From NCBI GenBank assembly GCA_903813345.2, contig CAIIXF020000006.1:16124348-16188347 (forward strand): 64,000 nucleotides of DNA. The letters are read 5' to 3'. A program made the translations under genes and the position numbers. Position 1 is the stretch's first letter, and every line of letters begins with the position of its first letter. The notes under the pieces were generated by a model. That model was given only the letters and a program-made list of their open reading frames with translations, did no database searches and was not told where the DNA came from. The DNA is from Owenia fusiformis. Taxonomy: Eukaryota > Annelida > Polychaeta > Sabellida > Oweniidae. Positions 1 to 64,000 of this stretch are shown here, piece by piece.

Positions 1-60
1 AAACTAGACAACAGCAACGCCAAAGCATAGCAAATCCCATTGATTTTCATTCGATGGAAT
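1..60. repeat. Fragment of dispersed repeat (same family as the 6.1-7.1 kb element)
   Basis: A short stretch reading 'caacgccaaagcatagcaa' followed by 'atcccattga' closely matches 'caacgccaaagcgtagcga' plus 'atcccatcga' at about 6151-6180 inside the ZIP7 gene. A partial inverse of the same motif ('attcgatggaat') follows at once. It is read as the edge of an old copy. There is no coding potential here. Confidence 0.5.
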
Positions 61-99
61 AATTATATTACCCCTTCAATGAGCACATTTACCTGAAAA

Positions 100-225
100 T
101 AGTTTTTCACTTGGGAGGGGTCCCACTTACAGAAAATTCATTTTACATTAAGTTAAAGGGCAGCAGGACATTGAAAACTGTTCCACTTACAGAGATATTC
201 CACTTTACAGGTTTTATATTGTATT
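100..225. repeat. Degenerate copy of the 'ttccactt..acagaggt' repeat family
   Basis: Repeated phrases such as 'tcccacttacag', 'ttccacttacagaga' and 'ttccactttacaggtttta' occur within about 120 bases. Near-identical phrases recur at about 62650-63005 and, more weakly, at 46320-46460, so this looks like a dispersed non-coding element. It lies in what is probably the last intron of the NRF-6-like gene. Confidence 0.4.
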
Positions 226-592
226 GGAGCTCTCTAATAGCCAAAATGTGAGTAGAAATACTACGTCAATTACTACGAAATTACGTCATTATATATTCAA
301 ATTTCAATCAAAATGATGTCATATTTGAAATCTACACATAAAAGTACATCTAGAAATATAGTTTTGAAAATTGTTTATCAACTTAGAATTTTTTTTTTTT
401 AAATGTGACTTCTAGTTGGGGGAGATTCCCCATAGACCCAATGATATAAAATCACAAAAGAGAAATATCTTTTCTTGTATTGGACAGATATTATACAAAT
501 ACTGGATGAACAGAAGCTGGATATGGCTATTTTACTGGACATCTTTTAATTTGCATAACTATTCGATACATAAGGGTGATATTTAAAGTGAA

Positions 593-673
593 CCACTAAA
601 AGATGAATATTTAAGTTAAATGGAACTTTCTACCACTAAAAAGATGAATATTTAAGTTAAATTGAACTTTCTA
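593..673. repeat. Two-copy tandem duplication of about 40 bp
   Basis: A unit beginning 'ccactaaaagatgaatat' and ending 'gaactttcta' is repeated directly with one inserted A and one substitution, so the duplication is recent. It is non-coding. The rest of 226-884 shows no gene; the pyrimidine-rich stretch ending 'tttcag' at 884 is the acceptor of the next exon. Confidence 0.75.
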
Positions 674-884
674 CAAAACCTGCCATGCTATCTGATCCGA
701 ATGAGCCATCTGGTTGTGAAACTGATAACTACCTACTCGCATCTGAGCTATTAGACAAGTAAAGGATATCTAAATTCACACTTTTGGAAAAAATGCTAAA
801 CCTGCCCATGTTTTAAAAAGCGTATTAAGTAGATTAAGACATGGATTATGTAACTTTGACATGTACATGTTCCATATATTTCAG

Positions 885-1138
885 GGTTTGTGAACACAAT
901 CCTCTCCTGGCCTGGTTTGATTCCACTGAGTCGTCTTACATACTGCTGTTACCTGGTCCACCCCATTGTAATATATACAATATTAATGAGCAGGGAAACT
1001 ACGCTTATTATGTCAGACATTGGCCTTGTTCAGATGTTCTTTGGTTTCTTCATGAGCACATATGGTGTGGCCTTCATTGCATCAATGTGCCTTGAAGCAC
1101 CATTTATGCGACTTGAGAAAGTTATATTTAAACGATAG
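885..1138 (+). CDS. NRF-6-like multi-pass acyltransferase, C-terminal exon (partial gene)
   Basis: This is the last coding exon of a 'nose resistant to fluoxetine' (NRF-6) type membrane protein of the acyltransferase-3 family. It opens after a 'tatatttcag' acceptor with two bases that finish a split codon. It encodes about 83 residues beginning FVNTILSWPGLIPLSRLTYC and ends at TAG. The family signature is clear: an LSW..l.PLSRLTYC.YL.H segment, two hydrophobic spans (around PIVIYTILM and MFFGFFMSTYGVAFIASMCL), and the closing E.PF..LEK motif. In invertebrates these proteins are linked to lipid or xenobiotic handling and transport in gut and epidermis; the exact substrate cannot be read from this exon. 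Upstream exons lie outside the window, so the N-terminal NRF domain and the catalytic histidine are not visible. Confidence 0.85.
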
Positions 1139-1514
1139 TGCAATAATAGTCCCTACCAGTGTTAAAATCAAAATCTTTTTACGGACACTTTTGTGCGGTG
1201 TGTCAGTTTTATACTTACTGTAGTCAATTTTATACTTACAGTTGTATTGATATTAATGAACTAAATTCTGAAATAGTGAATCATCCATGATTATTAGTCT
1301 TGGAATGAATGATTATACACATTTAGAATTGTGTAGAGCATACATCCGTCCATTTTTAAAATATATCTTTTTAAATATAGGCTAAATCATAAATAAAGGA
1401 AATGAGTCAGTTGAGTCATTAATGTAAATCAGATGATTCTTACAGAAGATAGAACTTTTATCTTTTAGTTCTATGATCTTTATATAGGTGGCCTCATACT
1501 TTTCTCCACCTGGT
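1139..1514 (+). other. Probable 3' untranslated region of the NRF-6-like gene
   Basis: AT-rich non-coding sequence follows the TAG stop. A canonical AATAAA lies at 1392-1397 and is the most plausible poly(A) signal. No other gene is seen before the repeat cluster starting near 1515. Confidence 0.5.
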
Positions 1515-1515
1515 A

Positions 1516-2160
1516 CATAGGCGTAGCCAGGGGTGCAATGAGATAGATGAAGAAAGGAGCTTTAAAATGCTTTTTATTTGAAACTTCTAGCTCAATTTGG
1601 AATTCAAAATACTGAACTCCCACTTATATTTGATACTATTATATTTCAAGTTTTTTGGCAATTTAAAATTTCGTGGCTATTATATTTCGCTAATTTTCAA
1701 TTTTTAAAATTTTGCGGCTATTAATTTTCGCGGATTTGTCATTTGCTTCAATAAAAGCCATGGTTGTTCCTTCTCCTGATGAGTTTGGCTTCTAATTGAG
1801 CCATATCGTTAGAATGTTCATTTTAAAATTGTAATAACAGTCTTTAATCTAATTTTTCTTTTTCAAAACTCAAAATGTCATGTTTTTCCCTATCATCGAC
1901 CAGCACTTTTACTTTCCAATTTCCTTGGAATTTCGCGACTATTAAATTTCACGAATTAGAACTGTTGGAATTTCGCGGCTACTATATTTCGCGAATTTTC
2001 CAAATCTCGCGAAAAGCGCAAAATATAGTAGCGCGCGAAAATTACTGGGAGTATTTTTTTTTTTGGATTGTATATGCCAGAATCCATAATCCCCCCACCC
2101 TGACTGAAAACCGAATTTTGGCGATCGCACCCCCCTGGCTGAAAGCTGGCTACATCCCTG
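1516..2160. repeat. Nested inverted-repeat element: 'gcgtagccag' element split by a 'tttcgcg' foldback
   Basis: The outer ends are 'ggcgtagccagg' near 1520-1531 and 'agctggctacatccctg' ending near 2160. The right part also carries 'gactgaaa' and 'gatcgcacccc', both of which occur in inverted form in the compact copy at 19579-19675. Inside lies a second element, about 1615-2053, with diverged inverted ends ('actccca..tactattatattt' against 'aaatatagta..tgggagt') and many copies of 'aatttcgcggctatta' and 'atttcgcgaattttc'. The simplest reading is insertion of the inner foldback into the outer one. The open frames here are low-complexity by-products. Confidence 0.6.
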
Positions 2161-2360
2161 TGGTATGTGCAATGTAACCGCAATTGATAACAATAATGGC
2201 ATTTGCTCAAATCCTGTTCAATATGTATTTGTGTTTGCTTTTTAAAGAATCAGGAACTGAAAATCAGGTTTTATTTTGTACACTTGATTTATTGTATGTT
2301 TCATAATCAATGACGACTATTGTCTTGAATCTGGTGTATATGTCCACACGCCCACTTACT

Positions 2361-2468
2361 TACTGATTTACTGTACTGTGCATCATTTTCTGTACTGTAC
2401 ATCATTTTCTGTATTATACATCATTTACTAGAACTGTACTGTACATCATTTTCTGTACTGTACTTACA
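2361..2468. repeat. Minisatellite, unit about 20 bp ('catcattttctgtactgta')
   Basis: Four to five imperfect copies of a unit reading 'catcattttctgtactgta' follow one another, with one degenerate copy in the middle. Nothing coding is present. The stretch from here to 3849 is AT-rich and holds no feature I can support, apart from a weak open frame at 2969-3142 that I rejected. Confidence 0.75.
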
Positions 2469-3849
2469 TATAAATTACTATTACAGATAAGTGTCTGCAT
2501 GTTATGTCTATTCATGTATAATTATTACATTGAGTAATAAATTACATTTACTTTACTGTACTGTAAAAAACAATGAAGTCTTTGTTCAGTTGATCTTTCA
2601 TAAATAATGGAAATAATGTACATAATGATAAATGTTGTTCATTATGACTTGTGCATTAACACAAGGTACATGTGCTTGTACAATATTGCTGTTTCTATTT
2701 GTTAAATAACAACCCTACAACCATATCTCCTTTCTATTAACCAAACGTAAACCTCAAATCATAAACAGTGATTTCTTATGGGAAGATACGTCTAAAGAGA
2801 CTGTGTTGAGAAGAGAAACTAATGACACAAGTGGAATATAGAAATAGTAAAACTACATGCTTATTGGTCCATTTGGTACATGTATAAAATAAACCCCTCA
2901 CCAAATAACAGTATACTTATTTCAAATATTTCATGCTATCTTAATGCTATCTTTAACTAATGTTACAGGAATCTGAAGCATCATCAACTGGAGAAACTGT
3001 CTCTGCAATGTTATCCTATTTATACATTGACAATTTCACCATTAGATGGCGCTTCAGTTCCATTTGCATTGTCTACACACAAAAAAAACATGTTCAATGG
3101 CAAGTTAAACAAATATTATACTGCAAACTTACACTATCTTAATTAAGTAGTTCATTTAATCATTCTTTCTATTCTCTAAATGGGTTCCCCCATACATATT
3201 CCCCCACCTCAAAAATTGGATGCCTCGAGTGGATGTTTCTTGAATGAGAATGTTTCATGAATTAAAGAAAATGGGACAGTATTATAATTCAACATGACTT
3301 ACTTAACGTTGTAGGGTTACAATACTAAGTCAAAATAACAATTTTTACATAGCAATAATATGATCAAATAATTCACAGTATCTTCATTTTCATATGTAAA
3401 TCAGAATAACACAATATCATTCAAATTAACTATCTACATTTATTATAATTTTTCAAAAGTTTATTTTGCAATTTTCACCTTTGACAAATTGACATCTTTT
3501 TGCACATGATCCCTTCTATTTTCATAATTCATATATTTCCAAAATGACATGTTATAACATAATTTTTTTAAATCCTAGAAATATTCAATATTTCCTTCAC
3601 CTCACCTCAGAGATCTTTGATCTGTTCTAAATATTACATACAATTTAGACTTATGCAAAAGTACTGCTTGAATGTTTGGCTGGAGTATTTGAGTCTTAAC
3701 TCTGAGAGATTACTATTGTGAGATGGTTTACTCATTCCCTCTAAAAATGAATATTCAGGTGATATCAGGTCAAACTAATACACTGTAGTTTTTGTATCAA
3801 AAGTTTCCCACTCCAAGTCTATATAGTAAACCATGTACTAGCATATTTA

Positions 3850-4319
3850 CTGTAGATTGGGTTAATTTGGCGCTACTTAATTTGGCGATTTTGCCATTTT
3901 TGGCATATTGGCGGCTATTTAATTTGGCGGATATGCAACAAAATTAACTTACGCACTGTTTGCGAATTACCATGTAAATGGATAAGTTTGGCTATGTCCA
4001 TTTTTCTTTTGAGGACCACTGGCGATCATCCTTTACATTTTGCACCTCGATCGATGCTGCTACCATACCACGCTTTTCCTTTCTAGTTTTTCCCTGAATA
4101 TTAATGAGTGACTGACCAGTTCTGAGCCAATTTATGAGAGACATTTTTCATATTTTTGAAAGAAACTAAACCGGAAGTGACCTAAATACACTGGAGGAAA
4201 TACTCTAGATAATTCCCGGGGATTCATTTTAAATTTTGGCGAAGATTTATATTGGCGAATTTTTCAAATTCGCCAAATTCGCCAAATTAAAGCGGGCGCC
4301 AAATTAACCCAATCTACAG
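3850..4319. mobile_element. Non-autonomous TA-flanked inverted-repeat transposon (MITE), 470 bp
   Basis: The left end reads 'ctgtagattgggttaattt' and continues 'ggcgc'. The right end is its perfect reverse complement, about 24 bp per arm. A TA dinucleotide flanks both sides (3848-3849 and 4320-4321), as expected of Tc1/mariner-type target duplication. The interior is filled with 'aatttggcg' phrases near the left arm and their complements near the right arm. There is no transposase frame, so it would need a transposase in trans. The near-identical arms suggest fairly recent insertion. It sits just downstream of the ZIP7 stop codon. Confidence 0.85.
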
Positions 4320-4468
4320 TATACAAAGTCACACAGATATTCATATCTAACTTGATCCTGTAACCAATACAACTCCAGCAAATTCCAATCCTGAATAACT
4401 CATTTTTCCCTTGAACTTCAAAGGATAAATAAACCTATAAACGTTTGAGCGTATAATACTGGAATGGA

Positions 4469-4605
4469 CTACTCAAATTCAGCTATGAGAACCATCATGT
4501 AGACTCCTACGAGCATTGCAGCAATCTCTTTGATGGATTGGCCTAAGGTAGACTCACTTAGTAGCTCAGGTATAACAGCCACTGTGGCAATGTAGATGAA
4601 GCCAC
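4469..4605 (-). CDS. SLC39A7: ZIP7 exon 5: TM7-TM8 and stop
   Basis: It encodes [16 protein letters not shown], then [15 protein letters not shown] and a TAG stop. The very short C-terminal tail after the last span is typical for ZIP proteins. Sequence downstream (below 4469) is AT-rich and soon runs into the TA-flanked MITE. Confidence 0.93.
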
Positions 4606-7600
4606 CTGAAATAACAACAATAACATGTGTGAATTTAAATACCATCCTCTACCCTTCACAATAACTTGATTTAATCTACACTCTTTAAATTTGAGACAGT
4701 TCTTAGATCGAGCCTATTTCCACAGTATGTAGTCACAGAATCGTTATTCTTCACACTCATTTCCAATTCAAACTACCAATAGGGGTGATTTAAATCTATG
4801 TCATAGACAGAGGGTATGAGACTAGAACATTGAGATTTCAGGGTAGCTTTCCCCTTTGGGCTACCACAGCCCTCCCATATAAGTAGCTGCATTTAAGGTG
4901 AAAGAATTTGGGAAATAAATGCCTTTCAAATTACATGTTTGAGAAATGAATAATAATGTAAGCTACACAGGACATGTACATTTTTTCTAAAGATATTTCA
5001 CAATCTTTTTTAATGGAAAAAATTAAAGTTGGCAGACCAGTTAAATGTTTGCAACTTTCAGTTCCGATATCTCTGAAGCTACAAAACCAATCTGCGTATA
5101 TATCAAGAAAACTACAGTTATATAGAACATTTTACCAGCTTTTCATATCTATCTACTAGAAAAGGAATGATCCAAATACATATAGTATATTGGATTGATT
5201 TTCAAACCACTCACCTGCTGTAAAGGGAAGGATCCACGTGGTAGCAGCTGCTGTCATATCTTGTAACATTAGGCTGACTAGTGTTCCCATCATGGCACCT
5301 ACAGCTGTAGTCAACTGAAGCATCATAGCCTAGAGACAAAACATGATACAATAAGAAAAGATTTTGGGACCCTGTGCAACCACCCGCCCTACTACCTTGC
5401 AATCTGATTACAATATAGCACCAAAGGATGCTATAAAATTTAAGATTAAGTAAAAGATCAGATGTGGGAAAACTTCTTTAAAAATGACAAAATATAGACA
5501 TTTTCTAGATGTCCCAACTTGACGTATTTGCAATATTTACAAAAACGTGGCTTATTTCCTTATTCTCAGATCAGGTTTTCATAGACTTATATCATTGTGA
5601 GAGAGAGTGGTCATAAAAAAAGATGGCAGAGTAGTAAACTAGTTACGCATCTGAAATTCAAAAGAATATCATACACATGTATATGAACTACCGACTGCAC
5701 ATTTTTTTCATTTTGGTCTAAAACCTATTTTGCATTCTAATCTTCAGTTTTCATGGTCTCAGATTGTTATTTTACAATCGACACTAAAGTTTGAATATTG
5801 TCAATTTTCAAATGAGATCACATTCTCAATGGACCTATTTGCTGTAGCGATATGTGTATTGTGATATTATGCTGTAATGTCATGGACGACTTACCTTCTT
5901 TCGAGAACAGCCTGATGTCACCAATATAGCATAATCCCCTATCTCATGTGGGACCTCATGGAGCAGAATTGTGATAGTGGTGATTATACCTGAAACAATG
6001 AAATCTTTATTACCGTGTCATTTAACTTGTATAATTGTGATGAATCTATATCACAACTCAATCTCAAATTATGATCCTAAAAATAAGAATAACTTATAAA
6101 TTGCTTTAATAACTTTGATACAAACCAAGTCTGGTGTAACCAGAACAACGGCAACGCCAAAGCGTAGCGAATCCCATCGAACAGCCATGGATGGCATTTT
6201 TACAAACAAAGTATATAGCAAAAATGGCAGCCATTTTTCAAAATGGCCGCCTTCTACCAAAAGTGTCATTAGACCATGTGCCATGCTTATAGTATTCACA
6301 TACCAAATATGAACAAAATCGCTCTACTACTTTTCAAGTTATAGTAAAATACGTTAAAATGGCGGCCATTTTTCAAAATGGCCACCTTCTACCAAAAGAG
6401 CCATTAGACAGTGTGCCGTGCTTATAGTATTAACATACCAAATATGAACAAAATCGCTTCACTACTTTTCGAGTTATAGTAAAATACGTTAAAATGGCGG
6501 CCATTTTTCAAAATGGCCACCTTCTACCAAAAGTGCCATTAGACAGTGTGCCGTGCTTATAGTATTCACATACCAAATATGAACAAAATCGCTCCACTAC
6601 TTTTCAAGTTACAGCAAAAATCGTAAAATAACGAGTAAAGGCCGCCATTTTTCAAGATGGCTGCCATGTGCTTCTTTAATATCTACATTTCTAGCTTTAT
6701 TAATGTCCTATATAATTTTTTTACATCTCAAACATATTGCTATTACAGTTTTACATATTGCACCTAAATTACTATAAATTCGGCACTAAAATGGCCGCCA
6801 TTTTGAAATGAGCGGCCATTTTGAAAATCGGCTTTCGAGCAGAACTTCTACCCCCATAGGGTATATGTGTACAAAATATGAACAAAATCGGGCCAACGGT
6901 ATTTGAGTTATTGCCTGGACGGACGGACGGACGGACGTACGTACGGACGGACAGACGTACGTACGGACGGACGGACGTACGTACGGACGGACGTACGTAC
7001 GGACGGACGGACGGATGGACGGAGGCGTTCCCTATATCCCTCCGAACTTCGTTCGATGGGATAAATATTAGAGGAGGGAAAATGAGGAAATGGGACCAAT
7101 GGTGTAATTTACCAGCATGCACATAGATAGTGATATAACCATTGGTTCAAACAAATGGCAGTTTTCAATTGTCAGGTCAGAATATTGTTGATGCATGGAC
7201 AATACAAGTGGCACGGAATGGAACAAAATTAAAACTGTTTCAGAAATTACCTCCAGAATTCAGAACTTTCGGAATTTCAGACTTAATGTTTGTTAATATA
7301 ACTATTAATACAATATATTAACTTATAAACAATTTGCATAATGTTCATATGTTTTTTAAAAGGTATGAAATATATAAAATCAATGATGAATCATTTATTT
7401 ATCGCTTACAAACAACTTTAACTCTTCAATATTTATTATACAAATTTATTGATTTTGTTTCATCCCAGTTCGCTATAGCGAGTTGGCAAGGGTTCTTTAC
7501 AGAAAACAGTTAATTCCGAAAACATTGGAATATGTTTGATTAGAAAAACGTATGAGACACTAAAGTAATTGAACCAATTTTGGCGGCCCATGTGTTTTTC

Positions 7601-10155
7601 TAAACAAACATTCCTGGGCAAACACTGAGAAGGCAGTTCATAAGTTTATTTCCGATGGTAAAATCAGACAGTTCAGACAATAATTCTATTCCATGCCAGC
7701 CCTAATGGACACCCTTGTATGTTGTCAAATCAAAATATAAATGCTCATAAATGTCTGGAACTGTATCAGAATTCTCCCTTTCGCGGTTCGCTCTTTGAAT
7801 CAGAACGTTCGCAAATATGTTCTGAAAAAGCACTCAAAAAGGACAAAATTTGATTGGTCAATATTTTCCCACTATGCTTTTCGCGTAGCTATTCGCGTGA
7901 CCCGAAAATTCTAAATCAAACTAATTACGCAATTTTGTTTTTACACCCGCACGCTAAATAAAACAATGACACCATCGGAAGTATTCTTCTCTGTCATTGC
8001 TTTAATAGTCAGTATACTGAGTTTAATCAATAAAAGATTGTACAATAAACAACAAAATTCGGAAACGAGTACTATAGATTTGCTTTCGGACCACAGAACA
8101 GATTGACCTAGATAATAGCGACGCGTCTTCTTTGGTCTACTGCTCAGTTGTTTGTGGGTTTTCAACGTAACTCTATAATGTAATTTGAAGATGAATACTT
8201 CAGTTCAGTTGTTGCATCGATGTTGCAGTTTGTAATGTGGTAAGATTGGCATGAAAGTATTGAAAGTCGAATGGAATTGTTTTTCCAATATGGCGACTAG
8301 TCAACTGATCACGTGACCTTCTCTTCCGGAATATTTTCTCACTTTTCAATCGTCGTTATCACCACGCTATGAATCAATACAATGAAAAAAATAGCTGTTA
8401 TATTAAGATTAATAAGAGATCAATCGTTTCTAATATTTTTTTCTGTACTCTCGTACGGGAATATGAACGAATATATCGTTTGAAAAATAGGTGTGAAAAT
8501 CCCCATGTTAAACCTATGAGGGAAAACCAGGAAGTATAAATTTGTTCCTCCGCGAACTGCATCATGGGAAATATTTTGACCTTATAAGGAAAGATTTTCG
8601 CGTCTCCTCTTTTGAAGAGGGAACAACGATTTCGAGAATTGTTGACAACAGACAAAATGAATGAAAACAACAGGTAAAAGTACTGAATATTATTTCAACA
8701 TGGAAAGAATTGTAAAATTCCCCAAGTCAATGGGTTGTCTTGTAAAAGAAATAAGTATTGTTTGACCCTGTGCGAATGGAGCCCTGAATGTGACCAATTT
8801 TAGCAACTTTCAGAACCAATCATTTAACATACCTATATTTGTGCCAGCCATATATGAGGCTCCAATTGCGAGACCATCTGTAAAGTTATGCGAGAAGTCT
8901 GCAGCTAAATTCAGATATGCTGATACTTTGATGTCTTCTTGAGGAAATGTATGATCTAGAACAGAAAATAATTTAAAACAATATAACACTTGTAACTGTG
9001 ATGCATTGTAAATGTATACAAAGCTTGACATACAATAAGCACAAAATCATTATAGAAATCTAATGATCTGAATTTGAAAAATGAAAAAGCTTGTCGGTTC
9101 TATAACTCGGTGCTAACTCATTCAATTGGTACTCATAAGACTAGTCCAACTGGGCTAGACTGACCTTTCACAAAACCCATCAGCTCAAGTATAAATTTTG
9201 TTTTAAATAATAATTGAAATTAAATTAAATAAATGTAGACTTTACCCTTTTCTACTATTTTATCATCAGTCTTTTTTTCTTTAGATTCTTCTTTCTTTTC
9301 TTTTGATTCTTCTTTTTTATTATCAGATTCTTCTTTTTTATCTTTGGTTTTAGCATCATCCTCCTTTGTTTCTTTTTCATCTTTTTTACTTTCTTTTTCC
9401 TCCTTTTTGGCAGGAGCTCCATGACTGTGGCCATGGCTGTGTGAATGACCCTTGACGTAGCGAACAAACTTCTCAATTATAAGGAACACAATGATACCCG
9501 CCAAGACCCAAAGGCCAACACTCATATCATGAACATGGCCCTCTCCTTCGCCATGAGAATGGCCGTGTGAGTGACTGTGATCTCCATCAGCAGGCCCATG
9601 AGGAGTCATAGCGTGTGGAATCAGATGTAGGAATGCATCACCAAGGAGACCACCTGATGCAAAGCTCAGGAGAATTTTGAGAAGTGGTTCATATTCAGGA
9701 GTGTTTTCAAGTGGAATGAACAGAAGAATCAATATCGGAGCTGCACTGATCAATGCCGTTGATGTTAGCGCTTTTGCCCATAACATTAAAGTAGAATCTA
9801 CAGGCTTTGTTATCTTTGGCTTCGTATTACCAGCTTGTTTTTGTGGCGGTTGCTGTTCATGAGAATGTCCATGGTGCTCATGTGCATGTCCATGCTGATG
9901 ACCATGATCATGTGAGTGCCCATGAGGTTCGTGAGTATGACCATGATCGTGTGCGTGCCCATGACCGGCATGAGCATCTGGAGGTGGCTTTTCATTTGCA
10001 GATCTGGAGTATTTCTGGTGCGCAGGCTCGTCGTGTGAGTGTCCATGGTCATGTGCATGCCCATGATCGTGTGCGTGCCCATGATCATGTGAATGGGCCG
10101 CTATACCGCCTAATATGAGGCATAATACAAACGAAAAACAAAAAATATTCTTCAT
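4469..10155 (-). CDS. SLC39A7: ZIP7-type zinc transporter (SLC39A7 / Catsup family), five exons, 459 aa
   Basis: The spliced model joins 10155-9246, 8955-8833, 5989-5895, 5329-5215 and 4605-4469. All junctions are GT..AG and in phase, giving 1380 nt and a TAG stop. In this family the protein releases zinc from ER/Golgi stores into the cytosol. Visible features: a signal peptide (about 1-20); a long His/Asp/Gly lumenal stretch (about 21-100); membrane spans near 124-149 and 159-182, the second containing [11 protein letters not shown]; a second His-rich loop (192-209); a third span (211-231); a Lys/Glu-rich cytosolic loop (about 235-303); HNFTDG at 326-331; HEVPHEIGD at 355-363; and three further hydrophobic spans to the C-terminus. 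HNFTDG and HEVPHE are the zinc-site motifs of the LIV-1/ZIP family. From memory, human ZIP7 is of similar length. The start is the only ATG preceding a signal peptide. Confidence 0.95.
5215..5329 (-). CDS. SLC39A7: ZIP7 exon 4: TM6 and start of TM7
   Basis: It encodes [20 protein letters not shown] and ends in WILPFTA(G). Both match the corresponding part of animal ZIP7 proteins as I remember them. Splice sites are 'gtctctag' and 'acagcag|gtgagt'. Confidence 0.92.
5895..5989 (-). CDS. SLC39A7: ZIP7 exon 3: TM5 with HEVPHE motif
   Basis: This short 95-base exon encodes [20 protein letters not shown] and a Cys/Arg/Lys end. HEVPHE(I)GD is the defining sequence of the LIV-1 subfamily of ZIP transporters, and its His and Glu residues are metal ligands. 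The flanking splice sites 'attgtttcag' and 'aagaag|gtaagt' are strong. Confidence 0.95.
6120..7061. repeat. Dispersed element with three 135-bp tandem units and a (GGAC)n tail, in ZIP7 intron 2
   Basis: The left part has 'gccaaagcgtagcgaatccc'. Then come three direct copies of a 135-bp unit (6221-6355, 6356-6490, 6491-about 6625) that contains 'atggcggccatttttcaaa' and 'ccaaatatgaacaaaatcg'. Degenerate 'ggccgccatttt' copies follow at 6640 and 6790. A (GGAC/GTAC)n array fills about 6916-7022 and is followed by 'cttcgttcgatgggat', the inverse of the left edge motif. Arginine/serine-rich open frames over the array are artefacts of the tetranucleotide repeat. Confidence 0.85.
7062..8284. other. 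ZIP7 intron 2, no gene recognised
   Basis: This is AT-rich intronic sequence. A patch with more CpG than its surroundings lies at about 7780-7960 ('cgcggttcgc', 'ttcgcgtagctattcgcgtg'). The short open frame on the minus strand at 7941-8165 has no recognisable domain and no convincing splice context. Confidence 0.5.
8285..8575. promoter_or_regulatory. Candidate embedded promoter or enhancer within ZIP7 intron 2
   Basis: Several promoter-type motifs lie close together: 'aatatggcgac' at about 8288, CACGTGAC (E-box/CRE-like) at 8310-8317, the ETS core 'cttccgga' at 8323-8330, and 'atcatgggaa' at 8561. Such motifs are common near animal transcription starts. A plus-strand ATG at 8657 is followed by a possible donor 'aacaacag|gtaaaa', but no partner exon was found. 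The call rests on motif clustering alone. Confidence 0.25.
8833..8955 (-). CDS. SLC39A7: ZIP7 exon 2: TM4 with HNFTDG motif
   Basis: The acceptor is 'ttctgttctag' and the donor 'aatatag|gtatgt'. The exon carries [20 protein letters not shown], the fourth span of the ZIP fold, whose His, Asn and Asp line the binuclear metal site. Its entry and exit phases (1 and 1) match exons 1 and 3. Confidence 0.93.
9246..10155 (-). CDS. SLC39A7: ZIP7 exon 1: signal peptide, His-rich region, TM1-TM3, charged loop
   Basis: This exon codes for residues 1-303 plus one base. The N-terminal third is almost a tandem array of [11 protein letters not shown]-type units, and the DNA itself is a degenerate minisatellite. 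The last 65 residues are almost only Lys, Glu, Asp and Ser. That loop occupies the position where mammalian ZIP7 has an acidic serine-containing segment reported as a CK2 target. Here the Ser-Lys-Glu-Lys and Glu-Glu-Ser repeats are candidate kinase sites, which is an inference. The donor reads 'gaaaagg|gtaaag'. Confidence 0.93.
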
Positions 10156-10300
10156 TTTGTAAACCGGAAATGAACGTGGCTTTCAGTAGAAAACCGAACG
10201 AGTGGTCGTTCGAGATTTTTAAACAAAATACCGACTTTACGATACCATTCACATTCGTTTGACTTTCAAGGGGCAACAAGGCCTGGACTGTATAGAGAAA
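10156..10300 (-). promoter_or_regulatory. ZIP7 5' untranslated / proximal promoter region
   Basis: This is the sequence immediately upstream of the ZIP7 ATG. It contains 'aacgtggc' (a CCACG half-site on the minus strand) and a small palindrome, 'cgaacga..tcgttcg'. A CCACG core is found in ER-stress elements, which could suit an ER transporter, but one half-site is weak evidence. No TATA box is evident. Confidence 0.35.
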
Positions 10301-11172
10301 ATTATACCTAAAAGTTTTTGAAATGTATGAATAAATTCCGAGTTCAAAGCTTCTGACGGCCCGGGGGAGTCATTTTTAAATCCCGGCAGTGCCACGTTTC
10401 AAGAGGAATATCACCTGAATGAATGTTCATGATCTGGAGGGTTTCTTAGTAAATGATAAAAATATATGCCAGTCTTTATGAAATATCCAAACTTATATTT
10501 TTAGTGTTTGACACTGATCGATGATCGTTGAACAGCCCCTCTGCATTGAGTTGTCGCACCTTTAATAGCTTCTTAAAAAGAAAGCTCCGTTTCATTAACA
10601 ACGCATAGGCTAAGCCTTAATTCAATTAACTCGAACATAATAAAAAATAGTCATTGAGCCTAGAGACCAACAGGAGGAATCTCAGGCAGAGGTAGGTGAT
10701 CGTGGAACAACAGTCTAACATGCATCACTTTCATCATCATCATCGCCCGATGATGATCGTTTTAAAATCCGTTCCTTACTTCCAAATAGCAGTTTTAATA
10801 AACTGCTAATGAAATGTTTTTTTATGCCCAATATTCGGGTAATAATTTGAATAAGGTACAGCAGCATCTCAAAGTTCAATGTTGGATTAAGCTTACTAAC
10901 TTGAACAGTTAATCTGTGATCCCCTCCCTCCCCCACAAAACTGTGTTTGACAAATGTTGATAGGCCTAGTGTTATTTCGCCTGGTCACAAGAATATTTAC
11001 ATAACTTTTTATAATGCAGTCAATTTTTATAATTCTTATGTTAAGATTACAGGGCTGACCGCCTCCCCCTAACTGTTCAAAGTTAATTTTCTAACATTGA
11101 TCTTTTAAAATGGTTCTTAAATTGTCCCACGGTTGCTGTCGGTGCTTAGCTGTTTTAAAAGACCACCGTGAC
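10301..11172. other. Intergenic, no gene recognised
   Basis: Non-coding sequence with a small (ATC)n-type cluster near 10726-10760 ('tcatcatcatcatcgcccg'). Open frames are short and have neither splice context nor recognisable similarity. Confidence 0.5.
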
Positions 11173-11872
11173 GTGCAGTATGGCAAGTGATTTTAGACGG
11201 TCATATCTTTCATGAGTACTTTCTGGGCATAAATATAGTGTTTTTTGTTAAAACAATTATGTTTTCTTTCAAGTGAACCCATGATGATAAAAATACCAAT
11301 CGAACAATTCGAGATATTATGAATAGGAACCCCATGTCAAAATTTTTTTCAAAATATTGAACCTATTCACTCAAAAGAGGATCTCCCTTTTCTGATTTTT
11401 ATTGCATGAAAAGATTATTCAACAAGGGCTCTAAAACATCTTCAAAAATATAATTGTATTGAAAGTCTAGTTTTGAAGATATCAATTTTCGATGACCAAA
11501 ATGATGCTGAAAACAATGGATAGCACGAGTTTTCCCTAAGGGAAAATAACATGGGATATGTGGTTTTTAACTTTAACGCATTTCAATACGCATTCCCTTT
11601 TCAGAAATTGTTAATATAGTTGAGAAGAATGTTTTGATATGTTTTAATTGAGAAAAACAAGATCCTCTTTTTAGAAAATAAGCCTAACATTTAAAAAGTG
11701 CCAGGGTGGGGCCCTAATCCATAATTTTTCAGAGAGTTGGATTGATATTTTACTATCATGGGGACTTCACTTGAAAGAAAACATATTGTTTTAACAAAAA
11801 ACATTGTTTTTATGGCCAGAAAGTACTCATGGTGAAAAATATAACTGTCTAAAATCACTTGCCATACTGCAC
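11173..11872. repeat. Foldback element, 700 bp, arms about 180 bp or longer
   Basis: The left end 'gtgcagtatggcaagtga' continues 'ttttaga'. The exact inverse 'tctaaaatcacttgccat' plus 'actgcac' closes the element at 11872. The arms continue inward with mismatches: 'atgagtactttctgg' against 'ccagaaagtactcat', 'gttttctttcaagtgaa' against 'ttcacttgaaagaaaac', and deeper 'aaaagaggatct' against 'agatcctcttttt'. No transposase is encoded. A clear target duplication was not seen. Confidence 0.75.
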
Positions 11873-12127
11873 ATGGACCTTGAGAGTCACACATTTAATT
11901 CGGCTAGAATCACATGTTCAATTTATATGCAAAATACCAGGTCATACAAAGTATTATATTAACCCTTCCCTTCATCCACTCATATATTCTTTCTTGGGTT
12001 CTTGAATTCAAATTTTAAATTGACATCTAATTTTGCGTCCCGGGTTTTGAGCATTGCATATAAAGTACGCGATCAACGTGCAGATATCTTTTAGGCTGAT
12101 ATAAAGGTGGCAGCCAAGTAATCTATG

Positions 12128-12203
12128 AAAAGACCGACCAACGACCGACCGGTCACTCTCTCGACAGTTGGGTCGGTGGTCGGTGGTCGGTTGTCGGTCT
12201 TTT
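12128..12203. repeat. Hairpin of GACCGAC / GTCGGTC repeats
   Basis: The left arm, 'aaaagaccgaccaacgacc', pairs with the right arm, 'ggtcggttgtcggtctttt', with few mismatches around a loop of about 30 bases. The extra 'ggtcggtggtcggt' copies show slippage within the arm. It is a compact snapback sequence with no coding content. Flanking bases up to 13280 hold nothing I recognise. Confidence 0.7.
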
Positions 12204-13281
12204 ACATATAAATGGCATGAAAAGATGCAAAATAAGAAGAGGAATATGAAACTAAAAACTAAGAATCCAAGAATCAAACTGTGTTAAACCATTTTAAATC
12301 ACGAATAAAAACGAAAATGAAAAACGTACATCGTTATGGTCTGTTATGTCACCTTTTTAAGTGATGTCTCAGGCCTACGTTGAATTTTAGTAAGAAATTA
12401 GGATATACTCCAATATATAGAAACGATATGTTGACAGGTCAGGAACCCAAGCGTTTACAGTTCATTTTGACCATTTAACGCAATCTAAAAGAACAAAATG
12501 GGTAAAAATCGTTGCATATGATTGACGGGCATATTCTTAATCTATTTGTTTGTTCTCGCTTATTTATGAACCTTCGAATTTTCTTAATCTTTTCGGCAAA
12601 TGAATTCAAAAAACATTTTAATTAAAATGTAAAAGTTTCAATTTCTGGTAACATTACAATCTAAACCTATGTGTTTTTACTACATTGAAGGCCCACTTTG
12701 CGTATTTTCAATGTTTTTGGGCAAAATAAGAACTTTTATTTGAATTTTATAGAATGTTCAATGTATTGATAAGAACCATATCATTTGACACCAACAACAG
12801 CTCAAACGGACCACATCAAAGCTTACAATAATTAATCAAAAATATTTTTGATCTGTCAAGCTTTGTATTTCAAGTTTTTATCAATGTCATCGAAGGATGG
12901 CGAAGTTGTTTGTATTACATGATACATTCATTTTTATAGTGTTGCCATCTTCTAAATCAAACTTAATTCACTACAAAGATATATCTACACTAAAATCAAA
13001 TCTAGCTAGTAGCCCCATCGTTAGATATCACAGCCTTCTCTCAGTTTCCTTCTAGTGTATTGCAAAGATGGTCTGTGTATCAGAATGAGTAGCCTCGGTC
13101 TATTTCTCGAAACTCCGTAAAGTTACGGACCCGTAGAGTTACGATTTCCGTAAAAAGATGGGTATCGATATGGCGAACTTTTTGAACACACGTTTCTCTT
13201 AAACCAGTCATCACAAAATTCTGAAAATTTTACACAGTGTCAATTTAATGGTCATCTTTTGAATGGTAACAATATCATTTG

Positions 13282-13298
13282 ATATATATATATATATA
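13282..13298. repeat. (TA)n microsatellite
   Basis: A short uninterrupted run of TA dinucleotides lies just left of the TA-flanked element that starts at 13309. Confidence 0.85.
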
Positions 13299-13308
13299 CT
13301 TTCATCTA

Positions 13309-13792
13309 CAGGGTGGTCAAAAAACGGAAACACTGTATTTTCCTTATATCTTTGTCACTTTGTCACTTGTACAGCACTATGAATAACATGCTTCAGATTT
13401 GGCCATCATCGCGCTGTAGGCAAAACAGCACAGTTGTCAATGACCCGAATGCACTCCTCAGCAGGTGTTGCCGAAATGACAGGGATGATCTCACTTTTGG
13501 GGTTTGGAATTGTCCTGAGGTCATTCCCATATACTCTATCTCTGCCATATCCTCACAGGTAGAGACATTTTAGACGACGAGTACAGGTTTCCCGAGAGCG
13601 CAATAGTGGCCACTGAACATGTTCTTTAAAGTGCTTTAACATTGTGACTATCAATCTGATGGTCATGAAATAAAGTAGGCTGGTAGCAAATTGAATGATG
13701 TACAAATGTGTAAAAAATCAGGGAGTTATTTCTTAAAATGACAAAGATATGAGGAATATGGTATAAGGGTTTCCATTTTTTTTACCACCCTG
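13309..13792. mobile_element. TA-flanked MITE, 484 bp, 'cagggtggt' ends
   Basis: The left end is 'cagggtggtcaaaaaacgga' and the right end, inverted, is 'cagggtggtaaaaaaaatgg'. TA flanks both sides (13307-13308 and 13793-13794). CAGGGTGG(T/G)-type ends with TA duplication recall Tc1/mariner-type elements. An 86-residue open frame covers part of the interior but shows no DDE catalytic motif, so this is a non-autonomous or decayed copy. Confidence 0.75.
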
Positions 13793-14219
13793 TAAAAAAG
13801 AAAAGACGATAGACTTATATTTTACCTTCCTGTTTATTCCCGGGTGTTTATCATCACTTATAGGCCTATACCTGAAGGAGGGGAGGGGTATAGGGGTATA
13901 GGCTGTTAATTTTTTAACTTATCAACATCTTTTCATATAGGTATTTGGCAATGAGTGGATATCATTATCTAATTACAGTGTATATAATTTATGTATATTT
14001 CAGTCCTTAGCGTACGCCTAACAAACTCACACCCAACAATAATTACCGAGATCATCTTTGAACGGCATATCTTTTTCTTTCAAGATAAATTGAATCATAA
14101 CACCATTTTATTTTCGAACGTTCCTATTATGGATTCAAGGTATCAAAAAATGACATGTCATCTGGGACGTACAAAATTAATAATGACAGGTGTTTCAAGA
14201 AGCTCTTCAATCACGGAGG

Positions 14220-14247
14220 CGGGAAAAATATTATTTGCGAAAATAAG
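14220..14247 (+). promoter_or_regulatory. Possible E2F-type site and splice donor upstream of the RhoGEF gene
   Basis: 'ggaggcgggaaaaat' contains an inverted TTTCCCGCC, the E2F consensus. It is followed 20 bases later by 'aaaataag|gtaaaa', a possible donor. This might mark an upstream leader exon of the large plus-strand gene, whose first identified leader exon is at 17009. The evidence is thin. Confidence 0.2.
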
Positions 14248-14468
14248 GTAAAAAATATGTTATCTGTCATTTGTTGTTTTAGATGCGAGTAATTTATAGT
14301 TTTTATATCATATAAATACGGATCTTCTACCAGTCTTCCCATTGTGATCCAGAAATGTTTGAAATTCATGTTTCAATCATTGATATTATTGAAGGCGATT
14401 ATTTAAATAAATATTCAGTCACAAAGTGAACTAAGGGATTCTTATAGAAGACTTGTTTACTATAACCA

Positions 14469-14568
14469 GGGGCGGATCTGGGAACCAACAAGGGGGGCAT
14501 AAATTTCAGGCCAGATAAAAAAATTTGGGCCCCCAAGGGGGGGGGGGGGTGGGCCCCCAGATCCGTCA
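14469..14568. repeat. Short inverted-repeat element with a 13-G run
   Basis: 'ggcggatctggg' at the left and 'cccagatccgtc' at the right bracket about 100 bases containing 'gggccccc' stretches and a run of 13 G. The short arms, the absence of coding sequence and the hairpin layout point to a tiny MITE. Confidence 0.6.
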
Positions 14569-14913
14569 GTGATCGATAATCCATGAATGGATGGTGTTCA
14601 CTGTGTTCAGTCACTGAGCCCAAGGAGGATCGGCTCCTAGTGTGTAACATAGATATTCTGTCCCATTTATGGGCATGTTGTGATTCAAAATTCGAATTCA
14701 AACAGCCAACATTTTGTTTCAGAAAATGAAGACATTTACATGTATATGTTTCATTGTTGGAAAATATTGAGTTTTGATCCTGGGAGTTTTGATCCTCCTT
14801 ATACTGAGTCTCAATGTTTCTCTTAAAAATCAATTGTAGACCTCAAGGTACCTTTTTCATATTTTGTAAATGCATTTACGGAGTTAGAATATGACCAATA
14901 TGGACTGGTCACA

Positions 14914-14934
14914 GGGGGGGGGGGGGGGGGGGGG
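14914..14934. repeat. Poly-G run, 21 bases
   Basis: A homopolymer of 21 G. Its length is uncertain because such runs are error-prone in sequencing. On the minus strand it yields a meaningless proline run. Confidence 0.9.
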
Positions 14935-15199
14935 TTGATTATAGCATTAGCCAGCCAAAAAGATTTACTTAAAGATTTGTTTATCAAAATTAATGTAACT
15001 TCCTTCAAAATTGAGCTAGAAACTTCAAATAAAAAGCATTTCAAACCTCTTTTCTTCTATCTAATGGTTCAATTGTATTGGTGGTGATTGTAAATGTGTG
15101 ATTTGTGTGTTCAGTATATAAATACTGGTAGGTGACATTCATTTTCAAAATCTTACTTTTTAGATTTGATTGATGTAGAACAACATCTGATTACAGGGG

Positions 15200-15760
15200 T
15201 AGGATTTTTTACCTCATAGTTTTTTTTGAATTGTGAGGGTAATAACCCAGATGCAAGTAGGGAGTTTCCAGTTTCACTACCAGGTGGCTAATTTGGGGCA
15301 GATAACATGGCAGAGTATTAGAAATACAGGTAGTTCCCTCAAACTTGAATATTCCTCAGTTTTAGTGGTTCAATTTTCATATTACCCTTGTAGCCAGTTT
15401 TTGTTCAGGTGGTGTTTGATCGCCAAAAGAATTCGGGTCAGGAGATTTGGTTTGAATTTTACAAAAATTAATGTACCTTCCTTGAGCTACATGTACGCCC
15501 ATGGTCCCATAAAAGTAAATATTATTTGTCCTATGCAAGAAAAGACATTTCATTTTTTTGGTATTATTTTATAACGTGTGGAGTCTATGGGGAATCTCCC
15601 TCACCTAGCAGTCACATTTTCTACTCACACCTAGTCTATCAATGTCATGGGTATGAAAGATCATTTAGGTATTTATACTGAAAAATCATAATCAGAATTA
15701 AGTAAATCAATAGGTTCATTTAGGTATTTATACTGAAAAATCATAATTTGTGTTTTTTTC
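15200..15760. repeat. Dispersed repeat copy plus a 32-bp direct duplication
   Basis: 'ctatggggaatctccctcac' near 15588 is an inverted near-match of 'gggggagattccccatag' at about 419-436, so one repeat family is present at both places in opposite orientation. Within the block the 32-bp phrase starting 'tcatttaggtatttatactg' occurs at 15661 and again at 15716. The 113-residue open frame here has no recognisable domain. Confidence 0.55.
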
Positions 15761-17008
15761 TTCAACTTGATTTTTAGTTAAATGGGGCTGGAGAGGGGAG
15801 AGCAACCAAGGTATATGGCTGCTTAATTGTTTCATGTTTAATGATAACTGTAGTGTCATGGAGATGAAGAGAGACCTTTTACTGTTCAATTCTACACACC
15901 TACAAACTCAAAATCAATTAGTTATACAAACAACCTATTATATAACAATAATAGTTATCCTACCAATTGTGTTTTTGTTTCCTTCATTATAATACCTAGA
16001 CACAAACATCCTATAAAGTGGAGACGCTTGAAGAGGAAACTATTGTTCACACCTGAATTGTTATTGATGTTTGTCAATTGATTTTTAATTATTGATTCAT
16101 GTTGGAAAATATTTTTTATTTATATATCAGTTTTGTCTGGTCTCTTTCCATCATTTCTTGATTGCACATTTCATGTTATGAAAAATTGTAAATGTAATAT
16201 TGAAGTGTGATGTATGAAGTAGATTACCTTTTGAGCTAGTTGTTATGGTGCAATCAGTTTTTTGAGTATTATTTATATATCTTCCTCCGCTGATAAGTGA
16301 CATAACTGGTATATTTCTGCTGTTTTTCTGCTTTTGATTTAATTGCAATGTGTGAGTTGTAAATTGTGAATTTTTGGAACATCTGGGAGCCATAGGGATT
16401 TAGAGATTTGCAGATTTAGAGATTTTTTCATTTTTACAGATTCATTGTACAGATATTTTTGTGATGCTATTCTCTTTGTAAGCAAGTTAATACATATTTT
16501 AGAGTGAGAATGAACATAAAACTTGCATCAAGCCTTCTATGTTACTCCCCCCCATTCAATCAGTTGTCCTGGTGACTGTGGAGAATATTAATAAATGGGC
16601 CTGCATTTTAAAATAAGAATGAGAAATATGTTTTTTAATGTCATATTAAATGAAATATGAAATGAATGAATGAAATGTGACTTTCTAGCTGCTTGAATAT
16701 TGAAAAACCATCCCCTCCCCTCTGATTAAAGCTACCCATAGACATGCCTTTCTAAATAAGATAGATATAAGATTCTCATAACTAATTTCTGTATTTTCTT
16801 TATGGATATAAACTTTTCTATAAATATGTAATAAAAATATGAAAACAAATGTCTGATATTCAAGGATATTATTGTCTAATTGTTGATTACATACTCAATT
16901 AAAGAGATTAACTGACTGAAGGATTTCCACGAATGCAAATTGTATATTGATTTATTTTCATATTTGTTAGTTTGTGACTTATTTATTTATTTGTTTGTTT
17001 CTTTTCAG
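15761..17008. other. Intergenic or leader intron, no gene recognised
   Basis: AT-rich sequence with scattered short simple repeats, for example 'aatgaatgaatgaaa' near 16664. It ends in the acceptor 'cttttcag' of the first leader exon found. Confidence 0.5.
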
Positions 17009-17065
17009 GATTTAAGTACTTGAGGAATAATTAACAAATCATAATGCAGAGTTCTATACTATAGG
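17009..17065 (+). other. Candidate untranslated leader exon 1 of the RhoGEF gene
   Basis: The acceptor 'gtttgtttcttttcag' is followed by 57 bases and the donor 'ctatagg|gtaagt'. All frames contain stops, consistent with 5' untranslated sequence. Its assignment to the downstream gene rests on strand and position. Confidence 0.4.
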
Positions 17066-17561
17066 GTAAGTTATAGATTGATGTTGTTGTTAATGATTAT
17101 TAAACTAAACATATAAGTTCAAATTAAGCATAAATATAATTCTTTTGACATTCTGTGATTTGAAATTCTTGTAGTCTTACATATTCATTGGTAATATAAG
17201 TCAATTAGCATTTCTTTTTCAGAAAATTGCTTTAGTCTGGGTGGCTCATATTTGAAATATTTCATATTTTGAAAATGGAAAGCTTAACTTTGAACACTGG
17301 GTATTTGATGCCTCTGCTCTATCCTATAAATCCATTGTTTGAATAACACATAATCCAACATGGCCCCGAACATGAATTCAAATTAATAAATTGAAGAATT
17401 TAATATCTTGGATAAGCCAATTGTAATGGGATTAATGCAGAATCTGGGTGTGTATAAAATGCAGCATGCAGCTTTGCAAGGTTTTCACAATAAATAAAAT
17501 TGGTTGCCACTATAGATTTGACTTAAACTGGACAATACATTCAAATTGCATCTACTTACAG

Positions 17562-17682
17562 GATATTATAGAACATTGAAGGCTTTGCCGACAGCTAGCA
17601 TTTACATTGCCGCATTACAGTGGAATATAATATACAGCGTTTAGCAGACAAACTTTGAGTCACATTAAACACTGGTTTCAAG
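17562..17682 (+). other. Candidate untranslated leader exon 2
   Basis: Between the acceptor 'catctacttacag' and the strong donor 'ttcaag|gtgaga' lie 121 bases that are stop-rich in every frame. The local sequence is less AT-rich than the flanks. Confidence 0.4.
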
Positions 17683-19578
17683 GTGAGATTTTTTTAAAAA
17701 TTTTAATTAGAATTAGTTAAAAACAGTTATAGTTAAATGCTGAAAGGTAAGAAAAATATTATCTCTGTAATTGTCTCAGCCATGTTATTATTAAATGCAT
17801 TGACAGCACTGATTTATGGACGTAAAAAAAATCAGTCATTGATTAGGACATAAGAGGTGTACAAAAACTACTGTTGACTTTTAAAGTAAATTTGAGATTT
17901 GAAACTTCAATATATTCAACATGTTTGATTTTATTATAGAGATATTAAAAGTTAAAAGTAATTGCAAACATATATTATGTATAAGCATAGGGATGGAGAC
18001 TGAAAATGAAGTACATTTCAGTTGCATTTTGGTGTACATTTAGATTGAGTTCTTCAACTGTTGAAGTAATTTAACAGATATAATGATAATTTATAATGTT
18101 TTAAGTATATATCAAACGTCTCATATCATGCAGTTTTCTCACTGTTGATTTCCACTTGAATAGTCGAAGCTAGAGTTATTTTGACATCTGTCAGAATGCT
18201 TTGTGAGTTTGAAGTAACAATCATCATTGCTCATTTATTGATTTATTTCTCAATATAGATTTAGATAAAAATAAGCAACATTGTGAGATCCACAGCCTCA
18301 GTCACAGCCTGTAATATCCTTCCCAAGCATGAGATAAAGAGGGACTGGGACTCAGATAAATTAGAATGCCAAATCAAATTATTTGCAAATTCACTCTACG
18401 ACAAATCTTAATTCAAAACGTAAGACAAACCATTGAGAATTGAACGATAGAGACAAACAGATGTGAATTAAACACTATAACTATGATGTCAAGTAAAATG
18501 ATTTTTTTTCGAATCTTACATACAAGTTGGATAAGCCACACTAATTGATAGGATTAAATATAAAGTGTTTTTTAATTTGTTTATCCAATTTTTTAAAGTT
18601 TTTAAGTAATTACATCTGTTACTATTCTTTTTAAGTGTTCTGAAAATTATTAATTGGCAATTAAAGAATTGATTTGGGTCTGGAACTTAGCTTTGTTCCA
18701 AACCTATTTTCAAAAATGTATCCTCTCAATCAAATAAAATGTAAATGACAGTTTTGAGAATGAGTTTGAGTAAATTAATGCTGTTGAGTAAAATTAATTG
18801 AATATGTGGTATTTGAGTTGACTCCTTAAGAAACAGAGTGGATTAATTTGATTGTAATTTAGGCCCAGTAAGTGACATAATTTCCCATATATCAGTTCCC
18901 ATATCTGGATCTTAAATAAATCCCTAAGATAAGTAAAGAATTGTCAAATATGGTGTATAGATTATCACCATTCATAGTGTGATTTTTGGTATTTTACCTG
19001 AGGTTTTAGTGGTCAAACTGTGCATAGGTTTATCCTTATTTATTTATTTACAAATTCAGTTTGGGGAGGTGTATATTTGCTGATCTAGTATTGACAATCA
19101 AGAGGTAAGTTAGTGTACCGTAGGGTTCTAAAATTATGGGAAACCCATGGGAACAGTTCTACCATAGGGCCTTAAAGGTTTATGTTGGATTTTGAATAAG
19201 AACATACTGCCTGAATTTGAAAATCATTTAATGCCATTTTGCAAATGCAAAGTTTGTTCATCGCATTTAAAAGGAAGTGGACAATACATGAATGTTAAAT
19301 AGGTTTAGCTCCCACCCTTGGAAACCCAATAGTTTTCAAGTGTATTTTCAAGGATTTTTACCTGGTCATTATGTCCTCTGTAGAATATACAGTATATATA
19401 AATAAAGGGGCTTTCAACATGACATTTCATTTTGGATGTAAGGTACTTTCAGAATATATGTACATGTACTGAGTTCAGGAATCATGGACTTTTTAGAGAA
19501 AGTCTGAAAATAGAAAAGCATTATATTTTGAGGTGAGATTTCATATTCCTTCATATAAGCGAGTGCATTTTATAAGTA

Positions 19579-19675
19579 GGCCTCAGGGGCGTAGCCAGCT
19601 TTCAGTCGGGGGGGGGGGGGGGGGGGAGGTGTGATCGCACCCATCGCACCCCTTCCTGGCTACACCTATGAGGCC
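19579..19675. repeat. Compact 'gcgtagccag' inverted-repeat element with a 19-G run
   Basis: The ends are 'ggcctcaggggcgtagccag' and its near-perfect inverse 'ctggctacacctatgaggcc'. The interior is 'ctttcag', a run of 19 G, then 'gatcgcaccc'. It belongs to the family seen at 1516-2160. Poly-G length may be unreliable. Confidence 0.75.
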
Positions 19676-20887
19676 TTGACAAGGTATTTTATTTTTGGGG
19701 CCTCGAAGTGCCTGGTCCAATGCGTTTATATTTATTGTGATATATTAATACAGGGATCAAGTGAGATTATTCAGGCATTAAACTCATATTACAATGCAGC
19801 ATGTGTTTGTGACAATGGTCAGTACATTATATTAACATTATCTATTCTTTCATCTCTCCTACTCTTCTGTTTGAGAGATGGGTAATCATCTGCCATTTTG
19901 AAATTGAAGAGTGCTGTCAGTTGGCTCTCACATTTGAACTTTTATCTGGTATTATCTCAACTTAATTGAGATTTGAATCTAATTTGCCATGGAAAGCGTT
20001 TGGATTAGGTCAGGTACAGATAAAGATATCAAACTATTATTTGTTTTCATGGATTAATCAGTGATCACACTTAATAGCACAATGGGTTTATACTTATGAA
20101 TCACTTGGGACATGATATCATATTTTCTTAATACTTCCTTTCAGTTTTAAGTTAAGAAAACCACTGAAGTGAATCTTCTTCATTTTATATTAAATTCCGA
20201 CAAAGTGTGGCAGATGTAAGAGTAGAGGTACCCAGTTGACCTATTGTGTTTATTTGAAAGTAAAATATTCATCCTTTATTTTTTCTATTTTTAATTGAAG
20301 GTTATAAAACTGTTATCATGTAAATATCTTGTATGTCTTTAAAGTACGTTCAAATCAGGAATATAAAAATCAAGATCTGCGATTGTAAGATTTTGATGAC
20401 ATTGTAGGAAAACACTTTATTGATTATTGCAAGGTTTTGATCCAAAATGATAATTGGAGGGTGAAGTAGTAGGGTAAAAAGGAACAGGTGCAAAAGCGAG
20501 CGTGGCTCTTTGACGCTTTCTACGCTAGAGTAACTCGGGTAGTATTCTGTGCAGTATAGACCTTTTCAGTTATATCATACTTGGCAATATTCAATCATAT
20601 AACACAATGGTTAAGTTGTTTTGATTGAAGCATGTGTGTTTCAACATTTTGGACTGTTAAGAACGTTGAAAGGAAGTTAAAAAGTGAATATTGATGAGAA
20701 ATTAAAGGATTTATATTCAATGATTTACTTTATCTGCAAGGGATGTTTTTAGTTCATTGATAGAAGCTAACGGGACCAAAGAGGGAAGACGTCCTGCTTT
20801 ATCTGGGACACAATATTGATCAAGTTTTTATGTACAAAGAGAGTTATTGTGTGCATTGGACACTAAGTGAATATTTGCTTTTTCCAG

Positions 20888-20967
20888 AAATACGGAACTT
20901 AACATTTTAAAGATATGACTGAAGGGCATTAAACAGCAAGCTGACCGATTGTGTGGACTAATTTTGG
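20888..20967 (+). other. Candidate untranslated leader exon 3
   Basis: 'tttgctttttccag' precedes 80 bases ending in 'attttgg|gtgagt'. In the frame that would join the next exons there are several stop codons, so translation must start downstream of this exon. Confidence 0.45.
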
Positions 20968-21549
20968 GTGAGTTTAAAATAGTTCTGAAACAATAATTTG
21001 AACATTTCTCTAGCTGTGTCTAATTAATTAAAATACACTTCAAATTGATTTCACTACATCGTAACACTTCTTAATTGATTTTAACTGTTGTTTCCATGCA
21101 ATCTCACCATTAATGCTGGTTTTGTTTTTTATTGAACTATCGTAACCACTGAGTAAGTTTTCAGTTTGTGTTTCAAATTTGCATAAATTAGTTTAATTGG
21201 TTTCTCTATTGATACATGTGAAACTGTGGGTTATCATTAGAAACAGTAGGTTCTTATCTAATGTATCTTCCCTAAAATATAGATATCACAATGTTAATTA
21301 ATGTGATTCCTGTGCTTTATCAACATTTAAAGATATAAAATATTCTAAAAAGAATGCATTTTGATGTATTACATCTCATATCAAGGTCTATAATAAAAAC
21401 TGTTACCCGGTTGGAATGTTTATCCAAAATATATGCATATTTGACTACAAAATTCTAAGGGATGATGATATTTTGTGGAAGTGTATTTTTTGTAAGGGTA
21501 TTTTTTGTTTTCTATGTATAAATACAGAGATCTTTGGTTTTCACTTTAG

Positions 21550-21591
21550 GTGTGCAACAAGTTGCAGGTGCAAATACAACCCATTTTCCAG
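21550..21591 (+). other. Candidate untranslated leader exon 4
   Basis: This 42-base exon lies between 'ttttcactttag' and 'ttttccag|gtaagg', both strong sites. It is open in the frame of the next exon but has no ATG, so it is probably non-coding. Confidence 0.5.
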
Positions 21592-22421
21592 GTAAGGTGT
21601 TTCTATTGTATATACCTATAGTGTAGTGTACTTAATATTCAATCATTCATGTTTAGTACATGTTTGAAGTTTGTAATTGCTCTTAAATGTAATTAATGTC
21701 TCATATTATGTGTTTTATATCATTTGGTATTTATGACAGAAAAACTAATCCAATTTGCATTTTTGAAAAACTTCAAAATTTCCCTTCAAAAACTTGACAG
21801 CATGTGACATAAATGTACTGAGTGATGTTGGTGCACTTATGGGCAGATGTATTTTTGAATATTTTTGATTACCCTTATGAAATGATTTAAGTAACTGTTA
21901 TCGTAAAGAACTGTAACTGTATGAATTGAAATGATCAGAATTCGATAAATGTTTTTTAAAACCTCCCAGTGCTTGGTTCTAACCACAAGGTAAATAAGTA
22001 AAAAACATTGATTATTATACTTCTCTATCTGTCATTTTTTAGTTTTTCATTTATTTGTTTTTCCCACAAAGTATAATGCTTGATAAATACATGTTGAAAG
22101 TAAATGCAAATTGATTCTTATAAAGATATCATATTTAGTTATAGAAACGGATTTGCTTATACTCAACAAGAAAGTATTGACTGATTTTTTTCATTTTTGA
22201 TTGTAAGCATTGTGTTAAGGTATCCAGGTGAACTTTGGCTGGTTTGAAGGCCCTTTCAGTATACCATAGATTAAAACGAGCAAATATCGTCTGTTCTTCA
22301 CATTTCCTTTTCATTCATAAAGCAGGAATACTAGGAATACTCCATCAGTGATTGACTGTTTTTGTAGACATTGATAAACCTGAACATAACATACAAATGC
22401 AAATCCAATGAATTTTTTTAG

Positions 22422-22680
22422 CACTCCTCCTGCAAGATGATGAAATTCAGGAAAGGGTTGGCAACTGTCACCAATACAGCAAATATACGACATCTCCCGA
22501 CTGATCTCCCAACAGAAGTCGTAAATGGAAGCCCAATCTTATGCGCTGATGAACAATATGGACCAATCAAACGAGCGAAGTTCAGTCCCACTCCCAGATG
22601 CGAGGAGGCTTTTGATGAGTGGGCCATGGAGACTGTGTCAAGCGAGCCAGAGATTAAGAAATCCATTCTACAGTGTCTGG
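22422..22680 (+). CDS. Alternative first coding exon A of the C2-PDZ-RhoGEF gene
   Basis: After the acceptor 'aatttttttag' and 15 untranslated bases, an ATG at 22437 (A at -3) opens 81 codons plus one base. The exon ends at the donor 'gtctgg|gtgagt'. The peptide starts MMKFRKGLATVTNTA and ends EIKKSILQCL; it has balanced composition and no repeat character, but I do not recognise a domain. Its phase (1), with a final split glycine codon g|gt, matches the C2 exon at 36748 exactly. Joining them gives an 812-residue isoform. The 187-residue minus-strand frame over this exon is taken as a shadow. Confidence 0.6.
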
Positions 22681-25600
22681 GTGAGTGATTTTTGCTATGG
22701 ATATGTTTGTCTAGTCTTGCATCGAACCCCTGTTTCTGTGTTGCCAGACCCCACAGATTGTCACTACTCTTCTGCTGTGGATGGAAGAGGTATTCACAAT
22801 TGAAATGAAACATGGAATTAAGTTTGATCAAGAATTCATTTAGGTATTCAATACATTGATGTTCATAAAACTCCATTTTACTTGGGTCATCCAAGCAGCA
22901 TGAAGTCCAAAGTTCAACCCCACCCCCATCAAATTTACCAAAGATACCATATGTCCCAATAAAATCAGAATTTGATACCATTCAATCAGAAGTTTTGATT
23001 GACAATTCAAAAACACTTAATATTGATAGAGTTTGCAAGATTAAATTCAAGTTAAGTTTAAGTTCATTTAGTTTAAGGGTCACTTCTTTCTTTTTAGGAT
23101 TTAAGAAAATTGTTTTGAACATAATAAGCTTAGAAAATATTAAAATGTTAAATCCAAGATTTGTTACAAAGTATATATAATTTAAAAGCATCTGCTACAT
23201 GTATACATACAAGGTGTTCAAATTAATGCTATCGAGCATTGTATTTCATAACTGTAGTTAAAAAAAGAATCTGTCAATCTGTTCAAAAGAAAAAACTATT
23301 ATGTAATTTTTTTTCACAAATGAATGATATCACTACCGATAGCATTGATCATGTTTTTTGGAGCACATCAGAATGAATGGAATAATGCAATAGTTGATAA
23401 TTGTGAACTTTCTCTTACATATGCTTTGTTATATTGCCTTCTTTGAGTATGTTATTCATTAATGTCATAGTTATGTTGTAATAGTCTGGCACCCATTTTA
23501 TACAAGGTGTCAACCCATAACCCCATATTCCATAGTCTCTTTTCTTTCAAGAAAAATGTGTATTATGTGGTTCAGTTATTTCAAATCTGAATTAAAACGT
23601 TTCCGATTTTTTATTTTTGTGACTCTTCCAACTGACAGATGTATAGTGTAGGCAGGCATGATAATTCTATAATACTTAAATTATTATCATATCATTTTTC
23701 TTGTTTTAGGCTTTATTTTTTACGCCATTTTCATAATTATGTTGAACAGTTTAATTAAGGAGATAACCAAGGGGCGGTTGCTTTTTTGTACAACAGTCTC
23801 TGGAGAATAAGTAGATTACCTGATTATTGCGTTGAATTATTCACTCCTCTGAGTTCATTTATGAAAACTTTTAAATTCAAATTGTCAAACTCCAAAGATA
23901 GAATTTTGATTGAGATATTTTGAATCATTCTTAATTATGTTGGTAAATATTTTGTTTCTTAGTATTAATTAAAATTAGGATTCTATAAATTGTTGATGTT
24001 TGCTGCTTACTCAAAAGTTGAATCTTCAAATAGAATATTTACTTCAAGTGTAATACATACACAATCTTAATTAATGTAATTAACAATTATTTGATTTATA
24101 AATTAATTAATTAATAAACTGCATTCCCTAAGTGTAAATTGTGTGCAAATATGCAAATTAATTATAACTACTCCTCCCCTAGATGTCATCAGCTCAACAT
24201 TGCAATGTACGTGTCATAATATTTTGCAATATAACAGCAGTCCTATTATAATTTAAATTCTCAAAATGAAAAATAACTGTTAAAGAATTTAACAAATTTC
24301 TCACAACAGTCTTCTGTGTGAATGAATCATTTACGGACAAAATTGACGTAATTATCTCGATGAAATTAACAATTACCAGTGATTGATATAAATCAGAAAT
24401 TGACAGTTTTACAAATAAGTGTTAAATGTTTCGTTTATAGCACAGTGTTATCTAACACCAAGATTGTAGAATTTATACGGAAATAGAGAAAGTAAGCTTA
24501 AACACGCAATATCATAAAGACGAACAAATAACATTGTTTGGATACCATGACACCACAATGGTCTCATTTTCTGATACCCGTTTTGCAACTTTCACAACTC
24601 AGGTGCCCAGTTCCGTCTTAACTAACGCCGAAAATTTATTTTTCAATCTGGGAGTGGTCATTTTCAGTTTTCAATATCAGTGCATGATGTTTACCCCATT
24701 ATGTACAACCTTTCTTTCAGGAAATGGTTATTTCATCTAGCATTACATTATTTCCACCCTCCCCCACTAGTTATTTCCAGAATATCTCTGTCCCTGTATT
24801 TTAAAGGTAATTTGAAGGGAGGGGGCTGATAAGTGACTATTTTGTATAAAGCTCAGAGACAAATATCTTCCCCACTAATTTAATTAATCAATATCTAAAA
24901 ACAAAAATAAGATAACTTTTGTTTTACTTTGTTTGTGGTGACCTCCTGCTATGGAACCAAAGAAAATCATGATTACTTTTAAATTGGTCAGAAAGATAAG
25001 TAGAGATATGGCACTCTTGTTGGCTGAGTAATGAAAACCAGACCCCTGCTTCTCCCTCTGTGATGTAATGAACATTTTCTATGTAATAAGACAAACAGGC
25101 CTGACATAGCTTAGGTGAAATATATCCAACAGATAAGTTCTGAGATATTATCATCACAGCTAAGTGACGTTACAATGACATGTGGCAGGGAAAGGTGAAA
25201 TATGTGAAATACCAGATGTGGAAAGTTAGGTCATTCTTTCAAAGTGAGGGTTTCCAGGAATTTGTGGTGCCCAGTGAAAAATTAGGTACCCATAAGTGAA
25301 TAGTAAGGCAAAATGGGTTAACAAAGCAATACATGTCACTAGAAATTGAATATATGACCTTTCTTACTGTCTTAATGTGAGAAGCTCCCCTTTCTTGACA
25401 TTCCAAAATGTGTTACAGAATATCCCTTTGTGACTTATTTCTCTCATATCTGACGACTCTATGTAACTATCGCATAATTTTAGTCACATTGGCTTGAGCT
25501 TAGGACTGTCTCTTTATATGGAATTGTGAATTTTAATTAAAAAGTGCCATATCCCTAGTCTGGAGGCTATATTAGTCCAATACAGCCCAGAATTAAACAC

Positions 25601-28600
25601 TCTTGCTCGAATGCACTCTACTGGTAAGTGAAGGCTATATACTGTAGATGGATTATAAGGTAGTTTTCTTAAAATCTGTGACATCATCTGAAGAACACTA
25701 CCTTACCTTGATAGTAGGATAAAATCAGCCCATATTAGAGAGGAATTCTGTCAGAAATTACTGTTATTAAGTACCCTTTTCAAATGTATGATTTTGCACT
25801 CTTTAAAAGAGTTTTGTTAGATGAGATTGGGGTAAGAGGCTAAGTTATCCACTGCAGTCACACATATGTACAGTTTGTATGGAGACATGCTGATACTTCA
25901 AACTATCTATATGCCTTCAGATAGAAACTGATAGAATAGTTTTCATAATAAGTCGCAATAATTTTCATAATGAGTGCTCCTCTATTTTGACAGTCTTGTC
26001 ATATGAAATATTTCAGCCCATATTACTGTATAATCTTTAGTTAGCAGAGTGTTAGAATAAATTGTTGGCTGGAACTTATCATGGAGGGTGATAGGATCTA
26101 ATGATGATTATGATCAGTGGGGAGGGAAAGCTGTCTCAATGTTCCCAACAGCTTTGTGCATTTAATAGCATCCAGGGCAGGGATTGTAATATACAGCAGT
26201 ACATAGCACTGGTAGGGGCTGATTAAATAGATGATCTACTACAACAGTGGGAGGGGAAACCTGTTAGTGCAGCATGTACATCTTTATATTTATGAGACAA
26301 GTCTGTTTCCAAGTAATGGACCATTTTCTTATGTGTTATATTATTGCCCTTTGCTTCATATGTCTTTTTTGTTTGAAATATTGTCAGTTATATGTTTTCA
26401 CGTCATTCATATAGATAAATTGACAATTTTGAACTATTTGGTTAGTAAAAAGTGACATAAGAAGTTTGCATTTTCTTTTGGCATTTTATGGTGAAAAATG
26501 AATGTTTTTTGTTGCTGTTTCAATGGAATTTATTTGCCTTGACTATTTGACTGCGCAATATTGTTAGAAAACGTCAAGTGTGAAGGTTTATTTGGAAAAC
26601 CACTTAAGATATATAAAAAACTTGAGTAAAATAAATGATAAATTCATCTTTTTTGTCAGCATGAAATGGTCAGGTGCAAAATGTATATTCAATGATGTAT
26701 TTTGCCAGAGATGATGGTCAAAAAATCCTAACAAAAAATAAATTGTTGACAGAAAGGGAAAAATAGATAATAAATCTAAAAATAAAAAAATGTAATGAGT
26801 CTCAGACATGCTGTTAATTGTAATAATCTAGTAAATCTACCCTGAACCCCTAAAGCTTTACATGTTTTTGATTTTCATGTTCGATGTTTTTTAGCTCATT
26901 CTGACTTTTCTATAATTTGACAATACTTGCTAGTTTTGTGGAGAACTCAACAAGTGGTCGTTACAACGTTATAAAAATTTTCAAAAAATTTCTTCACACC
27001 ACCTGCCTCTGTGAGTTATTTTATCATTTTTTAAGTAGCTCTTAATACCGGCTTTTATTGTCCTGTCTGGAAAAAAATGAAAATATGCTTTATATTAAAT
27101 TAAATGTATTAGGATAGATGGGTGATTTTATTGAATGGAATCATGGTTCATGATTGTTCTTACCAATAGAAGTCAGTCAAAGACAAATGGATTATTTATG
27201 AAAAATATTTCATCAAAGGAGTTGTCCTGTACCGTTAGGCTTACACTGGTGCATAAAAACTATAGATTTTGGAAATTGATGACATGAAAACCTCCCATTT
27301 AGTTTAATCCAATATCGAATCCTAATTACCATGAAAGAAATGTTAATCAACCTCCTTAATCAGTAGGCATAACAACCCTTGGGTGATTTCAATGTTGCAT
27401 GAATTTTGATACTGATGATTGGTTGTAAAAAAAGATATTTTTGTTTTTTTGTGGGTTGCTGTGAAAGAGCCAGGGGTGGATAGTTAAAACATGACCAATT
27501 AAATAAACACATAGATTTATATGGTTCTTTGACTTTCATTTTATGTCTTATGAATCTTTTACCAGAATGAAGATGTTCTTTATTGTTCTCTGATAAAATC
27601 TAAAAGGTGGGCCCTTTTGGCTGTATAACATTTCATATTTGAATAAAACCTATCATCCTATCATCGATATTGAAAATTGAAATAAAGGCACCGTCTATAA
27701 ACAGTTAGCATTTACATTTTCATAATACAAATGTCAAGTATCATTAAAAGCTATTTCGGGGTTCAAATGGGTCATTTAAAATGTAAGATTATAGAAAAAT
27801 TGAAATATTGTTTTCTAAGGTAAAACATCTGTTTTTCTTCTAATTAATATTCCTGTTGGCTCTTTTCTCTTGTTCATTGTTGCTCATCCTTAGTGATTCA
27901 AAGTTTTTTATGTGAAATAGATAATTAAAACTGACACCATATATAAAAGATATTTAGAATAAATAAATGAATATTATCTCTTCTTGGAACATCAAACTTG
28001 TCTTTGCATGTTTGGTTGCCAGGTGCAGAAAGAACAATCTACTCTCCCTTTCAAAAATGCATGGAAACGATAAGAAATATGCAATAAAAGCATGAAATTT
28101 AGAGGAATTTGTAGAAATATACATATTAGACCAGGTTTTAGAGTCAAATCTGTATAAATATAAATGTTCTATTGCTGTTTGGTTTATTTTTGTTTTATTT
28201 CTATTTATTTCTGTGGAAATATCTGAGACTCGAAGTCACCTAATCAAATATTCATGAGTCATAACTTTCAAAGTTTTAAAAGTGAAAATTCAAAAATATT
28301 TTCTTAACGAATTCTTATTCTGATAAGAATCGATAATAAATCATAGTTATTATGCTCTGAGCAAATGGGAAAATGAATTATGGAGTTAACCTTTTAACAG
28401 AAATTGTTCATTAGGTCTTGTTACAGTTTCATCACTTGAGCCCAGTAATTCACGAGTAATTCACCTGGTACCCACAAAGACCAATAAGAACAGCACAGAA
28501 TGATCAGTTAAGTTTGGAAAAGATAATTTTGCATATTGTATTTCAATTTATATATTTGAAGGTATCAGTATTGATTTTGTTGATTTGATTCATGTTTATT

Positions 28601-31600
28601 GTCTGTATACATATACAAATAAATTAAGACTTTTATTGTTAATTGACAGTTGTAGATATGACAATTGTAGAAAGTTCAGCATCTGGAGAATTCAATACAA
28701 ATTAAAAAATGATTACCCCTCACATTGACCTTAATTAGATTAATTTAATCAATTTATATTAATTATCATAAATGGGCATTTTTATGCCTGTGCCCAAAAG
28801 GCAGAAGTTTTTCTAAGGTTCTTCCTGGTACAGGATTTGACAGATTGCCTTCTGTTTATTACATGTATTTATTCAACTTATTCAAATTGGCCTCAAAAAA
28901 GAATATTAGAAATGTGACCTAGATTTTGTTGAACATTACCTCAAGATTAGAATAATATGTTTAATTAGAAGCAAAGTTATGATTCAGGTTTGATTTCATT
29001 TTTAGATTTAATGATGCAGATAAAAGCGCTATCCTGATTTGCATAATTTTAACACTGCCCCCTATAGATATAAATAAAAAATTAAGGACGTTGATGATTT
29101 TGTTGCCCCTAGATATAAACCATTAAATTATAATTTCTGTAATTAGCAATTAGCTTCATGGCCATTTCTTAACACTAATTACTAAATGAAGGAACGATAA
29201 ATTTGCAAAGAAAACGTCTTTTGAATTTAAATCTTGAATTGCGGTTTTATGTTCCACCTGGAATGTGTAAGGAAGGCCTTGTATTTGATTAATTAACATT
29301 TAAACCCCTCTCTCCAAATTAGTATTGACTAACTGGTGGCTTGATATCTCTTTAATTGCTCTGGATTATAATCGCTTTAATTAACACTTATTTATGCATA
29401 AAGTTTAATTAATGTGCTGCATCCTTGCATTTCTTCATTTCTTAATTAGAACCAGGTATTGACATTCAGTTGACTTCTGTTGACAAAACCAGATGATTTC
29501 TACAGTTTTCTGAACTGTTCTTGGTCTTTGCCTAGTGTTAAGAAAAAATGTATGTTTATTTTATATATAGATGCTGTTTATACAGTTTTCAAAGTGCTGA
29601 ATAAGTTCATTGTAATATTTGGTATTTAGAATTTCTCCAAACCGAACCGCAAATATTTTTTTATATATTCTTTATTGATCAACTATTATCCCAATCCCAC
29701 ACTATGTAACCATACTTGCCTACAAATTACTGAGATTTTAACCTCAGGAATTGGTTATCACCAGCACCCTCTAATTATTAGACATAGATATTGATCTTTT
29801 TAGTTGCCCAAAATAAATCTGTGCTTAAAGTTTCAGTTACATCCTCCTTATTCTCTAAAATTGGATTGAATTGTGGATTTTCTTTATGTCTTATTTAGAG
29901 TTTGTGTTTGTTGTTTGTTTGTTTACTTCAATTCTTCTTATATCAATTATCATTTCATCTTTTATTAGACATTTTAATAAGACTCCAATGAAACTTTATT
30001 CTAAGTTTGAATGTGTAATACCTTGAATTTCATATGTAAGCTACAGAGCCCATGGGTCAAGCTTACGCAACTAACTTGTATTTACCTATTGTGGTGAATG
30101 GCACATGCCCGGGGAGTAAGGTCACTTGTCTCTATATCAATATGAAATTATGGTGATTAGTGAAGTTTGGGAGGGTCAAACGGTTTCATAAAAGTCAAAG
30201 TTTTGTTCTCTATTTGAAAATGTATTCAATTATACAAATACTGAACTCTATGTAAATTGTCATGTTTTGATATATCTTTTCAATATTTGCTTGATATTTG
30301 TCTATCAAATTGGCAAAAAAAGTTTGACCTCACTGAAACATTATAACGCCCCTTATAGTTAAGACTTCCTTTATAATTGATATCTTAAAGAAACACCTAG
30401 TATTTACTAACTGTAACATGTGATGAATATATTTTAAACACGATTTGAGGCGATCAAAACATTTTAAAAAGTAGAATTTGAAAAGATCAAAACATTTTAA
30501 AATTTAAAAAAGAAACTGACAAACTAGACATTCAAATCAAAAAAGAAATCAACCTTTGATATCATAGTACTTACACAGCTAGTTAGTTAAAACCAAAAGC
30601 AAAAAATTGACTTTGGATAAAATTGTTGGAAGATAATAGATCAAAATAAGAAGATAAGGTTGTGAAAGTATAAACAGCAGTTTGGAAACACCACAGGGGA
30701 AATTCACAACCTTGAAATAATGGGATTCTTTCAAAGAGACTGACCAAACATGCAAACTTATTTTTGACAAACTTTGACACATAGATTAGAAGTGTTAATC
30801 ATTTTTGACATGCAAGAGATAATTGGCCTCCAACTACTTTAAACAGTTACATCTGGTATGCTGACATAGTGAACCAGTTACATGATCAACATTGCATAGT
30901 TCAGTTGTTTTACGAAAATAAACTATAACAGCAATATAGTGGTTTACCGGATAAACGATCTGTTCAACTGTAAAAATCAAAGCATAAACATCAAAGAAAC
31001 AAGGAGTACATGTACTTACATGTGTGTTTTGGATGACATTATAAACACATGTAACAATTAGTTGGGAATGACATTTTGAAACTTGGAATATCTTCAGCTG
31101 TTTTGATATCGACACAAAGTTCAAAAGTATTGACACCAGGAAAGGATTCAACAGAGACAACAGGATTAATAGAGATATTGCTATTACTAGGATTGAAAGT
31201 AATTATCTTTAAGAAGGAGTTGTCTCAAAAACGGTTAACACAAATGTAATGAACTTTCAAATGGCACTGTCGTTTATTGGTATCCGATATTATAATTTGA
31301 AATCATTGGTCACAAATCGATGATAAATTCTGTATCGTTGACGTGAAGAAAACAAGCATATAAATCAAAGGTTCTTCATGGTTTACTAAAATTTCGATGT
31401 GTGGTATTTTTGAAATCTCCTGAGGCTTTAACTGTAAGATGTGGTTAAGAAACACACTCAATTCAAATTGAATCTTATTCAAATTAGTAGTATATCTGCT
31501 ACTTCATCTAATTTAACACTTCACAGCAAGATCATTTCTAAAATCAATACACTTTGACATTTAATTTTGCACTTCACAAATCTGTTGTCTTCGTTCGTCA

Positions 31601-33150
31601 AAAATTTAATTTAATTAATTAAACAGCAAACTTTGAAAGTTACTTAAAACAAGTTTGGAGAATTTCTAAATTAGTTTGTTGTTTTCAGACAAAAAGTTGA
31701 CCAACCAGCATCTTATAGATATATTGATCAATTATAATCTCGTTAAACTAATTAAGAATGACCATCCATAATGTATTAGCCTTTTACTGTTGAACGATTA
31801 CACCGAAGAACTGTACCTCGTAGCCGGGTCAGGAAAACAACATGGAGGGGGTAGGAAAGTTTGCAAAATTGCTAATTCTGATTAACTCAAGAAAAATCTG
31901 AACAGGTTTCCTGCCGAGTTTGAGAGTTTGTAAAATGTGGGAAAAAATCCTTTTGAATGTTTCTTGTTTAAGAATGAATCCACATGCCATATTTTTATCT
32001 CAATGAGATTTGAAATTAAATTGACATTTCAGAAAGCATGGATGGTGTATACAGTGTATAAATAACAATCTTGTCATGCAAGCGTGTTTTAACACATTAA
32101 TGCATCGTTTATTCCCAAATCCCGATTCAGTACATATTGTTCCTTGACACTTAACTCTAAAATTGTTCTTTGATTGTAAACTTTCCATATATGCACAGAA
32201 TAGAGGGAAGGTCCCTAGTACGCAACAAGTGTTTATAACGAGGCATTTCATTAAGCGAGTCTTACGTAAGTCAACACGATTCAACAGCTTGATTCAAAGG
32301 TTTACATGTTTTAAAGAAATAGTTTACTTAATATCAAATATTTGACGGAGCTAATGGATCAACTGGCACACTTATGACACAATTACAAATAATTACATCC
32401 ACTTTGAATAAATAATTCTAAGCTTATGTAAAGTTATGTGTAATTACAGAGGAAATTCAAAAATGTTAATCAAAGACACATGGCAGTTGCCAAATATGTC
32501 TGCATGTTGTCCTAACTATTGTCCGATTTAAGCCTATATTGGCATATATTTCTATGGGTCAATGCAAATAATTGCAAGTTTCTTTAAAATGTATTGTTAA
32601 GTAATTCTCTAAGATAACATTTCAGGCAGCATGTTATTTTTGAACTGAAAGTGATATGTAAATGGATTAAAAGGGATTTAGAAATTTATCCGCACACTCA
32701 ACTGCCAGAAGTGACTAGAGCAATATTAGCCATTAAGAATCTGATTGACAGTGCCTTATGACAGGAGACATCAATATTGAATATTCATTACATTTGTCTT
32801 AACCCTCAACTTGCTGATAGTTCATTTAAACTATTTCTTCATTGGAATTTCTTCATTTTATTTCAAATTCTAGGTACAAAACACCAATATCTAAGAGGAA
32901 AATAAACTGGAAAAAATTTAGTTAAAAAGTCTGCTATAAAAATTCAAAAACCAATCCAATTTCAGGAACTGCGACTTAAGTTTTAATACCTTTGGCAGTT
33001 AAGGGTTAATTGATTGGTATAAATTATCCTGATTGCAAAGACAAAAGTGTGCCTCAAGAATTCTATTCAAATAGTGTTGAACTAGAACACAATACATTAA
33101 GAGCTCAGAGAGAATAACTGGCGTGTGCCGTATACTAAACATCTGTCATG
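22681..33150. other. Long first intron, no gene recognised
   Basis: About 10 kb of AT-rich sequence. I see a small inverted pair ('aatgctatcg' near 23227 and 'cgatagcatt' near 23338) and many TAATTA-type sites around 28700-29460. Open frames are short and none shows a recognisable domain with good splice sites. Confidence 0.5.
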
Positions 33151-34321
33151 GACTACTTCTGATTGGTTAATACCTCACCTCAGCGGTAATTTTGAAACAG
33201 CTTGTTCTGCATATAGCAATCAAAGCGGAGAGCAATATTTGAGCTGTATATTAGATAGAAGAAACACTGCAATCAGCATTCATCGAATCAAGTGATCATA
33301 AAATCTCCTGGATTGGCAGTATATTGGTAAACATCCACCACAATACAGCCATTATCGACAAGTACACTAGTGAAAGGAAAGCAGAAAGCTTGGATTCAGG
33401 ATTTTCTGGGATTGGTTTATCATGTTTATACTGTAAATAGCTATACATGTATATCGCATGATGTAAACATCAATACCTACTTTCAACCTGGATTTACAAA
33501 TATATACAGAATCAGGACTAAGTCTATAATAAACACAAAGGCAGGTGCAAGCCTATATTCAACATACCATTATATTATTATATATTATTGAATAGAAGAC
33601 ATAGCTTCACTTGAATCAACAATTGGACTTTAACGATTGGCCGATTGGTTTTCCACTAGATTATATAAGGAGGGAATACTTTGAACTGATTGATTATAGC
33701 AGTTTAATAGGTACCAACTTCAGTTTGAGAGATAACTAGGTGAAGATTGAAAGACAGTAGTTGAATGATCAAGGGATCTCGAGATTAATACTAGCTAATT
33801 AAAACACTATTGCAGATATCATTCTCTTGGGTACTTGTATCTTCAATAGCATCAATATCTCAACAAACGATCTATATCTATTCACGATTTGGTGAGAACT
33901 TGGCCGATAATTCTACAAACGAACCAGGCGGGATTTGGAACCAGTAGAGCTAGAAGATTATACACATTTAAAATAAGATCAAGAGAGATATGAGAAAGTA
34001 GTCACATGAAATTCGATCCTGAGAAATTAGCGGAACATTGCTCCTAAGTGACTAATAGGTACTAGCTGGGACCAGAACTTAGACATTTTCCAGACTCCAA
34101 GAGGTATCTATAACCCATGTTATCTTAACTGATGAGAGGTGCGAAAGCAATGTTTGGTTAGTATCACATGCTTAAGGTCTGACCTCTACACATCTTCATT
34201 AAAGACTCCTGGTTATTTGCTCTGCTAAGACACTATAGAAGATTTACAAGACATTTGTATTTGGTTCGATTGATACATATAGGGATTCTATACTACATGA
34301 TTTGGACTGTCATAACACACC
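33151..34321 (+). promoter_or_regulatory. Candidate internal promoter and 5' untranslated region for first exon B
   Basis: An inverted CCAAT ('gattggttaat') lies near 33163. The sequence from about 33240 onward changes to a more mixed composition, as in an untranslated first exon. A TAA in frame with the start occurs at 34313-34315, six bases before the ATG, so translation cannot begin upstream in this exon. The transcription start is not determined. Confidence 0.3.
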
Positions 34322-34640
34322 ATGTATATGGATAAAATATGGAACGGCGTCACAACTGATACGTCATCAAGTTCCGAATGCACATCACACTCAGGATCTG
34401 CTGGTTACTCTCATAGAGGGTCTTCAATTGACATACCCCTGTGTTCACTGCGAAGACCTGCCCATTCTAGGGACTCCTTAGATTCATCGTCAGAAGACGA
34501 GATATATCATCAAAATCGTAATATACTTTCCATGCGCAACAATAACACTATGCCTTGTATGCTATTCGCAGACCGCCAAAATTCAACTGTTGCTTATAAG
34601 GAGAGCAGGACACGGACTGCAATGGTGCAATCATTTAGAG
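34322..34640 (+). CDS. Alternative first coding exon B (Ser-rich N-terminus)
   Basis: It starts in a good context (caccATG) and has an in-frame TAA just upstream. It encodes 106 residues plus one base, rich in Ser, Thr and Arg (for example TSSSSECTSHSGS and RDSLDSSSEDE), and is probably disordered with likely phosphorylation sites. The donor is 'tttagag|gtatgg'. It ends in the same split glycine (g|gt) as exon A, so both can feed the C2 exon. Confidence 0.65.
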
Positions 34641-37600
34641 GTATGGTATATAACTTCTCAACAGAAGGTCATGCTCAAATGTATTAAATTTGAAGTGAAT
34701 ATTTGAAGTAAACTGGGCATATAATTCCCCATTTCCCAAATAACAGTTAGAGTAAACATATTCCTACAAAATTCTTTACATGGATTTCTATAGGTGTATA
34801 AAATTGTTGATATTAGGGTCATACAGAATTTTCCATTTCACAATTTGTTGTCTACCATCTGTTAAGACCAAGGCATCTGTTCTTTCTAGAGGCAATCTAA
34901 CTAAATGAAACTTTCCTCTATATTGAACTAATTTCATTTTATCAGAAAAGTTATTATGACTTCTGATTCCACATGCTTGATCAAAGTTAGTGAATAATGA
35001 AAAAAGTATCATAAATCTCTATATCTATTACAAATATCTTGCTCGTATCCAGATTTGGTGAATGAATCATTTGTTACTCGAAAAACAAAATTTTGATTTC
35101 TCAGTCTCAATATCCCAGATTATGTTTCCTTATAGGTTTAGTATTTATTGACTATATTAAAAGCTTTGAATTGTGAATATGGATCATGAGAACAACATTT
35201 TAAAAAGAATTAAACTATTACACTGTTTGTTGTTGTCACAATAGGTTATATTAAGGACAGGTGTGGTAGGTTTTCTCTGACAGTTTTGATAAGGGTTTCA
35301 ACATGGATTGTTTCTTGTGTTTGGTTTCTATGGGAATGTTTATCGATTCTTCATTAAATTACTCAAATTATAGAACTATGATTAATAATTAAACAAGGAT
35401 TAATCTTTTAATTTGGATACTGATTTGGAGAATGTACATTAAATATAGATATAAGGGAAAGTAAATGAGATCAGGGGGAGATAGATACAGTATATGAGTA
35501 TCAAACCAACAGACAATCAGCGAGAGTGTATTGTAGTGCATTTCCCCATATTAAATTACAAGTAGTTATTGCAATTATGAAACTTAAATTGAAACAAATG
35601 CCATCTGTGCAAAGCTTGATAGCAAAAGATAAGCAGTAACAAGCCATTTAGCAATGAATAATATACAGGTAGGGTTTAACCCTTTCAGTATAGCTCTATC
35701 ATTTTAAGTCATTAGTATATTAGTTTTGCAGAGTTATGGATTGCCATGCAATATAATGGTCATAAATGTGCACTGTTATTGTTTGAAAATTGATTTAATA
35801 TGAAAAATTATAATGTTCTATCATGCCTATTATGGTGCCCACAGCCTCTGCTTTTTTCTCATGCATTTAAAAAAGAGGGACTGGTAAACCAGAAAGTGTT
35901 TCGCCCATTTTAGTGAAAGTATTTCCTCGGTTTAGATTGATTGTGACACTTCCAAAGATATGAAAGGATTACACATTTAAAACTCTCATTTGTTGAATAG
36001 ATAAAATGGTTGAAATTATCATTTAATTAACGCAGGTCTATTTGCATATCCTGTATCCTCCTTGTCACCTGATTACAGGTAGAACAGGTAAATACAGGTA
36101 AAACTTGCCTCGATCATATCCAACCCCCCTCCCCTCCTTTATTTCACTTTCAGAACTATAGATCTAAGGCTAGGGGGGCTTATTGGGATCACAAGGGCAC
36201 AATGCGGGATTATTCTCTCATCATTTCCTCTCCAGAATAAGAAATAGATTTTTGAAACATATGAAAGTGTTCTTAATTTTCTCTTATCATGAATGGGAAA
36301 TGTAATTTGAATAATCAATGTAACATCCTGAGTCTCAAGACAGTCTGTCTGGGACTTCAAACATACAAAAAAAATATTTGTTTAAACATGTATAATAAAC
36401 CATGATGAAATGGTAATTATCGTTACTTTGTATTGTGATTTCCTAAGATCTATGATTGATGTTTAAATAAGGTTTTTATTTCCTTGTTTGTCTAATTTAC
36501 TGATGTTTCAAATTGTTCTAGGTTTTTTTGTTGTTTTTTATTATATTTCAAGTTGAATACAAAACTTTTTCTGAATATCATAACTGTCATACGTGTATAT
36601 TAGCATTTTCATATTGTATACTTCACAGATATTGCAAAATTCACATAATTATAATTTACACTTTATATCAGACAGAACTATTTTTTACTAACAACAGATT
36701 ATTATATTGTTTACTTTATCATTCTTATATTAAATATGTATTTGTAGGTCAATTGAAGCTGTCAGTTTACATGAACTGCGGTCTGCTAACCATACACAGT
36801 AAGTCAAAATTCACCTTGTGTTTCTAAATGTTGCACCTTGGGGTACTTAACAGAAAGAAAATTGTAGTTTCAAATGGAAAGTTAGCTAGCTTCATATAGT
36901 ATCGTGTTTTCGGAATATCAGTTTAGACATAGATACTAAATGTAAATGTTGGAATCAATTTTCTAGTTATTGATTACAATTTTGATTAATGCCCTATAGA
37001 AAATCATGTCTTTTGGAGTCCACGTGGGATGTAGTACCATTTGTTGATTTCCCCAATGGGCACACAATCTTCAGTTTCATTTTCAAGCTTACATTTGTGG
37101 CTTGCAACATCTTTGATATATTACCATAGAAAAATGGAGTATTTTCATGTAAGAAATCCTTTTTTGTTATTGTGGCTGTCAGTTTTATCGAAGCATCTCA
37201 TCAATATTGGCCATTGAGTCCTCAATTGACTAATTTCCCCCATCCCTACTCCAACCACCAAGGTTACCTAGCCCCTGGTGTTTGATTAGTGGTCATATTG
37301 CTAAAGTCATGGTCTCTCCACATGTGCCACATGCAAAGTGTTAATCTTCTGTGACCACGCAGTTGGAGGTCCAAAATATTGAACCATTTTTTGTCTCCCA
37401 AGTCTTGTTGATTGATAATTAAAACAATTGCTCATTTGTATATGTATTTTTTAATGGGCTAATTAGGTATTAGTGACTGTCACGATGCCATCACTCTCTG
37501 GAGAACCCCAGTATGAAGTCCAAAACACGGCACCATTTCTTTCACCTATACAGTCTTTTTGATTGAGAATTCAAACATTTGCTCATTTTTTCAAATTGGA

Positions 37601-40600
37601 TTAAGTAGTGTTTTAAAAGTGAGCTTCATATGGTTTAAGTCACGCTTTGCATCAAATCCCAGCAGTGCCCCCTGCAAGTTAAGTGTCTTATCAGTTGGGA
37701 TATTTACATCATTTGCATGATTCATACTGATTTGTTTTCGTTAAAAAAGCATCAACATGTGTCATCCCTATTAGGATGCTGGGACTCAGTGATAGTCACA
37801 CATTGGTCTGTAAATGTGACATCTCACCTTGTTTTGAACAACATGCTAGAAGGTTCTTGTTAACATAGTATTTATGATACAAACTAAGATGTTGGATAAA
37901 ATTTGGGTTGTTCATTTGGTCATATATGATATAACCATGTTTTGGATCAAGAATTGACCCCAAACTTTATATTCTATATTATATAAGTCAGAGTGCCTTT
38001 AATCCATGTTAATAAATACTTGAATGTGTACTTGAATGTGAACAACAACAATGTACTACTGTTGAACGGGGTCAATACAATACTTGAATCAGGTCAATAA
38101 ATCTGAATATTTTCTCCATTATCTTGGACACCACTTATCAGTTCCAAATTCCTCAGATGTAAAATCTCTCATGAAAACTACAGTATCTGAAATTGGATGT
38201 CTTGGGTAATAACTTCTTGATCAAATGAGGCCAATCCCGATCTTCAATTGCCTATCTTAATCGAATAAATAGTCACATTACCTCTTAGTGTTTGACCCAT
38301 CAATAATCAGAATCAGTAATTGGCCAAATTTTAGTTTATAAGTAAATCTAAGACGCTACAGAATTCTGATTACGATGTAGTAAGATATCATGAGTACATT
38401 ACATGCCCTTTAAGTACTAACAGAAATTGGCAATAAATGTCTTCAAGAAAGATCGCTGTCTTGTTTTTCCCAATTTTATATTTTCTCAGAACTCTGATAT
38501 CTGTAAGACAAGTAAATTACAATCAAGGCTTTGGGTAATAATAGTAGCTTCTTATAGAAATTTGCAAGAGTCTTACAAGAAAATAGCTTGTATCTTAGAT
38601 ACTTAAGATGCCTTAATTATGTCTTCAAGACAAATACTGTCTACTTGTAGCTTTATCTTAATAATTTGAGCTGAGCTGTGTCATTGTCAAGGACTTTTTT
38701 GAGTTATGCCTGACAGGAAGAGGAGTCAACGTGATTTCACTTTTCAATTTGAATTAGTCGTTATAAAGATTACATTGTCTCTAGGTTCATTATAATGTCT
38801 CAACGGTTCATTTTTATTAGTGTATTGCTCCTTTGTGAGCCATTTCACAAGTAATAAATAATTGAACAGAAAATTGAGGAATTGTTTAAAAGAGCTTTTT
38901 CCAGGTTTGTTTACAATATATTACTATGGTTACAGTTGTAAATAGTTAATCTGTTTTATAAAACACAATCAACGTGAAATGATTGATAAATCAAATCAAA
39001 ATTTAAACAAGTCTTACTTATTTTCTGTTTCAGTTGTCCAAGCTCGTGGCCTAACAAACAAAACAAAAAGTCAATGCGATTCTTATATAAAGATGTCGCT
39101 GTACCCTGATGATGCCAAAAGAACACATTGTAAAACAGAGATGGTCTACGAGACTAACAACCCAGTATATGACGAGAAGTTCTCTTTGTAAGTATCCATT
39201 ATAGTCTTTTGAGTCTTTCAAGTCTGACTTGACCCTACCCTATCGAGCCATCTACTCTGCCTGATGAACTTGTGGGGTGTAAGTGGGGCTTTCAGGGAGT
39301 TAAAGTCGCACAAAGCAAGACCATAATCATTAATTTCATAGAACATCTGAATTCAGTTGATCCACTGTCATTCTTTTATGAATTATTGATGTCATAAATG
39401 ATATGACATGTCTTGTCAGTCAGTAATATAAATATGATAAATGTCACAAAATATGGACAGTTATTAACATTTGATAGTATTTTGATCCAAATATGTTTTT
39501 CTTTTTCACCACCATCTATAGATGTCACTGCTTGTACCATACTGCAGTCTTGTTCTACAGCAGCTACAAATCAAATATTTTACCATGGTCGACATATTAT
39601 TGATTACGGCTATTGTACACTACTTTGGAAATAACTAGATGAAACGTTTTATTTTTTAAGTGAGCTACTGGACGGAGACAAGAAAAAACGATTGCTGATA
39701 TCAATCTGGCACAGAGACATTAAAAAAGAGTAAGTAGTGTTATTTATCAATTATTTAACTCAAAGCCTATTTTTTCAATCCAACGGAAAAGTATTTTTAG
39801 CTGCTAAATAGACAGTGTTATCTTGCATTGTTCTCTTACCATTTATGTATCTTATTAAACTCATGTACAAAATCTTCAGTGTATGAATGGATTGGTGGAA
39901 ATCTCATTTTTAATTATCTTGAGTATTATGGATTTTCTGTTTTTATCACATTGCGACCAGTTGTTAATTATTTTTTCATGGCTAATGTGATGAAGAGGTA
40001 ATACGTTGGTCTTATCGGGATTTAATCAATGAAACAACAGAAAGCCCGAGTTTGTATTTAATCAGTGTAAGGTCATTTATTTAATCAGACGCTCGGAGCT
40101 AGTTCACTTATTTCATTAGTACTATTTCATTTATTTAAATTCGCTTCTTTTGAAGATATGCATCATGAATTTTGGGATAAATTAAGTGTGTGGAATCTTT
40201 TGAAAAGATTCCTTGACAGTGTGGTGTAGCATGTTAAATACAAAAGGAAAATTAAGCAATCAGATTTCTAATGAAATTATGATAAATTAATCTTTGAACA
40301 AAGTTCAATTATACAAAAATTTTATATATTGTTCATTTGCTTTCTTTTTTTAAACTTCTCTACTCATGTATGTAAAATACCATTTTACCGTGATATGATC
40401 AAATTATATATTCTTGCCACATTGAATGTTAACCCGTAAAATATAAGTGGTCATGTTTTAAAATAGAAAATAGAGTGAAAAAGAGTGGAATCAGCAAGGA
40501 ATGAAGAAAATAGGTATGTTTTCGATACTCTAAATTATATAGAAATGCAAGAAAGCTATACAGGTTATTCAGATTTTACAGAGAAAAAGTGTATATTTTG

Positions 40601-43600
40601 CATGACTATATGGAAAGTTGAGGCATGTTGACGCTGATTCTCTATGACAACAAGATGCCTGATTTGTCTTATCATATTGTGCTTGCTTCAGATCTAAGAC
40701 AATATATGCAGTATTCATTTTAGTAATACATGTACATGGTTATTGGAATGACCTTCATTGCATTGACCTTCAATGGAATTAAAATACAAGAATTATCTTC
40801 TACACGAGATCCATGTGTTTGTTCAATTCCGTCTGGGACTGGAAAGGTATTTAACGTGGATGTAAACCATTAGCACATTTCTAAATGATGTACTATAGTG
40901 AAAAGTCTTTGCGGGAATTCCCTATAGATATACAATGTACAATCTCTAATGCAATTTTTTATCTCATTAAATTGTTTCTGAGAAAAAAACTCTTAACACG
41001 GCGTTCGACACAAGAAGTTCTTCATTCAGTGAATGACTTTATTGAAGGTTATGTAACTACTGCACGAGTACTCATTAAATCTTCCCCATCTGTTAAAGTT
41101 CACACTCCGTCAAGAGAAGGTATGTTTTTTATAGCGCATTTGCAGGCAATGTTGTTTAACTTCTAATACGATTTCTGCAACTCATTATTTTTCACTGGGA
41201 AATCTTGTTAAGGTTGTGTCTAATGAATGTTTGTAAGGGAATGGATTAATGTGAATCTTTCTGTATTAATTCTTCACAATCGAGTTGACGACAATATCAC
41301 AATATGATTAGCACGAACTATGGTACATTATAGTGCTTATAATGGTGATGTTCGTGTTACGATAATTTCTCATTATATATTCCCTTTCCGAGATTTTATT
41401 AACATGTGCTGGTTGTTGGTCACTTGTTATGTTAAGCTTACATGCTGATTTGGAGACGACGTGGGTTATTGTACTGAAAGTTGTTTGAATATGAACAGGT
41501 GAATGATGAGTGGGCTGATTGTTAATGGTTACTGAATATAACGTTATCTTTGGATTAGGAAGGGTTTGCTCATGTAATATCTCGCATTACTTCTTTGTGA
41601 ACTCATAAAAAGGATGCTGATGAATTTTTTATGAGCTACCTGACTTATCCATGTCTCTACCAGTTATAAGAGGATTAATGGGCATACTGCAGTTAAAACA
41701 TGTACATGTTCTTCGATGTCATTGATTCAAGCGACTCTGGTTATAATCATCATTTGATACAATATTTCTTGTAAAAATTTTTTAGCATTTCTATACAATT
41801 TAGCATGTTGGCTTCATGTAGATATATATTATTTTGAACTTTTTTCATTCGTTTTTACCAAATTTTGCATTTTAAAACATCATGTTATGGATATTTCTAG
41901 TCATGCTTATGTTCAATGTTTTCTCTTTCCCTTATCATGGAAATATCGATACACTGTAGTATATAAGTCCAGTGGATGATTTGATTGATCATGTTTATTT
42001 TTAGTTTTGTTTTGTTGATTTAAAAATAACCTTAATATCAATATTAGACTTTATTTATCAACATCTGTGTTATAGTTTCAATTGATCGATATATTTGAAT
42101 CAATTGATTTAATATATAGTTTCATTGTTTCATGTTTCTTTGTTTTAATTCCCTATGTCCCCCCCAATAGCATTTCCTCTCCCTGCCCTGTGCTTAAGGA
42201 TGGCCATTTTATAGGATAGTATGGGGAGGGTGTAGTCCATTGGGGATTTTGTTGAATCTACAATCATGAATTTATTAGATTGTATGGGTAGAAAATATGA
42301 TTATTTTGATATTATTAAATCAGTTAATTTAGAAATTTGCTGTAGGTCATAACGCACAATGAATTGACAATAAGATAACTAGTTTTTCTGTTATTTCTGG
42401 AATTACAAGTAAAACAATTATATTGTTAATGAGGTGTGTAGAACCAGCTAAAAATTGTTCAAGCGTCACAAAATTAGTCACAAAATCTCGAGCTTGACTG
42501 ACATACACACTTGTACATATTATATGGTACTAGAGAATGGAAGTTATGATAGACATGAAGAACATTTTTGATGGAGGTTTTTTTCCTGGATGGCAATTTG
42601 GAGTAATCAGTAGCATTTGTTATGTTCTTGAGTTTCTCTGATTCATCTGATTGATTTCAAAGGAGATATTATCCTCTCTAAAATTGGATGAAGGATTGTA
42701 TCAGTGTTCACTGTACAATATGTGATGAAACTATTTATCATTTCCTTGTATTTTTCAGACGCAGTGAGTTCCTTGGTTGTATGTCATTTGGGCTGAAGCA
42801 TCTCTTGGCCACAAGCAGAGTAAGTAAAATATATTCATCCTAAACTCAAGATCTCGTAATAAAGTAAAAAGAATTCTCTACAGTGCTCCTTACCCCTGAG
42901 ACTCTAAATTTCAATTTTATAATACCGTGACATATTCCCCAAGACTTTATATTTCAATTTTAGATCATTGTGACTTATTTGTTATTATTTGTACTAGCGT
43001 TTTGCAAGCATCGCTGGGAGTGTCATAACGTAATCCCCCATAGAATTGGCAGAGAATTGATTGGTCGATCAGTCACGCCAAGCTATTTGTATCTGTCTCG
43101 GGAGAATCTGAGTCTACGTGAAAATATGATGAATTTGGTATTATATTGTAAGACATGTGATGGATTATGTATGAAAATAATAATAGAATTTTCAAGGTGA
43201 TTTTAGTATTGTGTTATTGTTCTGAAAGGTATCTTATATTAAAACATTGCGATTAGGTACATATTCATTTCCTCCTTATATTGTGCTAGTTCGATCAGAT
43301 GTTATAGAGTCTGCCTGGTCAAGTGAGTAAATATAGGTATTAATGCAAATATGATGAACACTGAGGTCATCTATACAAATACAATCATATTATAAAGCAA
43401 TTATCGTAAGTAATCTAGTGGAATACTTGTTTACGCTGGTAATTGGAAATCAAACTTGTAATTTTAATTTCATATTTCTTATTCAGTCAATATTCCTCTT
43501 AACTTGAATGAATGGAAATTAATAGACGCGAGAAACAAAAAAATGGGATTTCGTTTTAAAGTGTAGTTATCTGTTTACAGACAATCACTGGCTGGTACTA

Positions 43601-46600
43601 CTTACTGACAGAGGATATAGGACGCAAGAAACATCTACGTGCGACAGAAACAACAGTTCCAACTCAGCCACCACTTCCACAGAAAAAAGGTATTTAAAGA
43701 TCATTGTAACTCTAATGGATCTATTGTATGGATACACATGTATGTGATACACATATATTTCCAATTTTTCACTTTTGGGAAACTAATACCAGCTGATATT
43801 TACGTGGTAGTAATCATATCAAAAATATCAGAATCGCAATAATTTCACATGTTTGTAATTTTCATCATTTAACCTTGAATGAGCCACTTTGCAGGTTTTA
43901 TCTACTCCATGGCTAGGAATTATTACCCTTTTAGAAAATTATCCAAGCCCTTGTGGTTTCACTGGAAATTGTTCCATGTGAAGGTGACTAATAACACATA
44001 TAGGATGAACAAATGTGAAGTTAACACCCCTGACAAGAGGGAAATATATTCTAATTAACCAGCTTTTCTGATTATTTTCAAGAATATTGTTAACTCTTTT
44101 GACCATAGTAAATCTCCCGTAAGGATAAGTACAGCAGGGCTATGGGAGAACACGGGCGAATGTCATCAAATCCCCATCATGCTTTCCAAGTAGTAATAGG
44201 GCTATGAGAGAGAACTTTGTTCTCACAATTGCAAACTTTTCCAATATACAAACTCATCTATTTATAACATTATTAATTCCCGATATAGTTTTTCTTTTCA
44301 CTTTTTGAATTGATCTATTTAAATGTGAATACTATAACTGTCTCAGTAATTTTTTTCTCGAGATTATTATTTTTGGAAAAATCATGCTATATGTGTCTTG
44401 TGTGAAACATAAATCTGTTGTACTAATTGCACTAGTGTTTGAAGAAATGTTGAGGTTTTCTTTTAAAGTAGACTATAAATGGGCAGATTAATTAAGTTTA
44501 TTACATTATTGGTATTTCACAGTCTTCTCTGCTTCAAGTTCGTAAACTATTGTTGACATAGTATGTAGGCAAATCTGAGATCAAACAAAAAGATCTGTGA
44601 TTTATATCTGTTTTCATAATTCCATGAAGTAGAGGGAAAATTGCCAAGGAAGAAAGTGAAAATATTGTTTCTCTTGTCATGTGAGACTTCTTTGTCTTTT
44701 AAACAGTCTCATTTTTGCATTTCTGCACAATTTATAATACTATCCATAGTTCTGATATGTCTGCTGTTTTTATCCTTACAGAATTCATTATATTCAAGTG
44801 TATTTAGCATTTTTAACATGAGCACTTTCAAAATGACATTTAATCTGAGGTTGTGTGGTCAAGGGGCAAACCTTATTAGACAAGACATCATCAGTGATGT
44901 ATGAGGATGATGCATATAAAATTAAAACTACAGACACCTTACCCAATGTGCTCCATACGCCTTATATTAATAGAATAAAAAATACGAACAATTATTATCT
45001 GTGATAATGTACATTAATTTGAGTTATTAGCACCAATTATTTTTGAAGATTTATTGAAGGTTACACGTAGAATAAGTCTGTGTTTGTTGGATAATTTGCG
45101 AGGTTGTAGTGATCAATGGCTCTTGTTATTCCATGACATTTTATACCAATTAGGTGGATTGCCTGCGATTGAGGCCTCTCAAACAGGAGATGGCATTCAG
45201 ATGCTAATGAGCGTGACATCCTAAACTACAACATAGTTATCAATCAATACATTTTTTATACAAGACATGTCAGTCACCAGATATTGAACATAAGACGTTC
45301 ATGAACATCCTGTATTTGGATCATATTACACAATTATTTTAGTGCATAGTCTTCTGAAAAGAAACCGCACGCTCTTTTCTGAAGAAATCAATTATCTAAA
45401 AGTACATTCCAGTGATATTATTATGACTTACAAGATCTAGCGACCATATTCAGTTATGGTCTTAATATGGTGCCATATATCATGCAGTAGTTGAAAATGT
45501 ATGTAACATTTTCCTCATATTTTAGCCATTTTGCCCATTCTCATAAAGTACCCCTCCTTAGAAAACAAAAAATCTAGATTTTTCTTGGATCTCTGCAGTA
45601 ATTATGGAAATTATTTGACAAGCTCTATAATCTAATATTTAAGGCACCTAATGGTGTCATGCCATGTAATTGATTTATTGAAGCTTTTTCCAAACTACCA
45701 AGATTCACACATTTTCGTGGCAAGATTTCTGTTTTGATACGATCGATATGCAACCGTGTAAGATATAGCTCCAATCACATTTCACAATTCAAGCGTCATG
45801 CAAACCGATATGTCATTGTTATTTAAAGCTATCTTATATCGTAAAGTCATTTTGCATGATGAAAACATCATTTCATATTTCACAATTCTACAGCAACAGC
45901 TGTGACAATTAATGTACAAGAAATAAATAGGAATTTAGATGAACTGATTAACAAGCCATTCAGTCGTGAGGTAATCCACCCAATATTCTAATTTACCAGA
46001 CCCAATGTTGCAATTCCTGATGAGAAATCGAAAGAAAAGTTGGCGTGGAATATTAAATTGTTAATGAGTTAATGAAAACATCTAATACATGTTTTTGTCC
46101 AAGTATCTCGGCTGGAATTCTGGAAAGGGTCTTTATTTTGAAGGGTTATTAATTTATTATTAATTTATTTTTTTTATGTTTTTCAGTACCCTCAAATATA
46201 CCACCAGTGAACAAAGATGTCTTGTGGATGGAATCAATTACAGTAAGTTTATTAATTTTATATTTTACATGGTCCTCAATGGAAAATATTTTGGTCAGTA
46301 TTTTGAGATTTTTCCATGACAGATGTGTTTTACTTGAACAGGGGAGTTTACTTGATGGAGGTGTTCACTTTTACAGAGGTGTTCTCTTGCCAGAGGTTTT
46401 CACTTGGTAGAGGTTTTCACTTGGTAGAGGTGTTCATTTTGACAGGTTTTGGTATATTAGAAGTCAGTATCAGGCTGACATTTAATTTTGAGGATTTCAA
46501 CGTAACGTTTCTCATTTTCCTTTAGGCCAACTTTGTTATAATTCAAGGTCAGTTACATTCATTTGAGATTCTTTCTTATAAGCTTATCATTAATTGATTC

Positions 46601-49600
46601 ACTTGGGTAAAACGAAATTGCTCCATGTCATGTCTACAGATTTCGTAATCTGAGTGATTTTTCATTTCTTTAGATTCTACTGTGCTTATTCAACCTTCGT
46701 AGAACAGAAATCGGACAGTGGGTCTCTCTAACCTAAAGGAACATTCTGTACTTTCACTAACAGAGAAGCTCAATGTTGAAAATGTTCTTGCATTTTAAGG
46801 ATCTTAATCTTGGCTGTTGTCCCCTTATAAAGTACATGTTTTATATTACTTCTTTGTGAAATGTTTTCCTTCCCTTAAGTATCCATTTACTTATTTCTAT
46901 GATATTCAAAAAGCAAGTTTCAATTTCGTTGTTATTGGCACATTCGTAGTGGCGCCTTCAATGATATAAAACCTCCGATCAGGCAAGCATCATCCACTTT
47001 GGGGACTCCTTCATTCTCTAATCGAGCCTTTAGGATTTTAGCCATTAGTCATCAAACCAATACAAGCAAAGATCAGACTAGAATCTAGATGACATATATT
47101 CCTGGCCCCAGAGGAAGAGGATTTCAATAATTTGTCTATACTTCAAATTGACAAATTGCCATAAAACAAATATCAATGACATTCAAATGTCACTGACAGG
47201 AGAATCTGGTTATTTTTACTTTCCGTTTTACCAGATTTACCCACGGGATTAGGAATGTGACGCTAACCAGAAGTATTTTACGCCAAGCTAGATAGGGCAC
47301 TGTCAAATATCTCATCATTAACACACCAGTGATTTATTGTGATTTTATTTTGATCTGGTTAGGCCCAGTTTGATTCAATTCATCTCGTCACACAAATTTA
47401 ACGAAATGAGTTGCTCTGGAAAGATATCTTAAAGGTTAAAGATTCTAGGTCTTATTTCAAACGTATCTGACTTTATGTGACATATCACTTTAGATATTCT
47501 CTTAAAATATCTTGCATTACTTTCAGTATTTTCTTGCATTAAGTATTTTTCGCATCACTAAGTATTCTCTTGCATCTCTATATATTCTCTTGCATCACTA
47601 TATATTCTCTTGCATCACTTCAAGATTGTCTCATATCACTTATAATAACAAGTTCTTGTTCTTTAACACTTTTTTATTAATTTTGATGATGAATATAATA
47701 CACACGTATCTGCATTTCTCCATGAAAACAAGTAAATGCAGTGCGTAATATGTATACGGAAATATGTTTTGAAACATGCCATCATTCTGCTTCATACGGG
47801 AATTGAGTTTTAGATTAGCTAAAAGCGTTACTTAGCAGTAACTAGTAGGAAATAAAAAAATCAGAATTTCTCTTCTATTTAAATATAATGTTAAGGATCT
47901 AGTATATTTCAATTAGTGTTGTTCTGTTTCTACTTGGTTATCATTCTTTCCAGATATCTGATCCCTTCCATATTTCAGTCTTACACTGTCACTCTCTTAA
48001 TAATAATTTTTATGCATCACGTGACCTCGAGTGGCCAATTAATATCAAGTATTATAAAATATTTGATAAATGATCATGGGATTGAAAAGGTTGCTTTGGT
48101 GAACATAGGATACAAGTAAACGCTTCACCGAGCGAAATGTTTCTGAAACAACAGGCTTTCAAGCTTTGCAAATTACCATGGCTACAGATTTCATGTTTCT
48201 ATGGCGTTTTTTGTCTCAGACAATAAATTGAATCATACAATTCAAATCTCACATTGTTCCATATATATTAAGAACAATAATTATTGCTATTTACACTTAG
48301 CTTACTTTACCAGCCACTGACTCGACATAAATTTCAGTGAAAGATCAACGATCAGGTTTTAAGATATATTTTCATGTCGATAATTTTGGCCACTAACAGA
48401 AATGGAAAACTATAAAGGATATTCATAATTTTGATGAAAGGTATCACTTTCCAGTGCCTATAGAAGTTTAGGGCCTCGTTAAATGAAGATGTTCATTTTG
48501 CTAGAGTTGCTTGCATGCCTTGTTAGAGTGTATTAATGTCTTTGTAACACTTATAATCCTGCTCCTAACCTGATGACATATATCTGATCATGCTTACTTC
48601 TTTTCTCTAAAAATTGATTGAAATAAATGAATATCTTGGGTTTCCATACACTTTGAAGTGTTGACTAAATAATAAGAACTGTATTGCTTGCTGGGTTTAC
48701 TCTTTGCCCGTGACTTTGAATTTTGAAATATGGACATCATGATGTTTCTATCATGGGCACTGTACTGCTCTGCAATTAAGTGTTCTTTATTGGGTGGTGT
48801 GGGTAGCTATGTAATTGTCTTATATCCATGGCTATCTTATTAGATTGAAAGAAATGACATCTACGTGTACTCACATTGTGCTCTTGCCATACGTTATGAT
48901 ATCTCAGTCCTTCGGGAAATATATTACCCCATGGTCTCTAAAAACAATATCATTGGGTGCGTCATTTTTCAATTTGATGACTTGTTTTTCGCCATGCGAA
49001 TCACCAATGCTGCAAGGAATCAAACACGATAATGTGTATATAGCATTATAGCATTTCTAAATTCACCTGTAATTGTGTATGTTCTGGTCATCAGGTGTTT
49101 TCCAAGTAGACATCCACTTAGCTGTATGTTTTGTTATTGAGAATAATCTTTTTCTGATTCAATCAACATCCAGAGGCCATATAAGGTCAAAAAAATTACA
49201 CGCCCATGTCCCATTAATCTCTGGCATTCTAAATTGAATTTCGATGGTGTATTATGACAAATAGACCTGCTATCTGTCTAAATAGCCACATGATTAAACA
49301 CATTAATCCAGATTTCATACCAATTAAAATTGATTCCAAGAAATACAGATCTGTCAATAATTTCTTTTGAACGCATATAGAGATGCAATAAATGTATGTC
49401 ATTGTTACAGTTTGTAAAGATAAAGAAATCGTGTTTGATATGAATGCGAAAAGCTCAGTTTGGGATGACAATTTCGATGACATGACAAATGACTCTAGTA
49501 ATGTAACGAGAGTCATATTTCAATTCGATAGTGTTCTCTTGTCAATTCTTTGTCACAACAGCTTGTTGAGTCTATAAAACCCATAATGTCATCGCAAACC

Positions 49601-52600
49601 TATAGCCCATTATTTAACTGTTAATTACAGTTCTGGATTTTATCAGTCAAGATTCATTTGGGATAATACATTTTTATTTGCCCTTTTCATGTATCTGAAA
49701 TAAAACGGATTAATTGATGTAATTAGGGTATAGTATTTAAATCTACAACACTATCATATTATTTCAATGTCATTAAACCTTTCCCATTTTTACATGTTTT
49801 TTATTATGAATTGAAATATATCTTATGGGGTAATAACTCATGGAGCCTTCTGGGATATAAGCACCTTCTCTGAAGCATGCTGGGTAGATATTATGGAAGT
49901 TAAAGGCCTGGGTTGTAATATCAGACACATGAGTACTGTCTAACGTGTATGATCATTACACACCATTGTACATTCCCCCATGGGTATTGAAGCATCAGAT
50001 CAGGAGAATATACTGCATGGTCTGAATAGGTCTCTGTTAATACGAGAGGAATGAGATTATTTTGCAATTTTTTTTGAATTGTTGCGCATGAGATTTATTT
50101 ATCAATTAAGTGAAGTTACTTGAAATTCAGATCATTCATTCATTCAGACTGATTTGCTGCTTTATTGTTATCAATGTTGTTTTGTTATGTAATATGATAT
50201 CATTGTTTTTCCAGCTTGTGATTGGTCGAGGCAGGAAGGGTTATGGGTTTACAGTGCTCGGCTCAAGCCCAGTTAGAATAGGGCGTGTTGACGAAGGTAT
50301 GTACTGTTTACACTATATTTCTAAAGAAAATATGACAACATTTCGATTCTAGTTGTTTAACCCATGGATGCTCACATGTCAAAGTGAAATTTAAAGTAAC
50401 AACAGGAACAACTGGGAAAAGAGTGGAAAAGACAAGAAATGAATACACAATTTTCTTCACACTCTAATTTGTATGAAAATTAAAAAAAATCAGCTTACAT
50501 CAAATTTTATTGAGCAAAAGTGTGTTTTAACAGGAGTAGACTGACTTCAATGAAGATCAATCAATTCATATAACACACTGTATAAACATACCACAACGAG
50601 TAGACCATTACAATAACAATCAAATCAAATATACATACTCAAGCTAAATAGATATTTCTTGGAAGATATTTTCTTCCATTGGTATAATATTGATATTTGG
50701 TATAATATATGCATCCTCGGGTTAATTCAGTTTGATTTTAGTTAAAATTGAACTGACACTCGAGGTGTTGTTTTAAATTATTTTCACTACTTATATGTGA
50801 CTTCTATCAGCCGATATCACCTCAGTGTGTTGAGATTAAAGGCAACATGTTGTTCTCACATCCAATGAATATAACACACAATCGTAATACTGCCATACAA
50901 AGTTACTGAAACCAATCAATTTAACAGGATTACCTATGCTATTTCAAGCCTATCAAAAATCAATAAAATTCTGAAACTGGATCTCGTTTGCTACACTTTC
51001 AGATGTTTAATTGATATACAGGCTACCATTCAATTTTACATCATACTTTCAAGAGACACCTGAGAAATCTTGTCATATAATTACCAAGAAAATTAACATA
51101 TATTACAACACAGATGCACTTCGAGACACTTAACTGTTTATATGGTCACCATGGTTCACCGTCTATCAATCTTATATTCTTAATTATAGTTAACAAATTT
51201 TACGTTGACTCATTATTTATAGACTTCCCAAGTTATGTATTTTATACAATGCAGTTATAATTCCAATTATTTGTAATTCACTTGCTCACATATGATAACA
51301 TAACTCACAAAAGATCGGAGGACACGATGCTTTTAGATACTTTCTCACAGGAGATTGACTTGATACTTTTTCCAATTCTGTTGATGCAATGATAATAGAC
51401 ATTTCAATTAGCATCCACATATGGAATTTTCAAGTGTCATTTGTAATATGTGACAGATAATAATTGGCTTATTGAAACTGTGTTGTTATTGAGTCGCTTT
51501 TGTTATTTATTTTTTATGGTTGTTTAAATTTAGATCAATCTGAGTATTCACCATTTTTCTTCTTTAAGTATATTGGATGTAAGATAATATGGATAAGAAA
51601 TGTTACGCGAAACAGAATTAAGAGCTGCTATAATTATCTTTTCATGGAAGATCCTTGAATCTAAAAAGACAAAAAATGATCATTTATTGTGTTCTATGTT
51701 TAGGATCCCAAGCCCACAAGCAAGGCCTGGAGAAAGGAGATTGTCTAGTGAGAATCAACGGTCAAAATGTGTCAAGGTCATCAGCGGAAAGCATTGTTCG
51801 TATAATCAGGTAATACATTATAAAGAAATTAGAATAATGGACTAAATTAAGTTTCATAATTTCTGCTGAGGTTCTTACGTATTGTTTTATATAAGAGTTT
51901 AAGGAATTCCGAAATAAATAAATTGATTTTGTGTATAGGTACTTGCACTAGATCAAATACACCTATAGAATTCCTCAAGCTATCAATAGATCATGCTTTC
52001 GTATTAGTCAATATTGTTTTGACGCCTTCAGAAGTATTACTTGAGATAATATGTAATGCAATTATTTTTACTGAAATATCACTTTTGAACATCTTTTTTA
52101 TTTAGACTGTCGACTAAACAAATTGTCTTGGATGTCCAACGTGCCAGAACTGTCACAGATATTCCAGAACCTCATGTTACATTAATGGACAACGTAGACC
52201 GCAACCAAAATATTGAAAAATTCAAAATGGCTGATGACTGTAAAGAAAATATGGTAAAGCACGCTGGGATTAGTACAGTGCCACCTATTGGTACCCCTAA
52301 GAAACTGATGGATGAAGAGAGAAGAACACAGAGCGAGCCAAACCTTGAAGCCTTAAACACATCATCGGTGCCACAGATCATGATTGCATACCAGGTTGGT
52401 CAGAACTAGCTGTTCATTTGACATTGAAATCTGATTGATTTCCATTTCCCATCAGGAATTTGTGTATACAAGAGATAGAAAACATTTCCTTTTACAGCGA
52501 TACATTAAAACAATATTGATGCAATCTAGATTATTACACTTAAAATCAGTTTTCCATTTGTATTCCTTGACACTGAATTATGAATGTTTTTAAAAATGAA

Positions 52601-55600
52601 ATAAAAGTTTTCATGCTGTTCAATTATAGGACTTAACTGAGCAGGAAAGGATGCGACAGCAAGATATCAACGATCTAATAACACTAGAGCGAGAGTTTGT
52701 GATGTCAATGCAGCATGGTATCCAACGATTTTCCAGACCTTTACGGCATCGTTTAATCTCCCCACACGAACACGCAACACTCTTTCAAAACATTGAAAAG
52801 GTAAACGATTTTTCATTGGTGAAACCTAATGAACTTGTCTATCCTCATACTTGTACTGAACATTCAAAATCATATATATGTACAAACGTAAGAAAATCAA
52901 GTGAGTTTTATAGAAGAATGTTTTTTTAATTATAAACTATAGTTGTGAGCTCAAAGTTTACCTTTAATTTGAGGGCAATGTCTATAGTTTGAAACCAGAG
53001 AAGGATTAAGTGTTTTTAGTAACAAATGTCTGAAACCTGAATTCCTACTGATGTCATTGTGACATCACAATATTACTTTGAGAGACATTTATGAAATGTC
53101 AGATGATGCTTTTGTTTATTTTTGAACTGAGTTTAAACAGAGTTAGAGTTTATAAGATCCCACTCTGAGGATTGCTAGATATTTACTCTCGTGGAAAATA
53201 TCCCAATTAAAGGAACAGTATTTTGGTTATTTTGGAACAGGTTGGCTGCTAATGGAGTATAGGGCTCACTGTTACATCTCCTCCCCGATTCATAGATTTT
53301 TGAATGTTTTCTTTTAACTTCAAACTCAGGCTAGTTTGTGGCTTCATTATAGCATTATCTTTGTTTTCTGACTATTCTTAAGGGTTATTGATTCATTTTG
53401 CATATGATTTCTGATCTAAAGCCTCATTAATTATGCAATTTCTAAGGGAATATTGGAAAATGCTATCATTTAATAACTATGTAACCTAGCTTTTGACTTA
53501 ACCATTTCAACAGTTTTAATTTGAGGTTTTCAAGAAATTTTCTACTTTTCTGAAAGAATGTCTGAATATTTATTTTAAGTCAATAATCGCTTTTCCAATC
53601 ATTTATGTGAAATGAGTACATATAGCACGATCACAATATTTTTTCTAAATTACTATAGGAATAGAGGTCATTGCCAAGATTCTTGATATTTTGCCGATAT
53701 TAACTGGATTGGTTATCTCTATTTGCCCTTGTTGCAGTTTCAAAATATCTCGCAAATCGGATATTGGAATATTTTTTCCATTTTCTTAATGTCACGGTAT
53801 AAATTGCTTTGTAGAATAGATGTCATTTAAGTTGAGCAAGATCCATATTTGTCATCAAACTGTATATTACACTTCACATCGTAGACATGCTAATTTAGTT
53901 TTAAAGGGATAATTTGAAAGAATCTGTACAATTTATTGCTGGTTCTAATCTACCACCTTTCTGCTAATAGACCAATTTTTCTCTTAATTCTCTGGCTCAG
54001 AGATCCACTCTAATCTTAATAGTTACACGCTTGAAGCTTAATCTAATAACCCCATGATGTCAGTAGATGCCATTCAACATTTAACGTTATTCCTCCAAAT
54101 TTCACAAAAAATTGATAAGTGTCTAAATTTCAACAACTGTAGAATTGTAGAGTGTTAACTCCAATCCAGATTGCTTCATGCTAAATCCAATCTTTTGTAT
54201 CCTATTTTTCGTTCTAAAATACATTGTCAAAAATTTTACTCTTGGGTTATAATGTCTTTAGATACCATTATGGGACTCAAATGCCCACTCACTTTAATAA
54301 TCAAGGCACTTTTGCAATTATGTTTTAGGTACATTCCTTGAAATTTCCTAATATGGTGTGACGGAAACATAAATTCTCGAAACTGATACAAAAATGGGCA
54401 GTAGTGTCTAAAAGGGATTTATAGCTATTCAAAAACTTGTACAGGACTGGATATTATCACTGGCTTATCTTTTTTATTACTGTAATAAAGTTCTTCAAAA
54501 TTATTTCATAATTTTCTTTTTTGTTCACAGTTAGTGCTTATATCAGAATGTCATCTGCGGCAGCTACGAGAACAGTCAATTCTATACTCTGATGTCCCCG
54601 ACCAGACAATCGGATTTGTGGATACTGTAGGAGGAACATATGTACATAAGGTAGGTTTGAATCTATTTTTAATTAAGTTTTATTTGAAATAATGTTTTCT
54701 TAATCCTTTCTTCAAGTACATATCAGTATTTTTTTTAACTTCTGTGATGTTTATGTGAACTTGGTAGACTTTTCATAGGGAATCTGTTTTGATTTTTAAC
54801 TCTAGCGTCGTTCTACACCATTCTCCCATAATCCTTAGCTATATCTTATGTCTTGATGGCCTTCATTTTCTCGCGTAGTTACATTGCTTATCTAACTTGT
54901 TTGAGTTCAGTGTAGAGACATAAGAACTCCCGCTAATGTGGAGTATTTGTTTGTGTATGCCTCAGGATAAAATCAATATCCAACCCTCTAAAGGATAACT
55001 CAAACTTTGCGCTTTAACCTAGAAAAATATTCTTCATCAATCATGTACTAAAATTAAAATTGAAGAAATCAAAAAATGTGGAATGAGAATGATACACAGG
55101 TATCACTCTTTAAATTCTGTGGAAATGTACTTCTTTTTAAAACAAATACAGTTTTTGGTGCATGACAATAATTGATATTTTAGTTTTGGGAGTCCAAGAC
55201 TGGAATGACATTCAATTGACACAGTGTCATTTATCTTATATCGAGATGTTTTTATAACTAAATTATATATTGGGGGACTTCCGTTTGTTATGATTGCATC
55301 AAAATGTATGGTATCACGTTTGTTGACAGAGCATTCCTCATTATTATACTTGTTCATGATTTATTCTAATGTTATGTATATGTATTCCAATAGATCCAGG
55401 TCTTATGTGATGCATATGAGATCTACAGTCGAGGATTGCGGAGGGCCGAATCACTCCTCGCAGATTTGAAAAAATACAATGAGTTCAACACATTTCTGCA
55501 GGTGAGATATTTTCTTGAATATTTTTTCTCAGTTTTTAAAATTAATCGATGGTAAATGGAATAGTTTTGTTCAATTATAGCACAGATGCACTGGACTAAA

Positions 55601-57384
55601 AGAGTTTCATTCTATTTTGTACTTAATTAGCCAACTTTGTAAATTTCTCATTTCATTATTTTGTCAATATTTGAAGTATGTATATAAAGTGTAGGACTTT
55701 TCAGAACATTAATGATTAAAATTGAATTATTTGATTAAATTTTCCTTTTTCATTTTCTTATAGGAACAAGATTCCTTCAACCAGAAGCTGATGCTTGAGG
55801 ATTTTATACGACAGCCAATCTTATTTATTCGTCAATTCTACCGCCAAATCAACGTGATAGCCTCCAGCACTGCTGAGCTGCATTACGATTTCATTGACTT
55901 AGACAATGTAGTACAAGGTAAGAATTTTGAATTTTTCATTGATTTACGTTTCTTATATCCAAAAAAGGTGATGATAAAATTTTATATTAAATTACTTCCT
56001 TTCAGATTCGTTGTCAAAATAAGAAATGTGTTGCCATGTTGACTATTAGTGGCAATTAGCCAAATTATCAGTATTTTTTCGTTTATGTCTATTTTTAACA
56101 AGTAATATTACTCACTATAAACAACAAAACACAAACCTTAATAGTTTAGCTTTTATTTCCCTTGGGAACATCTAATTCAACTTTGATTTATTTTGAATTA
56201 TAGCCATGGAGCAAACCTGCCAAATTATCCACGAACATTTAACATTGCGGCCAAGTAGTACAAGCGGAGGATCAACGGGGTCACTCAGCCAAGGACAGAT
56301 GTCACAGGAAAATACTGGGGATTCTGGGAGTTCAAGGTCACCGCCCGAAGCTCCCTGTCCATCAAGAACGTCTACTCAGTCAATCCAATCTACATCGTCA
56401 TTGGATTCAGATGTGTTGGACATACAATCCAAACTTATCTTTTCGTCATCTGTACCTGTAAGTATAATGATATATATAGATAATTAATTGAATAAATATG
56501 ATTAATAATTCATAAATTTGGTATCAATGCTTATCCAGCTTTACCCATTTAGTAGGATATTAGGCTTCAGAATAACTGATTTTAATCTTAATTACAATCA
56601 TTCACATCTTCAACTTGGTTTCAGACTCTTAAAATCTAACATCATTTTATTAAAAGATAAACATGTTATTTATTATATTCAAACCTTCATTCATTTTATT
56701 AAACCCATCATTAAGCACATTTAAGGATATGTAAGTGTGCCTACAAATCATCAATAATTACATTACATGTACCATCAGTGAACCCTGCTATAATGATTCT
56801 TTATCTATTTAAAGGCATTCACTTTGTCCACTCCTGGAAGACATTTGATATACTCTGGTGACCTCCTATACACTGAAAACAGAAAGTGGATCAAGCTTAA
56901 TGTTCTACTATTCAGCGACTTGATTCTCCTGACAAAAATGCAACAAGATGGCCGCTACGCTGTGATAGACGAACCATTGAATTTACATGAGGTTCGAGAG
57001 ATGGATTTCGATTGTGAACATCGTAAGTGAAATCTTATACAGAAGATTAAAGATGTGACTAAAAGGAATATCTTTCTTTATTTTACATTTCTGAATATAA
57101 TATGATTTAATGCAATATAATTATTTTACTTAATGCGTAAAATTATGTTTTATACTTATGTTTTCATTTTTATATTTTCAGCTGCCGAATTTGAATTGGT
57201 ATCAGAACGAGGCAGTCACGATTATTACCTAAACTGGAATGCACGCGTCGTGACATTACGTGCACCAACAACTGAACAGAAATGTACGTGGAAGAGTCTA
57301 TTATCGCAAAGAATCTCCACTTCTTGTCGCTCAATCCCACATGAGTTGTCCACTGAACGGGTAGGCCAGCTCGCAATATTGTGA
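34322..57384 (+). CDS. RGS3-like C2-PDZ protein with RhoGEF (DH-PH) module, isoform B, 837 aa, 17 exons
   Basis: Exons: 34322-34640, 36748-36798, 39034-39187, 39661-39729, 42759-42819, 43581-43689, 46187-46242, 50215-50296, 51704-51809, 52106-52394, 52630-52800, 54531-54650, 55394-55501, 55764-55917, 56204-56457, 56815-57022 and 57182-57384. All are GT..AG and in phase, totalling 2514 nt with a TGA stop. Order: Ser-rich N-terminus (1-106), C2 (about 107-245), PDZ (about 266-350), linker, DH (about 436-640), Ser-rich insert (about 641-695), PH (about 702-820). By family knowledge, DH-PH proteins load GTP onto Rho GTPases, while C2 and PDZ domains give membrane or partner binding. The C2 and PDZ parts resemble vertebrate RGS3, but no RGS domain is found. 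Likely cytosolic and membrane-associated. Confidence 0.85.
36748..43689 (+). CDS. C2 domain exons (five)
   Basis: The exons are 36748-36798, 39034-39187, 39661-39729, 42759-42819 and 43581-43689. The product runs from GQLKLSVYMNCGLLTIH through NPVYDEKFSFELLDGDKKK and FLGCMSFGLKHLLATS to ITGWYYLLTEDIGRKKHL. The GQL.LS start, the LGCMSFG.K.LL segment and the .GWYYLL.E..GR.KHL close are shared with RGS3 as I recall it. The second calcium loop has His-Arg-Asp and Arg-Ser-Glu where classical C2 domains carry several Asp residues, so calcium binding is probably weak or absent (inference). Confidence 0.85.
40885..41119 (+). CDS. Alternative first coding exon C (would skip the C2 domain)
   Basis: It lies inside the intron between the third and fourth C2 exons. 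A TAA stands directly before the ATG at 40885, in frame. It runs 78 codons plus one base to a good donor, 'agagaag|gtatgt'. The peptide is MMYYSEKSLREFPIDIQCTI onward and ends KVHTPSRE. Its phase (1) does not fit the next C2 exon but does fit the exon at 46187, giving a 661-residue PDZ-DH-PH form without C2. No domain is recognised in the exon itself. Transcript support is lacking. Confidence 0.4.
46187..52150 (+). CDS. PDZ domain exons and start of linker
   Basis: The exons at 46187-46242, 50215-50296, 51704-51809 and the start of 52106-52394 encode the PDZ fold. Its first strand is SITLVIGRGRKGYGFTVLG, with KGYGF as the carboxylate-binding GLGF-type loop. Next comes the A-H-K-Q-G-L-E-K-G-D-C-L-V-R-I-N-G turn, then the helix SAESIVRIIR and the last strand QIVLDVQ. 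The helix alpha-B position that sets ligand class holds Ser/Ala rather than His, so ligand class is not obvious. RGS3 has a PDZ domain in the same place after C2. Confidence 0.85.
46320..46460. repeat. Intronic copy of the 'gaggtgttcact' repeat family
   Basis: 'gaggtgttcacttttacagaggtg', written here as 'gaggtgttcact' plus 'tttacagaggtg', is followed by two direct copies of 'agaggttttcacttggt'. Similar phrases occur at 62650-63005 and 100-225. It lies in the intron after the exon at 46187. The open frames crossing it are artefacts. Confidence 0.55.
47495..47640. repeat. Minisatellite, unit about 22 bp ('tattctcttgcatcactata')
   Basis: Five to six imperfect copies of a unit with core 'tattctcttgcatcacta' lie in tandem in the intron between 46242 and 50215. 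The two central copies are almost identical. The rest of this 4-kb intron contains nothing else I can name. Confidence 0.7.
52106..52394 (+). CDS. Exon joining PDZ to DH (charged, probably disordered linker)
   Basis: This is the largest internal exon (289 bases). It finishes the PDZ and adds about 80 residues of linker, including the serine motif RRTQSEPNLE. That motif resembles the R-x-x-S-x-x-L/P type targeted by basophilic kinases and bound by 14-3-3 proteins (inference). It ends in phase 0 at 'ccag|gttggt', a weaker donor that the downstream frame nevertheless requires. Confidence 0.75.
52630..56260 (+). CDS. DH (RhoGEF) domain exons
   Basis: The exons at 52630-52800, 54531-54650, 55394-55501, 55764-55917 and the start of 56204-56457 encode about 200 residues. 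The first conserved region is typical: INDLITLEREFVMSMQHGI, then FSRPLRHRLISPHEHATLF and NIEKLVLISECHLRQLRE. A second, helical part reads YEIYSRGLRRAESLLADL. In the third conserved region the usual P-[VI]-Q-R-I..Y.LLL reads P-I-L-F-I-R-Q-F-Y-R-Q-I here, so the Gln-Arg pair is lost. The overall fold seems kept, but catalytic strength cannot be assumed. Confidence 0.8.
56204..56457 (+). CDS. Exon with last DH helix and Ser-rich DH-PH insert
   Basis: The exon opens with the closing DH helix (AMEQTCQIIHEHL) and then encodes about 60 residues dominated by Ser, Thr, Gly, Gln and Pro. Most DH-PH proteins have the PH domain following almost at once, so this insert should separate the two domains. It may be a regulatory, phosphorylated segment. 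Phases are 1 in and 0 out. Confidence 0.75.
56815..57384 (+). CDS. PH domain exons and C-terminus
   Basis: The exons at 56815-57022 and 57182-57384 encode GRHLIYSGDLLYTENRKWIK, LNVLLFSDLILLTK and a second half ending in TTEQKCTWKSLLSQRI. The LIY.GDL and LLFSDLILLTK strands, and the Trp in the C-terminal helix (TWKSLL), are PH hallmarks. Fourteen residues after the helix comes Thr-Glu-Arg, followed by a 'gaacgg|gtaggc' that could act as an alternative donor. Read straight through, the protein ends VGQLAIL-stop. Confidence 0.85.
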
Positions 57385-59300
57385 TGTAACCCTACTGCAG
57401 ATGACATAGTGATCACATGATCTTGTGTACATCTAATGAACATTTTCGATTAAATGTCATTCTGGTTTATTTCATGTAACATCATGTGATCACTGTGCTA
57501 TTTAAAGGAGGTTTACATGTAATATGATGTCATAGTATTGTGATGTCAGATGTCAGTGCATTTTGATGTCATGTATCAGTTCAGTGTTAGTCAACATAGA
57601 ATGAACATTGTTGCAATAAAAGTTGCCATAATACCTCTGCCCCAAAAAGTGGGCACCAAAACTTTGAATCTGCATATTTATTCTATTATATGTGTATATA
57701 AGTATATATGTACAAAGCTCTATTTTAATTGTATATAATTTGTACATATAATGCGAACTAATGACTGCCCAAATATGCAAACGGCCTTGTATCTCTCACA
57801 ATTGTATTGAAAATGTATATAGAATTAATTCTTTTGTTATATGAAAATATTTCATATTCCTATCAAAAGATGGCTGTAGTGTAGAAAAAATGATGTTATT
57901 CTAGAATGGAATTGTTGTTAACAAATTGAATGAAAGGTGATTGATTTAGAAATTAGGATTTGATACCTACGATAGTAAAATAACATGTCTGTAGGCGCCA
58001 CATTGGGTTGTACTTTTAGCTGATGGCTGATAGATATTACGACTTCAAGGAGGCTTTATTGTGCCTTTTTAAAATAACTTCCCAGTTGATTGCTGCAATT
58101 TATGAATTTTTTTTTTTTTGTATAAGTGTAAGAGTATTTCACATAGACTTTCAATTGGAATATTTTCAATATATATACGTTTTTAATTAATTTATGTGTG
58201 CACTTAGTGCATTTGTTTTCACCCTATGTGATGTCTTTAATTTTTGTCACACTGTGTCATGTCACATCAAATCACGTCACAAGTCACATCATTTTATGTC
58301 ATCCTTTTAGATAAGCTAACGTTAAGAACATTAATTTTGCTTTCTTTTTATTTCATTTCTAACATCAGAATTCTGGTGATATTTGTCTTCATGCAATAAA
58401 TTAGAGCTAAATATCTTTTTTATCATTAATTTACCTTATTATAGAAACCACAGTTGTAACAATATTACAGTCAGAATAAATAGGTTTATATTGATGAATA
58501 AACCGCAACTCGGACGTGCTTTTGTCAAGGAATCAATTCTTAATTGTGCCGTGTGTTTATTCAGCAATCTATAGCTAGTGTATTACATGCACAGTCTTCT
58601 GCTCAGACTCTAGAAATACTCCTGCTTTGTGTTTATACACATGGGTCAGTTACTTGTGTTTGGAGGCTGTGCGATGGACTGTATGTTTGACACATTCTCA
58701 TTGTTCACCATTGTTTATGTACTTGTTTGTGTTCATGATTTACTTTGTTATGTATTAGTACATATAGATATGTTCACTGTAGTATAAGACATTGTAGGGT
58801 TACCATTTGCAATCATTTTCAAATTTGCTGAGCCTGGGATCTTGTACTCCTCCTCATACACACAGGGTGTCCTCCCAAAACCTTCACGCAAGAATAATTA
58901 TGGCCTCTTGGTCCTTGCAGAAGTCCAAATACTTTGAAAGAATTATGTTAATTAAACGCTGATGCGCTGCTTCTCCAAGACATTGCTAACCACCCTATAG
59001 GTTCCAAAATCAATATGCATAGATCAATTTCAAAGTTTTAAAGGAAATTCCCGATCCTTCCTGTATATTCATAGTTGGATGTGAAGAGGATGATTGCTAA
59101 TGAAATTTATTGCAAATGTTGAGTCTACAGGTCATCGAAACCCTACGCTGTAGTTAGTCAAGGTAGCGTTTTAGCTGTCCTTTGGTTTATTTATTATTGT
59201 TTTTTATGTAATATATGTAAATAAATTGTACATAGTTGCATGAATCAAAATAGATAATTATTTAAACTAAACAGTTTTATTTTGTTATTTTCTCTAATTT
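57385..59300 (+). other. Probable 3' untranslated region of the RhoGEF gene
   Basis: This is AT-rich non-coding sequence. AATAAA-type signals occur near 57617, 58396, 58486 and 59220, so polyadenylation could happen at several places. A pair of inverted 14-mers, 'agtgatcacatgat' (57408) and 'atcatgtgatcact' (57481), could form a stem. A cluster of TGTCA/TGACA phrases spans about 58215-58310. No RGS-type exon was seen. Confidence 0.5.
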
Positions 59301-59510
59301 ATTTTTTTCAATGTATTTTTATTATTATTTAGAGTCATAGAAGAGTCGGGGTGCTCTCGTAGGTGGTTTTGGGTAAGGGATTCTATCAAGCCATTTGCAT
59401 GGTTTTGGTGCATTTTGATGAGATGATCCCCATGGCGAATGGCTTTACTGTCTCCCGCCCAACCTCAGCAAGACATACTAGTCTTCGATATAAATCAATC
59501 AAACATTTTT

Positions 59511-61161
59511 ATGTCCCCACCACATAGTGTGGGGCCATATTGTCGGCCTAGGCGCGTCCGTCCGTCCGTCTGTCCGTCTGTCTGTCTGTCCGTCTGTCCG
59601 TCTGTCCGTACGTCCGGCAGTTTTCTCAAAAACTGCTACAGATATCACCTTCAAATTTTCAGGGATAACTTATGAGTGCATACAGATGTGGATGAAAAAA
59701 AATTGACTCGATACCTACTTCCTGTCGGCCATTTTGAAAGCAAATGCTAAAATCCTTGTCTGCAAACTTTAAGAAAAACGGCTTCACAGTTGCTTTTAAA
59801 ACTTTAGTATCTTGTTCAGCTCACTTCATTCTAGATCTGATTAGGTTTTGGACCTGTTAGCTCAGTCATGTCAGCCATTTTGAATGTTTTAAGAAAAGTT
59901 AGCGCACGATAATTCTTCGTATCATATTGAATGGTGTTTTTCAGTTTTCATACTTAAACTATTTTGTAGCTTTATAAATAATTTCAGGTGTACTTTGTTG
60001 TAAAAGCCTATGTTATTGTTAACAGTAGTTATCTGTGATAATTTTGTAAAAAGAAATCAGCAAAAACTCATAATCACTTTTTTATTGTCGGCCATTTTGG
60101 ATTTTTCTGTCCTAAAATCTTGTCTGTAAAGTCTTGTCTACGCGTTTTCAGGTCAACCGTTTGGTAGATCAATTTCAAAATTTCAGGGATGATTCTAAGT
60201 ATGAAAATCTAGAACTGATTAGTTTTTGGGCATTCTGGGTAAATGTCAAGGCAGCCATTTTGGATTTTCCGTCCTAAAATCTTGTCTGTAAAGTCTTGTC
60301 TACGCATTTTCAGGTCAACCGTTTGGTAGATCAATTTCAAATTTTCAGGGATGATTCTCAGTATGAAAATCTAGATCTGATTAGATTTTGGGCATTCTGG
60401 GTAAATGTCAAGGCAGCCATTTTGGATTTTCCGTCCTAAAATCTTGTCTGTAAAGTCTTGTCTACGCATTTCCAGGTGAACCATTTGGTAGATCAATTTG
60501 AAATTTTCAGGGATGATTCTCAGTATGAAAATCTAGATCTGATTAGTTTTTTGGCATTCTGGATAAATGTCAAGGCAGCCATTTTGGATTTTCCGTCTTA
60601 AAATCTTGCCCATAAAGTCTTGTCTACGCGTTTTTAGGTGAACCGTTTTGTAGATCAATTTCAAATTTTCAGGGATGATTCTTAGTATGAAAATCTAGAT
60701 CTGATTAGTTTTTTGGCATTCTGGATAAATGTCAAGGCAGCCATTTTGGATTTTCCGTCTTAAAATCTTGCCCATAAAGTCTTGTCTACGCGTTTTTAGG
60801 TGAACAGTTTTGTAGATCAATTTCAAATTTTCAGGGATGATTCTTAGTATGAAAATCTAGATCTGATTAGTTTTTGGGCATTCTGGATAAATGTCAAGGC
60901 AGCCATTTTGGATTTTCTGTCCTCAAATCTTGTCTGTAAAGTCTTGTTTACATGTTTTCTGGTTAACTGTGTGACCGATCAATTTGAAATTTTCAGGGGT
61001 GGTTCTTAGTATGAAAATCTAGAACTGACTAATTTTTTGGCATTCTGGGTAAATTTTAAGGTGGCCATTTTGGATTTTCCGTCCTCAAATTGTGTCGGTA
61101 AAGTCTTGTCTACTCATTTTTAGGATAACCATTTGACGGGATCACCCATAGGTGGGGACAT
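59511..61161. mobile_element. Inverted-end element with (GTCC)n and about six 162-bp tandem units, 1.65 kb
   Basis: The element opens 'atgtccccacc' and closes with the exact inverse 'ggtggggacat'. Right after the left end a (GTCCGTCT)n array runs from about 59555 to 59617. The interior, from about 60085 to 61130, is a tandem array with a period near 162 bases. Each unit has 'ggcagccattttggatttt', 'aaatcttgtctgtaaagtct', 'tctacgc.tttt.aggt' and 'tcagggatgattct'. The phrase 'tctacgc' or its variants begins near 60136, 60298, 60461, 60624 and 60786. No transposase is encoded. Confidence 0.8.
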
Positions 61162-62220
61162 TTTGTACACATTTGTGTTCTTGTTATTATATTGCAAGTT
61201 AGTCTCCTTAATATGCAAAAATAAATAATAATAATGGTGTATTAAATAATCAAAATTCTGAGCCCCTCACTCCTCAAATTAACTCTTACTAGATAAATGT
61301 TAAATTATCACTACTTTGTATCACCCATTAATATAAGTTTACACATGATGTTTGCAAACTCTTTCCTCCAAACCAATCAAATCTTAGTTTACATATAATG
61401 TTTACACAATCTTTCCTCTGAACCAATCAAACCTTACATACATTTTGGGGGTGTGAGTTTATCATCACTACTGACTTGTATGATCTCATGCATTACCAAA
61501 CAAATCTTGCGCTACAAAACTCAGTGTGCAGCTGATCATTTGTGAATATGAGAAAAATCCAAACAATGCACAACTCATGAAAAAGGAACGGAAATGACAA
61601 TTCAGTAGTAGAATATGTAGATTGGGGAGAAATTCTAAAGATATTGTTAATAATGAGATCAATGTATCAATGTATAATTCTCCCTATTCATTTTACTCTT
61701 TTCTATATGGGGGATGGAATGTATATACCTGTAACAGAGGTACTAGTTTGGACCTGATCATACTGTTAACTCGTGGTATCATCGGCCGATGGAGGGGCCT
61801 CATTTTTATGTTACCAGGACATTTTTTAAAGTCTCCAACTTTTTTGTGGACTGTGTTCAGCGGTCAGTGTTTGGTGGCATCCAGTGTCTGTAAAAAATGG
61901 CAGGTTGTGACATTTTGCATGTTAATGTCTTGTCTAAGGCAATGTAGCCCTTTGGTAAATATATTATACTTTGAGCTAACTGACAAGATCTGGTTGGTTG
62001 CCGTGTGTAATCACCAAGAGTCTATTTACAAACTCCATTATGACACTCTAGTAACCCAGAATCGATATCATAGTAACAGAGATAATGTGAAATAATTATA
62101 GTACTTTTCACTTTGATGAAGCTTATGTAAAGTTCTACATTGATAAGATGACACAGTATGTTGCTTTACCACTTAAAACTGACTATGCTTTGATATGGAG
62201 GATTCAACATCTTGGAAAGC
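61162..62220. other. Intergenic, no supported gene
   Basis: AT-rich sequence. A 157-codon plus-strand frame at 61622-62095 is the longest open stretch outside the genes described. It has no recognised domain, no splice context and irregular composition, so it is left unannotated. Confidence 0.4.
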
Positions 62221-62433
62221 TCCTATATATGTATGTATTACATACCTAGCGAAGCATTTGTATGGAAGTCAATGGGAAAGTTAGCGAGCTATATCCACCG
62301 ATATTGCCCGATTACCCCGATATAGCCCGCTTACCTCGTTTTGATATTAGATTTCTTTAATAACCATGATAATATCATGACGTCACGTCATTGATACAAA
62401 GTAACCATGGGAACAAAGGCATGTAATACATCA

Positions 62434-62545
62434 GTTATGTCACTATGACGTGAAATATGCCTTCGTTCTTGCCCAAATATAGAGCCTCCCAAGGTCGGCC
62501 TATATTGGGAGAACTCAGGCATATTTCACGTCATAGTGACATAAC
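62434..62545. repeat. Hairpin element with 29-bp perfect arms
   Basis: 'gttatgtcactatgacgtga' continued by 'aatatgcct' is mirrored exactly 112 bases later. Inner segments also pair ('cccaaatatag' with 'ctatattggg'), so almost the whole unit is self-complementary. The arms hold TGACGT-type CRE-like half sites. It is probably a small MITE and is non-coding. Confidence 0.8.
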
Positions 62546-62647
62546 CTCTAAATATATAATGACTGTACTATGCTATTTGGACTGTTCGAAGCGTTCATAT
62601 GGAGATATTGATATTGAGAGTGTTCACAATCATAGGTTTTCACATTT

Positions 62648-63010
62648 ACAGTACAGTAAAACTTGTGTATAGTGAACATTTTTTTGCCAAGAAAAAATGT
62701 TCACTGTAGGTAGGTGTTCACTAGAGAGAGGGTAATTTATACAGAAGTCAGTGGACTATGTGCGTAGGAAGGGTGTCCACTAGGGACAGGTGTTCACTAG
62801 AGAGAGGTGTTCACTAACACAGGTTTTACTGTATAACCAGTCTCAGCAGAACACATTTGGCACCTCTAAAAGGTGTTCCAATTGGGAGGTGTTCTTCATA
62901 TAGAGGTTCATTTAACATTTAGTCAGTTGTTTTTGGGACTCTGAAAGTGTTCCACTAACAGAGGTGTGCCACTTCTAGAGGTGTTTCACTTTACAGGTTT
63001 CACTGTAATT
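62648..63010. repeat. 'gtgttcact' repeat block with inverted 'acagtaaaac..' ends
   Basis: The left part begins 'acagtaaaacttgtgtatag'. An inverted partner, 'aacacaggttttactgt', lies near 62816-62832. Between and after them are many copies of 'aggtgttcactagagagagg' or variants, up to 'ctttacaggtttcactgta' near 63005. The same phrases occur at 100-225 and 46320-46460, which defines a family. Confidence 0.65.
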
Positions 63011-63299
63011 AAGAAGGCTGAAAATATTATTAAAGGTGTGATCTTTAGCACCAATCTTAACAGTTTGTAAGAATTTGTGTTGTCTTATTTATTAATCACT
63101 TTTACTCTTTCACTAACATTCTCATGTCATTGTGAGTAATAATCATATCTGAACCTTTAATCCTCTTCTGAACATTAATCCTCTTCTGAACTATCTGAAC
63201 TATTGAAACTCTTACATGTTTCAATCGAAGTTTATAACTTTTATAGGGGTCTGTTTTTTAATTTCTAAAGCTACATCTCATTTTCACTTCTGTCCATTC

Positions 63300-63506
63300 T
63301 CAAATCACATGAGTAATGATTGAATCTAAACTATTGAGACTTTTATCTGTTGGTATTGAACCTTTAACTAGTAAGCTTTGAGTGAAAGCAGCAAACCTGT
63401 GGGGCAAATCTTCTTGGCAGTTGCATGATGATGCATAGACATTTTCAAATTTTGAACACTGATTGAGATATGCTTGTATGTCATACTTATGCGCAGAATC
63501 TGTAAG
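63300..63506 (-). CDS. Possible terminal exon of an unknown minus-strand gene
   Basis: On the minus strand an acceptor-like 'cagtcttacag' is followed by an open stretch of about 67 codons ending in TGA. The peptide contains KYDIQAYLNQCSKFENVY and LPHRFAAFTQSLLVKGS, with normal composition and little low complexity. No family is recognised. Without an upstream exon in the window this may be a chance frame or a transposon relic. Confidence 0.2.
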   Translation of the reverse strand, partial: LTDSAHKYDIQAYLNQCSKFENVYASSCNCQEDLPHRFAAFTQSLLVKGSIPTDKSLNSLDSIITHVI

Positions 63507-63566
63507 ACTGTGCTTCACTTTTCATGATTGTTTTTAAAATTGGTCATGACTGTCCATTAATAAAAT

Positions 63567-63656
63567 GTGTTTGGTGAAGTGTTTGCAAGGGCAGTTGATG
63601 TAGTTGAAAAATCCCAGGTAATGGAGAATCAAGAAATAAATTCCAGATGGCTCAAG
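63567..63656 (+). CDS. Possible exon at right edge (plus strand)
   Basis: The open frame contains VFARAVDVVEKSQVMENQEI and ends at a strong donor, 'ggctcaag|gtgagt'. No clear acceptor precedes it. A further exon-like block lies at 63814-63864 ('tttttag' to 'gtgaag|gtgagt'), but its frames are closed. These could be the first exons of a plus-strand gene continuing past the window. Confidence 0.2.
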
Positions 63657-64000
63657 GTGAGTCAATCCATATATTCAGGGCCTTCAAAATGTGTGCTTAT
63701 CTTGTTACAATCACTAATGATTATGTTGCATACCTACCAAGTGCCCATTTGGTGTAGTTAAGATTTGACTTGCTGGTCTTGGTTGCTATGAATGGATTGT
63801 TTATGGTTTTTAGATGTTTATTATTGAGATGATCCCTAAGGTAGATTCTGCCTAACTGTGAAGGTGAGTAAATCAACCAAAGTCAGATAAAGATCATTGA
63901 TAAACTCTCATGGGGTCAAGTTTTAAAATTCAAAATTGAGTGGAAAGCAGAGTAATTAACAAGAAATGTAGAACATAGGCATGTAGTTAACACTCTAAAT

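What the first reader, a model, noticed from the sequence alone, without database searches (positions are those of the whole stretch)
34322..57384. RGS3-type C2-PDZ front end fused to a DH-PH RhoGEF, with no RGS domain
The C2 (LGCMSFG.K.LL and .GWYYLL.E..GR.KHL) and the adjacent PDZ match the N-terminal half of vertebrate RGS3, yet the C-terminal half here is DH-PH. As I remember it, vertebrate RGS3 keeps a PH-like stretch after its PDZ but no DH, and then has the RGS domain. This suggests an ancestral C2-PDZ-DH-PH Rho regulator from which RGS3 arose by losing DH and gaining RGS, or the reverse. It would tie a G-protein regulator family to RhoGEFs by descent.
Basis: partly seen in the sequence, partly recalled or inferred. 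Interest (0 to 1): 0.75.

Follow-up and report, generated by a model that had tools for sequence, protein, structure and literature searches.

The report
PsGEF gene sharing RGS3's front end
This is an animal gene of a known but little-studied kind (PsGEF, a switch-activator for Rho-type proteins), and comparing it with human RGS3 suggests that the human protein still carries a leftover piece of the same machine, so that a G-protein regulator may descend from a Rho activator.

Summary
A 17-exon model on the + strand, 34322-57384, encodes 837 aa with C2, PDZ, RhoGEF (DH) and PH domains in that order; no RGS domain was detected. The family is not new: C2-PDZ-RhoGEF proteins were published in 2009 as PsGEF (fly CG14045; insects and a limpet), with the RGS3-like C2-PDZ noted. 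What adds to it is the PH. Human RGS3, recalled from memory but right wherever solved structures allowed a check (C2 118/118 residues, PDZ 85/86, RGS 127/127), has after its PDZ a stretch that matches a DH-type PH model (3.6e-5, under Pfam's cut-off) and this gene's PH (phmmer 7e-6 at PDB scale; 0 of 2000 shuffles), while PDB gives it no PH hit up to E 10. C2, PDZ and PH are collinear. This favours a C2-PDZ-DH-PH ancestor that lost DH on the RGS3 side, against the published view that protostomes added RhoGEF. The direction is not proved: the RGS3 PH letters are unchecked, and no deuterostome or cnidarian genome could be searched.

The parts
34322..34640 (+). exon 1, Ser-rich N-terminus; ATG at 34322 with an in-frame stop (34313-34315) 6 nt upstream
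36748..36798 (+). exon 2, first C2 strand (GQLKLSVYMNCGLLTIH, cf. recalled RGS3 GQLKLSIDAQDRVLLLHI)
   Evidence: not hit by tblastn
39034..39187 (+). exon 3, C2
   Evidence: tblastn with recalled RGS3 E 8.6e-8
39661..39729 (+). exon 4, C2 (FELLDGDKKKRLLISIWHRD)
   Evidence: tblastn only E 0.42
42759..42819 (+). exon 5, C2 (LGCMSFGLKHLL)
   Evidence: tblastn E 0.043
43581..43689 (+). exon 6, end of C2 (GWYYLLTEDIGRKKHL)
   Evidence: tblastn E 0.001
46187..46242 (+). exon 7, C2-PDZ linker and first PDZ residues; shares the top score among candidates of the phase needed (with a longer variant), least certain exon
50215..50296 (+). exon 8, PDZ
   Evidence: tblastn with recalled RGS3 E 2.6e-4
51704..51809 (+). 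exon 9, PDZ
52106..52394 (+). exon 10, end of PDZ and linker
52630..52800 (+). exon 11, start of DH (CR1 with the conserved Glu)
54531..54650 (+). exon 12, DH
55394..55501 (+). exon 13, DH
55764..55917 (+). exon 14, DH with divergent CR3 (FIRQPILFIRQFYRQ)
56204..56457 (+). exon 15, end of DH and Ser-rich DH-PH linker
56815..57022 (+). exon 16, first half of PH; second-best tblastn match of recalled RGS3 in the window (E 7.9e-7)
57182..57384 (+). exon 17, second half of PH, C-terminus and stop; no RGS domain detected downstream in the window

Best explanation
The gene is a PsGEF orthologue: a membrane-steered Rho-family exchange factor. C2 and PH (inferred) hold it at membranes, PDZ (inferred) docks it to a partner protein, and DH loads a Rac-type GTPase (evidence only for the fly protein, by others). 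Vertebrate RGS3 is its sister by descent: it shares C2, PDZ and, after a gap where DH sits here, the same PH, and carries an RGS domain at its end. The likeliest history is a C2-PDZ-DH-PH gene in the bilaterian ancestor; the line to RGS3 lost DH, kept the PH as a remnant and joined to an RGS domain, so the same steering module now drives a G-alpha switch-off enzyme and not a Rho switch-on enzyme. Same architecture as PsGEF and likeness of the two PH stretches: shown here, the latter on recalled letters. Orthology and direction: inferred.
For: Domain order and Pfam scores. C2 closest to RGS3 by about 14 orders of magnitude in E. C2-linker-PDZ align with recalled RGS3 as one piece, 36% identity over 242 columns, BLASTP E 9e-48. 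PH: recalled RGS3 scores 3.6e-5 with SOS1_NGEF_PH over profile 6-98 of 106 (24.4 bits, cut-off 27.7); tblastn against the 64 kb window hits the PH exon at 7.9e-7; phmmer with the RGS3 stretch gives the window PH 6.9e-6, the DH-PH half 2.6e-5 and the bare ORF 3.1e-6, all at Z=177635, whereas against PDB the same query has four hits up to E 10, none a PH, best 0.36; Smith-Waterman 99 against a shuffle mean of 27.1 and maximum of 60, 0 of 2000. Recall checked: 118/118, 85/86 and 127/127 residues against 3fbk, 2f5y, 2oj4. Fly PsGEF: same C2-PDZ-RhoGEF order, Rac1 interaction, ruffling (PMC2684095). Daphnia lost the RhoGEF exons, a published precedent for loss of DH from this gene.
Against: The RGS3 PH letters are recalled and could not be checked: no solved structure covers them (one search lists only PDZ and RGS of RGS3), and a paper search for six of its peptides found 0. 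The recall was written after the window had been seen. The RGS3 PH score is below Pfam's cut-off. With the whole 837 aa as query the PH match to RGS3 is weaker: i-Evalue 0.0017 by phmmer at Z=177635, 3.8e-5 by BLASTP of the two proteins. The match covers mainly the first half of the domain. The PDZ tree is unresolved and puts this PDZ beside PREX2 with weak support (61/75). No trace of DH was seen in RGS3's PDZ-PH gap (best local scores 26-30 in the three pieces over the gap, 19-30 over the 16 pieces in all). PsGEF was reported absent from sea anemone, sea urchin, sea squirt and nematode, which the ancestral view must explain by loss or oversight. There are more introns here than reported for the limpet in C2 and DH. 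Organism unknown; no transcript seen.
Confidence: 0.72

Rival explanations
1. Published order: the bilaterian ancestor had an RGS3-like C2-PDZ gene, and protostomes added RhoGEF by exon shuffling to make PsGEF.
For: Higuchi et al. 2009 argue this from presence in insects and limpet and absence in the anemone, urchin, squirt and nematode genomes of that time.
Against: Does not explain why RGS3 has a PH like the one behind the DH here. The phrase 'PH domain' occurs 0 times in that paper's main text, although it names PH and PDZ domains of another protein, Sif. A form of it survives if the ancestor was C2-PDZ-PH and DH alone was inserted before the PH.
Confidence: 0.18
2. The PH-like stretches in RGS3 and here were acquired separately, or the match is a chance likeness of two PH domains, or the recalled letters are wrong.
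For: PH domains are common and diverse; the match covers mainly the first half of the domain (70-78 residues) and drops to 0.0017 with the whole protein as query; the recalled letters of that stretch are unchecked.
Against: Collinear position after the PDZ, E 7e-6 at database scale while no solved PH matches RGS3's, an independent Pfam PH match, and an alignment that reaches into the residues just before the PH.
Confidence: 0.08
3. The model joins two neighbouring genes, a C2-PDZ gene and a RhoGEF gene.
For: No transcript; the linker part of exon 10 bears no domain; fly PsGEF has a short form with only C2 and PDZ.
Against: Phase-consistent exons on one strand with no stop between PDZ and DH; same domain order in insects and limpet.
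Confidence: 0.04
4. The DH here is a weak or dead exchange factor and the protein works mainly as a scaffold, a step on the path RGS3 completed.
For: In the alignment CR3 departs from ITSN1, ITSN2 and PREX2: QR to LF, the basic residue before the Tyr to Gln, the helix-6 Asn to His. That the last two are catalytic in Tiam1 (K1195, N1232) is recalled.
Against: The CR1 Glu is kept; the fly RhoGEF domain gives ruffling in HeLa cells, although its residues were not seen here.
Confidence: 0.25

Closest known systems
PsGEF (CG14045, protostome-specific GEF; insects and Lottia), PMC2684095
   Same: C2-PDZ-RhoGEF in that order, RGS3-like C2-PDZ, no RGS
   Different: A PH is found here behind the DH, which the passages and sections seen of that paper do not name; introns here: 4 in C2, 2 in the Pfam PDZ match (3 if its first strand is counted), 4 in DH, against 2, 2, 1 reported for the limpet
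Vertebrate RGS3, long C2-PDZ form
   Same: C2, C2-PDZ linker, PDZ and a PH-like stretch, collinear
   Different: no DH; long low-complexity region and an RGS domain at the end (recalled sequence, partly checked)
ARHGEF11/12 (PDZ-RhoGEF, LARG)
   Same: PDZ and DH-PH in one protein; PDZ scores 1.7e-8 to 3.2e-8
   Different: no C2; has an RGS-like domain between PDZ and DH (both recalled); weaker PDZ match than RGS3
Intersectin DH-PH
   Same: best DH match in PDB, 7.3e-8
   Different: other front-end domains (recalled); PH barely matches (4.3 bits)

Membership tests
PsGEF | C2, PDZ and RhoGEF in one reading frame, in that order | tested here: met
PsGEF | C2-PDZ resembling vertebrate RGS3 | tested here: met
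PsGEF | no RGS domain | tested here: met
PsGEF | domains cluster with insect and limpet PsGEF in trees; shared intron positions | not tested
PsGEF | acts on Rac | not testable with these tools
   reported for the fly protein by others
RGS3 | C2 of RGS3 type | tested here: met
   3fbk 3e-32, next 2.4e-18
RGS3 | PDZ of RGS3 type | tested here: inconclusive
   RGS3 first but level with RGS12; tree weak
RGS3 | RGS domain | tested here: not met
   so it is kin of RGS3 but not an RGS protein
Dbl-family RhoGEF | DH domain followed by PH | tested here: met
   RhoGEF 3.9e-14; PH_16 8.4e-5, 0.1 bit above cut-off
Dbl-family RhoGEF | canonical catalytic residues (Glu of CR1, basic residue of CR3, Asn of helix 6; roles recalled) | tested here: inconclusive
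   first kept, the other two changed in an alignment with three other DH domains

The most novel reading that the evidence does not exclude
The bilaterian ancestor had a C2-PDZ-DH-PH Rho activator; vertebrate RGS3 is its direct descendant, having lost DH, kept a relict DH-associated PH that scores under the Pfam cut-off and so would go unflagged, and gained RGS. A regulator of heterotrimeric G proteins would then be a converted RhoGEF, and the published claim that PsGEF is protostome-specific and newly made would be reversed.
Probability: 0.6. Interest if true: 0.65.

Novelty: new member of a known kind. Interest (0 to 1): 0.5.

Why it matters
RGS3 is studied as a G-alpha GAP; a hidden DH-type PH in it would give part of its long middle an origin and a testable membrane or protein contact. 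It would also overturn the reading that PsGEF arose in protostomes alongside mushroom bodies, and give a clear case of one steering module changing its effector from Rho activation to G-alpha inactivation.

Tried and rejected
No whole genome is held for the window, so copy number and neighbours beyond 64 kb are unknown. Scans for relatives: viral contigs with the C2 (18 pattern matches, none confirmed) and the DH (7, none confirmed), genome contigs with C2-PDZ (15, none confirmed). Exon 1 joined straight to exon 3 (first model) was dropped when exon 2 was found. PDZ tree of seven rows: too short and long-branched to decide. C2 tree of only four rows (window, RGS3, PKC gamma, PKC alpha) joins window and RGS3 at 100/99. 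Structure prediction and fold search were not run: the tool takes proteins that the DNA gives letter for letter, and spliced or human sequences seemed outside that.

Paper searches bearing on a PH in RGS3 or a shared RGS3-RhoGEF origin: 10 of 10 listed; 6 of 6; 30 of 79 listed; 0; 8 of 8; 7 of 7; 3 of 3; 20 of 51 listed; 3 of 3. In titles and abstract starts shown, none reports it. Opened: PMC2684095 (abstract, passages, sections 5, 10, 13, 14), and passages of PMC2752167, PMC3484668 and PMC11722539 (the last names PsGEF only in a stock list). Most subscription papers are not held, so this is weak evidence of absence.

Full report
What is there. On the + strand 34322-57384 a 17-exon model gives 837 aa. 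All 16 introns are GT-AG and phases fit; exon 1 has an in-frame stop 6 nt before its ATG. Fourteen exons were read from the frames directly (with ends mended), exons 4 and 7 came from a phase-restricted candidate list and exon 2 from its likeness to the first C2 strand of RGS3. Exon 7 is the least certain. Pfam finds C2, PDZ, RhoGEF and PH_16 in order. The window holds no detectable RGS domain.

What family. The architecture is that of PsGEF, published from fly, beetle, louse, bee and limpet (PMC2684095). That paper reports C2, PDZ and RhoGEF, the likeness of the C2-PDZ half to RGS3, the lack of RGS, loss of the RhoGEF exons in Daphnia, a genetic link to Rac1 and ruffling in HeLa cells. A later paper finds that PsGEF is not needed in border-cell migration (PMC3484668, passages). 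PsGEF sequences themselves were not available for comparison.

Kinship with RGS3. The C2 matches the solved RGS3 C2 at 3e-32 with PKC gamma next at 2.4e-18. The PDZ puts RGS3 first, but RGS12 is level, and a small tree does not settle it. Against recalled human RGS3, C2, linker and PDZ align as one piece, 36% identical over 242 columns.

The PH question. Human RGS3 was written from memory; where solved structures allow a check it is right: C2 118 of 118, PDZ 85 of 86 (the odd one is the first aligned residue), RGS 127 of 127. Between PDZ and RGS, Pfam's SOS1_NGEF_PH matches it at 3.6e-5 over profile 6-98 of 106, yet below the curated cut-off (24.4 against 27.7 bits), which may explain why it would go unannotated. 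A tblastn of the recalled protein against the 64 kb hits four C2 exons (3, 4, 5, 6; exon 4 only at E 0.42, exon 5 at 0.043), one PDZ exon (8) and the PH exon (16), in order; the PH exon is the second-best hit at 7.9e-7; one weak extra hit (E 2.3) lies at 9623-9685. On the PDB scale the RGS3 stretch matches the window PH at 6.9e-6, the DH-PH half at 2.6e-5 and the bare ORF at 3.1e-6. With the whole 837 aa as query the same match is weaker, i-Evalue 0.0017, and 3.8e-5 in a two-sequence BLASTP. The RGS3 stretch finds no PH among its four PDB hits up to E 10 (best 0.36), and the window PH finds PH domains only at E 1.1 or worse. Shuffles: 0 of 2000 reach the score. The recall came after seeing the window, so bias is possible; against that, the recalled stretch fits the independent SOS1_NGEF_PH model better (24.4 bits) than the window's own PH does (17.4).

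Reading. Two facts together, a PH of DH-associated type in RGS3 and its likeness to the PH here, are most simply explained by an ancestor with C2-PDZ-DH-PH. The 2009 authors argued that RhoGEF was added in protostomes. Their negative searches in anemone, urchin, squirt and nematode stand against an old origin, but they warn that large introns could hide orthologues. Sea squirt has two RGS proteins with a C2 (PMC2752167, passages); if these are of RGS3 type, which the passages do not say, the joining of C2 and RGS predates vertebrates. An alternative, a C2-PDZ-PH ancestor with later insertion of DH, is not excluded.

Function. Likely a membrane-steered Rac activator, with C2 and PH contacting lipid and PDZ choosing the partner (inferred). 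Two cautions. The C2 keeps only some of the acidic loop residues of PKC (PKC alpha IWDWDRTTRNDF against IWHRDIKKERSEF here and VWNRASQSRQSGL in RGS3; their role as calcium ligands is recalled), so calcium dependence, assumed in the 2009 paper, looks doubtful. And the DH is divergent in CR3 and helix 6, so its exchange activity needs testing.

Score. The gene is ordinary for its family; the PH link to RGS3 is a cheap-to-test evolutionary claim that I did not find in the papers searched (lists, two of them capped).

Noticed in passing
8813-10182, - strand: Histidine-rich ZIP zinc transporter gene (Pfam Zip 1.5e-34 for 9223-10182; 2.8e-6, under the cut-off, for 8813-9046), of the ZIP7/KE4 look (recalled).
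   Followed up: partly
60091-61135: Tandem array of a 162-bp unit, 6.4 copies, 91% matches.
   Followed up: no
6221-6619: Tandem array of a 135-bp unit, 3 copies, 93% matches, with AAAATGGCGGCCATTTT motifs.
   Followed up: no
6917-7023 and 59555-59616: Two tetranucleotide arrays (GGAC and CGTC) that are the same repeat on opposite strands, perhaps parts of one dispersed element.
   Followed up: no
39034-43689 (C2 exons): Acidic calcium-loop residues of the C2 are partly lost here and more so in RGS3, against the published assumption of calcium control.
   Followed up: partly
55764-55917: CR3 of the DH departs from the PxQRxxRY-like pattern of the three DH domains aligned with it.
   Followed up: partly
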